From positions 62,001 to 126,000 of the forward strand of contig JBBELK010000440.1 in NCBI GenBank assembly GCA_037783545.1: 64,000 bases of DNA. The letters are read 5' to 3'. This document shows, one piece after another, positions 1 to 64,000 of this stretch. The notes beneath the pieces were generated by a model. The model saw only the letters and a program-made list of their open reading frames with translations. It did no database searches and had not been told where the DNA came from. Source of the DNA: Henricia sp. BOLD:AAB3569. Taxonomy: Eukaryota; Echinodermata; Asteroidea; Spinulosida; Echinasteridae. The position numbers and the translations under genes were made by a program. Positions within the stretch are counted from its first letter, which is position 1; every line of letters begins with the position of its first letter.

Positions 1-303
1 AGTCTGTCAATTTTTTATGACAAGTGCGCAATATAGAGAGTTTAGGGCATGCAAAATTTGAAGTTCGTCGGAACATTTTTCGACCTCCAAATTTGCCGAC
101 GTTTGGACCACACTTTGACCAAATTGCCGAGCCAAACTGCGGTGCGTTAACGACAGTCCGAATGACTGAGCATGCGCACAACTCAGGAGTACCCCAAAGA
201 GGTGTGTACAGACAGCCACGGTTTGCGTGAGAGCAGTCAGGAAGCCTCAACCCAGTTTTTTCTAAACTTTGAAATTTCTCTGCCATTTCCCGGTGAAAGT
301 CTG

Positions 304-1788
304 TCAATTTGTTATGACAAGTGCGCAATATAGAGAGTTTAGGGCATGCAAAATTTGAAGTTCGTCGGAACATTTTTCGACCTCCAAATTTGCCGACGTT
401 TGGACCACACTTTGACCAAATTGCCGAGCCAAACTGCAGTGCGTTAACGACAGTCCGAATGACTGAGCATGCGCACAACTCAGGAGTACCCCAAAGAGGT
501 GTGTACAGACAGCCACGGTTTGCGTGAGAGCAGTCAGGAAGCCTCAACCCAGTTTTTTCTAAACTTTGAAATTTCTCTGCCATTTCCCGCCGAAAGTCTG
601 TCAATTTTTTATGACAAGTGCGCAATATAGAGAGTTTAGGGCATGCAAAATTTGAAGTTCGTCGGAACATTTTTCGACCTCCAAATTTGCCGACGTTTGG
701 ACCACACTTTGACCAAATTGCCGAGCCAAACTGCGGTGCGTTAACGACAGTCCGAATGACTGAGCATGCGCACAACTCAGGAGTACCCCAAAGAGGTGTG
801 TACAGACAGCCACGGTTTGCGTGAGAGCAGTCAGGAAGCCTCAACCCAGTTTTTTCTAAACTTTGAAATTTCTCTGCCATTTCCCGGCGAAAGTCTGTCA
901 ATTTTTTATGACAAGTGCGCAATATAGAGAGTTTAGGGCATGCACAATTTTAAGTTCGTCGGAAAATTTTTCGACCTCCAAATTTGCCGACGTTTGGACC
1001 ACACTTTGACCAAATTGCCGAGCCAAACTGCGGTGCGTTAACGACAGTCCGAATGACTGAGCATGCGCACAACTCAGGAGTACCCCAAAGAGGTGTGTAC
1101 AGACAGCCACGGTTTGCGTGAGAGCAGTCAGGAAGCCTCAACCCAGTTTTTTCTAAACTTTGAAATTTCTCTGCCATTTCCCGGCGAAAGTCTGTCAATT
1201 TTTTATGACAAGTGCGCAATATAGAGAGTTTAGGGCATGCAAAATTTGAAGTTCGTCGGAACATTTTTCGACCTCCAAATTTGCCGACGTTTGGACCACA
1301 CTTTGACCAAATTGCCGAGCCAAACTGCGGTGCGTTAACGACAGTCCGAATGACTGAGCATGCGCACAACTCAGGAGTACCCCAAAGAGGTGTGTACAGA
1401 CAGCCACGGTTTGCGTGAGAGCAGTCAGGAAGCCTCAACCCAGTTGTTTCTAAACTTTGAAATTTCTCTGCCATTTCCCGGCGAAAGTCTGTCAATTTTT
1501 TATGACAATTGCGCAATATAGAGAGTTTAGGGCATGCAAAATTTGAAGTTCGTCGGAACATTTTTCGACCTCCAAATTTGCCGACGTTTGAACCACACTT
1601 TGACCAAATTGCCGAGCCAAACTGCGGTGCGTTAACGACAGTCCGAATGACTGAGCATGCGCACAACTCAGGAGTACCCCAAAGAGGTGTGTACAGACAG
1701 CCACGGTTTGCGTGAGAGCAGCCAGGAAGCCTCAACCCAGTTTTTTCTAAACTTTGAAATTTCTCTGCCATTTCCCGGCGAAAGTCTG
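304..1788. repeat. 1,782-bp higher-order repeat, copy A
   Basis: Variants here recur 1,782 bp (six monomers) downstream. CTGCAGTGCG at 438 recurs at 2220. The cluster CACAATTTTAAG plus GGAAAATTT near 945-970 recurs near 2727-2752. CAGTTGTTTCTAAAC near 1441 recurs near 3223. GACAATTGCG with CGTTTGAACC near 1503-1595 recurs near 3285-3377. The copies are not identical: for example GAGCAGCCAGG near 1719 is GAGCAGTCAGG in copy B. Ends are approximate. Confidence 0.8.
598..894. repeat. Representative sat297 monomer (297 bp)
   Basis: A near-consensus copy used as a phase reference, taken to begin at GTCTGTCAAT. Hand count of the consensus gives C 70, G 68 and 16 CpG in 297 bp (46.5% GC). Internal structure: a 6-bp inverted repeat CGTCGG at 660-665 with CCGACG at 690-695; a second, GTTTGG at 695-700 with CCAAAC at 726-731; a direct sub-repeat CCAAATTTGCCGA / CCAAATTGCCGA about 33 bp apart; and an alternating purine-pyrimidine run GCATGCGCACA. 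No hammerhead core and no complete CENP-B box were found. Confidence 0.95.
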
Positions 1789-2085
1789 TCAATTTTTTAT
1801 GACAAGTGCGCAATATAGAGAGTTTAGGGCATGCAAAATTTGAAGTTCGTCGGAACATTTATCGACCTCCAAATTTGCCGACGTTTGGACCACACTTTGA
1901 CCAAATTGCCGAGCCAAACTGCGGTGCGTTAACGACAGTCCGAATGACTGAGCATGCGCACAACTCAGGAGTACCCCAAAGAGGTGTGTACAGACAGCCA
2001 CGGTTTGCGTGAGAGCAGTCAGGAAGCCTCAACCCAGTTTTTTCTAAACTTTGAAATTTCTCTGCCATTTCCCGGCGAAAGTCTG

Positions 2086-3570
2086 TCAATTTTTTATGAC
2101 AAGTGCGCAATATAGAGAGTTTAGGGCATGCAAAATTTGAAGTTCGTCGGAACATTTTTCGACCTCCAAATTTGCCGACGTTTGGACCACACTTTGACCA
2201 AATTGCCGAGCCAAACTGCAGTGCGTTAACGACAGTCCGAATGACTGAGCATGCGCACAACTCAGGAGTACCCCAAAGAGGTGTGTACAGACAGCCACGG
2301 TTTGCGTGAGAGCAGTCAGGAAGCCTCAACCCAGTTTTTTCTAAACTTTGAAATTTCTCTGCCATTTCCCGGCGAAAGTCTGTCAATTTTTTATGACAAG
2401 TGCGCAATATAGAGAGTTTAGGGCATGCAAAATTTAAAGTTCGTCGGAACATTTTTCGACCTCCAAATTTGCCGACGTTTGGACCACACTTTGACCAAAT
2501 TGCCGAGCCAAACTGCGGTGCGTTAACGACAGTCCGAATGACTGAGCATGCGCACAACTCAGGAGTACCCCAAAGAGGTGTGTACAGACAGCCACGGTTT
2601 GCGTGAGAGCAGTCAGGAAGCCTCAACCCAGTTTTTTCTAAACTTTGAAATTTCTCTGCCATTTCCCGGCGAAAGTCTGTCAATTTTTTATGACAAGTGC
2701 GCAATATAGAGAGTTTAGGGCATGCACAATTTTAAGTTCGTCGGAAAATTTTTCGACCTCCAAATTTGCCGACGTTTGGACCACACTTTGACCAAATTGC
2801 CGAGCCAAACTGCGGTGCGTTAACGACAGTCCGAATGACTGAGCATGCGCACAACTCAGGAGTACCCCAAAGAGGTGTGTACAGACAGCCACGGTTTGCG
2901 TGAGAGCAGTCAGGAAGCCTCAACCCAGTTTTTTCTAAACTTTGAAATTTCTCTGCCATTTCCCGGCGAAAGTCTGTCAATTTTTTATGACAAGTGCGCA
3001 ATATAGAGAGTTTAGGGCATGCAAAATTTGAAGTTCGTCGGAACATTTTTCGACCTCCAAATTTGCCGACGTTTGGACCACACTTTGACCAAATTGCCGA
3101 GCCAAACTGCGGTGCGTTAACGACAGTCCGAATGACTGAGCATGCGCACAACTCAGGAGTACCCCAAAGAGGTGTGTACAGACAGCCACGGTTTGCGTGA
3201 GAGCAGTCAGGAAGCCTCAACCCAGTTGTTTCTAAACTTTGAAATTTCTCTGCCATTTCCCGGCGAAAGTCTGTCAATTTTTTATGACAATTGCGCAATA
3301 TAGAGAGTTTAGGGCATGCAAAATTTGAAGTTCGTCGGAACATTTTTCGACCTCCAAATTTGCCGACGTTTGAACCACACTTTGACCAAATTGCCGAGCC
3401 AAACTGCGGTGCGTTAACGACAGTCCGAATGACTGAGCATGCGCAAAACTCAGGAGTACCCCAAAGAGGTGTGTACAGACAGCCACGGTTTGCGTGAGAG
3501 CAGTCAGGAAGCCTCAACCCAGTTTTTTCTAAACTTTGAAATTTCTCTGCCATTTCCCGTCGAAAGTCTG
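2086..3570. repeat. 1,782-bp higher-order repeat, copy B
   Basis: Partner of the block at 304-1788, shifted by six monomers. It shares the rare variants listed there and carries private changes such as GCGCAAAACTC near 3443 and TTTAAAGTTCG near 2435. It is followed by an irregular monomer near 3560-3610 (T-run of seven, GCAATAGAGAG in place of GCAATATAGAG), where the shared pattern ends. Confidence 0.8.
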
Positions 3571-6500
3571 TCAATTTTTTTATGACAAGTGCGCAATAGA
3601 GAGAGTTTAGGGCATGCACAATTTGAAGTTCGTCGGAACATTTTTCGACCTCCAAATTTGCCGACGTTTGGACCACACTTTGACCAAATTGCCGAGCCAA
3701 ACTGCGGTGCGTTAACGACAGTCCGAATGACTGAGCATGCGCACAACTCAGGAGTACCCCAAAGAGGTGTGTACAGACAGCCACGGTTTGCGTGAGAGCA
3801 GTCAGGAAGCCTCAACCCAGTTTTTTCTAAACTTTGAAATTTCTCTGCCATTTCCCGGCGAAAGTCTGTCAATTTTTTATGACAAGTGCGCAATATAGAG
3901 AGTTTAGGGCATGCAAAATTTGAAGTTCGTCGGAACATTTTTCGACCTCCAAATTTGCCGACGTTTGGACCACACTTTGACCAAATTGCCGAGCCAAACT
4001 GCGGTGCGTTAACGACAGTCCGAATGACTGAGCATGCGCACAACTCAGGAGTACCCCAAAGAGGTGTGTACAGACAGCCACGGTTTGCGTGAGAGCAGTC
4101 AGGAAGCCTCAACCCAGTTTTTTTCTAAACTTTGAAATTTCTCTGCCATTTCCCGGCGAAAGTCTGTCAATTTTTTATGACAAGTGCGCAATATAGAGAG
4201 TTTAGGGCATGCAAAATTTGAAGTTCGTCGGAACATTTTTCGACCTCCAAATTTGCCGACGTTTGGACCACACTTTGACCAAATTGCCGAGCCAAACTGC
4301 GGTGCGTTAACGACAGTCCGAATGACTGAGCATGCGCACAACTCAGGAGTACCCCAAAGAGGTGTGTACAGACAGCCACGGTTTGCGTGAGAGCAGTCAG
4401 GAAGCCTCAACCCAGTTTTTTCTAAACTTTGAAATTTCTCTGCCATTTCCCGGCGAAAGTCTGTCAATTTTGTATGACAAGTGCGCAATATAGAGAGTTT
4501 AGGGCATGCAAAATTTGAAGTTCGTCGGAACATTTTTCGACCTCCAAATTTGCCGACGTTTGGACCACACTTTGACCAAATTGCCGAGCCAAACTGCGGT
4601 GCGTTAACGACAGTCCGAATGACTGAGCATGCGCACAACTCAGGAGTACCCCAAAGAGGTGTGTACAGACAGCCACGGTTTGCGTGAGAGCAGTCAGGAA
4701 GCCTCAACCCAGTTTTTTCTAAACTTTGAAATTTCTCTGCCATTTCCCGGCGAAAGTCTGTCAATTTTTTATGACAAGTGCGCAATATAGAGAGTTTGGG
4801 GCATGCAAAATTTGAAGTTCGTCGGAACATTTTTCGACCTCCAAATTTGCCGACGTTTGGACCACACTTTGACCAAATTGCCGAGCCAAACTGCGGTGCG
4901 TTAACGACAGTCCGAATGACTGAGCATGCGCACAACTCAGGAGTACCCCAAAGAGGTGTGTACAGACAGCAACGGTTTGCGTGAGAGCAGTCAGGAAGCC
5001 TCAACCCAGTTTTTTCTAAACTTTGAAATTTCTCTGCCATTTCCCGGCGAAAGTCTGTCATTTTTTTATGACAAGTGCGCAATATAGAGAGTTTAGGGCA
5101 TGCAAAATTTGAAGTTCGTCGGAACATTTTTCGACCTCCAAATTTGCCGACGTTTGGACCACACTTTGACCAAATTGCCGAGCCAAACTGCGGTGCGTTA
5201 ACGACAGTCCGAATGACTGAGCATGCGCACAACTCAGGAGTACCCCAAATAGGTGTGTACAGACAGCCACGGTTTGCGTGAGAGCAGTCAGGAAGCCTCA
5301 ACCCAGTTTTTTCTAAACTTTGAAATTTCTCTGCCATTTCCCTGCGAAAGTCTGTCAATTTTTTATGACAAGTGCGCAATATAGAGAGTTTAGGGCATGC
5401 AAAATTTGAAGTTCGTCGGAACATTTTTCGACCTCCAAATTTGCCGACGTTTGGACCACACTTTGACCAAATTGCCGAGCCAAACTGCGGTGCGTTAACG
5501 ACAGTCCGAATGACTGAGCATGCGCACAACTCAGGAGTACCCCAAAGAGGTGTGTACAGACAGCCACGGTTTGCGTGAGAGCAGTCAGGAAGCCTCAACC
5601 CAGTTTTTTCTAAACTTTGAAATTTCTCTGCCATTTCCCGGCGAAAGTCTGTCAATTTTTTATGACAAGTGCGCATTAAAGAGAGTTTAGGGCATGCAAA
5701 ATTTGAAGTTCGTCGGAACATTTTTCGACCTCCAAATTTGCCGACGTTTGGACCACACTTTGACCAAATTGCCGAGCCAAACTGCGGTGCGTTAACGACA
5801 GTCCGAATGACTGAGCATGCGCACAACTCAGGAGTACCCCAAAGAGGTGTGTACAGACAGCCACGGTTTGCGTGAGAGCAGTCAGGAAGCCTCAACCCAG
5901 TTTTTTTCTAAACTTTGAAATTTCTCTGCCATTTCCCGGCGAAAGTCTGTCAATTTTTTATGACAAGTGCGCAATATAGAGAGTTTAGGGCATGCAAAAT
6001 TTGAAGTTCGTCGGAACATTTTTCGACCTCCAAATTTGCCGACGTTTGAACCACACTTTGACCAAATTGCCGAGCCAAACTGCGGTGCGTTAACGACAGT
6101 CCGAATGACTGAGCATGCGCACAACTCAGGAGTACCCCAAAGAGGTGTGTACAGACAGCCACGGTTTGCGTGAGAGCAGTCAGGAAGCCTCAACCCATTT
6201 TTTTCTAAACTTTGAAATTTCTCTGCCATTTCCCGGCGAAAGTCTGTCAATTTTTTATGACAAGTGCGCAATATAGAGAGTTTAGGGCATGCAAAATTTG
6301 AAGTTCGTCGGAACATTTTTCGACCTCCAAATTTGCTGACGTTTGGACCACACTTTGACCAAATTGCCGAGCCAAACTGCGGTGCGTTAACGACAGTCCG
6401 AATGACTGAGCATGCGCAAAACTCAGGAGTACCCCAAAGAGGTGTGTACAGACAGCCACGGTTTGCGTGAGAGCAGTCAGGAAGCCTCAACCCAGTTTTT

Positions 6501-8619
6501 TCTAAACTTTGAAATTTCTCTGCCATTTCCCGGCGAAAGTCTGTCAATTTTTTATGACAAGTGCGCAATATAGAGAGTTTAGGGCATGCAAAATTTAGAG
6601 TTCGTCGGAACATTTTTCGACCTCCAAATTTGCCGACGTTTGGACCACACTTTGACCAAATTGCCGAGCCAAACTGCGGTGCGTTAACGACAGTCCGAAT
6701 GACTGAGCATGCGCACAACTCAGGAGTACCCCAAAGAGGTGTGTACAGACAGCCACGGTTTGCGTGAGAGCAGTCAGGAAGCCTCAACCCAGTTTTTTCT
6801 AAACTTTGAAATTTCTCTGCCATTTCCCGGCGAAAGTCTGTCAATTTTTTATGACAAGTGCGCAATATAGAGAGTTTAGGGCATTCAAAATTTGAAGTTC
6901 GTCGGAAAATTTTTCGACCTCCAAATTTGCCGACGTTTGGACCACACTTTGACCAAATTGCCGAGCCAAACTGCGGTGCGTTAACGACAGTCCGAATGAC
7001 TGAGCATGCGCACAACTCAGGAGTACCCCAAAGAGGTGTGTACAGACAGCAACGGTTTGCGTGAGAGCAGTCAGGAAGCCTCAACCCAGTTTTTTCTAAA
7101 CTTTGAAATTTCTCTGCCATTTCCCGGCGAAAGTCTGTCAATTTTTTATGACACGTGCGCAATATAGAGAGTTTAGGGCATGCAAAATTTGAAGTTCGTC
7201 GGAACATTTTTCGACCTCCAAATTTGCCGACGTTTGGACCACACTTTGACCAAATTGCCGAGCCAAACTGCGGTGCGTTAACGACAGCCCGAATGACTGA
7301 GCATGCGCACAACTCAGGAGTACCCCAAAGAGGTGTGTACAGACAGCCACGGTTTGCGTGAGAGCAGTCAGGAAGCCTCAACCCAGTTTTTTCTAAACTT
7401 TGAAATTTCTCTGCCATTTCCCGGCGAAAGTCTGTCAATTTTTTATGACAAGTGCGCAATATAGAGAGTTTAGGTCATGCAAAATTTGAAGTTCGTCGGA
7501 ACATTTTTCGACCTCCAAATTTGCCGACGTTTGGACCACACTTTGACCAAATTGCCGAGCCAAACTGCGGTGCGTTAACGACAGTCCGAATGACTGAGCA
7601 TGCGCACAACTCAGGAGTACCCCAAAGAGGTGTGTACAGACAGCCACGGTTTGCGTGAGAGCAGTCAGGAAGCCTCAACCCAGTTTTTTCTAAACTTTGA
7701 AATTTCTCTGCCATTTCCCGGCGAAAGTCTGTCAATTTTGTATGACAAGTGCGCAATATAGAGAGTTTAGGGCATGCAAAATTTGAAGTTCGTCGGAACA
7801 TTTTTCGACCTCCAAATTTGCCGACGTTTGGACCACACTTTGACCAAATTGCCGAGCCAAACTGCGGTGCGTTAACGACAGTCCGAATGACTGAGCATGC
7901 GCACAACTCAGGAGTACCCCAAAGAGGTGTGTACAGACAGCCACGGTTTGCGTGAGAGCAGTCAGGAAGCCTCAACCCAGTTTTTTTTTAAACTTTGAAA
8001 TTTCTCTGCCATTTCCTGGCGAAAGTCTGTCAATTTTTTATGACAAGTGCGCAATATAGAGAGTTTAGGGCATGCAAAATTTGAAGTTCGTCGGAACATT
8101 TTTCGACCTCCAAATTTGCCGACGTTTGGACCACACTTTGACCAAATTGCCGAGCCAAACTGCGGTGCGTTAACGACAGTCCGAATGACTGAGCATTCGC
8201 ACAACTCAGGAGTATCCCAAAGAGGTGTGTACAGACAGCCACGGTTTGCGTGAGAGCAGTCAGGAAGCCTCAACCCAGTTTTTTCTAAACTTTGAAATTT
8301 CTCTGCCATTTCCCGGCGAAAGTCTGTCAATTTTTTATGACAAGTGCGCAATATAGAGAGTTTAGGGCATGCAAAATTTGAAGTTCGTCGGAAAATTTTT
8401 CGACCTCCAAATTTGCCGACGTTTGGACCACACTTTGACCAAATTGCCGAGCCAAACTGCGGTGCGTTAACGACAGTCCGAATGACTGAGCATGCGCACA
8501 ACTCAGGAGTACCCCAAAGAGGTGTGTACAGACAGCAACGGTTTGCGTGAGAGCAGTCAGGAAGCCTCAACCCAGTTTTTTCTAAACTTTGAAATTTCTC
8601 TGCCATTTCCCGGCGAAAG

Positions 8620-9213
8620 TCTGTCAATTTTTTATGACACGTGCGCAATATAGAGAGTTTAGGGCATGCAAAATTTGAAGTTCGTCGGAACATTTTTCGA
8701 CCTCCAAATTTGCCGACGTTTGGACCACACTTTGACTAAATTGCCGAGCCGAACTGCGGTGCGTTAACGACAGTCCGAATGACTGAGCATGCGCACAACT
8801 CAGGAGTACCCCAAATAGGTGTGTACAGACAGCCACGGTTTGCGTGAGAGCAGTCAGGAAGCCTCAACCCAGTTTTTTCTAAACTTTGAAATTTCTCTGC
8901 CATTTCCCGGCGAAAGTCTGTCAATTTTTTATGACAAGTGCGCAATATAGAGAGTTTAGGGCATGCAAAATTTGAAGTTCGTCGGAACATTTTTCGACCT
9001 CCAAATTTGCCGACGTTTGGACCACACTTTGACCAAATTGCCGAGCCAAACTGCGGTGCGTTAACGACAGTCCGAATGACTGAGCATGCGCACAACTCAG
9101 GAGTACCCCAAAGAGGTGTGTACAGACAGCCACGGTTTGCGTGAGAGCAGTCAGGAAGCCTCAACCCAGTTTTTTCTAAACTTTGAAATTTCTCTGCCAT
9201 TTCCCGGCGAAAG
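8620..9213. repeat. 594-bp dimer repeat, copy A
   Basis: A two-monomer unit. The first monomer has GACACGTGCG near 8637, GACTAAATTGCCGAGCCGAAC near 8734 and CCAAATAGGTG near 8815. The second is consensus-like. The same pair recurs exactly 594 bp downstream. Boundaries are approximate because the flanks are also satellite. Confidence 0.82.
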
Positions 9214-9807
9214 TCTGTCAATTTTTTATGACACGTGCGCAATATAGAGAGTTTAGGGCATGCAAAATTTGAAGTTCGTCGGAACATTTTTCGACCTCCA
9301 AATTTGCCGACGTTTGGACCACACTTTGACTAAATTGCCGAGCCGAACTGCGGTGCGTTAACGACAGTCCGAATGACTGAGCATGCGCACAACTCAGGAG
9401 TACCCCAAATAGGTGTGTACAGACAGCCACGGTTTGCGTGAGAGCAGTCAGGAAGCCTCAACCCAGTTTTTTCTAAACTTTGAAATTTCTCTGCCATTTC
9501 CCGGCGAAAGTCTGTCAATTTTTTATGACAAGTGCGCAATATAGAGAGTTTAGGGCATGCAAAATTTGAAGTTCGTCGGAACATTTTTCGACCTCCAAAT
9601 TTGCCGACGTTTGGACCACACTTTGACCAAATTGCCGAGCCAAACTGCGGTGCGTTAACGACAGTCCGAATGACTGAGCATGCGCACAACTCAGGAGTAC
9701 CCCAAAGAGGTGTGTACAGACAGCCACGGTTTGCGTGAGAGCAGTCAGGAAGCCTCAACCCATTGTTTTCTAAACTTTGACATTTCTCTGCTATTTCCCG
9801 GCGAAAG
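9214..9807. repeat. 594-bp dimer repeat, copy B
   Basis: Second copy of the dimer, with the same three rare variants near 9231, 9328 and 9409. Its end carries private changes (CCATTGTTTTC near 9762, CTGCTATTTCCC near 9790) that mark the left flank of the first SINE. Confidence 0.82.
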
Positions 9808-9936
9808 TCTGTCAATTTTTTATGACAAGTGCGCAATATAGAGAGTTTAGGGCATGCAAAATTTGAAGTTCGTCGGAACATTTTTCGACCTCCAAATTTG
9901 CCGACGTTTGGACCACACTTTGACGAAATTGCCGAG

Positions 9937-9949
9937 CCAAACTGCGGTG
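9937..9949. repeat. Target-site duplication, left of SINE copy 1
   Basis: CCAAACTGCGGTG, directly before the SINE tail and repeated exactly after the SINE head at 10235-10247. An uninterrupted monomer has this 13-mer once, so the second copy is the footprint of insertion by target-primed reverse transcription. Confidence 0.93.
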
Positions 9950-9964
9950 TTGTTGTTGTTGTTG
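9950..9964 (-). repeat. (TTG)5 simple-repeat tail of SINE copy 1
   Basis: Five TTG units on the plus strand, i.e. (CAA)5 at the 3' end of the SINE RNA, directly against the left target-site duplication. Its position fixes the element orientation. Confidence 0.92.
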
Positions 9965-10169
9965 TATATTTTATGGCATCTTCGGCAACTAAGGCCCTTT
10001 ATGCCATCAACTATACGGTTTTAGCTTTAACTATACTATATTATCAACTTCAGATGACGAAGAAGGAGTTGCAGTTTTAGAAGTGGGAGGAAAACCCCCA
10101 GAGAAATGCCCCAGGGGGAAACCCACGCGGTCAAGTAGGGACTGCAAACCCAATCCACATACACGACCC

Positions 10170-10224
10170 GGATTCGAACCCGGGACCCCAGAGGTGAAAG
10201 GCGAGGAAAGAACCCGTACGCCAA
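10170..10224 (-). promoter_or_regulatory. Internal pol III promoter boxes of SINE copy 1
   Basis: Plus-strand GGATTCGAACC at 10170-10180 is the complement of a perfect B box GGTTCGAATCC. CCCGTACGCCAA at 10213-10224 is the complement of TTGGCGTACGGG, an imperfect A box. Spacing and order match a type 2 (tRNA) promoter. Whether it is active cannot be told from sequence. Confidence 0.88.
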
Positions 10225-10234
10225 CCCGACCGCC

Positions 10235-10247
10235 CCAAACTGCGGTG
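10235..10247. repeat. Target-site duplication, right of SINE copy 1
   Basis: CCAAACTGCGGTG immediately after the SINE head, identical to 9937-9949. The interrupted monomer then resumes in phase. Confidence 0.93.
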
Positions 10248-12317
10248 CGTTAACGACAGTCCGAATGACTGAGCATGCGCACAACTCAGGAGTACCCCAA
10301 AGAGGTGTGTACAGACAGCCACGGTTTGCGTGAGAGCAGTCAGGAAGCCTCAACCCAGTTTTTTTTAAAACTTTGAAATTTCTCTGCCATTTCCTGGCGA
10401 AAGTCTGTCAATTTTTTTATGACAAGTGCGCAATATAGAGAGTTTAGGGCATGCAAAATTTGAAGTTCGTCGGAACATTTTTCGACCTCCAAATTTGCCG
10501 ACGTTTGGACCACACTTTGACCAAATTGCCGAGCCAAACTGCGGTGCGTTAACGACAGTCCGAATGACTGAGCATGCGCACAACTCAGGAGTACCCCAAA
10601 GCGGTGTGTACAGACAGCCACGGTTTGCGTGAGAGCAGTCAGGAAGCCTCAACCCAGTTTTTTTCTAAACTTTGAAATTTCTCTGCCATTTCCCGGCGAA
10701 AGTCTGTCAATTTTTTATGACAAGTGCGCAATATAGAGAGTTTAGGGCATGCAAAATTTGAAGTTCGTCGGAACATTTTTCGACCTCCAAATTTGCCGAC
10801 GTTTGGACCACACTTTGACCAAATTGCCGAGCCAAACTGCGGTGCGTTAACGACAGTCCGAATGACTGAGCATGCGCACAACTCAGGAGTACCCCAAAGA
10901 GGTGTGTACAGACAGCCACGGTTTGCGTGAGAGCAGTCAGGAAGCCTCAACCCAGTTTTTTTCTAAACTTTGAAATTTCTCTGCCATTTCCCGGCGAAAG
11001 TCTGTCAATTTTTTATGACAAGTGCGCAATATAGAGAGTTTAGGGCATGCAAAATTTGAAGTTCGTCGGAACATTTTTCGACCTCCAAATTTGCCGACGT
11101 TTGGACCACACTTTGACCAAATTGCCGAGCCAAACTGCGGTGCGTTAACGACAGTCCGAATGACTGAGCATGCGCACAACTCAGGAGTACCCCAAAGCTG
11201 TGTGTACAGACAGCCACGGTTTGCGTGAGAGCAGTCAGGAAGCCTCAACCCAGTTTTTTCTAAACTTTGAAATTTCTCTGCCATTTCCCGGCGAAAGTCT
11301 GCCAATTTTTTATGACAAGTGCGCAATATAGAGAGTTTAGGGCATGCAAAATTTGAAGTTCGTCGGAACATTTTTCGACCTCCAAATTTGCCGACGTTTG
11401 GACCACACTTTGACCAAATTGCCGAGCCAAACTGTGGTGCGTTAACGACAGTCCGAATGACTGAGCATGGGCACAACTCAGGAGTACCCCAAAGAGGTGT
11501 GTACATACAGCCACGGTTTGCGTGAGAGCAGTCAGGAAGCCTCAACCCAGTTTTTTCTAAACTTTGAAATTTCTCTGCCATTTCCCGGCGAAAGTCTGTC
11601 AATTTGTTATGACAAGTGCGCAATATAGAGAGTTTAGGGCATGCAAAATTTGAAGTTCGTCGGAACATTTTTCGACCTCCAAATTTGCCGACGTTTGGAC
11701 CACACTTTGACCAAATTGCCGAGCCAAACTGCGGTGCGTTAACGACAGTCCGAATGACTGAGCATGCGCACAACTCAGGAGTACCCCAAAGAGGTGTGTA
11801 CAGACAGCCACGGTTTGCGTGAGAGCAGTCAGGAAGCCTCAACCCATTTTTTTCTAAACTTTGAAATTTCTCTGCCATTTCCCTGCGAAAGTCTGTCAAT
11901 TTTTTATGACAAGTGCGCAATATAGAGAGTTTAGGGCATGCAAAATTTGAAGTTCGTCGGAACATTTTTCGACCTCCAAATTTGCCGACGTTTGGACCAC
12001 ACTTTGACCAAATTGCCGAGCCAAACTGCGGTGCGTTAACGACAGTCCGAATGACTGAGCATGCGCACAACTCAGGAGTACCCCAAAGAGGTGTGTACAG
12101 ACAGCCACGGTTTGCGTGAGAGAAGTCAGGAAGCCTCAACCCAGTTTTTTCTAAACTTTGAAATTTCTCTGCCATTTCACGGCGAAAGTCTGTCAATTTT
12201 TTATGACAAGTGCGCAATATAGAGAGTTTAGGGCATGCAAAATTTGAAGTTCGTCGGAACATTTTTCGACCTCCAAATTTGCCGACGTTTGGACCACACT
12301 TTGACCAAATTGCCGAG

Positions 12318-12330
12318 CCAAACTGCGGTG
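12318..12330. repeat. Target-site duplication, left of SINE copy 2
   Basis: CCAAACTGCGGTG, the same 13-mer and phase as at copy 1. The flank further left differs: 12306 is C where 9925 is G, and 12179 is A where 9798 is C. Confidence 0.92.
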
Positions 12331-12345
12331 TTGTTGTTGTTGTTG
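12331..12345 (-). repeat. (TTG)5 simple-repeat tail of SINE copy 2
   Basis: Same five-unit tail as copy 1. Unchanged length in such an unstable repeat supports a recent duplication. Confidence 0.9.
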
Positions 12346-12550
12346 TATATTTTATGGCATCTTCGGCAACTAAGGCCCTTTATGCCATCAACTATACGGT
12401 TTTAGCTTTAACTATACTATATTATCAACTTCAGATGACGAAGAAGGAGTTGCAGTTTTAGAAGTGGGAGGAAAACCCCCAGAGAAATGCCCCAGGGGGA
12501 AACCCACGCGGTCAAGTAGGGACTGCAAACCCAATCCACATACACGACCC

Positions 12551-12605
12551 GGATTCGAACCCGGGACCCCAGAGGTGAAAGGCGAGGAAAGAACCCGTAC
12601 GCCAA
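12551..12605 (-). promoter_or_regulatory. Internal pol III promoter boxes of SINE copy 2
   Basis: B box complement GGATTCGAACC at 12551-12561 and A box complement CCCGTACGCCAA at 12594-12605, in the same arrangement as copy 1. Confidence 0.88.
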
Positions 12606-12615
12606 CCCGACCGCC

Positions 12616-12628
12616 CCAAACTGCGGTG
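12616..12628. repeat. Target-site duplication, right of SINE copy 2
   Basis: CCAAACTGCGGTG directly after the SINE head, matching 12318-12330. Confidence 0.92.
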
Positions 12629-13675
12629 CGTTAACGACAGTCCGAATGACTGAGCATGCGCACAACTCAGGAGTACCCCAAAGAGGTGTGTACAGACAGC
12701 CACGGTTTGCGTGAGAGCAGTCAGGAAGCCTCAACCCAGTTTTTTTTAAAACTTTGAAATTTCTCTGCCATTTCCTGGCGAAAGTCTGTCAATTTTTTTA
12801 TGACAAGTGCGCAATATAGAGAGTTTAGGGCATGCAAAATTTGAAGTTCGTCGGAACATTTTTCGACCTCCAAATTTGCCGACGTTTGGACCACACTTTG
12901 ACCAAATTGCCGAGCCAAACTGCGGTGCGTTAACGACAGTCCGAATGACTGAGCATGCGCACAACTCAGGAGTACCCCAAAGCGGTGTGTACAGACAGCC
13001 ACGGTTTGCGTGAGAGCAGTCAGGAAGCCTCAACCCAGTTTTTTTCTAAACTTTGAAATTTCTCTGCCATTTCCCGGCGAAAGTCTGTCAATTTTTTATG
13101 ACAAGTGCGCAATATAGAGAGTTTAGGGCATGCAAAATTTGAAGTTCGTCGGAACATTTTTCGACCTCCAAATTTGCCGACGTTTGGACCACACTTTGAC
13201 CAAATTGCCGAGCCAAACTGCGGTGCGTTAACGACAGTCCGAATGACTGAGCATGCGCACAACTCAGGAGTACCCCAAAGAGGTGTGTACAGACAGCCAC
13301 GGTTTGCGTGAGAGCAGTCAGGAAGCCTCAACCCAGTTTTTTTCTAAACTTTGAAATTTCTCTGCCATTTCCCGGCGAAAGTCTGTCAATTTTTTATGAC
13401 AAGTGCGCAATATAGAGAGTTTAGGGCATGCAAAATTTGAAGTTCGTCGGAACATTTTTCGACCTCCAAATTTGCCGACGTTTGGACCACACTTTGACCA
13501 AATTGCCGAGCCAAACTGCGGTGCGTTAACGACAGTCCGAATGACTGAGCATGCGCACAACTCAGGAGTACCCCAAAGCTGTGTGTACAGACAGCCACGG
13601 TTTGCGTGAGAGCAGTCAGGAAGCCTCAACCCAGTTTTTTCTAAACTTTGAAATTTCTCTGCCATTTCCCGGCGA

Positions 13676-14573
13676 AAGTCTGCCAATTTTTTATGACAAG
13701 TGCGCAATATAGAGAGTTTAGGGCATGCAAAATTTGAAGTTCGTCGGAACATTTTTCGACCTCCAAATTTGCCGACGTTTGGACCACACTTTGACCAAAT
13801 TGCCGAGCCAAACTGTGGTGCGTTAACGACAGTCCGAATGACTGAGCATGGGCACAACTCAGGAGTACCCCAAAGAGGTGTGTACATACAGCCACGGTTT
13901 GCGTGAGAGCAGTCAGGAAGCCTCAACCCAGTTTTTTCTAAACTTTGAAATTTCTCTGCCATTTCCCGGCGAAAGTCTGTCAATTTGTTATGACAAGTGC
14001 GCAATATAGAGAGTTTAGGGCATGCAAAATTTGAAGTTCGTCGGAACATTTTTCGACCTCCAAATTTGCCGACGTTTGGACCACACTTTGACCAAATTGC
14101 CGAGCCAAACTGCGGTGCGTTAACGACAGTCCGAATGACTGAGCATGCGCACAACTCAGGAGTACCCCAAAGAGGTGTGTACAGACAGCCACGGTTTGCG
14201 TGAGAGCAGTCAGGAAGCCTCAACCCATTTTTTTCTAAACTTTGAAATTTCTCTGCCATTTCCCTGCGAAAGTCTGTCAATTTTTTATGACAAGTGCGCA
14301 ATATAGAGAGTTTAGGGCATGCAAAATTTGAAGTTCGTCGGAACATTTTTCGACCTCCAAATTTGCCGACGTTTGGACCACACTTTGACCAAATTGCCGA
14401 GCCAAACTGCGGTGCGTTAACGACAGTCCGAATGACTGAGCATGCGCACAACTCAGGAGTACCCCAAAGAGGTGTGTACAGACAGCCACGGTTTGCGTGA
14501 GAGAAGTCAGGAAGCCTCAACCCAGTTTTTTCTAAACTTTGAAATTTCTCTGCCATTTCACGGCGAAAGTCTG
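13676..14573. repeat. 2,970-bp-offset higher-order block, copy A
   Basis: Three monomers with CATGGGCAC, CATACAGCC, CAATTTGTTATG, CCCATTTTTTTCT with CCCTGCGAAAG, and AGAGAAGTCAG in that order. The series recurs ten monomers downstream. It also lies inside the 2,381-bp duplication, so the series occurs three times in the window. Confidence 0.78.
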
Positions 14574-14870
14574 TCAATTTTTTATGACAAGTGCGCAATA
14601 TAGAGAGTTTAGGGCATGCAAAATTTGAAGTTCGTCGGAACATTTTTCGACCTCCAAATTTGCCGACGTTTGGACCACACTTTGACCAAATTGCCGAGCC
14701 AAACTGCGGTGCGTTAACGACAGTCCGAATGACTGAGCATGCGCACAACTCAGGAGTACCCCAAAGAGGTGTGTACAGACAGCCACGGTTTGCGTGAGAG
14801 CAGCCAGGAAGCCTCAACCCAGTTTTTTCTAAACTTTGAAATTTCTCTGCCATTTCCCGGCGAAAGTCTG

Positions 14871-15464
14871 TCAATTTTTTATGACAAGTGCGCAATATAG
14901 AGAGTTTAGGGCATGCAAAATTTGAAGTTCGTCGGAACATTTTTCGACCTCCAAATTTGCCGACGTTTGGACCACACTTTGACCAAATTGCCGAGCCAAA
15001 CTGCGCTGCGTTAACGACAGTCCGAATGACTGAGCATGCGCACAACTCAGGAGTACCCCAAAGAGGTGTGTACAGACAGCCACGGTTTGCGTGAGAGCAG
15101 TCAGGAAGCCTCAACCCAGTTTTTTCTAAACTTTGAAATTTCTCTGCCATTTCCCGGCGAAAGTCTGTCAATTTTTTATGACAAGTGCGCAATATAGAGA
15201 GTTTAGGGCATGCAAAATTTGAAGTTCGTCGGAACATTTTTCGACCTCCAAATTTGCCGACGTTTGGACCACACTTTGACCAAATTGCCGAGCCAAACTG
15301 CGCTGCGTTAACGACAGTCCGAATGACTGAGCATGCGCACAACTCAGGAGTACCCCAAAGAGGTGTGTACAGACAGCCACGGTTTGCGTGAGAGCAGTCA
15401 GGAAGCCTCAACCCAGTTTTTTCTAAACTTTGAAATTTCTCTGCCATTTCCCGGCGAAAGTCTG
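14871..15464. repeat. Pair of adjacent monomers with a private shared variant
   Basis: Two neighbouring monomers both read CTGCGCTGCG (near 15004 and 15301) where the rest of the array has CTGCGGTGCG or CTGCAGTGCG. This is the smallest exchange unit seen here: duplication of a single monomer. Confidence 0.75.
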
Positions 15465-16645
15465 TCAATTTTTTATGACAAGTGCGCAATATAGAGAGTT
15501 TAGGGCATGCAAAATTTGAAGTTCGTCGGAACATTTTTCGACCTCCAAATTTGCCGACGTTTGGACCACACTTTGACCAAATTGCCGAGCCAAACTGCGG
15601 TGCGTTAACGACAGTCCGAATGACTGAGCATGCGCACAACTCAGGAGTACCCCAAAGAGGTGTGTACAGACAGCCACGGTTTGCGTGAGAGCAGTCAGGA
15701 AGCCTCAACCCAGTTTTTTCTAAACTTTGAAATTTCTCTGCTATTTCCCGGCGAAAGTCTGTCCATTTTTTATGACAAGTGCGCAATATAGAGAGTTTAG
15801 GGCATGCAAAATTTGAAGTTCGTCGGAACATTTTTCGACCTCCAAATTTGCCGACGATTGGACCACACTTTGACCAAATTGCCGAGCCAAACTGCGGTGC
15901 GTTAACGACAGTCCGAATGACTGAGCATGCGCACAACTCAGGAGTACCCCAAAGAGGTGTGTACAGACAGCCACGGTTTGCGTGAGAGCGGTCAGGAAGC
16001 CTCAACCCAGTTTTTTCTAAACTTTGAAATTTCTCTGCCATTTCCCGGCGAAAGTCTGTCAATTTTGTATGACAAGTGCGCAATATAGAGAGTTTAGGGC
16101 ATGCAAAATTTGAAGTTCGTCGGAACATTTTTCGACCTCCAAATTTGCCGACGTTTGGACCACACTTTGACCAAATTGCCGAGCCAAACTGCGGTGCGTT
16201 AACGACAGTCCGAATGACTGAGCATGCGCACAACTCAGGAGTACCCCAAAGAGGTGTGTACAGACAGCCACGGTTTGCGTGAGAGCAGTCAGGAAGCCTC
16301 AACCCAGTTTTTTCTAAACTTTGAAATTTCTCTGCCATTTCCCGGCGAAAGTCTGTCAATTTTTTATGACAAGTGCGCAATATAGAGAGTTCAGGGCATG
16401 CAACATTTGAAGTTCGTCGGAACATTTTTCGACCTCCAAATTTGCCGACGATTGGACCACACTTTGACCAAATTGCCAAGCCAAACTGCGGTGCGTTAAC
16501 GACAGTCCGAATGACTGAGCATGCGCACAACTCAGGAGTACCCCAAAGAGGTGTGTACAGACAGCCACGGTTTGCGTGAGAGCAGTCAGGAAGCCTCAAC
16601 CCAGTTTTTTCTAAACTTTGAAATTTCTCTGCCATTTCCCGGCGA

Positions 16646-17543
16646 AAGTCTGTCATTTTTTTATGACAAGTGCGCAATATAGAGAGTTTAGGGCATGCAA
16701 AATTTGAAGTTCGTCGGAACATTTTTCGACCTCCAAATTTGCCGACGTTTGGACCACACTTTGACCAAATTGCCGAGCCAAACTGCGGTGCGTTAACGAC
16801 AGTCCGAATGACTGAGCATGGGCACAACTCAGGAGTACCCCAAAGAGGTGTGTACATACAGCCACGGTTTGCGTGAGAGCAGTCAGGAAGCCTCAACCCA
16901 GTTTTTTCTAAACTTTGAAATTTCTCTGCCATTTCCCGGCGAAAGTCTGTCAATTTGTTATGACAAGTGCGCAATATAGAGAGTTTAGGGCATGCAAAAT
17001 TTGAAGTTCGTCGGAACATTTTTCGACCTCCAAATTTGCCGACGTTTGGACCACACTTTCACCAAATTGCCGAGCCAAACTGCAGTGCGTTAACGACAGT
17101 CCGAATGACTGAGCATGCGCACAACTCAGGAGTACCCCAAAGAGGTGTGTACAGACAGCCACGGTTTGCGTGAGAGCAGTCAGGAAGCCTCAACCCATTT
17201 TTTTCTAAACTTTGAAATTTCTCTGCCATTTCCCTGCGAAAGTCTGTCAATTTTTTATGACAAGTGCGCAATATAGAGAGTTTAGGGCATGCAAAATTTG
17301 AAGTTCGTCGGAACATTTTTCGACCTCCAAATTTGCCGACGTTTGGACCACACTTTGACCAAATTGCCGAGCCAAACTGCGGTGCGTTAACGACAGTCCG
17401 AATGACTGAGCATGCGCACAACTCAGGAGTACCCCAAAGAGGTGTGTACAGACAGCCACGGTTTGCGTGAGAGAAGTCAGAAAGCCTCAACCCAGTTTTT
17501 TCTAAACTTTGAAATTTCTCTGCCATTTCCCTGCGAAAGTCTG
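16646..17543. repeat. 2,970-bp-offset higher-order block, copy B
   Basis: Repeats the variant series of 13676-14573 (CATGGGCAC near 16818, CATACAGCC near 16855, CAATTTGTTATG near 16951, CCCATTTTTTTCT near 17197, AGAGAAGTCAG near 17471). Private changes such as CTTTCACCAAATT near 17057 make it older than the 2,381-bp pair. Confidence 0.76.
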
Positions 17544-19595
17544 TCAATTTTTTATGACAAGTGCGCAATATAGAGAGTTTAGGGCATGCAAAATTTGAAG
17601 TTCGTCGGAACATTTTTCGACCTCCAAATTTGCCGACGTTTGGACCACACTTTGACCAAATTGCCGAGCCAAACTGCGGTGCGTTAACGACAGTCCGAAT
17701 GACTGAGCATGCGCACAACTCAGGAGTACCCCAAAGAGGTGTGTACAGACAGCCACGGTTTGCGTGAGAGCAGTCAGGAAGCCTCAACCCAGTTTTTTCT
17801 AAACTTTGAAATTTCTCTGCCATTTCCCGGCGAAAGTCTGTCAATTTTTTATGACAAGTGCGCAATATAGAGAGTTTAGGGCATGCAAAATTTGAAGTTC
17901 GTCGGAACATTTTTCGACCTCCAAATTTGCCGACGTTTGGACCACACTTTGACCAAATTGCCGAGCCAAACTGCGGTGCGTTAACGACAGTCCGAATGAC
18001 TGAGCATGCGCACAACTCAGGAGTACCCCAAAGAGGTGTGTACAGACAGCCACGGTTTGCGTGAGAGAAGTCAGGAAGCCTCAACCCAGTTTTTTCTAAA
18101 CTTTGAAATTTCTCTGCCATTTCACGGCGAAAGTCTGTCAATTTTTTATGACAAGTGCGCAATATAGAGAGTTTAGGGCATGCAAAATTTGAAGTTCGTC
18201 GGAACATTTTTCGACCTCCAAATTTGCCGACGTTTGGACCACACTTTGACCAAATTGCCGAGCCAAACTGCGGTGCGTTAACGACAGTCCGAATGACTGA
18301 GCATGCGCACAACTCAGGAGTACCCCAAAGAGGTGTGTACAGACAGCCACGGTTTGCGTGAGCGCAGCCAGGAAGCCTCAACCCAGTTTTTTCTAAACTT
18401 TGAAATTTCTCTGCCATTTCCCGGCGAAAGTCTGTCAATTTTTTATGACAAGTGCGCAATATAGAGAGTTTAGGGCATGCAAAATTTGAAGTTCGTCGGA
18501 ACATTTTTCGACCTCCAAATTTGCCGACGTTTGGACCACACTTTGACCAAATTGCCGAGCCAAACTGCGGTGCGTTAACAACTCAGGAGTACCCCAAAGA
18601 GGTGTGTACAGACAGCCACGGTTTGCGTGAGAGCAGTGAGGAAGCCTCAACCCAGTTTTTTCTAAACTTTGAAATTTCTCTGCCATTTCCCGGCGAAAGT
18701 CTGTCAATTTTTTATGACAAGTGCGCAATATAGAGAGTTTAGGGCATGCAAAATTTGAAGTTCGTCGGAACATTTTTCGACCTCCAAATTTGCCGACGTT
18801 TGGACCACACTTTGACCAAATTGCCGAGCCAAACTGCGGTGCGTTAACGACAGTCCGAATGACTGAGCATGCGCACAACTCAGGAGTACCCCAAAGAGGT
18901 GTGTACAGACAGCCACGGTTTGCGTGAGAGCAGTCAGGAAGCCTCAACCCAGTTTTTTCTAAACTTTGAAATTTCTCTGCCATTTCCCGGCGAAAGTCTG
19001 TCAATTTTTTATGACAAGTGCGCAATATAGAGAGTTTAGGGCATGCAAAATTTGAAGTTCGTCGGAACATTTTTCGACCTCCAAATTTGCCGACGTTTGG
19101 ACCACACTTTGACCAAATTGCCGAGCCAAACTGCGGTGCGTTAACGACAGTCCGAATGACTGAGCATGCGCACAACTCAGGAGTACCCCAAAGAGGTGTG
19201 TACAGACAGCCACGGTTTGCGTGAGAGCAGTCAGGAAGCCTCAACCCAGTTTTGTCTAAACTTTGAAATTTCTCTGCCATTTCCCGGCGAAAGTCTGTCA
19301 ATTTTTTATGACAAGTGCGCAATATAGAGAGTTTAGGGCATGTAAAATTTGAAGTTCGTCGGAACATTTTTCGACCTCCAAATTTGCCGACGTTTGGACC
19401 ACACTTTGACCAAATTGCCGAGCCAAACTGCGGTGCGTTAACGACAGTCCGAATGACTGAGCATGCGCACAACTCAGGAGTACCCCAAAGAGGTGTGTAC
19501 AGACAGCCACGGTTTGCGTGAGAGCAGTCAGGAAGCCTCAACCCAGTTTTTTTCTAAACTTTGAAATTTCTCTGCCATTTCCCGGCGAAAGTCTG

Positions 19596-22500
19596 TCAAT
19601 TTTTTATGACAAGTGCGCAATATAGAGAGTTTAGGGCATGCAAAATTTGAAGTTCGTCGGAACATTTTTCGACCTCTAAATTTGCCGACGTTTGGACCAC
19701 ACTTTGACCAAATTGCCGAGCCAAACTGCGGTGCGTTAACGACAGTCCGAATGACTGAGCATGCGCACAACTCAGGAGTACCCCAAAGAGGTGTGTACAG
19801 ACAGCCACGGTTTGCGTGAGAGCAGTCAGGAAGCCTCAACCCAGTTTTTTCTAAACTTTGAAATTTCTCTGCCATTTCCCGGCGAAAGTCTGTCAATTTT
19901 TTTATGACAAGTGCGCAATATAGAGAGTTTAGGGCATGCAAAATTTGAAGTTCGTCGGAACATTTTTCGACCTCCAAATTTGCCGACGTTTGGACCACAC
20001 TTTGACCAAATTGCCGAGCCAAACTGCGGTGCGTTAACAACTCAGGAGTACCCCAAAGAGGTGTGTACAGACAGCCACGGTTTGCGTGAGAGCAGTCAGG
20101 AAGCCTCAACCCAGTTTTTTCTAAACTTTGAAATTTCTCTGCCATTTCCCGGCGAAAGTCTGTCAATTTTTTATGACAAGTGCGCAATATAGAGAGTTTA
20201 GGGCATGCAAAATTTGAAGTTCGTCGGAACATTTTTCGACCTCCAAATTTGCCGACGTTTGGACCACACTTTGACCAAATTGCCGAGCCAAACTGCGGTG
20301 CGTTAACGACAGTCCGAATGACTGAGCATGCGCACAACTCAGGAGTACCCCAAAGAGGTGTGTACAGACAGCCACGGTTTGCGTGAGAGCAGTCAGGAAG
20401 CCTCAACCCAGTTTTTTCTAAACTTTGAAATTTCTCTGCCATTTCCCGGCGAAAGTCTGTCAATTTTTTATGACAAGTGCGCAATATAGAGAGTTTAGGG
20501 CATGTAAAATTTGAAGTTCGTCGGAACATTTTTCGACCTCCAAATTTGCCGACGTTTGGACCACACTTTGACCAAATTGCCGAGCCAAACTGCGGTGCGT
20601 TAACGACAGTCCGAATGACTGAGCATGCGCACAACTCAGGAGTACCCCAAAGAGGTGTGTACAGACAGCCACGGTTTGCGTGAGAGCAGTCAGGAAGCCT
20701 CAACCCAGTTTTGTCTAAACTTTTAAATTTCTCTGCCATTTCCCGGCGAAAGTCTGTCAATTTTTTATGACAAGTGCGCAATATAGAGAGTTTAGGGCAT
20801 GTAAAATTTGAAGTTCGTCGGAACATTTTTCGACCTCCAAATTTGCCGACGTTTGGACCACACTTTGACCAAATTGCCGAGCCAAACTGCGGTGCGTTAA
20901 CGACAGTCCGAATGACTGAGCATGCGCACAACTCAGGAGTACCCCAAAGAGGTGTGTACAGACAGCCACGGTTTGCGTGAGAGCAGTCAGGAAGCCTCAA
21001 CCCAGTTTTTTTCTAAACTTTGAAATTTCTCTGCCATTTCCCGGCGAAAGTCTGTCAATTTTTTATGACAAGTGCGCAATATAGAGAGTTTAGGGCATGC
21101 AAAATTTGAAGTTCGTCGGAACATTTTTCGACCTCCAAATTTGCCGACGTTTGGACCACACTTTGACCAAATTGCCGAGCCAAACTGCGGTGCGTTAACG
21201 ACAGTCCGAATGACTGAGCATGCGCACAACTCAGGAGTACCCCAAAGAGGTGTGTACAGACAGCCACGGTTTGCGTGAGAGCAGTCAGGAAGCCTCAACC
21301 CAGTTTTTTCTAAACTTTGAAATTTCTCTGCCATTTCCCGGCGAAAGTCTGTCAATTTTTTTATGACAAGTGCGCAATATAGAGAGTTTAGGGCATGCAA
21401 AATTTGAAGTTCGTCGGAACATTTTTCGACCTCCAAATTTGCCGACGTTTGGACCACACTTTGACCAAATTGCCGAGCCAAACTGCGGTGCGTTAACAAC
21501 TCAGGAGTACCCCAAAGAGGTGTGTACAGACAGCCACGGTTTGCGTGAGAGCAGTCAGGAAGCCTCAACCCAGTTTTTTCTAAACTTTGAAATTTCTCTG
21601 CCATTTCCCGGCGAAAGTCTGTCAATTTTTTATGACAAGTGCGCAATATAGAGAGTTTAGGGCATGTAAAATTTGAAGTTCGTCGGAACATTTTTCGACC
21701 TCCAAATTTGCCGACGTTTGGACCACACTTTGACCAAATTGCCGAGCCAAACTGCGGTGCGTTAACGACAGTCCGAATGACTGAGCATGCGCACAACTCA
21801 GGAGTACCCCAAAGAGGTGTGTACAGACAGCCACGGTTTGCGTGAGAGCAGTCAGGAAGCCTCAACCCAGTTTTTTTCTAAACTTTGAAATTTCTCTGCC
21901 ATTTCCCGGCGAAAGTCTGTCAATTTTTTATGACAAGTGCGCAATATAGAGAGTTTAGGGCATGTAAAATTTGAAGTTCGTCGGAACATTTTTCGACCTC
22001 CAAATTTGCCGACGTTTGGACCACACTTTGACCAAATTGCCGAGCCAAACTGCGGTGCGTTAACGACAGTCCGAATGACTGAGCATGCGCACAACTCAGG
22101 AGTACCCCAAAGAGGTGTGTACAGACAGCCACGGTTTGCGTGAGAGCAGTCAGGAAGCCTCAACCCAGTTTTTTTCTAAACTTTAAAATTTCTCTGCCAT
22201 TTCCCGGCGAAAGTCTGTCAATTTTTTATGACAAGTGCGCAATATAGAGAGTTTAGGGCATGCAAAATTTGAAGTTCGTCGGAACATTTTTCGACCTCCA
22301 AATTTGCCGACGTTTGGACCACACTTTGACCAAATTGCCGAGCCAAACTGCGGTGCGTTAACGACAGTCCGAATGACTGAGCATGCGCACAACTCAGGAG
22401 TACCCCAAAGAGGTGTGTACAGACAGCCACGGTTTGCGTGAGAGCAGTCAGGAAGCCTCAACCCAGTTTTTTCTAAACTTTGAAATTTCTCTGCCATTTC

Positions 22501-23380
22501 CCGGCGAAAGTCTGTCAATTTTTTTATGACAAGTGCGCAATATAGAGAGTTTAGGGCATGCAAAATTTGAAGTTCGTCGGAACATTTTTCGACCTCCAAA
22601 TTTGCCGACGTTTGGACCACACTTTGACCAAATTGCCGAGCCAAACTGCGGTGCGTTAACAACTCAGGAGTACCCCAAAGAGGTGTGTACAGACAGCCAC
22701 GGTTTGCGTGAGAGCAGTCAGGAAGCCTCAACCCAGTTTTTTCTAAACTTTGAAATTTCTCTGCCATTTCCCGGCGAAAGTCTGTCAATTTTTTATGACA
22801 AGTGCGCAATATAGAGAGTTTAGGGCATGCAAAATTTGAAGTTCGTCGGAACATTTTTCGACCTCCAAATTTGCCGACGTTTGGACCACACTTTGACCAA
22901 ATTGCCGAGCCAAACTGCGGTGCGTTAACGACAGTCCGAATGACTGAGCATGCGCACAACTCAGGAGTACCCCAAAGAGGTGTGTACAGACAGCCACGGT
23001 TTGCGTGAGAGCAGTCAGGAAGCCTCAACCCAGTTTTTTCTAAACTTTGAAATTTCTCTGCCATTTCCCGGCGAAAGTCTGTCAATTTTTTATGACAAGT
23101 GCGCAATATAGAGAGTTTAGGGCATGTAAAATTTGAAGTTCGTCGGAACATTTTTCGACCTCCAAATTTGCCGACGTTTGGACCACACTTTGACCAAATT
23201 GCCGAGCCAAACTGCGGTGCGTTAACGACAGTCCGAATGACTGAGCATGCGCACAACTCAGGAGTACCCCAAAGAGGTGTGTACAGACAGCCACGGTTTG
23301 CGTGAGAGCAGTCAGGAAGCCTCAACCCAGTTTTTTTCTAAACTTTGAAATTTCTCTGCCATTTCCCGGCGAAAGTCTGT
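19596..23380. repeat. 5,541-bp-offset block duplication, copy A (3.8 kb)
   Basis: Matches 25137-28921. Shared rare variants are GACCTCTAAATTTG near 19675/25216, T-run-of-seven junctions, GGCATGTAAAATTT in several monomers, CTTTTAAATTTCTC near 20720/26261, CTTTAAAATTTCTC near 22183/27724, and 28-bp-deletion monomers in the same order. One clear difference is TATGACAAGTG near 20173 against TATGAGAAGTG near 25714. Confidence 0.85.
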
Positions 23381-25136
23381 CAATTTTTTATGACAAGTGC
23401 GCAATATAGAGAGTTTAGGGCATGCAAAATTTGAAGTTCGTCGGAACATTTTTCGACCTCCAAATTTGCCGATGTTTGGACCACACTTTGACCAAATTGC
23501 CGAGCCAAACTGCGGTGCGTTAACGACAGTCCGAATGACTGAGCATGCGCACAACTCAGGAGTACCCCAAAGAGGTGTGTACAGACAGCCACGGTTTGCG
23601 TGAGAGCAGTCAGGAAGCCTCAACCCAGTTTTTTCTAAACTTTGAAATTTCTCTGCCATTTCCCGGCGAAAGTCTGTCAATTTTTTTATGACAAGTGCGC
23701 AATATAGAGAGTTTAGGGCATGCAAAATTTGAAGTTCGTCGGAACATTTTTCGACCTCGAAATTTGCCGACGTTTGGACCACACTTTGACCAAATTGCCG
23801 AGCCAAACTGCGGTGCGTTAACAACTCAGGAGTACCCCAAAGAGGTGTGTACAGACAGCCACGGTTTGCGTGAGAGCAGTCAGGAAGCCTCAACCCAGTT
23901 TTTTCTAAACTTTGAAATTTCTCTGCCATTTCCCGGCGAAAGTCTGTCAATTTTTTTATGACAAGTGCGCAATATAGAGAGTTTAGGGCATGCAAAATTT
24001 GAAGTTCGTCGGAACATTTTTCGACCTCCAAATTTGCCGACGTTTGGACCACACTTTGACCAAATTGCCGAGCCAAACTGCGGTGCGTTAACGACAGTCC
24101 GAATGACTGAGCATGCGCACAACTCAGGAGTACCCCAAAGAGGTGTGTACAGACAGCCACGGTTTGCGTGAGAGCAGTCAGGAAGCCTCAACCCAGTTTT
24201 TTCTAAACTTTGAAATTTCTCTGCCATTTCCCGGCGAAAGTCTGTCAATTTTTTATGAGAAGTGCGCAATATAGAGAGTTTAGGGCATGCAAAATTTGAA
24301 GTTCGTCGGAACATTTTTCGACCTCCAAATTTGCCGACGTTTGGACCACACTTTGACCAAATTGCCGAGCCAAACTGCGGTGCGTTAACGACAGTCCGAA
24401 TGACTGAGCATGCGCACAACTCAGGAGTACCCCAAAGAGGTGTGTACAGACAGCCACGGTTTGCGTGAGAGCAGTCAGGAAGCCTCAACCCAGTTTTTTC
24501 TAAACTTTGAAATTTCTCTGCCATTTCCCGGCGAAAGTCTGTCATTTTTTTATGACAAGTGCGCAATATAGAGAGTTTAGGGCATGCAAAATTTGAAGTT
24601 CGTCGGAACATTTTTCGACCTCCAAATTTGCCGACGTTTGGACCACACTTTGACCAAATTGCCGAGCCAAACTGCGGTGCGTTAACGACAGTCCGAATGA
24701 CTGAGCATGCGCACAACTCAGGAGTACCCCAAAGAGGTGTGTACAGACAGCCACGGTTTGCGTGAGAGCAGTCAGGAAGCCTCAACCCAGTTTTTTCTAA
24801 ACTTTGAAATTTCTCTGCCATTTCCCGGCGAAAGTCTGTCAATTTTTTATGACAAGTGCGCAATATAGAGAGTTTAGGGCATGCAAAATTTGAAGTTCGT
24901 CGGAACATTTTTCGACCTCCAAATTTGCCGACGTTTGGACCACACTTTGACCAAATTGCCGAGCCAAACTGCGGTGCGTTAACGACAGTCCGAATGACTG
25001 AGCATGCGCACAACTCAGGAGTACCCCAAAGAGGTGTGTACAGACAGCCACGGTTTGCGTGAGAGCAGTCAGGAAGCCTCAACCCAGTTTTTTTCTAAAC
25101 TTTGAAATTTCTCTGCCATTTCCCGGCGAAAGTCTG

Positions 25137-28100
25137 TCAATTTTTTATGACAAGTGCGCAATATAGAGAGTTTAGGGCATGCAAAATTTGAAGTTCGTCG
25201 GAACATTTTTCGACCTCTAAATTTGCCGACGTTTGGACCACACTTTGACCAAATTGCCGAGCCAAACTGCGGTGCGTTAACGACAGTCCGAATGACTGAG
25301 CATGCGCACAACTCAGGAGTACCCCAAAGAGGTGTGTACAGACAGCCACGGTTTGCGTGAGAGCAGTCAGGAAGCCTCAACCCAGTTTTTTCTAAACTTT
25401 GAAATTTCTCTGCCATTTCCCGGCGAAAGTCTGTCAATTTTTTTATGACAAGTGCGCAATATAGAGAGTTTAGGGCATGCAAAATTTGAAGTTCGTCGGA
25501 ACATTTTTCGACCTCCAAATTTGCCGACGTTTGGACCACACTTTGACCAAATTGCCGAGCCAAACTGCGGTGCGTTAACAACTCAGGAGTACCCCAAAGA
25601 GGTGTGTACAGACAGCCACGGTTTGCGTGAGAGCAGTCAGGAAGCCTCAACCCAGTTTTTTCTAAACTTTGAAATTTCTCTGCCATTTCCCGGCGAAAGT
25701 CTGTCAATTTTTTATGAGAAGTGCGCAATATAGAGAGTTTAGGGCATGCAAAATTTGAAGTTCGTCGGAACATTTTTCGACCTCCAAATTTGCCGACGTT
25801 TGGACCACACTTTGACCAAATTGCCGAGCCAAACTGCGGTGCGTTAACGACAGTCCGAATGACTGAGCATGCGCACAACTCAGGAGTACCCCAAAGAGGT
25901 GTGTACAGACAGCCACGGTTTGCGTGAGAGCAGTCAGGAAGCCTCAACCCAGTTTTTTCTAAACTTTGAAATTTCTCTGCCATTTCCCGGCGAAAGTCTG
26001 TCAATTTTTTATGACAAGTGCGCAATATAGAGAGTTTAGGGCATGTAAAATTTGAAGTTCGTCGGAACATTTTTCGACCTCCAAATTTGCCGACGTTTGG
26101 ACCACACTTTGACCAAATTGCCGAGCCAAACTGCGGTGCGTTAACGACAGTCCGAATGACTGAGCATGCGCACAACTCAGGAGTACCCCAAAGAGGTGTG
26201 TACAGACAGCCACGGTTTGCGTGAGAGCAGTCAGGAAGCCTCAACCCAGTTTTGTCTAAACTTTTAAATTTCTCTGCCATTTCCCGGCGAAAGTCTGTCA
26301 ATTTTTTATGACAAGTGCGCAATATAGAGAGTTTAGGGCATGTAAAATTTGAAGTTCGTCGGAACATTTTTCGACCTCCAAATTTGCCGACGTTTGGACC
26401 ACACTTTGACCAAATTGCCGAGCCAAACTGCGGTGCGTTAACGACAGTCCGAATGACTGAGCATGCGCACAACTCAGGAGTACCCCAAAGAGGTGTGTAC
26501 AGACAGCCACGGTTTGCGTGAGAGCAGTCAGGAAGCCTCAACCCAGTTTTTTTCTAAACTTTGAAATTTCTCTGCCATTTCCCGGCGAAAGTCTGTCAAT
26601 TTTTTATGACAAGTGCGCAATATAGAGAGTTTAGGGCATGCAAAATTTGAAGTTCGTCGGAACATTTTTCGACCTCCAAATTTGCCGACGTTTGGACCAC
26701 ACTTTGACCAAATTGCCGAGCCAAACTGCGGTGCGTTAACGACAGTCCGAATGACTGAGCATGCGCACAACTCAGGAGTACCCCAAAGAGGTGTGTACAG
26801 ACAGCCACGGTTTGCGTGAGAGCAGTCAGGAAGCCTCAACCCAGTTTTTTCTAAACTTTGAAATTTCTCTGCCATTTCCCGGCGAAAGTCTGTCAATTTT
26901 TTTATGACAAGTGCGCAATATAGAGAGTTTAGGGCATGCAAAATTTGAAGTTCGTCGGAACATTTTTCGACCTCCAAATTTGCCGACGTTTGGACCACAC
27001 TTTGACCAAATTGCCGAGCCAAACTGCGGTGCGTTAACAACTCAGGAGTACCCCAAAGAGGTGTGTACAGACAGCCACGGTTTGCGTGAGAGCAGTCAGG
27101 AAGCCTCAACCCAGTTTTTTCTAAACTTTGAAATTTCTCTGCCATTTCCCGGCGAAAGTCTGTCAATTTTTTATGACAAGTGCGCAATATAGAGAGTTTA
27201 GGGCATGTAAAATTTGAAGTTCGTCGGAACATTTTTCGACCTCCAAATTTGCCGACGTTTGGACCACACTTTGACCAAATTGCCGAGCCAAACTGCGGTG
27301 CGTTAACGACAGTCCGAATGACTGAGCATGCGCACAACTCAGGAGTACCCCAAAGAGGTGTGTACAGACAGCCACGGTTTGCGTGAGAGCAGTCAGGAAG
27401 CCTCAACCCAGTTTTTTTCTAAACTTTGAAATTTCTCTGCCATTTCCCGGCGAAAGTCTGTCAATTTTTTATGACAAGTGCGCAATATAGAGAGTTTAGG
27501 GCATGTAAAATTTGAAGTTCGTCGGAACATTTTTCGACCTCCAAATTTGCCGACGTTTGGACCACACTTTGACCAAATTGCCGAGCCAAACTGCGGTGCG
27601 TTAACGACAGTCCGAATGACTGAGCATGCGCACAACTCAGGAGTACCCCAAAGAGGTGTGTACAGACAGCCACGGTTTGCGTGAGAGCAGTCAGGAAGCC
27701 TCAACCCAGTTTTTTTCTAAACTTTAAAATTTCTCTGCCATTTCCCGGCGAAAGTCTGTCAATTTTTTATGACAAGTGCGCAATATAGAGAGTTTAGGGC
27801 ATGCAAAATTTGAAGTTCGTCGGAACATTTTTCGACCTCCAAATTTGCCGACGTTTGGACCACACTTTGACCAAATTGCCGAGCCAAACTGCGGTGCGTT
27901 AACGACAGTCCGAATGACTGAGCATGCGCACAACTCAGGAGTACCCCAAAGAGGTGTGTACAGACAGCCACGGTTTGCGTGAGAGCAGTCAGGAAGCCTC
28001 AACCCAGTTTTTTCTAAACTTTGAAATTTCTCTGCCATTTCCCGGCGAAAGTCTGTCAATTTTTTTATGACAAGTGCGCAATATAGAGAGTTTAGGGCAT

Positions 28101-28921
28101 GCAAAATTTGAAGTTCGTCGGAACATTTTTCGACCTCCAAATTTGCCGACGTTTGGACCACACTTTGACCAAATTGCCGAGCCAAACTGCGGTGCGTTAA
28201 CAACTCAGGAGTACCCCAAAGAGGTGTGTACAGACAGCCACGGTTTGCGTGAGAGCAGTCAGGAAGCCTCAACCCAGTTTTTTCTAAACTTTGAAATTTC
28301 TCTGCCATTTCCCGGCGAAAGTCTGTCAATTTTTTATGACAAGTGCGCAATATAGAGAGTTTAGGGCATGCAAAATTTGAAGTTCGTCGGAACATTTTTC
28401 GACCTCCAAATTTGCCGACGTTTGGACCACACTTTGACCAAATTGCCGAGCCAAACTGCGGTGCGTTAACGACAGTCCGAATGACTGAGCATGCGCACAA
28501 CTCAGGAGTACCCCAAAGAGGTGTGTACAGACAGCCACGGTTTGCGTGAGAGCAGTCAGGAAGCCTCAACCCAGTTTTTTCTAAACTTTGAAATTTCTCT
28601 GCCATTTCCCGGCGAAAGTCTGTCAATTTTTTATGACAAGTGCGCAATATAGAGAGTTTAGGGCATGTAAAATTTGAAGTTCGTCGGAACATTTTTCGAC
28701 CTCCAAATTTGCCGACGTTTGGACCACACTTTGACCAAATTGCCGAGCCAAACTGCGGTGCGTTAACGACAGTCCGAATGACTGAGCATGCGCACAACTC
28801 AGGAGTACCCCAAAGAGGTGTGTACAGACAGCCACGGTTTGCGTGAGAGCAGTCAGGAAGCCTCAACCCAGTTTTTTTCTAAACTTTGAAATTTCTCTGC
28901 CATTTCCCGGCGAAAGTCTGT
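25137..28921. repeat. 5,541-bp-offset block duplication, copy B (3.8 kb)
   Basis: Second copy of the 19596-23380 block. The copies stop matching at about 28.92 kb, where copy B continues with TATGAGAAGTG and ACCCGAAAGAG monomers. Its TATGAGAAGTG monomer near 25714 is shared with neighbours at 24245 and 29785 but not with copy A, which suggests local conversion after the duplication. Confidence 0.85.
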
Positions 28922-29516
28922 CAATTTTTTATGAGAAGTGCGCAATATAGAGAGTTTAGGGCATGCAAAATTTGAAGTTCGTCGGAACATTTTTCGACCT
29001 CCAAATTTGCCGACGTTTGGACCACACTTTGACCAAATTGCCGAGCCAAACTGCGGTGCGTTAACGACAGTCCGAATGACTGAGCATGCGCACAACTCAG
29101 GAGTACCCGAAAGAGGTGTGTACAGACAGCCACGGTTTGCGTGAGAGCAGTCAGGAAGCCTCAACCCAGTTTTTTCTAAACTTTGAAATTTCTCTGCCAT
29201 TTCCCGGCGAAAGTCTGTCAATTTTTTATGACAAGTGCGCAATATAGAGAGTTTAGGGCATGCAAAATTTGAAGTTCGTCGGAACATTTTTCGACCTCCA
29301 AATTTGCCGACGTTTGGACCACACTTTGACCAAATTGCCGAGCCAAACTGCGGTGCGTTAACGACAGTCCGAATGACTGAGCATGCGCACAACTCAGGAG
29401 TACCCCAAAGAGGTGTGTACAGACAGCCACGGTTTGCGTGAGAGCAGTCAGGAAGCCTCAACCCAGTTTTTTCTAAACTTTGAAATTTCTCTGCCATTTC
29501 CCGGCGAAAGTCTGTC

Positions 29517-30621
29517 AATTTTTTTATGACAAGTGCGCAATATAGAGAGTTTAGGGCATGCAAAATTTGAAGTTCGTCGGAACATTTTTCGACCTCCAAA
29601 TTTGCCGACGTTTGGACCACACTTTGACCAAATTGCCGAGCCAAACTGCGGTGCGTTAACAACTCAGGAGTACCCCAAAGAGGTGTGTACAGACAGCCAC
29701 GGTTTGCGTGAGAGCAGTCAGGAAGCCTCAACCCAGTTTTTTCTAAACTTTGAAATTTCTCTGCCATTTCCCGGCGAAAGTCTGTCAATTTTTTATGAGA
29801 AGTGCGCAATATAGAGAGTTTAGGGCATGCAAAATTTGAAGTTCGTCGGAACATTTTTCGACCTCCAAATTTGCCGACGTTTGGACCACACTTTGACCAA
29901 ATTGCCGAGCCAAACTGCGGTGCGTTAACGACAGTCCGAATGACTGAGCATGCGCACAACTCAGGAGTACCCCAAAGAGGTGTGTACAGACAGCCACGGT
30001 TTGCGTGAGAGCAGTCAGGAAGCCTCAACCCAGTTTTTTCTAAACTTTGAAATTTCTCTGCCATTTCCCGGCGAAAGTCTGTCAATTTTTTATGACAAGT
30101 GCGCAATATAGAGAGTTTAGGGCATGTAAAATTTGAAGTTCGTCGGAACATTTTTCGACCTCCAAATTTGCCGACGTTTGGACCACACTTTGACCAAATT
30201 GCCGAGCCAAACTGCGGTGCGTTAACGACAGTCCGAATGACTGAGCATGCGCACAACTCAGGAGTACCCCAAAGAGGTGTGTACAGACAGCCACGGTTTG
30301 CGTGAGAGCAGTCAGGAAGCCTCAACCCAGTTTTGTCTAAACTTTTAAATTTCTCTGCCATTTCCCGGCGAAAGTCTGTCAATTTTTTATGACAAGTGCG
30401 CAATATAGAGAGTTTAGGGCATGTAAAATTTGAAGTTCGTCGGAACATTTTTCGACCTCCAAATTTGCCGACGATTGGACCACACTTTGACCAAATTGCC
30501 GAGCCAAACTGCGGTGCGTTAACGACAGTCCGAATGACTGAGCATGCGCACAACTCAGGAGTACCCCAAAGAGGTGTGTACAGACAGCCACGGTTTGCGT
30601 GAGAGCAGTCAGGAAGCCTCA
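29517..30621. repeat. 4,081-bp-offset partial repeat of the same block
   Basis: Four monomers that repeat 25436-26540: a 28-bp-deletion monomer, then TATGAGAAGTG, then GGCATGTAAAA with CTTTTAAATTTC, then another GGCATGTAAAA. The last carries a private CCGACGATTGG near 30474. It is a third, partial member of the 5.5-kb family. Confidence 0.78.
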
Positions 30622-30676
30622 ACCCAGTTTTTTTCTAAACTTTGAAATTTCTCTGCCATTTCCCGGCGAAAGTCTG

Positions 30677-31412
30677 TCAATTTTTTATGACAAGTGCGCA
30701 ATATAGAGAGTTTAGGGCATGCAAAATTTGAAGTTCGTCGGAACATTTTTCGACCTCCAAATTTGCCGACGTTTGGACCACACTTTGACCAAATTGCCGA
30801 GCCAAACTGCGGTGCGTTAACGACAGTCCGAATGACTGAGCATGCGCACAACTCAGGAGTACCCCAAAGAGGTGTGTACAGACAGCCACGGTTTGCGTGA
30901 GAGCAGTCAGGAAGCCTCAACCCAGTTTTTTCTAAACTTTGAAATTTCTCTGCCATTTCCCGGCGAAAGTCTGTCAATTTTTTTATGACAAGTGCGCAAT
31001 ATAGAGAGTTTAGGGCATGCAAAATTTGAAGTTCGTCGGAAAATTTTTCGACCTCCAAATTTGCCGACGTTTGGACCACACTTTGACCAAATTGCCGAGC
31101 CAAACTGCGGTGCGTTAACGACAGTCCGAATGACTGAGCATGCGCACAACTCAGGAGTACCCCAAAGAGGTGTGTACAGACAGCCACGGTTTGCGTGAGA
31201 GCAGTCAGGAAGCCTCAACCCAGTTTTTTTCTAAACTTTGAAATTTCTCTGCCATTTCCCGGCGAAAGTCTGTCAATTTTTTATGACAAGTGCGCAATAT
31301 AGAGAGTTTAGGGCATGCAAAATTTGAAGTTCGTCGGAACATTTTTCGACCTCCAAATTTGCCGACGTTTGGACCACACTTTGACCAAATTGCCGAGCCA
31401 AACTGCGGTGCG
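30677..31412. repeat. 4,112-bp-offset block, copy A
   Basis: Two to three monomers including one with a T-run of seven before ATGAC and GTCGGAAAATTT near 31035. The pattern recurs at 34789-35524, and monomer lengths agree across the block. Confidence 0.68.
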
Positions 31413-32460
31413 TTAACGACAGTCCGAATGACTGAGCATGCGCACAACTCAGGAGTACCCCAAAGAGGTGTGTACAGACAGCCACGGTTTGCGTGAGAGC
31501 AGTCAGGAAGCCTCAACCCAGTTTTTTCTAAACTTTGAAATTTCTCTGCCATTTCCCGGCGAAAGTCTGTCAATTTTTTATGAGAAGTGCGCAATATAGA
31601 GAGTTTAGGGCATGCAAAATTTGAAGTTCGTCGGAACATTTTTCGACCTCCAAATTTGCCGACGTTTGGACCACACTTTGACCAAATTGCCGAGCCAAAC
31701 TGCGGTGCGTTAACGACAGTCCGAATGACTGAGCATGCGCACAACTCAGGAGTACCCCAAAGAGGTGTGTACAGACAGCCACGGTTTGCGTGAGAGCAGT
31801 CAGGAAGCCTCAACCCAGTTTTTTCTAAACTTTGAAATTTCTCTGCCATTTCCCGGCGAAAGTCTGTCAATTTTTTATGACAAGTGCGCAATATAGAGAG
31901 TTTAGGGCATGCAAAATTTGAAGTTCGTCGGAAAATTTTTCGACCTCCAAATTTGCCGACATTTGGACCACACTTTGACCAAATTGCCGAGCCAAACTGC
32001 GGTGCGTTAACGACAGTCCGAATGACTGAGCATGCGCACAACTCAGGAGTACCCCAAAGAGGTGTGTACAGACAGCCACGGTTTGCGTGAGAGCAGTCAG
32101 GAAGCCTCAACCCAGTTTTGTCTAAACTTTGAAATTTCTCTGCCATTTCCCGGCGAAAGTCTGTCAATTTTTTATGACAAGTGCGCAATATAGAGAGTTT
32201 AGGGCATGCAAAATTTGAAGTTCGTCGGAACATTTTTCGACCTCCAAATTTGCCGACGTTTGGACCACACTTTGACCAAATTGCCGAGCCAAACTGCGGT
32301 GCGTTAACGACAGTCCGAATGACTGAGCATGCGCACAACTCAGGAGTACCCCAAAGAGGTGTGTACAGACAGCCACGGTTTGCGTAAGAGCAGTCAGGAA
32401 GCCTCAACCCAGTTTTTTCTAAACTTTGAAATTTCTCTGCCATTTCCCGGCGAAAGTCTG

Positions 32461-33798
32461 TCAATTTTTTATGACAAGTGCGCAATATAGAGAGTTTAGG
32501 GCATGCAAAATTTGAAGTTCGTCGGAACATTTTTCGACCTCCAAATTTGCCGACGTTTGGACCACACTTTGACCAAATTGCAGAGCCAAACTGCGGTGCG
32601 TTAACGACAGTCCGAATGACTGAGCATGCGCACAACTCAGGAGTACCCCAAAGAGGTGTGTACAGTCAGGAAGCCTCAACCCATTTTTTTCTAAACTTTG
32701 AAATTTCTCTGCCATTTCCCGGCGAAAGTCTGTCAATTTTTTATGACAAGTGCGCAATATAGAGAGTTTAGGGCATGCAAAATTTGAAGTTCGTCGGAAC
32801 ATTTTTCGACCTCCAAATTTGCCGACGTTTGGACCACACTTTGACCAAATTGCCGAGCCAAACTGCGGTGCGTTAACGACAGTCCGAATGACTGAGCATG
32901 CGCACAACTCAGGAGTACCCCAAAGAGGTGTGTACAGACAGCCACGGTTTGCGTGAGAGCAGTCAGGAAGCCTCAACCCAGTTTTTTCTAAACTTTGAAA
33001 TTTCTCTGCCATTTCCCGGCGAAAGTCTGTCAATTTTTTATGACAAGTGCGCAATATAGAGAGTTTAGGGCATGCAAAATTTGAAGTTCGTCGGAACATT
33101 TTTCGACCTCCAAATTTGCCGACGTTTGGACCACACTTTGACCAAATTGCCGAGCCACACTGCGGTGCGTTAACGACAGTCCGAATGACTGAGCATGCGC
33201 ACAACTCAGGAGTACCCCAAAGAGGTGTGTACAGACAGCCACGGTTTGCGTGAGAGCAGTCAGGAAGCCTCAACCCAGTTTTGTCTAAACTTTGAAATTT
33301 CTCTGCCATTTCCCGGCGAAAGTCTGTCAATTTTTTATGACAAGTGCGCAATATAGAGAGTTTAGGGCATGCAAAATTTGAAGTTCGTCGGAACATTTTT
33401 CGACCTCCAAATTTGCCGACGTTTGGACCACACTTTGACCAAATTGCCGAGCCAAACTGCGGTGCGTTAACGACAGTCCGAATGACTGAGCATGCGCACA
33501 ACTCAGGAGTACCCCAAAGAGGTGTGTACAGACAGCCACGGTTTGCGTGAGAGCAGTCAGGAAGCCTCAACCCAGTTTTGTCTAAACTTTGAAATTTCTC
33601 TGCCATTTCCCGGCGAAAGTCTGTCAATTTTTTATGACAAGTGCGCAATATAGAGAGTTTAGGGCATGCAAAATTTGAAGTTCGTCGGAACATTTTTCGA
33701 CCTCCAAATTTGCCGACGTTTGGACCACACTTTGACCAAATTGCCGAGCCAAACTGCGGTGCGTTAACGACAGTCCGAATGACTGAGCATGCGCACAA
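32461..33798. repeat. 1.34-kb higher-order block, copy 1 of 3
   Basis: Block with ATTGCAGAGCC near 32578, a 25-bp-deletion monomer, GCCACACTGCGG near 33157, two GTTTTGTCTAAAC tracts, and the start of a second 25-bp-deletion monomer. It recurs at +3,518 and at +5,635 bp with the same internal lengths. Confidence 0.87.
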
Positions 33799-33829
33799 CT
33801 CAGGAGTACCCCAAAGAGGTGTGTACAGT

Positions 33830-34730
33830 CAGGAAGCCTCAACCCAGTTTTTTCTAAACTTTGAAATTTCTCTGCCATTTCCCGGCGAAAGTCTGTCAAT
33901 TTTTTTATGACAAGTGCGCAATATAGAGAGTTTAGGGCATGCAAAATTTGAAGTTCGTCGGAACATTTTTCGACCTCCAAATTTGCCGACGTTTGGACCA
34001 CACTTTGACCAAATTGCCGAGCCAAACTGCGGTGCGTTAACGACAGTCCGAATGACTGAGCATGCGCACAACTCAGGAGTACCCCAAAGAGGTGTGTACA
34101 GACAGCCACGGTTTGCGTGAGAGCAGTCAGGAAGCCTCAACCCAGTTTTTTCTAAACCTTGAAATTTCTCTGCCATTTCCCGGCGAAAGTCTGTCAATTT
34201 TTTATGACAAGTGCGCAATATAGAGAGTTTAGGGCATGCAAAATTTGAAGTTCGTCGGAACATTTTTCGACCTCCAAATTTGCCGACGTTTGGACCACAC
34301 TTTGACCAAATTGCCGAGCCAAACTGCGGTGCGTTAACGACAGTCCGAATGACTGAGCATGCGCACAACTCAGGAGTACCCCAAAGAGGTGTGTACAGAC
34401 AGCCACGGTTTGCGTGAGAGCAGTCAGGAAGCCTCAACCCAGTTTTTTCTAAACTTTGAAATTTCTCTGCCATTTCCCGGCGAAAGTCTGTCAATTTTTT
34501 ATGACAAGTGCGCAATATAGAGAGTATAGGGCATGCTAAATTTGAAGTTCGTCGGAACATTTTTCGACCTCCAAATTTGCCGACGTTTGGACCACACTTT
34601 GACCAAATTGCCGAGCCAAACTGCGGTGCGTTAACGACAGTCCGAATGACTGAGCATGCGCACAACTCAGGAGTACCCCAAAGAGGTGTGTACAGACAGC
34701 CACGGTTTGCGTGAGAGCAGTCAGGAAGCC
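33830..34730. repeat. 5,721-bp-offset block, copy A
   Basis: Three monomers, with TAAACCTTGAA near 34153 and the double variant GAGTATAGGGCATGCTAAATT near 34522. Both recur 5,721 bp downstream in the stretch next to the composite insert. Confidence 0.82.
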
Positions 34731-34788
34731 TCAACCCAGTTTTTTTCTAAACTTTGAAATTTCTCTGCCATTTCCCGGCGAAAGTCTG

Positions 34789-35524
34789 TCAATTTTTTAT
34801 GACAAGTGCGCAATATAGAGAGTTTAGGGCATGCAAAATTTGAAGTTCGTCGGAACATTTTTCGACCTCCAAATTTGCCGACGTTTGGACCACACTTTGA
34901 CCAAATTGCCGAGCCAAACTGCGGTGCGTTAACGACAGTCCGAATGACTGAGCATGCGCACAACTCAGGAGTACCCCAAAGAGGTGTGTACAGACAGCCA
35001 CGGTTTGCGTGAGAGCAGTCAGGAAGCCTCAACCCAGTTTTTTCTAAACTTTGAAATTTCTCTGCCATTTCCCGGCGAAAGTCTGTCAATTTTTTTATGA
35101 CAAGTGCGCAATATAGAGAGTTTAGGGCATGCAAAATTTGAAGTTCGTCGGAAAATTTTTCGACCTCCAAATTTGCCGACGTTTGGACCACACTTTGACC
35201 AAATTGCCGAGCCAAACTGCGGTGCGTTAACGACAGTCCGAATGACTGAGCATGCGCACAACTCAGGAGTACCCCAAAGAGGTGTGTACAGACAGCCACG
35301 GTTTGCGTGAGAGCAGTCAGGAAGCCTCAACCCAGTTTTTTCTAAACTTTGAAATTTCTCTGCCATTTCCCGGCGAAAGTCTGTCAATTTTTTTATGACA
35401 AGTGCGCAATATAGAGAGTTTAGGGCATGCAAAATTTGAAGTTCGTCGGAACATTTTTCGACCTCCAAATTTGCCGACGTTTGGACCACACTTTGACCAA
35501 ATTGCCGAGCCAAACTGCGGTGCG
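34789..35524. repeat. 4,112-bp-offset block, copy B
   Basis: Partner of 30677-31412, with GTCGGAAAATTT near 35147 and the same T-run of seven. The next monomer (35682-35905) instead matches 28921-29144 (TATGAGAAGTG plus ACCCGAAAGAG), so this stretch is a mosaic. Confidence 0.66.
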
Positions 35525-35978
35525 TTAACGACAGTCCGAATGACTGAGCATGCGCACAACTCAGGAGTACCCCAAAGAGGTGTGTACAGACAGCCACGGT
35601 TTGCGTGAGAGCAGTCAGGAAGCCTCAACCCAGTTTTTTCTAAACTTTGAAATTTCTCTGCCATTTCCCGGCGAAAGTCTGTCAATTTTTTATGAGAAGT
35701 GCGCAATATAGAGAGTTTAGGGCATGCAAAATTTGAAGTTCGTCGGAACATTTTTCGACCTCCAAATTTGCCGACGTTTGGACCACACTTTGACCAAATT
35801 GCCGAGCCAAACTGCGGTGCGTTAACGACAGTCCGAATGACTGAGCATGCGCACAACTCAGGAGTACCCGAAAGAGGTGTGTACAGACAGCCACGGTTTG
35901 CGTGAGAGCAGTCAGGAAGCCTCAACCCAGTTTTTTCTAAACTTTGAAATTTCTCTGCCATTTCCCGGCGAAAGTCTG

Positions 35979-37316
35979 TCAATTTTTTATGACAAGTGCG
36001 CAATATAGAGAGTTTAGGGCATGCAAAATTTGAAGTTCGTCGGAACATTTTTCGACCTCCAAATTTGCCGACGTTTGGACCACACTTTGACCAAATTGCA
36101 GAGCCAAACTGCGGTGCGTTAACGACAGTCCGAATGACTGAGCATGCGCACAACTCAGGAGTACCCCAAAGAGGTGTGTACAGTCAGGAAGCCTCAACCC
36201 ATTTTTTTCTAAACTTTGACATTTCTCTGCCATTTCCCGGCGAAAGTCTGTCAATTTTTTATGACAAGTGCGCAATATAGAGAGTTTAGGGCATGCAAAA
36301 TTTGAAGTTCGTCGGAACATTTTTCGACCTCCAAATTTGCCGACGTTTGGACCACACTTTGACCAAATTGCCGAGCCAAACTGCGGTGCGTTAACGACAG
36401 TCCGAATGACTGAGCATGCGCACAACTCAGGAGTACCCCAAAGAGGTGTGTACAGACAGCCACGGTTTGCGTGAGAGCAGTCAGGAAGCCTCAACCCAGT
36501 TTTTTCTAAACTTTGAAATTTCTCTGCCATTTCCCGGCGAAAGTCTGTCAATTTTTTATGACAAGTGCGCAATATAGAGAGTTTAGGGCATGCAAAATTT
36601 GAAGTTCGTCGGAACATTTTTCGACCTCCAAATTTGCCGACGTTTGGACCACACTTTGACCAAATTGCCGAGCCACACTGCGGTGCGTTAACGACAGTCC
36701 GAATGACTGAGCATGCGCACAACTCAGGAGTACCCCAAAGAGGTGTGTACAGACAGCCACGGTTTGCGTGAGAGCAGTCAGGAAGCCTCAACCCAGTTTT
36801 GTCTAAACTTTGAAATTTCTCTGCCATTTCCCGGCGAAAGTCTGTCAATTTTTTATGACAAGTGCGCAATATAGAGAGTTTAGGGCATGCAAAATTTGAA
36901 GTTCGTCGGAACATTTTTCGACCTCCAAATTTGCCGACGTTTGGACCACACTTTGACCAAATTGCCGAGCCAAACTGCGGTGCGTTAACGACAGTCCGAA
37001 TGACTGAGCATGCGCACAACTCAGGAGTACCCCAAAGAGGTGTGTACAGACAGCCACGGTTTGCGTGAGAGCAGTCAGGAAGCCTCAACCCAGTTTTGTC
37101 TAAACTTTGAAATTTCTCTGCCATTTCCCGGCGAAAGTCTGTCAATTTTTTATGACAAGTGCGCAATATAGAGAGTTTAGGGCATGCAAAATTTGAAGTT
37201 CGTCGGAACATTTTTCGACCTCCAAATTTGCCGACGTTTGGACCACACTTTGACCAAATTGCCGAGCCAAACTGCGGTGCGTTAACGACAGTCCGAATGA
37301 CTGAGCATGCGCACAA
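35979..37316. repeat. 1.34-kb higher-order block, copy 2 of 3
   Basis: Same marker order as copy 1, with one private change, TTTGACATTTC near 36217 where the other copies have TTTGAAATTTC. Offsets are 3,518 bp from copy 1 and 2,117 bp to copy 3. Confidence 0.87.
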
Positions 37317-37718
37317 CTCAGGAGTACCCCAAAGAGGTGTGTACAGTCAGGAAGCCTCAACCCAGTTTTTTCTAAACTTTGAAATTTCTCTGCCATTTCC
37401 AGGCGAAAGTCTGTCAATTTTTTATGACAAGTGCGCAATATAGAGAGTTTAGGGCATGCAAAATTTGAAGTTGGTCGGAACATTTTTCGACCTCCAAATT
37501 TGCCGACGTTTGGACCACACTTTGACCAAATTGCCGAGCCAAACTGCGGTGCGTTAACGACAGTCCGAATGACTGAGCATGCGCACAACTCAGGAGTACC
37601 CCAAAGAGGTGTGTACAGACAGCCACGGTTTGCGTGAGAGCAGTCAGGAAGCCTCAACCCAGTTTTTTTCTAAACTTTGAAATTTCTCTGCCATTTCCCG
37701 GCGAAAGTCTGTCAATTT

Positions 37719-37806
37719 GCGTGAGAGCAGTCAGGAAGCCTCAACCCAGTTTTTTCTAAACTTTGAAATTTCTCTGCCATTTCCCGGCGAAAGTCTGTCA
37801 ATTTTT
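37719..37806. repeat. Partial 88-bp monomer, occurrence 1
   Basis: After GTCTGTCAATTT the array jumps back to GCGTGAGAGCAGTCAGG, so the last ~88 bp of a monomer are repeated before the next full monomer. The local period is 385 (297+88) bp. TTTG is shared at the joint, consistent with microhomology. Confidence 0.85.
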
Positions 37807-38095
37807 TTATGACAAGTGCGCAATATAGAGAGTTTAGGGCATGCAAAATTTGAAGTTCGTCGGAACATTTTTCGACCTCCAAATTTGCCGACGTTTGGAC
37901 CACACTTTGACCAAATTGCCGAGCCAAACTGCGGTGCGTTAACGACAGTCCGAATGACTGAGCATGCGCACAACTCAGGAGTACCCCAAAGAGGTGTGTA
38001 CAGACAGCCACGGTTTGCGTAAGAGCAGTCAGGAAGCCTCAACCCAGTTTTTTCTAAACTTTGAAATTTCTCTGCCATTTCCCGGCGAAAGTCTG

Positions 38096-39433
38096 TCAAT
38101 TTTTTATGACAAGTGCGCAATATAGAGAGTTTAGGGCATGCAAAATTTGAAGTTCGTCGGAACATTTTTCGACCTCCAAATTTGCCGACGTTTGGACCAC
38201 ACTTTGACCAAATTGCAGAGCCAAACTGCGGTGCGTTAACGACAGTCCGAATGACTGAGCATGCGCACAACTCAGGAGTACCCCAAAGAGGTGTGTACAG
38301 TCAGGAAGCCTCAACCCATTTTTTTCTAAACTTTGAAATTTCTCTGCCATTTCCCGGCGAAAGTCTGTCAATTTTTTATGACAAGTGCGCAATATAGAGA
38401 GTTTAGGGCATGCAAAATTTGAAGTTCGTCGGAACATTTTTCGACCTCCAAATTTGCCGACGTTTGGACCACACTTTGACCAAATTGCCGAGCCAAACTG
38501 CGGTGCGTTAACGACAGTCCGAATGACTGAGCATGCGCACAACTCAGGAGTACCCCAAAGAGGTGTGTACAGACAGCCACGGTTTGCGTGAGAGCAGTCA
38601 GGAAGCCTCAACCCAGTTTTTTCTAAACTTTGAAATTTCTCTGCCATTTCCCGGCGAAAGTCTGTCAATTTTTTATGACAAGTGCGCAATATAGAGAGTT
38701 TAGGGCATGCAAAATTTGAAGTTCGTCGGAACATTTTTCGACCTCCAAATTTGCCGACGTTTGGACCACACTTTGACCAAATTGCCGAGCCACACTGCGG
38801 TGCGTTAACGACAGTCCGAATGACTGAGCATGCGCACAACTCAGGAGTACCCCAAAGAGGTGTGTACAGACAGCCACGGTTTGCGTGAGAGCAGTCAGGA
38901 AGCCTCAACCCAGTTTTGTCTAAACTTTGAAATTTCTCTGCCATTTCCCGGCGAAAGTCTGTCAATTTTTTATGACAAGTGCGCAATATAGAGAGTTTAG
39001 GGCATGCAAAATTTGAAGTTCGTCGGAACATTTTTCGACCTCCAAATTTGCCGACGTTTGGACCACACTTTGACCAAATTGCCGAGCCAAACTGCGGTGC
39101 GTTAACGACAGTCCGAATGACTGAGCATGCGCACAACTCAGGAGTACCCCAAAGAGGTGTGTACAGACAGCCACGGTTTGCGTGAGAGCAGTCAGGAAGC
39201 CTCAACCCAGTTTTGTCTAAACTTTGAAATTTCTCTGCCATTTCCCGGCGAAAGTCTGTCAATTTTTTATGACAAGTGCGCAATATAGAGAGTTTAGGGC
39301 ATGCAAAATTTGAAGTTCGTCGGAACATTTTTCGACCTCCAAATTTGCCGACGTTTGGACCACACTTTGACCAAATTGCCGAGCCAAACTGCGGTGCGTT
39401 AACGACAGTCCGAATGACTGAGCATGCGCACAA
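38096..39433. repeat. 1.34-kb higher-order block, copy 3 of 3
   Basis: Same marker order as copies 1 and 2. As at copy 1, the monomer before it has the rare GCGTAAGAGC (near 38019; near 32384 at copy 1). Confidence 0.87.
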
Positions 39434-39537
39434 CTCAGGAGTACCCCAAAGAGGTGTGTACAGTCAGGAAGCCTCAACCCAGTTTTTTCTAAACTTTGAA
39501 ATTTCTCTGCCATTTCCCGGCGAAAGTCTGTCAATTT

Positions 39538-39624
39538 GCGTGAGAGCAGTCAGGAAGCCTCAACCCAGTTTTTTCTAAACTTTGAAATTTCTCTGCCATT
39601 TCCCGGCGAAAGTCTGTCAATTTT
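39538..39624. repeat. Partial 87/88-bp monomer, occurrence 2
   Basis: Same TCAATTT-to-GCGTGAG joint as at 37719, here after a 25-bp-deletion monomer. The local period is 359 bp. The shared breakpoint shows common descent. Confidence 0.85.
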
Positions 39625-40451
39625 TTTATGACAAGTGCGCAATATAGAGAGTTTAGGGCATGCAAAATTTGAAGTTCGTCGGAACATTTTTCGACCTCCA
39701 AATTTGCCGACGTTTGGACCACACTTTGACCAAATTGCCGAGCCAAACTGCGGTGCGTTAACGACAGTCCGAATGACTGAGCATGCGCACAACTCAGGAG
39801 TACCCCAAAGAGGTGTGTACAGACAGCCACGGTTTGCGTGAGAGCAGTCAGGAAGCCTCAACCCAGTTTTTTCTAAACCTTGAAATTTCTCTGCCATTTC
39901 CCGGCGAAAGTCTGTCAATTTTTTATGACAAGTGCGCAATATAGAGAGTTTAGGGCATGCAAAATTTGAAGTTCGTCGGAACATTTTTCGACCTCCAAAT
40001 TTGCCGACGTTTGGACCACACTTTGACCAAATTGCCGAGCCAAACTGCGGTGCGTTAACGACAGTCCGAATGACTGAGCATGCGCACAACTCAGGAGTAC
40101 CCCAAAGAGGTGTGTACAGACAGCCACGGTTTGCGTGAGAGCAGTCAGGAAGCCTCAACCCAGTTTTTTCTAAACTTTGAAATTTCTCTGCCATTTCCCG
40201 GCGAAAGTCTGTCAATTTTTTATGACAAGTGCGCAATATAGAGAGTATAGGGCATGCTAAATTTGAAGTTCGTCGGAACATTTTTCGACCTCCAAATTTG
40301 CCGACGTTTGGACCACACTTTGACCAAATTGCCGAGCCAAACTGCGGTGCGTTAACGACAGTCCGAATGACTGAGCATGCGCACAACTCAGGAGTACCCC
40401 AAAGAGGTGTGTACAGACAGCCACGGTTTGCGTGAGAGCAGTCAGGAAGCC
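39551..40451. repeat. 5,721-bp-offset block, copy B
   Basis: Partner of 33830-34730, with TAAACCTTGAA near 39874 and GAGTATAGGGCATGCTAAATT near 40243. It ends about 180 bp before the composite insert, so the block was probably copied separately from the insert. Confidence 0.82.
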
Positions 40452-40641
40452 TCAACCCAGTTTTTTCTAAACTTTGAAATTTCTCTGCCATTTCCCGGCG
40501 AAAGTCTGTCAATTTTTTATGACAAGTGCGCAATATAGAGAGTTTAGGGCATGCAAAATTTGAAGTTCGTCGGAACATTTTTCGACCTCCAAATTTGCCG
40601 ACGTTTGGACCACACTTTGACCAAATTGCCTTTTTCTAAAA

Positions 40642-40665
40642 TGTTTTATTCGTCCGAATAAAACA
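40642..40665. repeat. Perfect inverted repeat, copy 1
   Basis: Arms TGTTTTATTCG and CGAATAAAACA (11 bp each) around a TC loop. Read on the minus strand the left edge gives AATAAA, then about nine bases, then AAAAA, which resembles a polyadenylation signal with a short A-tract. The A-tract is only 5-6 bases and is present in both copies, so this is weak evidence for a retroposed RNA end. Confidence 0.85.
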
Positions 40666-40720
40666 CGCTAACCAGTCCAACGTTGTTACCGATAGAACCA
40701 GTGCTTCAGCAGCCGTTGTC

Positions 40721-40968
40721 GTTGCCAGTCCAGGTCATTTATCCACTAAGCGTTCGCCGTTATTGCCAAATTTCCTCATTCGTAGTCGTTGCCAGTCCAG
40801 GTCATTTATCCACTAAGCGTTCGCCGTTATTGCCAAATTTCCTCATTCGTAGTCGTTGCCAGTCCAGGTCATTTATCCACCAATTGTTCGCCGTTATTGC
40901 CAAATTTCCTCATTCGTTGTCGTTGCCAGTCCAGGTCATTTATCCACCAAATTTCCTCATTCGTTGTC
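40721..40968. repeat. 67-bp minisatellite, copy 1
   Basis: Units start with GTTGCCAGTCCAGGTCATTT: three of 67 bp (40721, 40788, 40855) and one of 47 bp (40922) that lacks 20 bp between two CCAA motifs. A degenerate start (GTTGCCAATCCAGGTCATTA) follows at 40969. Since 67 is not a multiple of three, successive units shift frame and overlapping open frames appear in all registers. This argues against coding. Confidence 0.9.
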
Positions 40969-41168
40969 GTTGCCAATCCAGGTCATTATCCGGCGAGTAT
41001 TCTCCATCACAATCATCACCAATATTGGTCGATCGTGTCCGAGTATCAGGTCATATCCTTCGAGAAGCACCACAGGTACATCCTCATAAAACCACAATCG
41101 TCACCAGTCCAGGTCTGGAAGAATCAAGACCGCAGACTCGGATCCAATCGTGTTCCTTTTTTCTAAAA

Positions 41169-41192
41169 TGTTTTATTCGTCCGAATAAAACA
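41169..41192. repeat. Perfect inverted repeat, copy 2
   Basis: Same 11-bp arms and TC loop as at 40642-40665, offset by 527 bp. The opening T-run here is six bases. Confidence 0.85.
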
Positions 41193-41244
41193 CGCTAACC
41201 AGTCCAACGTTGTTACCGATAGAACCAGTGCTTCAGCCGTTGTC

Positions 41245-41492
41245 GTTGCCAGTCCAGGTCATTTATCCACTAAGCGTTCGCCGTTATTGCCAAATTTCCT
41301 CATTCGTAGTCGTTGCCAGTCCAGGTCATTTATCCACTAAGCGTTCGCCGTTATTGCCAAATTTCCTCATTCGTAGTCGTTGCCAGTCCAGGTCATTTAT
41401 CCACCAATTGTTCGCCGTTATTGCCAAATTTCCTCATTCGTTGTCGTTGCCAGTCCAGGTCATTTATCCACCAAATTTCCTCATTCGTTGTC
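41245..41492. repeat. 67-bp minisatellite, copy 2
   Basis: Same array as copy 1 at +524 bp: 67-bp units at 41245, 41312 and 41379, a 47-bp unit at 41446, and a degenerate start at 41493. The 20-bp deletion in the last unit is shared, so it predates the duplication. Confidence 0.9.
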
Positions 41493-41680
41493 GTTGCCAA
41501 TCCAGGTCATTATCCGGCGAGTATTCTCCATCACAATCATCACCAATCTTGGTCGATCGTGTCCGAGTATCAGGTCATATCCTTCGAGAAGCACCACAGG
41601 TACATCCTCATAAAACCACAATCGTCACCAGTCCAGGTCTGGAAGAATCAAGACCGCAGACTCGGATCCAATCGTGTTCC

Positions 41681-41826
41681 AAAATTGCATCGGCGTTCCC
41701 CGTGACGTACGTACTGGTCACTCCATCATTGAGCAACGTTCCAGGACATCACGGGATTCCGCGAAAAACTCCTCCAAACTACCTATGTGCAAGGGTAGTC
41801 CTTTGGAAAGCGGTCATCACAGGCCA
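41681..41826. other. Unrecognised single-copy segment of the insert (146 bp)
   Basis: Starts at AAAATTGCATCGGCGTTCCC and ends at GGTCATCACAGGCCA, right before the SINE head. It matches neither the satellite, the insert units nor the rest of the SINE. Open frames cross it in two plus-strand registers but run on into minisatellite and satellite, so they are not evidence of a gene. It may be a fragment of another transposable element or of flanking genomic DNA. Confidence 0.7.
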
Positions 41827-41860
41827 GCGAGGAAAGAACCCGTACGCCAACCCGACCGCC
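41827..41860 (-). mobile_element. Truncated SINE: first 34 bp only
   Basis: GCGAGGAAAGAACCCGTACG and the next 14 bases equal the last 34 plus-strand bases of both full SINEs (10201-10234 and 12582-12615). The A-box region is kept; the B box, body and tail are gone. The same 13-bp flank follows at the same base, so it descends from the same insertion event. Confidence 0.9.
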
Positions 41861-41873
41861 CCAAACTGCGGTG
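41861..41873. repeat. Right target-site flank of the truncated SINE
   Basis: CCAAACTGCGGTG, identical to the right duplications at 10235 and 12616. The matching left copy is absent; the left flank stops at AAATTGCC at 40630. Confidence 0.88.
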
Positions 41874-41910
41874 CGTTAACGACCGAGCCAAACTGCGGTG
41901 CGTTAACGAC
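41861..41910. repeat. 23-bp direct duplication beside the insert
   Basis: The stretch from CCAAACTGCGGTG to GTTAACGAC occurs at 41861-41883 and again at 41888-41910, separated by CGAG. An intact monomer has it once. It could be a repair scar or a deletion joining two neighbouring monomers. Confidence 0.88.
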
Positions 41911-41966
41911 AGTCCGAATGACTGAGCATGCGCACAACTCAGGAGTACCCCAAAGAGGTGTGTAGA

Positions 41967-42450
41967 GACAGCCACGGTTTGCGTGAGAGCAGTCAGGAAG
42001 CCTCAACCCAGTTTTTTCTAAACTTTGAAATTTCTCTGCCATTTCCCGGCGAAAGTCTGTCAATTTTTTATGACAAGTGCGCAATATAGAGAGTTTAGGG
42101 CATGCAAAATTTGAAGTTCGTCGGAACATTTTTCGACCTCCAAATTTGCCGACGTTTGGACCACACTTTGACCAAATTGCCGAGCCAAACTGCGGTGCGT
42201 TAACGACAGTCCGAATGACTGAGCATGCGCACAACTCAGGAGTTTAGGGCATGCAAAATTTGAAGTTCGTCGGAACATTTTTCGACCTCCAAATTTGCCG
42301 ACGTTTGGACCACACTTTGACCAAATTGCCGAGCCAAACTGCGGTGCGTTAACGACAGTCCGAATGACTGAGCATGCGCACAACTCAGGAGTACCCCAAA
42401 GAGGTGTGTACAGACAGCCACGGTTTGCGTGAGAGCAGTCAGGAAGCCTC
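41967..42450. repeat. 1,400-bp-offset block with fused monomer, copy A
   Basis: At about 42240 CAACTCAGGAG runs straight into TTTAGGGCATGC, skipping the monomer part from TACCCC through the T-run and GCGCAATATAGA. GAG is shared at the joint. The same fused monomer recurs at +1,400 bp. Confidence 0.84.
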
Positions 42451-43082
42451 AACCCAGTTTTTTCTAAACTTTAAAATTTCTCTGCCATTTCCCGGCGAAA
42501 GTCTGTCAATTTTTTATGACAAGTGCGCAATATAGAGAGTTTAGGGCATGCAAAATTTGAAGTTCGTCGGAACATTTTTCGACCTCCAAATTTGCCGACG
42601 TTTGGACCACACTTTGACCAAATTGCCGAGCCAAACTGCGGTGCGTTAACGACAGTCCGAATGACTGAGCATGCGCACAACTCAGGAGTACCCCAAAGAG
42701 GTGTGTACAGTCAGGAAGCCTCAACCCAGTTTTTTCTAAACTTTGAAATTTCTCTGCCATTTCCCGGCGAAAGTCTGTCAATTTTTTATGACAAGTGCGC
42801 AATATAGAGAGTTTAGGGCATGCAAAATTTGAAGTTCGTCGGAACATTTTTCGACCTCCAAATTTGCCGACGTTTGGACCACACTTTGACCAAATTGCCG
42901 AGCCAAACTGCGGTGCGTTAACGACAGTCCGAATGACTGAGCATGCGCACAACTCAGGAGTACCCCAAAGAGGTGTGTACAGACAGCCACGGTTTGCGTG
43001 AGAGCAGTCAGGAAGCCTCAACCCAGTTTTTTTCTAAACTTTGAAATTTCTCTGCCATTTCCCGGCGAAAGTCTGTCAATTT

Positions 43083-43170
43083 GCGTGAGAGCAGTCAGGA
43101 AGCCTCAACCCAGTTTTTTCTAAACTTTGAAATTTCTCTGCCATTTCCCGGCGAAAGTCTGTCAATTTTT
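43083..43170. repeat. Partial 88-bp monomer, occurrence 3
   Basis: Same joint as at 37719 and 39538, again with a 385-bp local period. Its presence on the far side of the insert shows that the satellite flanking the insert on both sides belongs to one lineage. Confidence 0.85.
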
Positions 43171-43366
43171 TTATGACAAGTGCGCAATATAGAGAGTTTA
43201 GGGCATGCAAAATTTGAAGTTCGTCGGAACATTTTTCGACCTCCAAATTTGCCGACGTTTGGACCACACTTTGACCAAATTGCCGAGCCAAACTGCGGTG
43301 CGTTAACGACAGTCCGAATGACTGAGCATGCGCACAACTCAGGAGTACCCCAAAGAGGTGTGTACA

Positions 43367-43850
43367 GACAGCCACGGTTTGCGTGAGAGCAGTCAGGAAG
43401 CCTCAACCCAGTTTTTTCTAAACTTTGAAATTTCTCTGCCATTTCCCGGCGAAAGTCTGTCAATTTTTTATGACAAGTGCGCAATATAGAGAGTTTAGGG
43501 CATGCAAAATTTGAAGTTCGTCGGAACATTTTTCGACCTCCAAATTTGCCGACGTTTGGACCACACTTTGACCAAATTGCCGAGCCAAACTGCGGTGCGT
43601 TAACGACAGTCCGAATGACTGAGCATGCGCACAACTCAGGAGTTTAGGGCATGCAAAATTTGAAGTTCGTCGGAACATTTTTCGACCTCCAAATTTGCCG
43701 ACGTTTGGACCACACTTTGACCAAATTGCCGAACCAAACTGCGGTGCGTTAACGACAGTCCGAATGACTGAGCATGCGCACAACTCAGGAGTACCCCAAA
43801 GAGGTGTGTACAGACAGCCACGGTTTGCGTGAGAGCAGTCAGGAAGCCTC
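43367..43850. repeat. 1,400-bp-offset block with fused monomer, copy B
   Basis: Same CAGGAG-to-TTTAGGG fusion near 43640. It differs from copy A by GCCGAACCAAAC near 43730. The joint is identical, so it is a duplication and not a second deletion. Confidence 0.84.
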
Positions 43851-46477
43851 AACCCAGTTTTTTTCTAAACTTTGAAATTTCTCTGCCATTTCCCGGCGAA
43901 AGTCTGTCAATTTTTTATGACAAGTGCGCAATATAGAGAGTTTAGGGCATGCAAAATTTGAAGTTCGTCGGAACATTTTTCGACCTCCAAATTTGCCGAC
44001 GTTTGGACCACACTTTGACCAAATTGCCGAGCCAAACTGCGGTGCGTTAACGACAGTCCGAATGACTGAGCATGCGCACAACTCAGGAGTACCCCAAAGA
44101 GGTGTGTACAGACAGCCACGGTTTGCGTGAGAGCAGTCAGGAAGCCTCAACCCAGTTTTTTCTAAACTTTGAAATTTCTCTGCCATTTCCCGGAGAAAGT
44201 CTGTCAATTTTTTATGACAAGTGCGCAATATAGAGAGTTTAGGGCATGCAAAATTTGAAGTTCGTCGGAACATTTTTCGACCTCCAAATTTGCCGACGTT
44301 TGGACCACACTTTGACCAAATTGCCGAGCCAAACTGCGGTGCGTTAACGACAGTCCGAATGACTGAGCATGCGCACAACTCAGGAGTACCCCAAAGAGGT
44401 GTGTACAGACAGCCACGGTTTGCGTGAGAGCAGTCAGGAAGCCTCAACCCAGTTTTTTTCTAAACTTTGAAATTTCTCTGCCATTTCCCGGCGAAAGTCT
44501 GTCAATTTTTTATGACAAGTGCGCAATATAGAGAGTTTAGGGCATGCAAAATTTGAAGTTCGTCGGAACATTTTTCGACCTCCAAATTTGCCGACGTTTG
44601 GACCACACTTTGACCAAATTGCCGAGCCAAACTGCGGTGCGTTAACGACAGTCCGAATGACTGAGCATGCGCACAACTCAGGAGTACCCGAAAGAGGTGT
44701 GTACAGACAGCCACGGTTTGCGTGAGAGCAGTCAGGAAGCCTCAACCCAGTTTTTTCTAAACTTTGAAATTTCTCTGCCATTTCCCGGCGAAAGTCTGTC
44801 AATTTTTTATGACAATTGCGCAATATAGAGAGTTTAGGGCATGCAAAATTTGAAGTTCGTCGGAACATTTTTCGACCTCCAAATTTGCCGACGTTTGGAC
44901 CACACTTTGACCAAATTGCCGAGCCAAACTGCGGTGCGTTAACGACAGTCCGAATGACTGAGCATGCGCACAACTCAGGAGTACCCCAAAGAGGTGTGTA
45001 CAGACAGCCACGGTTTGCGTGAGAGCAGTCAGGAAGCCTCAACCCAGTTTTTTCTAAACTTTGAAATTTCTCTGCCATTTCCCGGCGAAAGTCTGTCAAT
45101 TTTTTATGACAAGTGCGCAATATAGAGAGTTTAGGGCATGCAAAATTTGAAGTTCGTCGGAACATTTTTCGACCTCCAAATTTGCCGACGTTTGGACCAC
45201 ACTTTGACCAAATTGCCGAACCAAACTGCGGTGCGTTAACGACAGTCCGAATGACTGAGCATGCGCACAACTCAGGAGTACCCCAAAGAGGTGTGTACAG
45301 ACAGCCACGGTTTGCGTGAGAGCAGTCAGGAAGCCTCAACCCAGTTTTTTCTAAACTTTGAAATTTCTCTGCCATTTCCCGGCGAAAGTCTGTCAATTGT
45401 TTATGACAATTGCGCAATATAGAGAGTTTAGGGCATGCAAAATTTGAAGTTCGTCGGAACATTTTTCGACCTCCAAATTTGCCGACGTTTGGACCACACT
45501 TTGACCAAATTGCCGAGCCAAACTGCGGTGCGTTAACGACAGTCCGAATGACTGAGCATGCGCACAACTCAGGAGTACCCCAAAGAGGTGTGTACAGACA
45601 GCCACGGTTTGCGTGAGAGCAGTCAGGAAGCCTCAACCCAGTTTTTTCTAAACTTTGAAATTTCTCTGCCATTTCCCGGCGAAAGTCTGTCAATAGTTTA
45701 TGACAAGTGCGCATTATAGAGAGTTTAGGGCATGCAAAATTTGAAGTTCGTCGGAACATTTTTCGACCTCCAAATTTGCCGACGTTTGGACCACACTTTG
45801 ACCAAATTGCCGAGCCAAACTGCGGTGCGTTAACGACAGTCCGAATGACTGAGCATGCGCACAACTCAGGAGTACCCGAAAGAGGTGTGTACAGACAGCC
45901 ACGGTTTGCGTGAGAGCAGTCAGGAAGCCTCAACCCAGTTTTTTCTAAACTTTGAAATTTCTCTGCCATTTCCCGGCGAAAGTCTGTCAATTTTTTTATG
46001 ACAAGTGCGCAATATAGAGAGTTTAGGGCATGCAAAATTTGAAGCTCGTCGGAACATTTTTCGACCTCCAAATTTGCCGACGTTTGGACCACACTTTGAC
46101 CAAATTGCCGAGCCAAACTGCGGTGCGTTAACGACAGTCCGAATGACTGAGCATGCGCACAACTCAGGAGTACCCCAAAGAGGTGTGTACAGACAGCCAC
46201 GGTTTGCGTGAGAGCAGTCAGGAAGCCTCAACCCAGTTTTTTCTAAACTTTGAAATTTCTCTGCCATTTCCAGGCGAAAGTCTGTCAATAGTTTATGACA
46301 AGTGCGCAATATAGAGAGTTTAGGGCATGCAAAATTTGAAGTTCGTCGGAACATTTTTCGACCTCCAAATTTGCCGACGTTTGGACCACACTTTGACCAA
46401 ATTGCCGAGCCAAACTGCGGTGCGTTAACGACAGTCCGAATGACTGAGCATGCGCACAACTCAGGAGTACCCGAAAG

Positions 46478-46492
46478 AGGTGTGTGAACAGA
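46478..46492. other. Two-base insertion variant in one monomer
   Basis: GGTGTGTGAACAGACAG instead of GGTGTGTACAGACAG, i.e. GA added. It is found in this monomer only and gives a 300-bp local period together with an added T. It is a singleton that has not spread. Confidence 0.8.
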
Positions 46493-46516
46493 CAGCCACG
46501 GTTTGCGTGAGAGCAG

Positions 46517-48001
46517 TCAGGAAGCCTCAACCCAGTTTTTTCTAAACTTTGAAATTTCTCTGCCATTTCCCGGCGAAAGTCTGTCAATTTTTTTATGACA
46601 AGTGCACAATATAGAGAGTTTAGGGCATGCAAAATTTGAAGCTCGTCGGAACATTTTTCGACCTCCAAATTTGCCGACGTTTGGACCACACTTTGACCAA
46701 ATTGCCGAGCCAAACTGCGGTGCGTTAACGACAGTCCGAATGACTGAGCATGCGCACAACTCAGGAGTACCCCAAAGAGGTGTGTACAGACAGCCACGGT
46801 TTGCGTGAGAGCAGTCAGGAAGCCTCAACCCAGTTTTTTCTAAACTTTGAAATTTCTCTGCCATTTCCCGGCGAAAGTCTGTCAATAGTTTATGACAAGT
46901 GCGCAATATAGAGAGTTTAGGGCATGCAAAATTTGAAGTTCGTCGGAACATTTTTCGACCTCCAAATTTGCCGACGTTTGGACCACACTTTGACCAAATT
47001 GCCGAGCCAAACTGCGGTGCGTTAACGACAGTCCGAATGACTGAGCATGCGCACAACTCAGGAGTACCCGAAAGAGGTGTGTACAGACAGCCACGGTTTG
47101 CGTGAGAGCAGTCAGGAAGCCTCAACCCAGTTTTTTTCTAAACTTTGAAATTTCTCTGCCATTTCCCGGCGAAAGTCTGTCAATTTTTTATGACAAGTGC
47201 GCAATATAGAGAGTTTAGGGCATGCAAAATTTGAAGTTCGTCGGAACATTTTTCCTCCAAATTTGCCGACGTTTGGACCACACTTTGACCAAATTGCCGA
47301 GCCAAACTGCGGTGCGTTAACGACAGTCCGAATGACTGAGCATGCGCACAACTCAGGAGTACCCCCAAAGAGGTGTGTACAGACAGCCACGGTTTGCGTG
47401 AGAGCAGTCAGGAAGCCTCAACCCAGTTTTTTCTAAACTTTGAAATTTCTCTGCCATTTCCCGGCGAAAGTCTGTCCATTTTTTATGACAAGTGCGCAAT
47501 ATAGAGAGTTTAGGGCATGCACAATTTGAAGTTCGTCGGAACATTTTTCGACCTCCAAATTTGCCGACGTTTGGACCACACTTTGACCAAATTGCCGAGC
47601 CAAACTGCGGTGCGTTAACGACAGTCCGAATGACTGAGCATGCGCACAACTCAGGAGTACCCCAAAGAGGTATGTACAGACAGCCACGGTTTGCGTGAGA
47701 GCAGTCAGGAAGCCTCAACCCAGTTTTTTCTAAACTTTGAAATTTCTCTGCCATTTCCCGGCGAAAGTCTGTCAATTTTTTATGACAAGTGCGCAATATA
47801 GAGAGTTTAGGGCATGCAAAATTTGAAGCTCGTCGGAACATTTTTCGACCTCCAAATTTGCCGACGTTTGGACCACACTTTGACCAAATTGCCGAGCCAA
47901 ACTGCGGTGCGTTAACGACAGTCCGAATGACTGAGCATGCGCACAACTCAGGAGTACCCGAAAGAGGTGTGTACAGACAGCCACGGTTTGCGTGAGAGCA
48001 G
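46517..48001. repeat. 1,485-bp (5-monomer) higher-order repeat, copy A
   Basis: Marker order: AAGTGCACAATA (46602), TCAATAGTTTATG (46882), ACATTTTTCCTCC with three bases missing (47250), ACCCCCAAAG with one C added (47361), GTCCATTTTTTATG (47474), GGTATGTAC (47669), AAGCTCGTCGG (47826). All recur at +1,485 bp. Confidence 0.86.
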
Positions 48002-49486
48002 TCAGGAAGCCTCAACCCAGTTTTTTCTAAACTTTGAAATTTCTCTGCCATTTCCCGGCGAAAGTCTGTCAATTTTTTTATGACAAGTGCACAATATAGA
48101 GAGTTTAGGGCATGCAAAATTTGAAGCTCGTCGGAACATTTTTCGACCTCCAAATTTGCCGACGTTTGGACCACACTTTGACCAAATTGCCGAGCCAAAC
48201 TGCGGTGCGTTAACGACAGTCCGAATGACTGAGCATGCGCACAACTCAGGAGTACCCCAAAGAGGTGTGTACAGACAGCCACGGTTTGCGTGAGAGCAGT
48301 CAGGAAGCCTCAACCCAGTTTTTTCTAAACTTTGAAATTTCTCTGCCATTTCCCGGCGAAAGTCTGTCAATAGTTTATGACAAGTGCGCAATATAGAGAG
48401 TTTAGGGCATGCAAAATTTGAAGTTCGTCGGAACATTTTTCGACCTCCAAATTTGCCGACGTTTGGACCACACTTTGACCAAATTGCCGAGCCAAACTGC
48501 GGTGCGTTAACGACAGTCCGAATGACTGAGCATGCGCACAACTCAGGAGTACCCGAAAGAGGTGTGTACAGACAGCCACGGTTTGCGTGAGAGCAGTCAG
48601 GAAGCCTCAACCCAGTTTTTTTCTAAACTTTGAAATTTCTCTGCCATTTCCCGGCGAAAGTCTGTCAATTTTTTATGACAAGTGCGCAATATAGAGAGTT
48701 TAGGGCATGCAAAATTTGAAGTTCGTCGGAACATTTTTCCTCCAAATTTGCCGACGTTTGGACCACACTTTGACCAAATTGCCGAGCCAAACTGCGGTGC
48801 GTTAACGACAGTCCGAATGACTGAGCATGCGCACAACTCAGGAGTACCCCCAAAGAGGTGTGTACAGACAGCCACGGTTTGCGTGAGAGCAGTCAGGAAG
48901 CCTCAACCCAGTTTTTTCTAAACTTTGAAATTTCTCTGCCATTTCCCGGCGAAAGTCTGTCCATTTTTTATGACAAGTGCGCAATATAGAGAGTTTAGGG
49001 CATGCACAATTTGAAGTTCGTCGGAACATTTTTCGACCTCCAAATTTGCCGACGTTTGGACCACACTTTGACCAAATTGCCGAGCCAAACTGCGGTGCGT
49101 TAACGACAGTCCGAATGACTGAGCATGCGCACAACTCAGGAGTACCCCAAAGAGGTATGTACAGACAGCCACGGTTTGCGTGAGAGCAGTCAGGAAGCCT
49201 CAACCCAGTTTTTTCTAAACTTTGAAATTTCTCTGCCATTTCCCGGCGAAAGTCTGTCAATTTTTTATGACAAGTGCGCAATATAGAGAGTTTAGGGCAT
49301 GCAAAATTTGAAGCTCGTCGGAACATTTTTCGACCTCCAAATTTGCCGACGTTTGGACCACACTTTGACCAAATTGCCGAGCCAAACTGCGGTGCGTTAA
49401 CGACAGTCCGAATGACTGAGCATGCGCACAACTCAGGAGTACCCCAAAGAGGTGTGTACAGACAGCCACGGTTTGCGTGAGAGCAG
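48002..49486. repeat. 1,485-bp (5-monomer) higher-order repeat, copy B
   Basis: Same markers at 48087, 48367, 48735, 48846, 48959, 49154 and 49311. It differs by ACCCCAAAG near 49441 where copy A has ACCCGAAAG near 47956. Confidence 0.86.
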
Positions 49487-51930
49487 TCAGGAAGCCTCAA
49501 CCCAGTTTTTTCTAAACTTTGAAATTTCTCTGCCATTTCCCGGCGAAAGTCTGTCAATTTTTTATGACAAGTGCGCAATATAGAGAGTTTAGGGCATGCA
49601 AAATTTGAAGTTCGTCGGAACATTTTTCGACCTCCAAATTTGCCGACGTTTGGACCACACTTTGACCAAATTTCCGAGCCAAACTGCGGTGCGTTAACGA
49701 CAGTCCGAATGACTGAGCATGCGCACAACTCAGGAGTACCCCAAAGAGGTGTGTACAGACAGCCACGGTTTGCGTGAGAGCAGTCAGGAAGCCTCAACCC
49801 AGTTTTTTCTAAACTTTGAAATTTCTCTGCCATTTCCCGGCGAAAGTCTGTCATTTTTTTATGACAAGTGCGCAATATAGAGAGTTTAGGGCATGCAAAA
49901 TTTGAAGTTCGTCGGAACATTTTTCGACCTCCAAATTTGCCGACGTTTGGACCACACTTTGACCAAATTGCCGAGCCAAACTGCGGTGCGTTAACGACAG
50001 TCCGAATGACTGAGCATGCGCACAACTCAGGAGTACCCCAAAGAGGTGTGTACAGACAGCCACGGTTTGCGTGAGAGCAGTCAGGAAGCCTCAACCCAGT
50101 TTTTTCTAAACTTTGAAATTTCTCTGCCATTTCCCGGCGAAAGTCTGTCAATTTTTTATGACAAGTGCGCAATATAGAGAGTTTAGGGCATGCAAAATTT
50201 GAAGTTCGTCGGAACATTTTTCGACCTCCAAATTTGCCGACGTTTGGACCACACTATGACCAAATTGCCGAGCCAAACTGCGGTGCGTTAACGACAGTCC
50301 GAATGACTGAGCATGCGCACAACTCTGGAGTACCCCAAAGAGGTGTGTACAGACAGCCACGGTTTGCGTGAGAGCAGTCAGGAAGCCTCAACCCAGTTTT
50401 TTCTAAACTTTGAAATTTCTCTGCCATTTCCCGGCGAAAGTCTGTCAATTTTTTATGACAAGTGCGCAATATAGAGAGTTTAGGGCATGCAAAATTTGAA
50501 GTTCGTCGGAACATTTTTCGACCTCCAAATTTGCCGACGTTTGGACCACACTTTGACCAAATTGCCGAGCCAAACTGCGGTGCGTTAACGACAGTCCGAA
50601 TGACTGAGCATGCGCACAACTCAGGAGTACCCCAAAGAGGTGTGTACAGACAGCCACGGTTTGCGTGAGAGCAGTCAGGAAGCCTCAACCCAGTTTTTTC
50701 TAAACTTTGAAATTTCTCTGCCATTTCCCGGCGAAAGTCTGTCAATTGTTTATGACAAGTGCGCAATATAGAGAGTTTAGGGCATGCAAAATTTGAAGTT
50801 CGTCGGAACATTTTTCGACCTCCAAATTTGCCGACGTTTGGACCACACTTTGACCAAATTGCCGAGCCAAACTGCGGTGCGTTAACGACAGTCCGAATGA
50901 CTGAGCATGCGCACAACTCAGGAGTACCCCAAAGAGGTGTGTACAGACAGCCACGGTTTGCGTGAGAGCAGTCAGGAAGCCCCAACCCAGTTTTTTCTAA
51001 ACTTTGAAATTTCTCTGCCATTTCCCGGCGAAAGTCTGTCAATTTTTTATGACAAGTGCGCAATATAGAGAGTTTAGGGCATGCGATATTTGAAGTTCGT
51101 CGGAACATTTTTCGACCTCCAAATTTGCCGACGTTTGGACCACACTTTGACCAAATTGCCGAGCCAAAATGCGGTGCGTTAACGACAGTCCGAATGACTG
51201 AGCATGCGCACAACTCAGGAGTACCCCAAAGAGGTGTGTACAGACAGCCACGGTTTGCGTGAGAGCAGTCAGGAAGCCTCAACCCAGTTTTTTCTAAACT
51301 TTGAAATTTCTCTGCCATTTCCCGGCGAAAGTCTGTCAATTTTTTATGACAAGTGCGCAATATAGAGAGTTTAGGGCATGCAAAATTTGAAGTCCGTCGG
51401 AACATTTTTCGACCTCCAAATTTGCCGACGTTTGGACCACACTTTGACCAAATTGCCGAGCCAAACTGCGGTGCGTTAACGACAGTCCGAATGACTGAGC
51501 ATGCGCACAACTCAGGAGTACCCCAAAGAGGTGTGTACAGACAGCCACGGTTTGCGTGAGAGCAGTCAGGAAGCCTCAACCCAGTTTTTTCTAAACTTTG
51601 AAATTTCTCTGCCATTTCCCGGCGAAAGTCTGTCAATAGTTTATGACAAGTGCGCAATATAGAGAGTTTAGGGCATGCAAAATTTGAAGTTCGTCGGAAC
51701 ATTTTTCGACCTCCAAATTTGCCGACGTTTGGACCACACTTTGACCAAATTGCCGAGCCAAACTGCGGTGCGTTAACGACAGTCCGAATGACTGAGCATG
51801 CGCACAACTCAGGAGTACCCGAAAGAGGTGTGTACAGACAGCCACGGTTTGCGTGAGAGCAGTCAGGAAGCCTCAACCCAGTTTTTTTCTAAACTTTGAA
51901 ATTTCTCTGCCATTTCCCGGCGAAAGTCTG
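48665..51930. repeat. 3,266-bp (11-monomer) higher-order repeat, copy A
   Basis: Opens with the CCTCC-deletion/CCCCC-insertion monomer. Then, in order: GGTATGTAC, AAGCTCGTC, AAATTTCCGAG (49670), GTCATTTTTTTATG (49850), CACTATGACC with ACTCTGGAG (50254-50327), TCAATTGTTTATG (50744), GCATGCGATATTTG (51081) with CCAAAATGCGG (51166), and AAGTCCGTCGG (51390). It ends with an ACCCGAAAGAG monomer (51.6-51.9 kb) that copy B lacks. Confidence 0.87.
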
Positions 51931-54899
51931 TCAATTTTTTATGACAAGTGCGCAATATAGAGAGTTTAGGGCATGCAAAATTTGAAGTTCGTCGGAACAT
52001 TTTTCCTCCAAATTTGCCGACGTTTGGACCACACTTTGACCAAATTGCCGAGCCAAACTGCGGTGCGTTAACGACAGTCCGAATGACTGAGCATGCGCAC
52101 AACTCAGGAGTACCCCCAAAGAGGTGTGTACAGACAGCCACGGTTTGCGTGAGAGCAGTCAGGAAGCCTCAACCCAGTTTTTTCTAAACTTTGAAATTTC
52201 TCTGCCATTTCCCGGCGAAAGTCTGTCCATTTTTTATGACAAGTGCGCAATATAGAGAGTTTAGGGCATGCACAATTTGAAGTTCGTCGGAACATTTTTC
52301 GACCTCCAAATTTGCCGACGTTTGGACCACACTTTGACCAAATTGCCGAGCCAAACTGCGGTGCGTTAACGACAGTCCGAATGACTGAGCATGCGCACAA
52401 CTCAGGAGTACCCCAAAGAGGTATGTACAGACAGCCACGGTTTGCGTGAGAGCAGTCAGGAAGCCTCAACCCAGTTTTTTCTAAACTTTGAAATTTCTCT
52501 GCCATTTCCCGGCGAAAGTCTGTCAATTTTTTATGACAAGTGCGCAATATAGAGAGTTTAGGGCATGCAAAATTTGAAGCTCGTCGGAACATTTTTCGAC
52601 CTCCAAATTTGCCGACGTTTGGACCACACTTTGACCAAATTGCCGAGCCAAACTGCGGTGCGTTAACGACAGTCCGAATGACTGAGCATGCGCACAACTC
52701 AGGAGTACCCCAAAGAGGTGTGTACAGACAGCCACGGTTTGCGTGAGAGCAGTCAGGAAGCCTCAACCCAGTTTTTTCTAAACTTTGAAATTTCTCTGCC
52801 ATTTCCCGGCGAAAGTCTGTCAATTTTTTATGACAAGTGCGCAATATAGAGAGTTTAGGGCATGCAAAATTTGAAGTTCGTCGGAACATTTTTCGACCTC
52901 CAAATTTGCCGACGTTTGGACCACACTTTGACCAAATTTCCGAGCCAAACTGCGGTGCGTTAACGACAGTCCGAATGACTGAGCATGCGCACAACTCAGG
53001 AGTACCCCAAAGAGGTGTGTACAGACAGCCACGGTTTGCGTGAGAGCAGTCAGGAAGCCTCAACCCAGTTTTTTCTAAACTTTGAAATTTCTCTGCCATT
53101 TCCCGGCGAAAGTCTGTCATTTTTTTATGACAAGTGCGCAATATAGAGAGTTTAGGGCATGCAAAATTTGAAGTTCGTCGGAACATTTTTCGACCTCCAA
53201 ATTTGCCGACGTTTGGACCACACTTTGACCAAATTGCCGAGCCAAACTGCGGTGCGTTAACGACAGTCCAAATGACTGAGCATGCGCACAACTCAGGAGT
53301 ACCCCAAAGAGGTGTGTACAGACAGCCACGGTTTGCGTGAGAGCAGTCAGGAAGCCTCAACCCAGTTTTTTCTAAACTTTGAAATTTCTCTGCCATTTCC
53401 CGGCGAAAGTCTGTCAATTTTTTATGACAAGTGCGCAATATAGAGAGTTTAGGGCATGCAAAATTTGAAGTTCGTCGGAACATTTTTCGACCTCCAAATT
53501 TGCCGACGTTTGGACCACACTATGACCAAATTGCCGAGCCAAACTGCGGTGCGTTAACGACAGTCCGAATGACTGAGCATGCGCACAACTCTGGAGTACC
53601 CCAAAGAGGTGTGTACAGACAGCCACGGTTTGCGTGAGAGCAGTCAGGAAGCCTCAACCCAGTTTTTTCTAAACTTTGAAATTTCTCTGCCATTTCCCGG
53701 CGAAAGTCTGTCAATTTTTTATGACAAGTGCGCAATATAGAGAGTTTAGGGCATGCAAAATTTGAAGTTCGTCGGAACATTTTTCGACCTCCAAATTTGC
53801 CGACGTTTGGACCACACTTTGACCAAATTGCCGAGCCAAACTGCGGTGCGTTAACGACAGTCCGAATGACTGAGCATGCGCACAACTCAGGAGTACCCCA
53901 AAGAGGTGTGTACAGACAGCCACGGTTTGCGTGAGAGCAGTCAGGAAGCCTCAACCCAGTTTTTTCTAAACTTTGAAATTTCTCTGCCATTTCCCGGCGA
54001 AAGTCTGTCAATTGTTTATGACAAGTGCGCAATATAGAGAGTTTAGGGCATGCAAAATTTGAAGTTCGTCGGAACATTTTTCGACCTCCAAATTTGCCGA
54101 CGTTTGGACCACACTTTGACCAAATTGCCGAGCCAAACTGCGGTGCGTTAACGACAGTCCGAATGACTGAGCATGCGCACAACTCAGGAGTACCCCAAAG
54201 AGGTGTGTACAGACAGCCACGGTTTGCGTGAGAGCAGTCAGGAAGCCCCAACCCAGTTTTTTCTAAACTTTGAAATTTCTCTGCCATTTCCCGGCGAAAG
54301 TCTGTCAATTTTTTATGACAAGTGCGCAATATAGAGAGTTTAGGGCATGCGATATTTGAAGTTCGTCGGAACATTTTTCGACCTCCAAATTTGCCGACGT
54401 TTGGACCACACTTTGACCAAATTGCCGAGCCAAAATGCGGTGCGTTAACGACAGTCCGAATGACTGAGCATGCGCACAACTCAGGAGTACCCCAAAGAGG
54501 TGTGTACAGACAGCCACGGTTTGCGTGAGAGCAGTCAGGAAGCCTCAACCCAGTTTTTTCTAAACTTTGAAATTTCTCTGCCATTTCCCGGCGAAAGTCT
54601 GTCAATTTTTTATGACAAGTGCGCAATATAGAGAGTTTAGGGCATGCAAAATTTGAAGTCCGTCGGAACATTTTTCGACCTCCAAATTTGCCGACGTTTG
54701 GACCACACTTTGACCAAATTGCCGAGCCAAACTGCGGTGCGTTAACGACAGTCCGAATGACTGAGCATGCGCACAACTCAGGAGTACCCCAAAGAGGTGT
54801 GTACAGACAGCCACGGTTTGCGTGAGAGCAGTCAGGAAGCCTCAACCCAGTTTTTTTCTAAACTTTGAAATTTCTCTGCCATTTCCCGGCGAAAGTCTG
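51931..54899. repeat. 3.27-kb higher-order repeat, copy B (10 monomers)
   Basis: Repeats the full marker series of 48665-51600 at +3,266 bp. The final ACCCGAAAGAG monomer is missing, so the next unit starts after 2,969 bp. One private change is AGTCCAAATGAC near 53267. Confidence 0.87.
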
Positions 54900-55790
54900 T
54901 CAATTTTTTATGACAAGTGCGCAATATAGAGAGTTTAGGGCATGCAAAATTTGAAGTTCGTCGGAACATTTTTCCTCCAAATTTGCCGACGTTTGGACCA
55001 CACTTTGACCAAATTGCCGAGCCAAACTGCGGTGCGTTAACGACAGTCCGAATGACTGAGCATGCGCACAACTCAGGAGTACCCCCAAAGAGGTGTGTAC
55101 AGACAGCCACGGTTTGCGTGAGAGCAGTCAGGAAGCCTCAACCCAGTTTTTTCTAAACTTTGAAATTTCTCTGCCATTTCCCGGCGAAAGTCTGTCCATT
55201 TTTTATGACAAGTGCGCAATATAGAGAGTTTAGGGCATGCACAATTTGAAGTTCGTCGGAACATTTTTCGACCTCCAAATTTGCCGACGTTTGGACCACA
55301 CTTTGACCAAATTGCCGAGCCAAACTGCGGTGCGTTAACGACAGTCCGAATGACTGAGCATGCGCACAACTCAGGAGTACCCCAAAGAGGTATGTACAGA
55401 CAGCCACGGTTTGCGTGAGAGCAGTCAGGAAGCCTCAACCCAGTTTTTTCTAAACTTTGAAATTTCTCTGCCATTTCCCGGCGAAAGTCTGTCAATTTTT
55501 TATGACAAGTGCGCAATATAGAGAGTTTAGGGCATGCAAAATTTGAAGCTCGTCGGAACATTTTTCGACCTCCAAATTCACCGACGTTTGGACCACACTT
55601 TGACCAAATTGCCGAGCCAAACTGCGGTGCGTTAACGACAGTCCGAATGACTGAGCATGCGCACAACTCAGGAGTACCCCAAAGAGGTGTGTACAGACAG
55701 CCACGGTTTGCGTGAGAGCAGTCAGGAAGCCTCAACCCAGTTTTTTTCTAAACTTTGAAATTTCTCTGCCATTTCCCGGCGAAAGTCTGT
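54900..55790. repeat. 3.27-kb higher-order repeat, copy C (first 3 monomers)
   Basis: Third start of the unit: CCTCC deletion (54970), CCCCC insertion (55081), GTCCATTTTTTATG, GGTATGTAC (55389) and AAGCTCGTC (55546). A private CCAAATTCACCGACG lies near 55578. The series breaks off after three monomers. Confidence 0.82.
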
Positions 55791-57869
55791 CAATTTTTTA
55801 TGACAAGTGCGCAATATAGAGAGTTTAGGGCATGCAAAAATTGAAGTTCGTCGGAACATTTTTCGACCTCCAAATTTGCCGACGTTTGGACCACACTTTG
55901 ACCAAATTGCCGAGCCAAACTGCGGTGCGTTAACGACAGTCCGAATGACTGAGCATGCACACAACTCAGGATTACCCCAAAGAGGTGTGTACAGACAGCC
56001 ACGGTTTGCGTGAGAGCAGTCAGGAAGCCTCAACCCAGTTTTTTCTAAACTTTGAAATTTCTCTGCCATTTCCCGGCGAAAGTCTGTCAATTTTTTATGA
56101 CAAGTGCGCAATATAGAGAGTTTAGGGCATGCAAAATTTGAAGTTCGTCGGAACATTTTTCGACCTCCAAATTTGCCGACGTTTGGACCACACTTTGACC
56201 AAATTTCCGAGCCAAACTGCGGTGCGTTAACGACAGTCCGAATGACTGAGCATGCGCACAACTCAGGAGTACCCCAAAGAGGTGTGTACAGACAGCCACG
56301 GTTTGCGTGAGAGCAGTCAGGAAGCCTCAACCCAGTTTTTTCTAAACTTTGAAATTTCTCTGCCATTTCCCGGCGAAAGTCTGTCAATTTTTTATGACAA
56401 GTGCGCAATATAGAGAGTTTAGGGCATGCAAAATTTGAAGTTCGTCGGAACATTTTTCGACCTCCAAATTTGCCGACGTTTGGACCACACTTTGACCAAA
56501 TTGCCGAGCCAAACTGCGGTGCGTTAACGACAGTCCGAATGACTGAGCATGCGCACAACTCAGGAGTACCCCAAAGAGGTGTGTACAGACAGCCACGGTT
56601 TGCGTGAGAGCAGTCAGGAAGCCTCAACCCAGTTTTTTCTAAACTTTGAAATTTCTCTGCCATTTCCCGGCGAAAGTCTGTCAATTTTTTATGACAAGTG
56701 CGCAATATAGAGAGTTTAGGGCATGCACAATTTGAAGTTCGTCGGAACATTTTTCGACCTCCAAATTTGCCGACGTTTGGACCACACTTTGACCAAATTG
56801 CCGAGCCAAACTGCGGTGCGTTAACGACAGTCCGAATGACTGAGCATGCGCACAACTCAGGAGTACCCCAAAGAGGTGTGTACAGACAGCCACGGTTTGC
56901 GTGAGAGCAGTCAGGAAGCCTCAACCCAGTGTTTTCTAAACTTTAAAATTTCTCTGCCATTTCCCGGCGAAAGTCTGTCAATTTTTTATGACAAGTGCGC
57001 AATATAGAGAGTTTAGGGCATGCAAAATGTAAAGTTCGTCGGAACATTTTTCGACCTCCAAATTTGCCGACGTTTGGACCACACTTTGACCAAATTGCCG
57101 AGCCAAACTGCGGTGCGTTAACGACAGTCCGAATGACTGAGCATGCGCACAACTCAGGAGTACCCCAAAGAGGTGTGTACAGACAGCCACGGTTTGCGTG
57201 AGAGCAGTCAGGAAGCCTCAACCCAGTTTTTTCTAAACTTTGAAATTTCTCTGCCATTTCCCGGCGAAAGTCTGTCAATTTTTTATGACAAGTGCGCAAT
57301 ATAGAGAGTTTAGGGCATGCAAAATTTGAAGTTCGTCGGAACATTTTTCGACCTCCAAATTTGCCGACGTTTGGACCACACTTTGACCAAATTGCCGAGC
57401 CAAACTGCGGTGCGTTAACGACAGTCCGAATGACTGAGCATGCGCACAACTCAGGAGTACCCCAAAGAGGTGTGTACAGACAGCCACGGTTTGCGTGAGA
57501 GCAGTCAGGAAGCCTCAACCCAGTTTTTTCTAAACTTTGAAATTTCTCTGCCATTTCCCGGCGAAAGTCTGTCAATTTTTTTATGACAAGTGCGCAATAT
57601 AGAGAGTTTAGGGCATACAAAATTTGAAGTTCGTCGGAACATTTTTCGACCTCCAAATTTGCCGACGTTTGGACCACACTTTGACCAAATTGCCGAGCCA
57701 AACTGCGGTGCGTTAACGACAGTCCGAATGACTGAGCATGCGCACAACTCAGGAGTACCCCAAAGAGGTGTGTACAGACAGCCACGGTTTGCGTGAGAGC
57801 AGTCAGGAAGCCTCAACCCAGTTTTTTCTAAACTTTGAAATTTCTCTGCCATTTCCCGGCGAAAGTCTG

Positions 57870-58761
57870 TCAATTTTTTATGACAAGTGCGCAATATAGA
57901 GAGTTTAGGGCATGCAAAATTTGAAGTTCGTCGGAACATTTTTCGACCTCCAAATTTGCCGACGTTTGGACCACACTTTGACCAAATTGCCCAGCCAAAC
58001 TGCGGTGCGTTAACGACAGTCCGAATGACTGAGCATGCGCACAACTCAGGAGTACCCCAAAGAGGTGTGTACAGACAGCCACGGTTTGCGTGAGAGAAGT
58101 CAGGAAGCCTCAACCCAGTTTTTTCTAAACTTTGAAATTTCTCTGCCATTTCCCGGCGAAAGTCTGTCAATTTTTTATGACAAGTGCGCAATATAGAGAG
58201 TTTAGGGCATTCAAAATTTGAAGTTCGTCGGAACATTTTTCGACCTCCAAATTTGCCGACGTTTGGACCACACTTTGACCAAATTGCCGAGCCAAACTGC
58301 GGTGCGTTAACGACAGTCCGAATGACTGAGCATGCGCACAACTCAGGAGTATCCCAAAGAGGTGTGTACAGACAGCCACGGTTTGCGTGAGAGCAGTCAG
58401 GAAGCCTCAACCCAGTTTTTTCTAAACTTTAAAAATTTCTCTGCCATTTCCCGGCGAAAGTCTGTCAATTTTTTATGACAAGTGCGCAATATAGAGAGTT
58501 TAGGGCATGCAAAATTTGAAGTTCGTCGGAACATTTTTCGACCTCCAAATTTTCCGACGTTTGGACCACACTTTGACCAAATTGCCGAGCCAAACTGCGG
58601 TGCGTTAACGACAGTCCGAATGACTGAGCATGCGCACAACTCAGGAGTACCCCAAAGAGGTGTGTACAGACAGCCACGGTTTGCGTGAGAGCAGTCAGGA
58701 AGCCTCAACCCAGTTTTTTCTAAACTTTGAAATTTCTCTGCCATTTCCAGGCGAAAGTCTG
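57870..58761. repeat. 892-bp (3-monomer) higher-order repeat, copy A
   Basis: Markers: TTGCCCAGCC (57988), GGGCATTCAAAATT (58207), GAGTATCCC (58347), CTTTAAAAATTTC (58427, one base longer), CAAATTTTCCGACG (58549), CATTTCCAGGCG (58744). All recur at +892 bp. Confidence 0.88.
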
Positions 58762-59653
58762 TCAATTTTTTATGACAAGTGCGCAATATAGAGAGTTTAG
58801 GGCATGCAAAATTTGAAGTTCGTCGGAACATTTTTCGACCTCCAAATTTGCCGACGTTTGGACCACACTTTGACCAAATTGCCCAGCCAAACTGCGGTGC
58901 GTTAACGACAGTCCGAATGACTGAGCATGCGCACAACTCAGGAGTACCCCAAAGAGGTGTGTACAGACAGCCACGGTTTGCGTGAGAGCAGTCAGGAAGC
59001 CTCAACCCAGTTTTTTCTAAACTTTGAAATTTCTCTGCCATTTCCCGGCGAAAGTCTGTCAATTTTTTATGACAAGTGCGCAATATAGAGAGTTTAGGGC
59101 ATTCAAAATTTGAAGTTCGTCGGAACATTTTTCGACCTCCAAATTTGCCGACGTTTGGACCACACTTTGACCAAATTGCCGAGCCAAACTGCGGTGCGTT
59201 AACGACAGTCCGAATGACTGAGCATGCGCACAACTCAGGAGTATCCCAAAGAGGTGTGTACAGACAGCCACGGTTTGCGTGAGAGCAGTCAGGAAGCCTC
59301 AACCCAGTTTTTTCTAAACTTTAAAAATTTCTCTGCCATTTCCCGGCGAAAGTCTGTCAATTTTTTATGACAAGTGCGCAATATAGAGAGTTTAGGGCAT
59401 GCAAAATTTGAAGTTCGTCGGAACATTTTTCGACCTCCAAATTTTCCGACGTTTGGACCACACTTTGACCAAATTGCCGAGCCAAACTGCGGTGCGTTAA
59501 CGACAGTCCGAATGACTGAGCATGCGCACAACTCAGGAGTACCCCAAAGAGGTGTGTACAGACAGCCACGGTTTGCGTGAGAGCAGTCAGGAAGCCTCAA
59601 CCCAGTTTTTTCTAAACTTTGAAATTTCTCTGCCATTTCCAGGCGAAAGTCTG
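58762..59653. repeat. 892-bp (3-monomer) higher-order repeat, copy B
   Basis: Same six markers near 58880, 59099, 59239, 59319, 59441 and 59636. GAGAGCAGTCAGG near 58983 replaces GAGAGAAGTCAGG near 58092 of copy A. Confidence 0.88.
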
Positions 59654-61639
59654 TCAATTTTTTATGACAAGTGCGCAATATAGAGAGTTTAGGGCATGCA
59701 AAATTTGAAGTTCGTCGGAAAATTTTTCGACCTCCAAATTTGCCGACGTTTGGACCACACTTTGACCAAATTGCCGAGCCAAACTGCGGTGCGTTAACGA
59801 CAGTCCGAATGACTGAGCATGCGCACAACTCAGGAGTACCCCAAAGAGGTGTGTACAGACAGCCACGGTTTGCGTGAGAGCAGTCAGGAAGCCTCAACCC
59901 AGTTTTTTTCTAGACTTTGAAATTTCTCTGCCATTTCCCGGCGAAAGTCTGTCAATTTTTTATGACAAGTGCGCAATATAGAGAGTTTAGGGCATGCAAA
60001 ATTTGAAGTTCGTCGGAACATTTTTCGACCTCCAAATTTGCCGACGTTTGGACCACACTTTGACCAAATTGCCGAGCCAAACTGCGGTGCGTTAACGACA
60101 GTCCGAATGACTGAGCATGCGCACAACTCAGGAGTACCCCAAAGAGGTGTGTACAGACAGTCACGGTTTGCGTGAGAGCAGTCAGGAAGCCTCAACCCAG
60201 TTTTTTCTAAACTTTGAAATTTCTCTGCCATTTCCCGGCGAAAGTCTGTCAATTTTTTATGACAAGTGCGCAATATAGAGAGTTTAGGGCATGCAAAATT
60301 TGAAGTTCGTCGGAACATTTTTCGACCTCCAAATTTGCCGACGTTTGGACCACACTTTGACCAAATTGCCGAGCCAAACTGCGGTGCGTTAACGACAGTC
60401 CGAATGACTGAGCATGCGCACAACTCAGGAGTACCCCAAAGAGGTGTGTACAGACAGCCACGGTTTGCGTGAGAGCAGTCAGGAAGCCTCAACCCAGTTT
60501 TTTCTAGACTTTGAAATTTCTCTGCCATTTCCCGGCGAAAGTCTGTCAATTTTTTATGACAAGTGCGCAATATAGAGAGTTTAGGGCATGCAAAATTTGA
60601 AGTTCGTCGGAACATTTTTCGACCTCCAAATTTGCCGACGTTTGGACCACACTTTGACCAAATTGCCGAGCCAAACTGCGGTGCGTTAACGACAGTCCGA
60701 ATGACTGAGCATGCGCACAACTCAGGAGTACCCCAAAGAGGTGTGTACAGACAGCCACGGTTTGCGTGAGAGCAGTCAGGAAGCCTCAACCCAGTTTTTT
60801 CTAAACTTTGAAATTTCTCTGCCATTTCCTGGCGAAAGTCTGTCAATTTTTGATGACAAGTGCGCAATATAGAGAGTTTAGGGCATGCAAAATTTGAAGT
60901 TCGTCGGAAAATTTTTCGACCTCCAAATTTGCCGACGTTTGGACCACACTTTGACCAAATTGCCGAGCCAAACTGCGGTGCGTTAACGACAGTCCGAATG
61001 ACTGAGCATGCGCACAACTCAGGAGTACCCCAAAGAGGTGTGTACAGACAGCCACGGTTTGCGTGAGAGCAGTCAGGAAGCCTCAACCCAGTTTTTTCTA
61101 AACTTTGAAATTTCTCTGCCATTTCCCGGCCAAAGTCTGTCAATTTTTTATGACAAGTGCGCAATATAGAGAGTTTAGGGCATGCAAAATTTGAAGTTCG
61201 TCGGAACATTTTTCGACCTCCAAATTTGCCGACGTTTGGACCACACTTTGACCAAATTGCCGAGCCAAACTGCGGTGCGTTAACGACAGTCCGAATGACT
61301 GAGCATGCGCACAACTCAGGAGTACCCCAAAGAGGTGTGTACAGACAGCCACGGTTTGCGTGAGAGCAGTCAGGAAGCCTCAACCCAGTTTTTTCTAAAC
61401 TTTGAAATTTCTCTGCCATTTCCCGGCGAAAGTCTGTCAATTTTTTATGACAAGTGCGCAATATAGAGAGTTTAGGGCATGCAAAATTTGAAGTTCGTCG
61501 GAACATTTTTCGACCTCCAAATTTGCCGACGTTTGGACCACACTTTGACCAAATTGCCGAGCCAAACTGCGGTGCGTTAACGACAGTCCGAATGACTGAG
61601 CATGCGCACAACTCAGGAGTACCCCAAAGAGGTGTGTAC

Positions 61640-61800
61640 AGACAGCCACGGTTTGCGTAAGAGCAGTCAGGAAGCCTCAACCCAGTTTTTTCTAAACTTT
61701 GAAATTTCTCTGCCATTTCCCGGAGACAGTCTGTCAATTTTTTATGACAAGTGTGCAATATAGAGAGTTTAGGGCATGCAAAATTTGAAGTTCGTCGGAA
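61640..61800. repeat. 1,486-bp-offset variant cluster, copy A
   Basis: GCGTAAGAGC, CCGGAGACAGTCTG and AAGTGTGCAATA occur together within about 110 bp. The first two recur at +1,486 bp; at the third site the partner reads AAGTTTGCAATA. Confidence 0.75.
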
Positions 61801-63125
61801 CATTTTTCGACCTCCAAATTTGCCGACGTTTGGACCACACTTTGACCAAATTGCCGAGCCAAACTGCGGTGCGTTAACGACAGTCCGAATGACTGAGCAT
61901 GCGCACAACTCAGGAGTACCCCAAAGAGGTGTGTACAGACAGCCACGGTTTGCGTGAGAGCAGTCAGGAAGCCTCAACCCAGTTTTTTCTAAACTTTGAA
62001 ATTTCTCTGCCATTTCCCGGCGAAAGTCTGTCAATTTTTTATGACAAGTGCGCAATATAGAGAGTTTAGGGCATGCAAAATTTGAAGTTCGTCGGAACAT
62101 TTTTCGACCTCCAAATTTGCCGACGTTTGGACCACACTTTGACCAAATTGCCGAGCCAAACTGCGGTGCGTTAACGACAGTCCGAATGACTGAGCATGCG
62201 CACAACTCAGGAGTACCCCAAAGAGGTGTGTACAGACAGCCACGGTTTGCGTGAGAGCAGTCAGGAAGCCTCAACCCAGTTTTTTCTAAACTTTGAAATT
62301 TCTCTGCCATTTCCCGGCGAAAGTCTGTCAATTTTTTATGACAAGTGCGCAATATAGAGAGTTTAGGGCATGCAAAATTTGAAGTTCGTCGGAACATTTT
62401 TCGACCTCCAAATTTGCCGACGTTTGGACCACACTTTGACCAAATTGCCGAGCCAAACTGCGGTGCGTTAACGACAGTCCGAATGACTGAGCATGCGCAC
62501 AACTCAGGAGTACCCCAAAGAGGTGTGTACAGACAGCCACGGTTTGCGTGAGAGCAGTCAGGAAGCCTCAACCCAGTTTTTTCTAAACTTTGAAATTTCT
62601 CTGCCATTTCCCGGCGAAAGTCTGTCAATTTTTTATGACAAGTGCGCAATATAGAGAGTTTAGGGCATACAAAATTTGAAGTTCGTCGGAAAATTTTTCG
62701 ACCTCCAAATTTGCCGACGTTTGGACCACACTTTGACCAAATTGCCGAGCCAAACTGCGGTGCGTTAACGACAGTCCGAATGACTGAGCATGCGCACAAC
62801 TCAGGAGTACCCCAAAGAGGTGTGTACAGACAGCCACGGTTTGCGTGAGAGCAGTCAGGAAGCCTCAACCCAGTTTTTTCTAAACTTTGAAATTTCTCTG
62901 CCATTTCCCGGCGAAAGTCTGTCAATTTTTTATGACAAGTGCGCAATATAGAGAGTTTAGGGCATGCAAAATTTGAAGTTCGTCGGAACATTTTTCGACC
63001 TCCAAATTTGCCGACGTTTGGACCACACTTTGACCAAATTGCCGAGCCAAACTGCGGTGCGTTAACGACAGTCCGAATGACTGAGCATGCGCACAACTCA
63101 GGAGTACCCCCAAAGAGGTGTGTAC

Positions 63126-63286
63126 AGACAGCCACGGTTTGCGTAAGAGCAGTCAGGAAGCCTCAACCCAGTTTTTTCTAAACTTTGAAATTTCTCTGCC
63201 ATTTCCCGGAGACAGTCTGTCAATTTTTTATGACAAGTTTGCAATATAGAGAGTTTAGGGCATGCAAAATTTGAAGTTCGTCGGAA
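63126..63286. repeat. 1,486-bp-offset variant cluster, copy B
   Basis: GCGTAAGAGC near 63142, CCGGAGACAGTCTG near 63206 and AAGTTTGCAATA near 63235. The extra C in ACCCCCAAAG near 63108 explains the one-base difference from five exact monomers (1,485 bp) and is the same change that marks the 47-55 kb unit. Confidence 0.75.
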
Positions 63287-64000
63287 CATTTTTCGACCTC
63301 CAAATTTGCCGACGTTTGGACCACACTTTGACCAAATTGCCGAGCCAAACTGCGGTGCGTTAACGACAGTCCGAATGACTGAGCATGCGCACAACTCAGG
63401 AGTACCCCAAAGAGCTGTGTACAGACAGCCACGGTTTGCGTGAGAGCAGTCAGGAAGCCTCAACCCAGTTTTTTCTAAACTTTGAAATTTCTCTGCCATT
63501 TCCCGGCGAAAGTCTGTCAATTTTTTATGACAAGTGCGCAATATAGAGAGTTTAGGGCATGCAAAATTTGAAGTTCGTCGGAACATTTTTCGACCTCCAA
63601 ATTTGCCGACGTTTGGACCACACTTTGACCAAATTGCCGAGCCAAACTGCGGTGCGTTAACGACAGTCCGAATGACTGAGCATGCGCACAACTCAGGAGT
63701 ACCCCAAAGAGGTGTGTACAGGCAGCCACGGTTTGCGTGAGAGCAGTCAGGAAGCCTCAACCCAGTTATTTCTAAACTTTGAAATTTCTCTGCCATTTCC
63801 CGGCGAAAGTCTGTCAATTTTTTATGACAAGTGCGCAATATAGAGAGTTTAGGGCATGCAAAATTTGAAGTTCGTCGGAACATTTTTCGACCTCCAAATT
63901 TGCCGACGTTTGGACCACACTTTGACCAAATTGCCGAGCCAAACTGCGGTGCGTTAACGACAGTCCGAATGACTGAGCATGCGCACAACTCAGGAGTACC

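Follow-up and report, generated by a model that had tools for sequence, protein, structure and literature searches.

A 1,254-bp insert (40631-41884) interrupts an otherwise continuous satellite array, and it is best read, with a probability of about 0.5, as the product of a single repair event, by template switching or patch capture, in which 57 bp would have been copied from a satellite monomer bearing a SINE. The array is made of a 297-bp monomer and fills the window, i.e. the whole stretch of 64,000 nucleotides that was analysed (1-64000, 215.6 copies as counted by TRF). When the monomer is aligned to the window by BLAST, three stretches are left without cover, namely the two intact SINEs at 9950-10234 and 12331-12615 and the insert at 40631-41882, the last of these gaps taking in 23 copied satellite bases that are too short for the monomer to cover. 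The features on which the argument depends are the following.

9950-10234, minus strand: intact SINE, copy 1, 285 bp, with CCAAACTGCGGTG on both sides
12331-12615, minus strand: intact SINE, copy 2, identical to copy 1, with the same flanking duplication, inside a duplicated array segment
40334-40630, plus strand: left satellite flank, its final 297 bp (one monomer length), which close with ...AAATTGCC
40631-41154, plus strand: first unit copy (U1), 524 bp, with a T5 run, a palindrome at 40642-40665 and 67-bp subrepeats at 40714-40947
41155-41156, plus strand: CC between the two unit copies, found also at the end of the left flank (40629-40630) and after the second copy (41679-41680)
41157-41678, plus strand: second unit copy (U2), 522 bp; compared with U1, it has a single substitution, a 3-bp indel and a leading T-run that differs by one T
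41681-41826, plus strand: a further piece (F3), 146 bp, single in the window
41827-41860, minus strand: 5' end of the SINE, its first 34 bp, with no difference from the intact copies
41861-41883, plus strand: copied satellite, 23 bp, made of the 13-bp duplication CCAAACTGCGGTG and 10 more bases
41883-42243, plus strand: plain satellite after the insert, from phase 295 (CCGAGCC...) to the next irregular joint at 42240-42243

The flanks carry the first part of the evidence. On the left, the satellite ends with TTGCC, three bases (GAG) short of where the duplication would start, as an earlier note on this DNA had rightly reported. On the right, beyond the 57-bp tract, the satellite does not continue with AGTCC... 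and makes instead a new start with CCGAGCC at phase 295 (CCGAGCCAAACTG...), which is the phase where the left flank stopped and corresponds to a 27-bp jump back (phase shift +27). This restart had been missed in the earlier note, whose observations are mostly sound but whose term "replaced", applied to a SINE at this site, is not borne out by the sequence: once 40631-41884 is removed, the flanks meet as AAATTGCC/GAGCCAAAC, TTGCC/GAGCC, in perfect phase and with no loss. The joined flanks match plain satellite across the joint, at best 33826-35270 over 1,445 bp at 99.7%. Among the 25 best alignments that extend 200 bases past the joint in both directions, the longest reaches 3,325 bp at 95.5% to 35897-39145, and the other 24 extend over 1,445-1,458 bp at 99.18-99.72%. 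Because the phase of the array is unbroken without it, the insert is, as judged from the letters of the array, an addition to plain satellite devoid of SINE and not an exchange for one. No satellite was deleted at its joints, and it is accompanied by no target-site duplication of 5 bp or more, at most by CC. The overlap at the right joint amounts to 1 bp (C), which is at chance level as at least 1 bp is reached in 43% of random joints, and the overlap at the left joint to 0-2 bp, 2 (CC) being the figure if a CC stood before the unit at its source, as one does before the second copy. These overlaps of 0-2 bp are weak evidence and do not show the use of microhomology at the insert's own joints.

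Regarding the SINE itself, both intact copies are bounded on both sides by the 13-bp target-site duplication CCAAACTGCGGTG and carry a simple-repeat 3' tail, (CAA)n, on the minus strand; they include GGTTCGAATCC, presumably a box-B-like motif of the pol III type. No tRNA was detected over the window by ARAGORN (bacterial code), the five weak Rfam matches within 9900-10300 comprise none to a tRNA, and a literature text search with three strings of SINE letters gave no occurrence. At E up to 1e-3, the SINE is represented in the window by the two whole copies and the 34-bp piece in the insert, and by nothing more. Since the two copies are identical and lie inside a duplicated segment (7857-14711, 4,477 bp at 99.26%, offset 2,378-2,381 bp), they most likely record one insertion that was multiplied with the array, not two.

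The right end of the insert keeps the first 34 bp of this SINE followed by CCAAACTGCGGTG, at the very junction of the intact copies (10234/10235 and 12615/12616), and 251 bp of the 285-bp SINE are absent; both points had been made in the earlier note and are confirmed here. The identity to the SINE-bearing monomers runs on to exactly 57 bp (41827-41883), i.e. 34 bp of SINE and 23 bp of satellite, with no shared base past either end, and identical tracts lie at 10201 and 12582, 31.6 and 29.2 kb from the insert. The SINE head and its junction most likely go back to the insertion that also gave rise to the two intact SINEs, while the piece, with its 23 bp of attached satellite, does not look like the remnant of a SINE formerly present here. 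A match breaking so sharply at both ends is what a copied tract would leave.

The sequence of events would be as follows. A break or a collapsed fork would have occurred in plain, SINE-less satellite at TTGCC/GAGCC and would have been closed by a patch of pieces copied elsewhere, namely two copies of the unit, a 146-bp stretch of other sequence and a 57-bp tract of a SINE-bearing monomer, after which synthesis or end joining would have led back to the broken monomer at the point of departure. None of the satellite would have been lost in the process, the gain being restricted to the 23 copied bases and the ambiguous CC. We infer that the whole took place in a single event, that the source of the 57 bp was a SINE-bearing monomer of this array or of a sister array, and that repair enzymes of the microhomology type were at work. 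Template switching in repair, which the earlier note had proposed in the form of gap repair, is retained as the leading mechanism. Its other option, an insertion into the SINE followed by deletion, is not supported at this site but may have taken place elsewhere, at a donor locus.

The surroundings of the insert add to the case for repair. Besides the SINEs and the composite insert, a phase scan for shifts of more than 3 bp finds satellite-satellite joints of four kinds, of -28, -25, +86 and -148 bp, present in 9, 7, 3 and 2 copies, respectively, with overlaps of 2, 3, 3 and 4 bp; for four random joints in this monomer, the sum of these overlaps has P = 0.0006. The four kinds of irregular joint mark a higher-order duplication of the array; their sites are 18579-29660, 32665-42710, 37718/39537/43082 and 42243/43643. 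To the right of the insert, 42240-43643 (1,404 bp) is a 99.6% copy of 36876-38279 on the left, and at both of its ends lies the -148 joint, whose overlap is 4 bp. Given the four kinds of joint with overlaps of 2-4 bp and the irregular copy that adjoins the insert, the neighbourhood of the latter is one of microhomology-type rejoining.

Several points weigh on the other side. Repair of a break often loses some bases and a loss-free return is unusual, which counts against a repair origin. For about 1.2 of the 1.25 kb, no donor was found in the window or in the searched collections, so that the patch may have been preformed. Besides, the two unit copies lie flush with the left joint, which suggests a discrete element. 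For the 1.2 kb that it called unrelated DNA, the earlier note had overlooked the makeup, i.e. two tandem units (524 and 522 bp) and 146 bp of other sequence.

The two units are identical in 520 of 524 aligned columns. Each contains central tandem arrays of 67 bp (3.5 copies) and 47 bp (2 copies) and a 24-bp palindrome whose stem measures 11 bp (at 40642-40665 in U1 and 41169-41192 in U2, at distances of 11 and 12 bp from the respective left ends), a stem length reached by none of 300 dinucleotide shuffles of U1. At the left boundary stands a T-run of 5 (U1) or 6 (U2), and the unit is entered after CC both from the flank and from the end of U1, at a position that is constant to within one T. 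The tandem amounts to exactly two copies, flush with the left joint, for which the chance is about 1% within 2 bp if the break fell at random in a 522-bp unit. A random piece copied from a longer tandem would not be expected to have such a flush two-unit length; either the unit may have a true end at this position, or a single template may have been entered two times at one and the same position. The start of U2 (41157-41167) reads TTTTTTCTAAA, an 11-base word found in the satellite monomer too (in U1, one T shorter, 40631-40640); a word of 11 bases common to unit and satellite is reached by 6 of 300 unit shuffles, and its presence in both may reflect chance or an old link. A status of long terminal repeats was considered for the two copies and rejected, as they stand 2 bp apart with no body between.

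Coding capacity and relatives were also looked for. Two plus-strand frames run without stops, 40662-41195 (178 codons) and 41189-41884 (232 codons), and the minus strand of the insert holds no open frame of 50 codons or more. Within U1 the plus-strand frame is 164 codons long, a length attained by 4 of 300 shuffles, and these long frames are probably an effect of the 67-bp repeat, which lacks stops in three frames. No match up to E = 1 was returned by Rfam over 40500-42000, nor by Pfam for the two longest open frames, one of which passes through F3. Exact patterns, which miss diverged relatives and did not include F3 on its own, gave 0 matches in viral_contigs (one satellite, one unit and two SINE patterns) and 0 in genome_contigs (unit and satellite), and blastn with the insert against plasmids gave no match.

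Much of this anatomy bears on a different origin, in which the composite was preformed: a mobile element, e.g. a Helentron-type rolling-circle element, would have landed in or beside a SINE-bearing monomer, and a read-through copy with its 57-bp flank would then have been inserted cleanly in plain satellite. Such an origin is rather unlikely. The exact head-to-tail pair flush with the left joint, the central 67-bp repeats, the 11-bp-stem palindrome 11-12 bp from one end, the T-run at that same boundary and the lack of any target-site duplication beyond CC all speak for it, and the tandem repeats, end palindrome, boundary Ts and read-through capture described for Helentrons (PMC4067079) parallel the unit. 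However, clear paired subterminal inverted repeats are missing: in the outer 70 and 90 bp, under five definitions of the element and with 0 or 1 mismatch allowed, the best inverted terminal matches measure 5-10 bp and are attained in 9 to 91 shuffles out of 100, the smallest count (9/100) belonging to a 10-bp match in F3 alone. Neither is the target TT, since it reads TTGCC/GAGCC, and Ts stand at one boundary only; furthermore, the window holds no other copy of the composite and the two longest open frames are without Pfam match. The fuller version of this scenario, according to which the unit is a discrete, as yet undescribed rolling-circle or retro element and the composite its read-through product, with two copies and a captured SINE flank delivered precisely into the satellite without target-site duplication, is decidedly unlikely.

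Replacement in place, the very claim of the earlier note, supposes that gap repair put 1.2 kb in the place of most of a SINE in this monomer, together with its left duplication, and that a second change added the 27-bp restart. The SINE head and junction identical to those of the intact copies would fit, as would a left flank ending only three bases from the left duplication. Yet the array is in perfect phase with the insert removed, and the exchange needs a second joint, no more than 23 bp from the SINE end, whose restart falls on the phase where the left flank stopped; the odds of this are 5/297 if random within ±2 bases. Besides, the flanks resemble the SINE sites less than most plain sites do. 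Over 1,090 bp on the left and 356 bp on the right, limits chosen to fall short of the irregular joints nearby, the flanks of the composite show 14 changes on the left and 6 on the right against both SINE sites with the SINE removed. Of 202 plain sites (210 matched, less the two SINE sites and 6 close to the ends of the window), 170 on the left and 186 on the right are at least as close to the SINE sites as the composite is; some of the 202 extend over a SINE, the insert or an irregular joint, which worsens their score. This comparison goes against replacement without being decisive, as homogenisation of the array could erase a former kinship. That this monomer once held a SINE, later exchanged, is thus not supported and improbable.

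A retrocopy of a chimeric minus-strand RNA, made of a satellite leader, the SINE head, F3, the two units and a short A-run and inserted without the usual target-site duplication, is very unlikely. On the minus strand each unit ends with AATAAA, 9 bases and then 5-6 A, like a short polyadenylated end, and chimeric insertions of LINE-1 with other RNAs occur occasionally (PMC13174262). The A-run is only 5-6 long, however, and the palindrome places AATAAA on both strands; no target-site duplication of 5 bp or more is present, and a junction equal to that of the older insertion would demand a transcript through that very site. An independent insertion of the composite after the manner of a SINE likewise finds no target-site duplication of its own, none extending beyond CC.

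An assembly artefact, i.e. a chimeric join within the near-identical array, can be given hardly any credit: 64 kb of near-identical 297-bp repeats are hard to assemble and the composite is single in the window, but the joints keep the exact phase of the monomer and a misjoin is not expected to restore phase to the base. Recombination of a circle through satellite homology was rejected, for it would leave one copy of the homology on each side whereas both copies stand at the right; simple 27-bp slippage at CGAC was also rejected, the second copy having the GAG of the plain monomer and not the letters of the SINE side, although slippage followed by conversion to plain sequence is possible.

If the repair reading is right, the insert shows at base resolution how a break inside a satellite array was repaired with SINE-bearing monomers of that satellite as template, and the order of events, with the SINE insertion first and the patch later, becomes readable in DNA that is usually too uniform for it. 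It would also show that sharing an insertion junction, in a satellite, is no proof of the insertion having been present at the site itself. Were the unit a mobile element prone to read-through, it would provide a route for a satellite array to receive and recycle pieces of its own past insertions.

Among known systems, the templated insertions reported for polymerase theta-dependent end joining in Drosophila average under 10 bp and are far shorter than the satellite insert (PMC2895639). At nuclease breaks in mouse zygotes (RMDR), several retroelement pieces are described as captured in series with microhomologies of 1-5 bp (PMC4516963); the insert likewise consists of several truncated pieces in a row without a retroelement-type target-site duplication, but in the mouse case both the break and the donors are known. 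As described in PMC5120786, complex insertions of the FoSTeS/MMBIR type arise by serial template switches, with blunt joints, overlaps of 1-3 bp or longer ones reaching 18 bp, and templated insertions between 6 bp and 13 kb in size; they go with large copy-number changes, unlike the loss-free return on a scale of about 1 kb seen here. Human class 2 templated insertions (class 2 TSIP), as characterised in PMC5110952, lack target-site duplication, show end-joining features at their joints and have their donor elsewhere. The insert resembles them in lacking a target-site duplication of 5 bp or more and perhaps in its joints, and 57 bp of it have identical tracts 31.6 and 29.2 kb away. It differs by its 1,254 bp, made of at least three pieces with the unit present twice, when the human experimental events measure 73-414 bp, and by its host, a satellite array, and its piece from a SINE-bearing monomer, when the human screen discards alpha satellite (PMC5110952). 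Class 2 TSIP also call for the absence of a poly(A) signal and tract, and the units display AATAAA, 9 bases and A5-6 on the minus strand.

Some copies of Helentron-type elements are reported to hold tandem repeats; in the mite, a palindrome lies some 8-35 bp away from the 3' end. The elements have variable Ts at their boundaries and prefer TT, and bypassed termination may yield tandem arrays together with captured host sequence (PMC4067079). With HINE/DINE-1 elements the insert shares central tandem repeats, a palindrome near one end, the lack of target-site duplication and possible tandem copies, and boundary Ts at one end only (PMC4067079, PMC7492417). Because it has neither the clear paired subterminal inverted repeats (11-15 bp) of HINEs nor a TT target, it is not filed here as Helentron-type, although read-through of such an element could give much the same arrangement. 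Set beside these systems, the composite is most likely an ordinary repair scar of a known kind, one that happens to be neatly readable.
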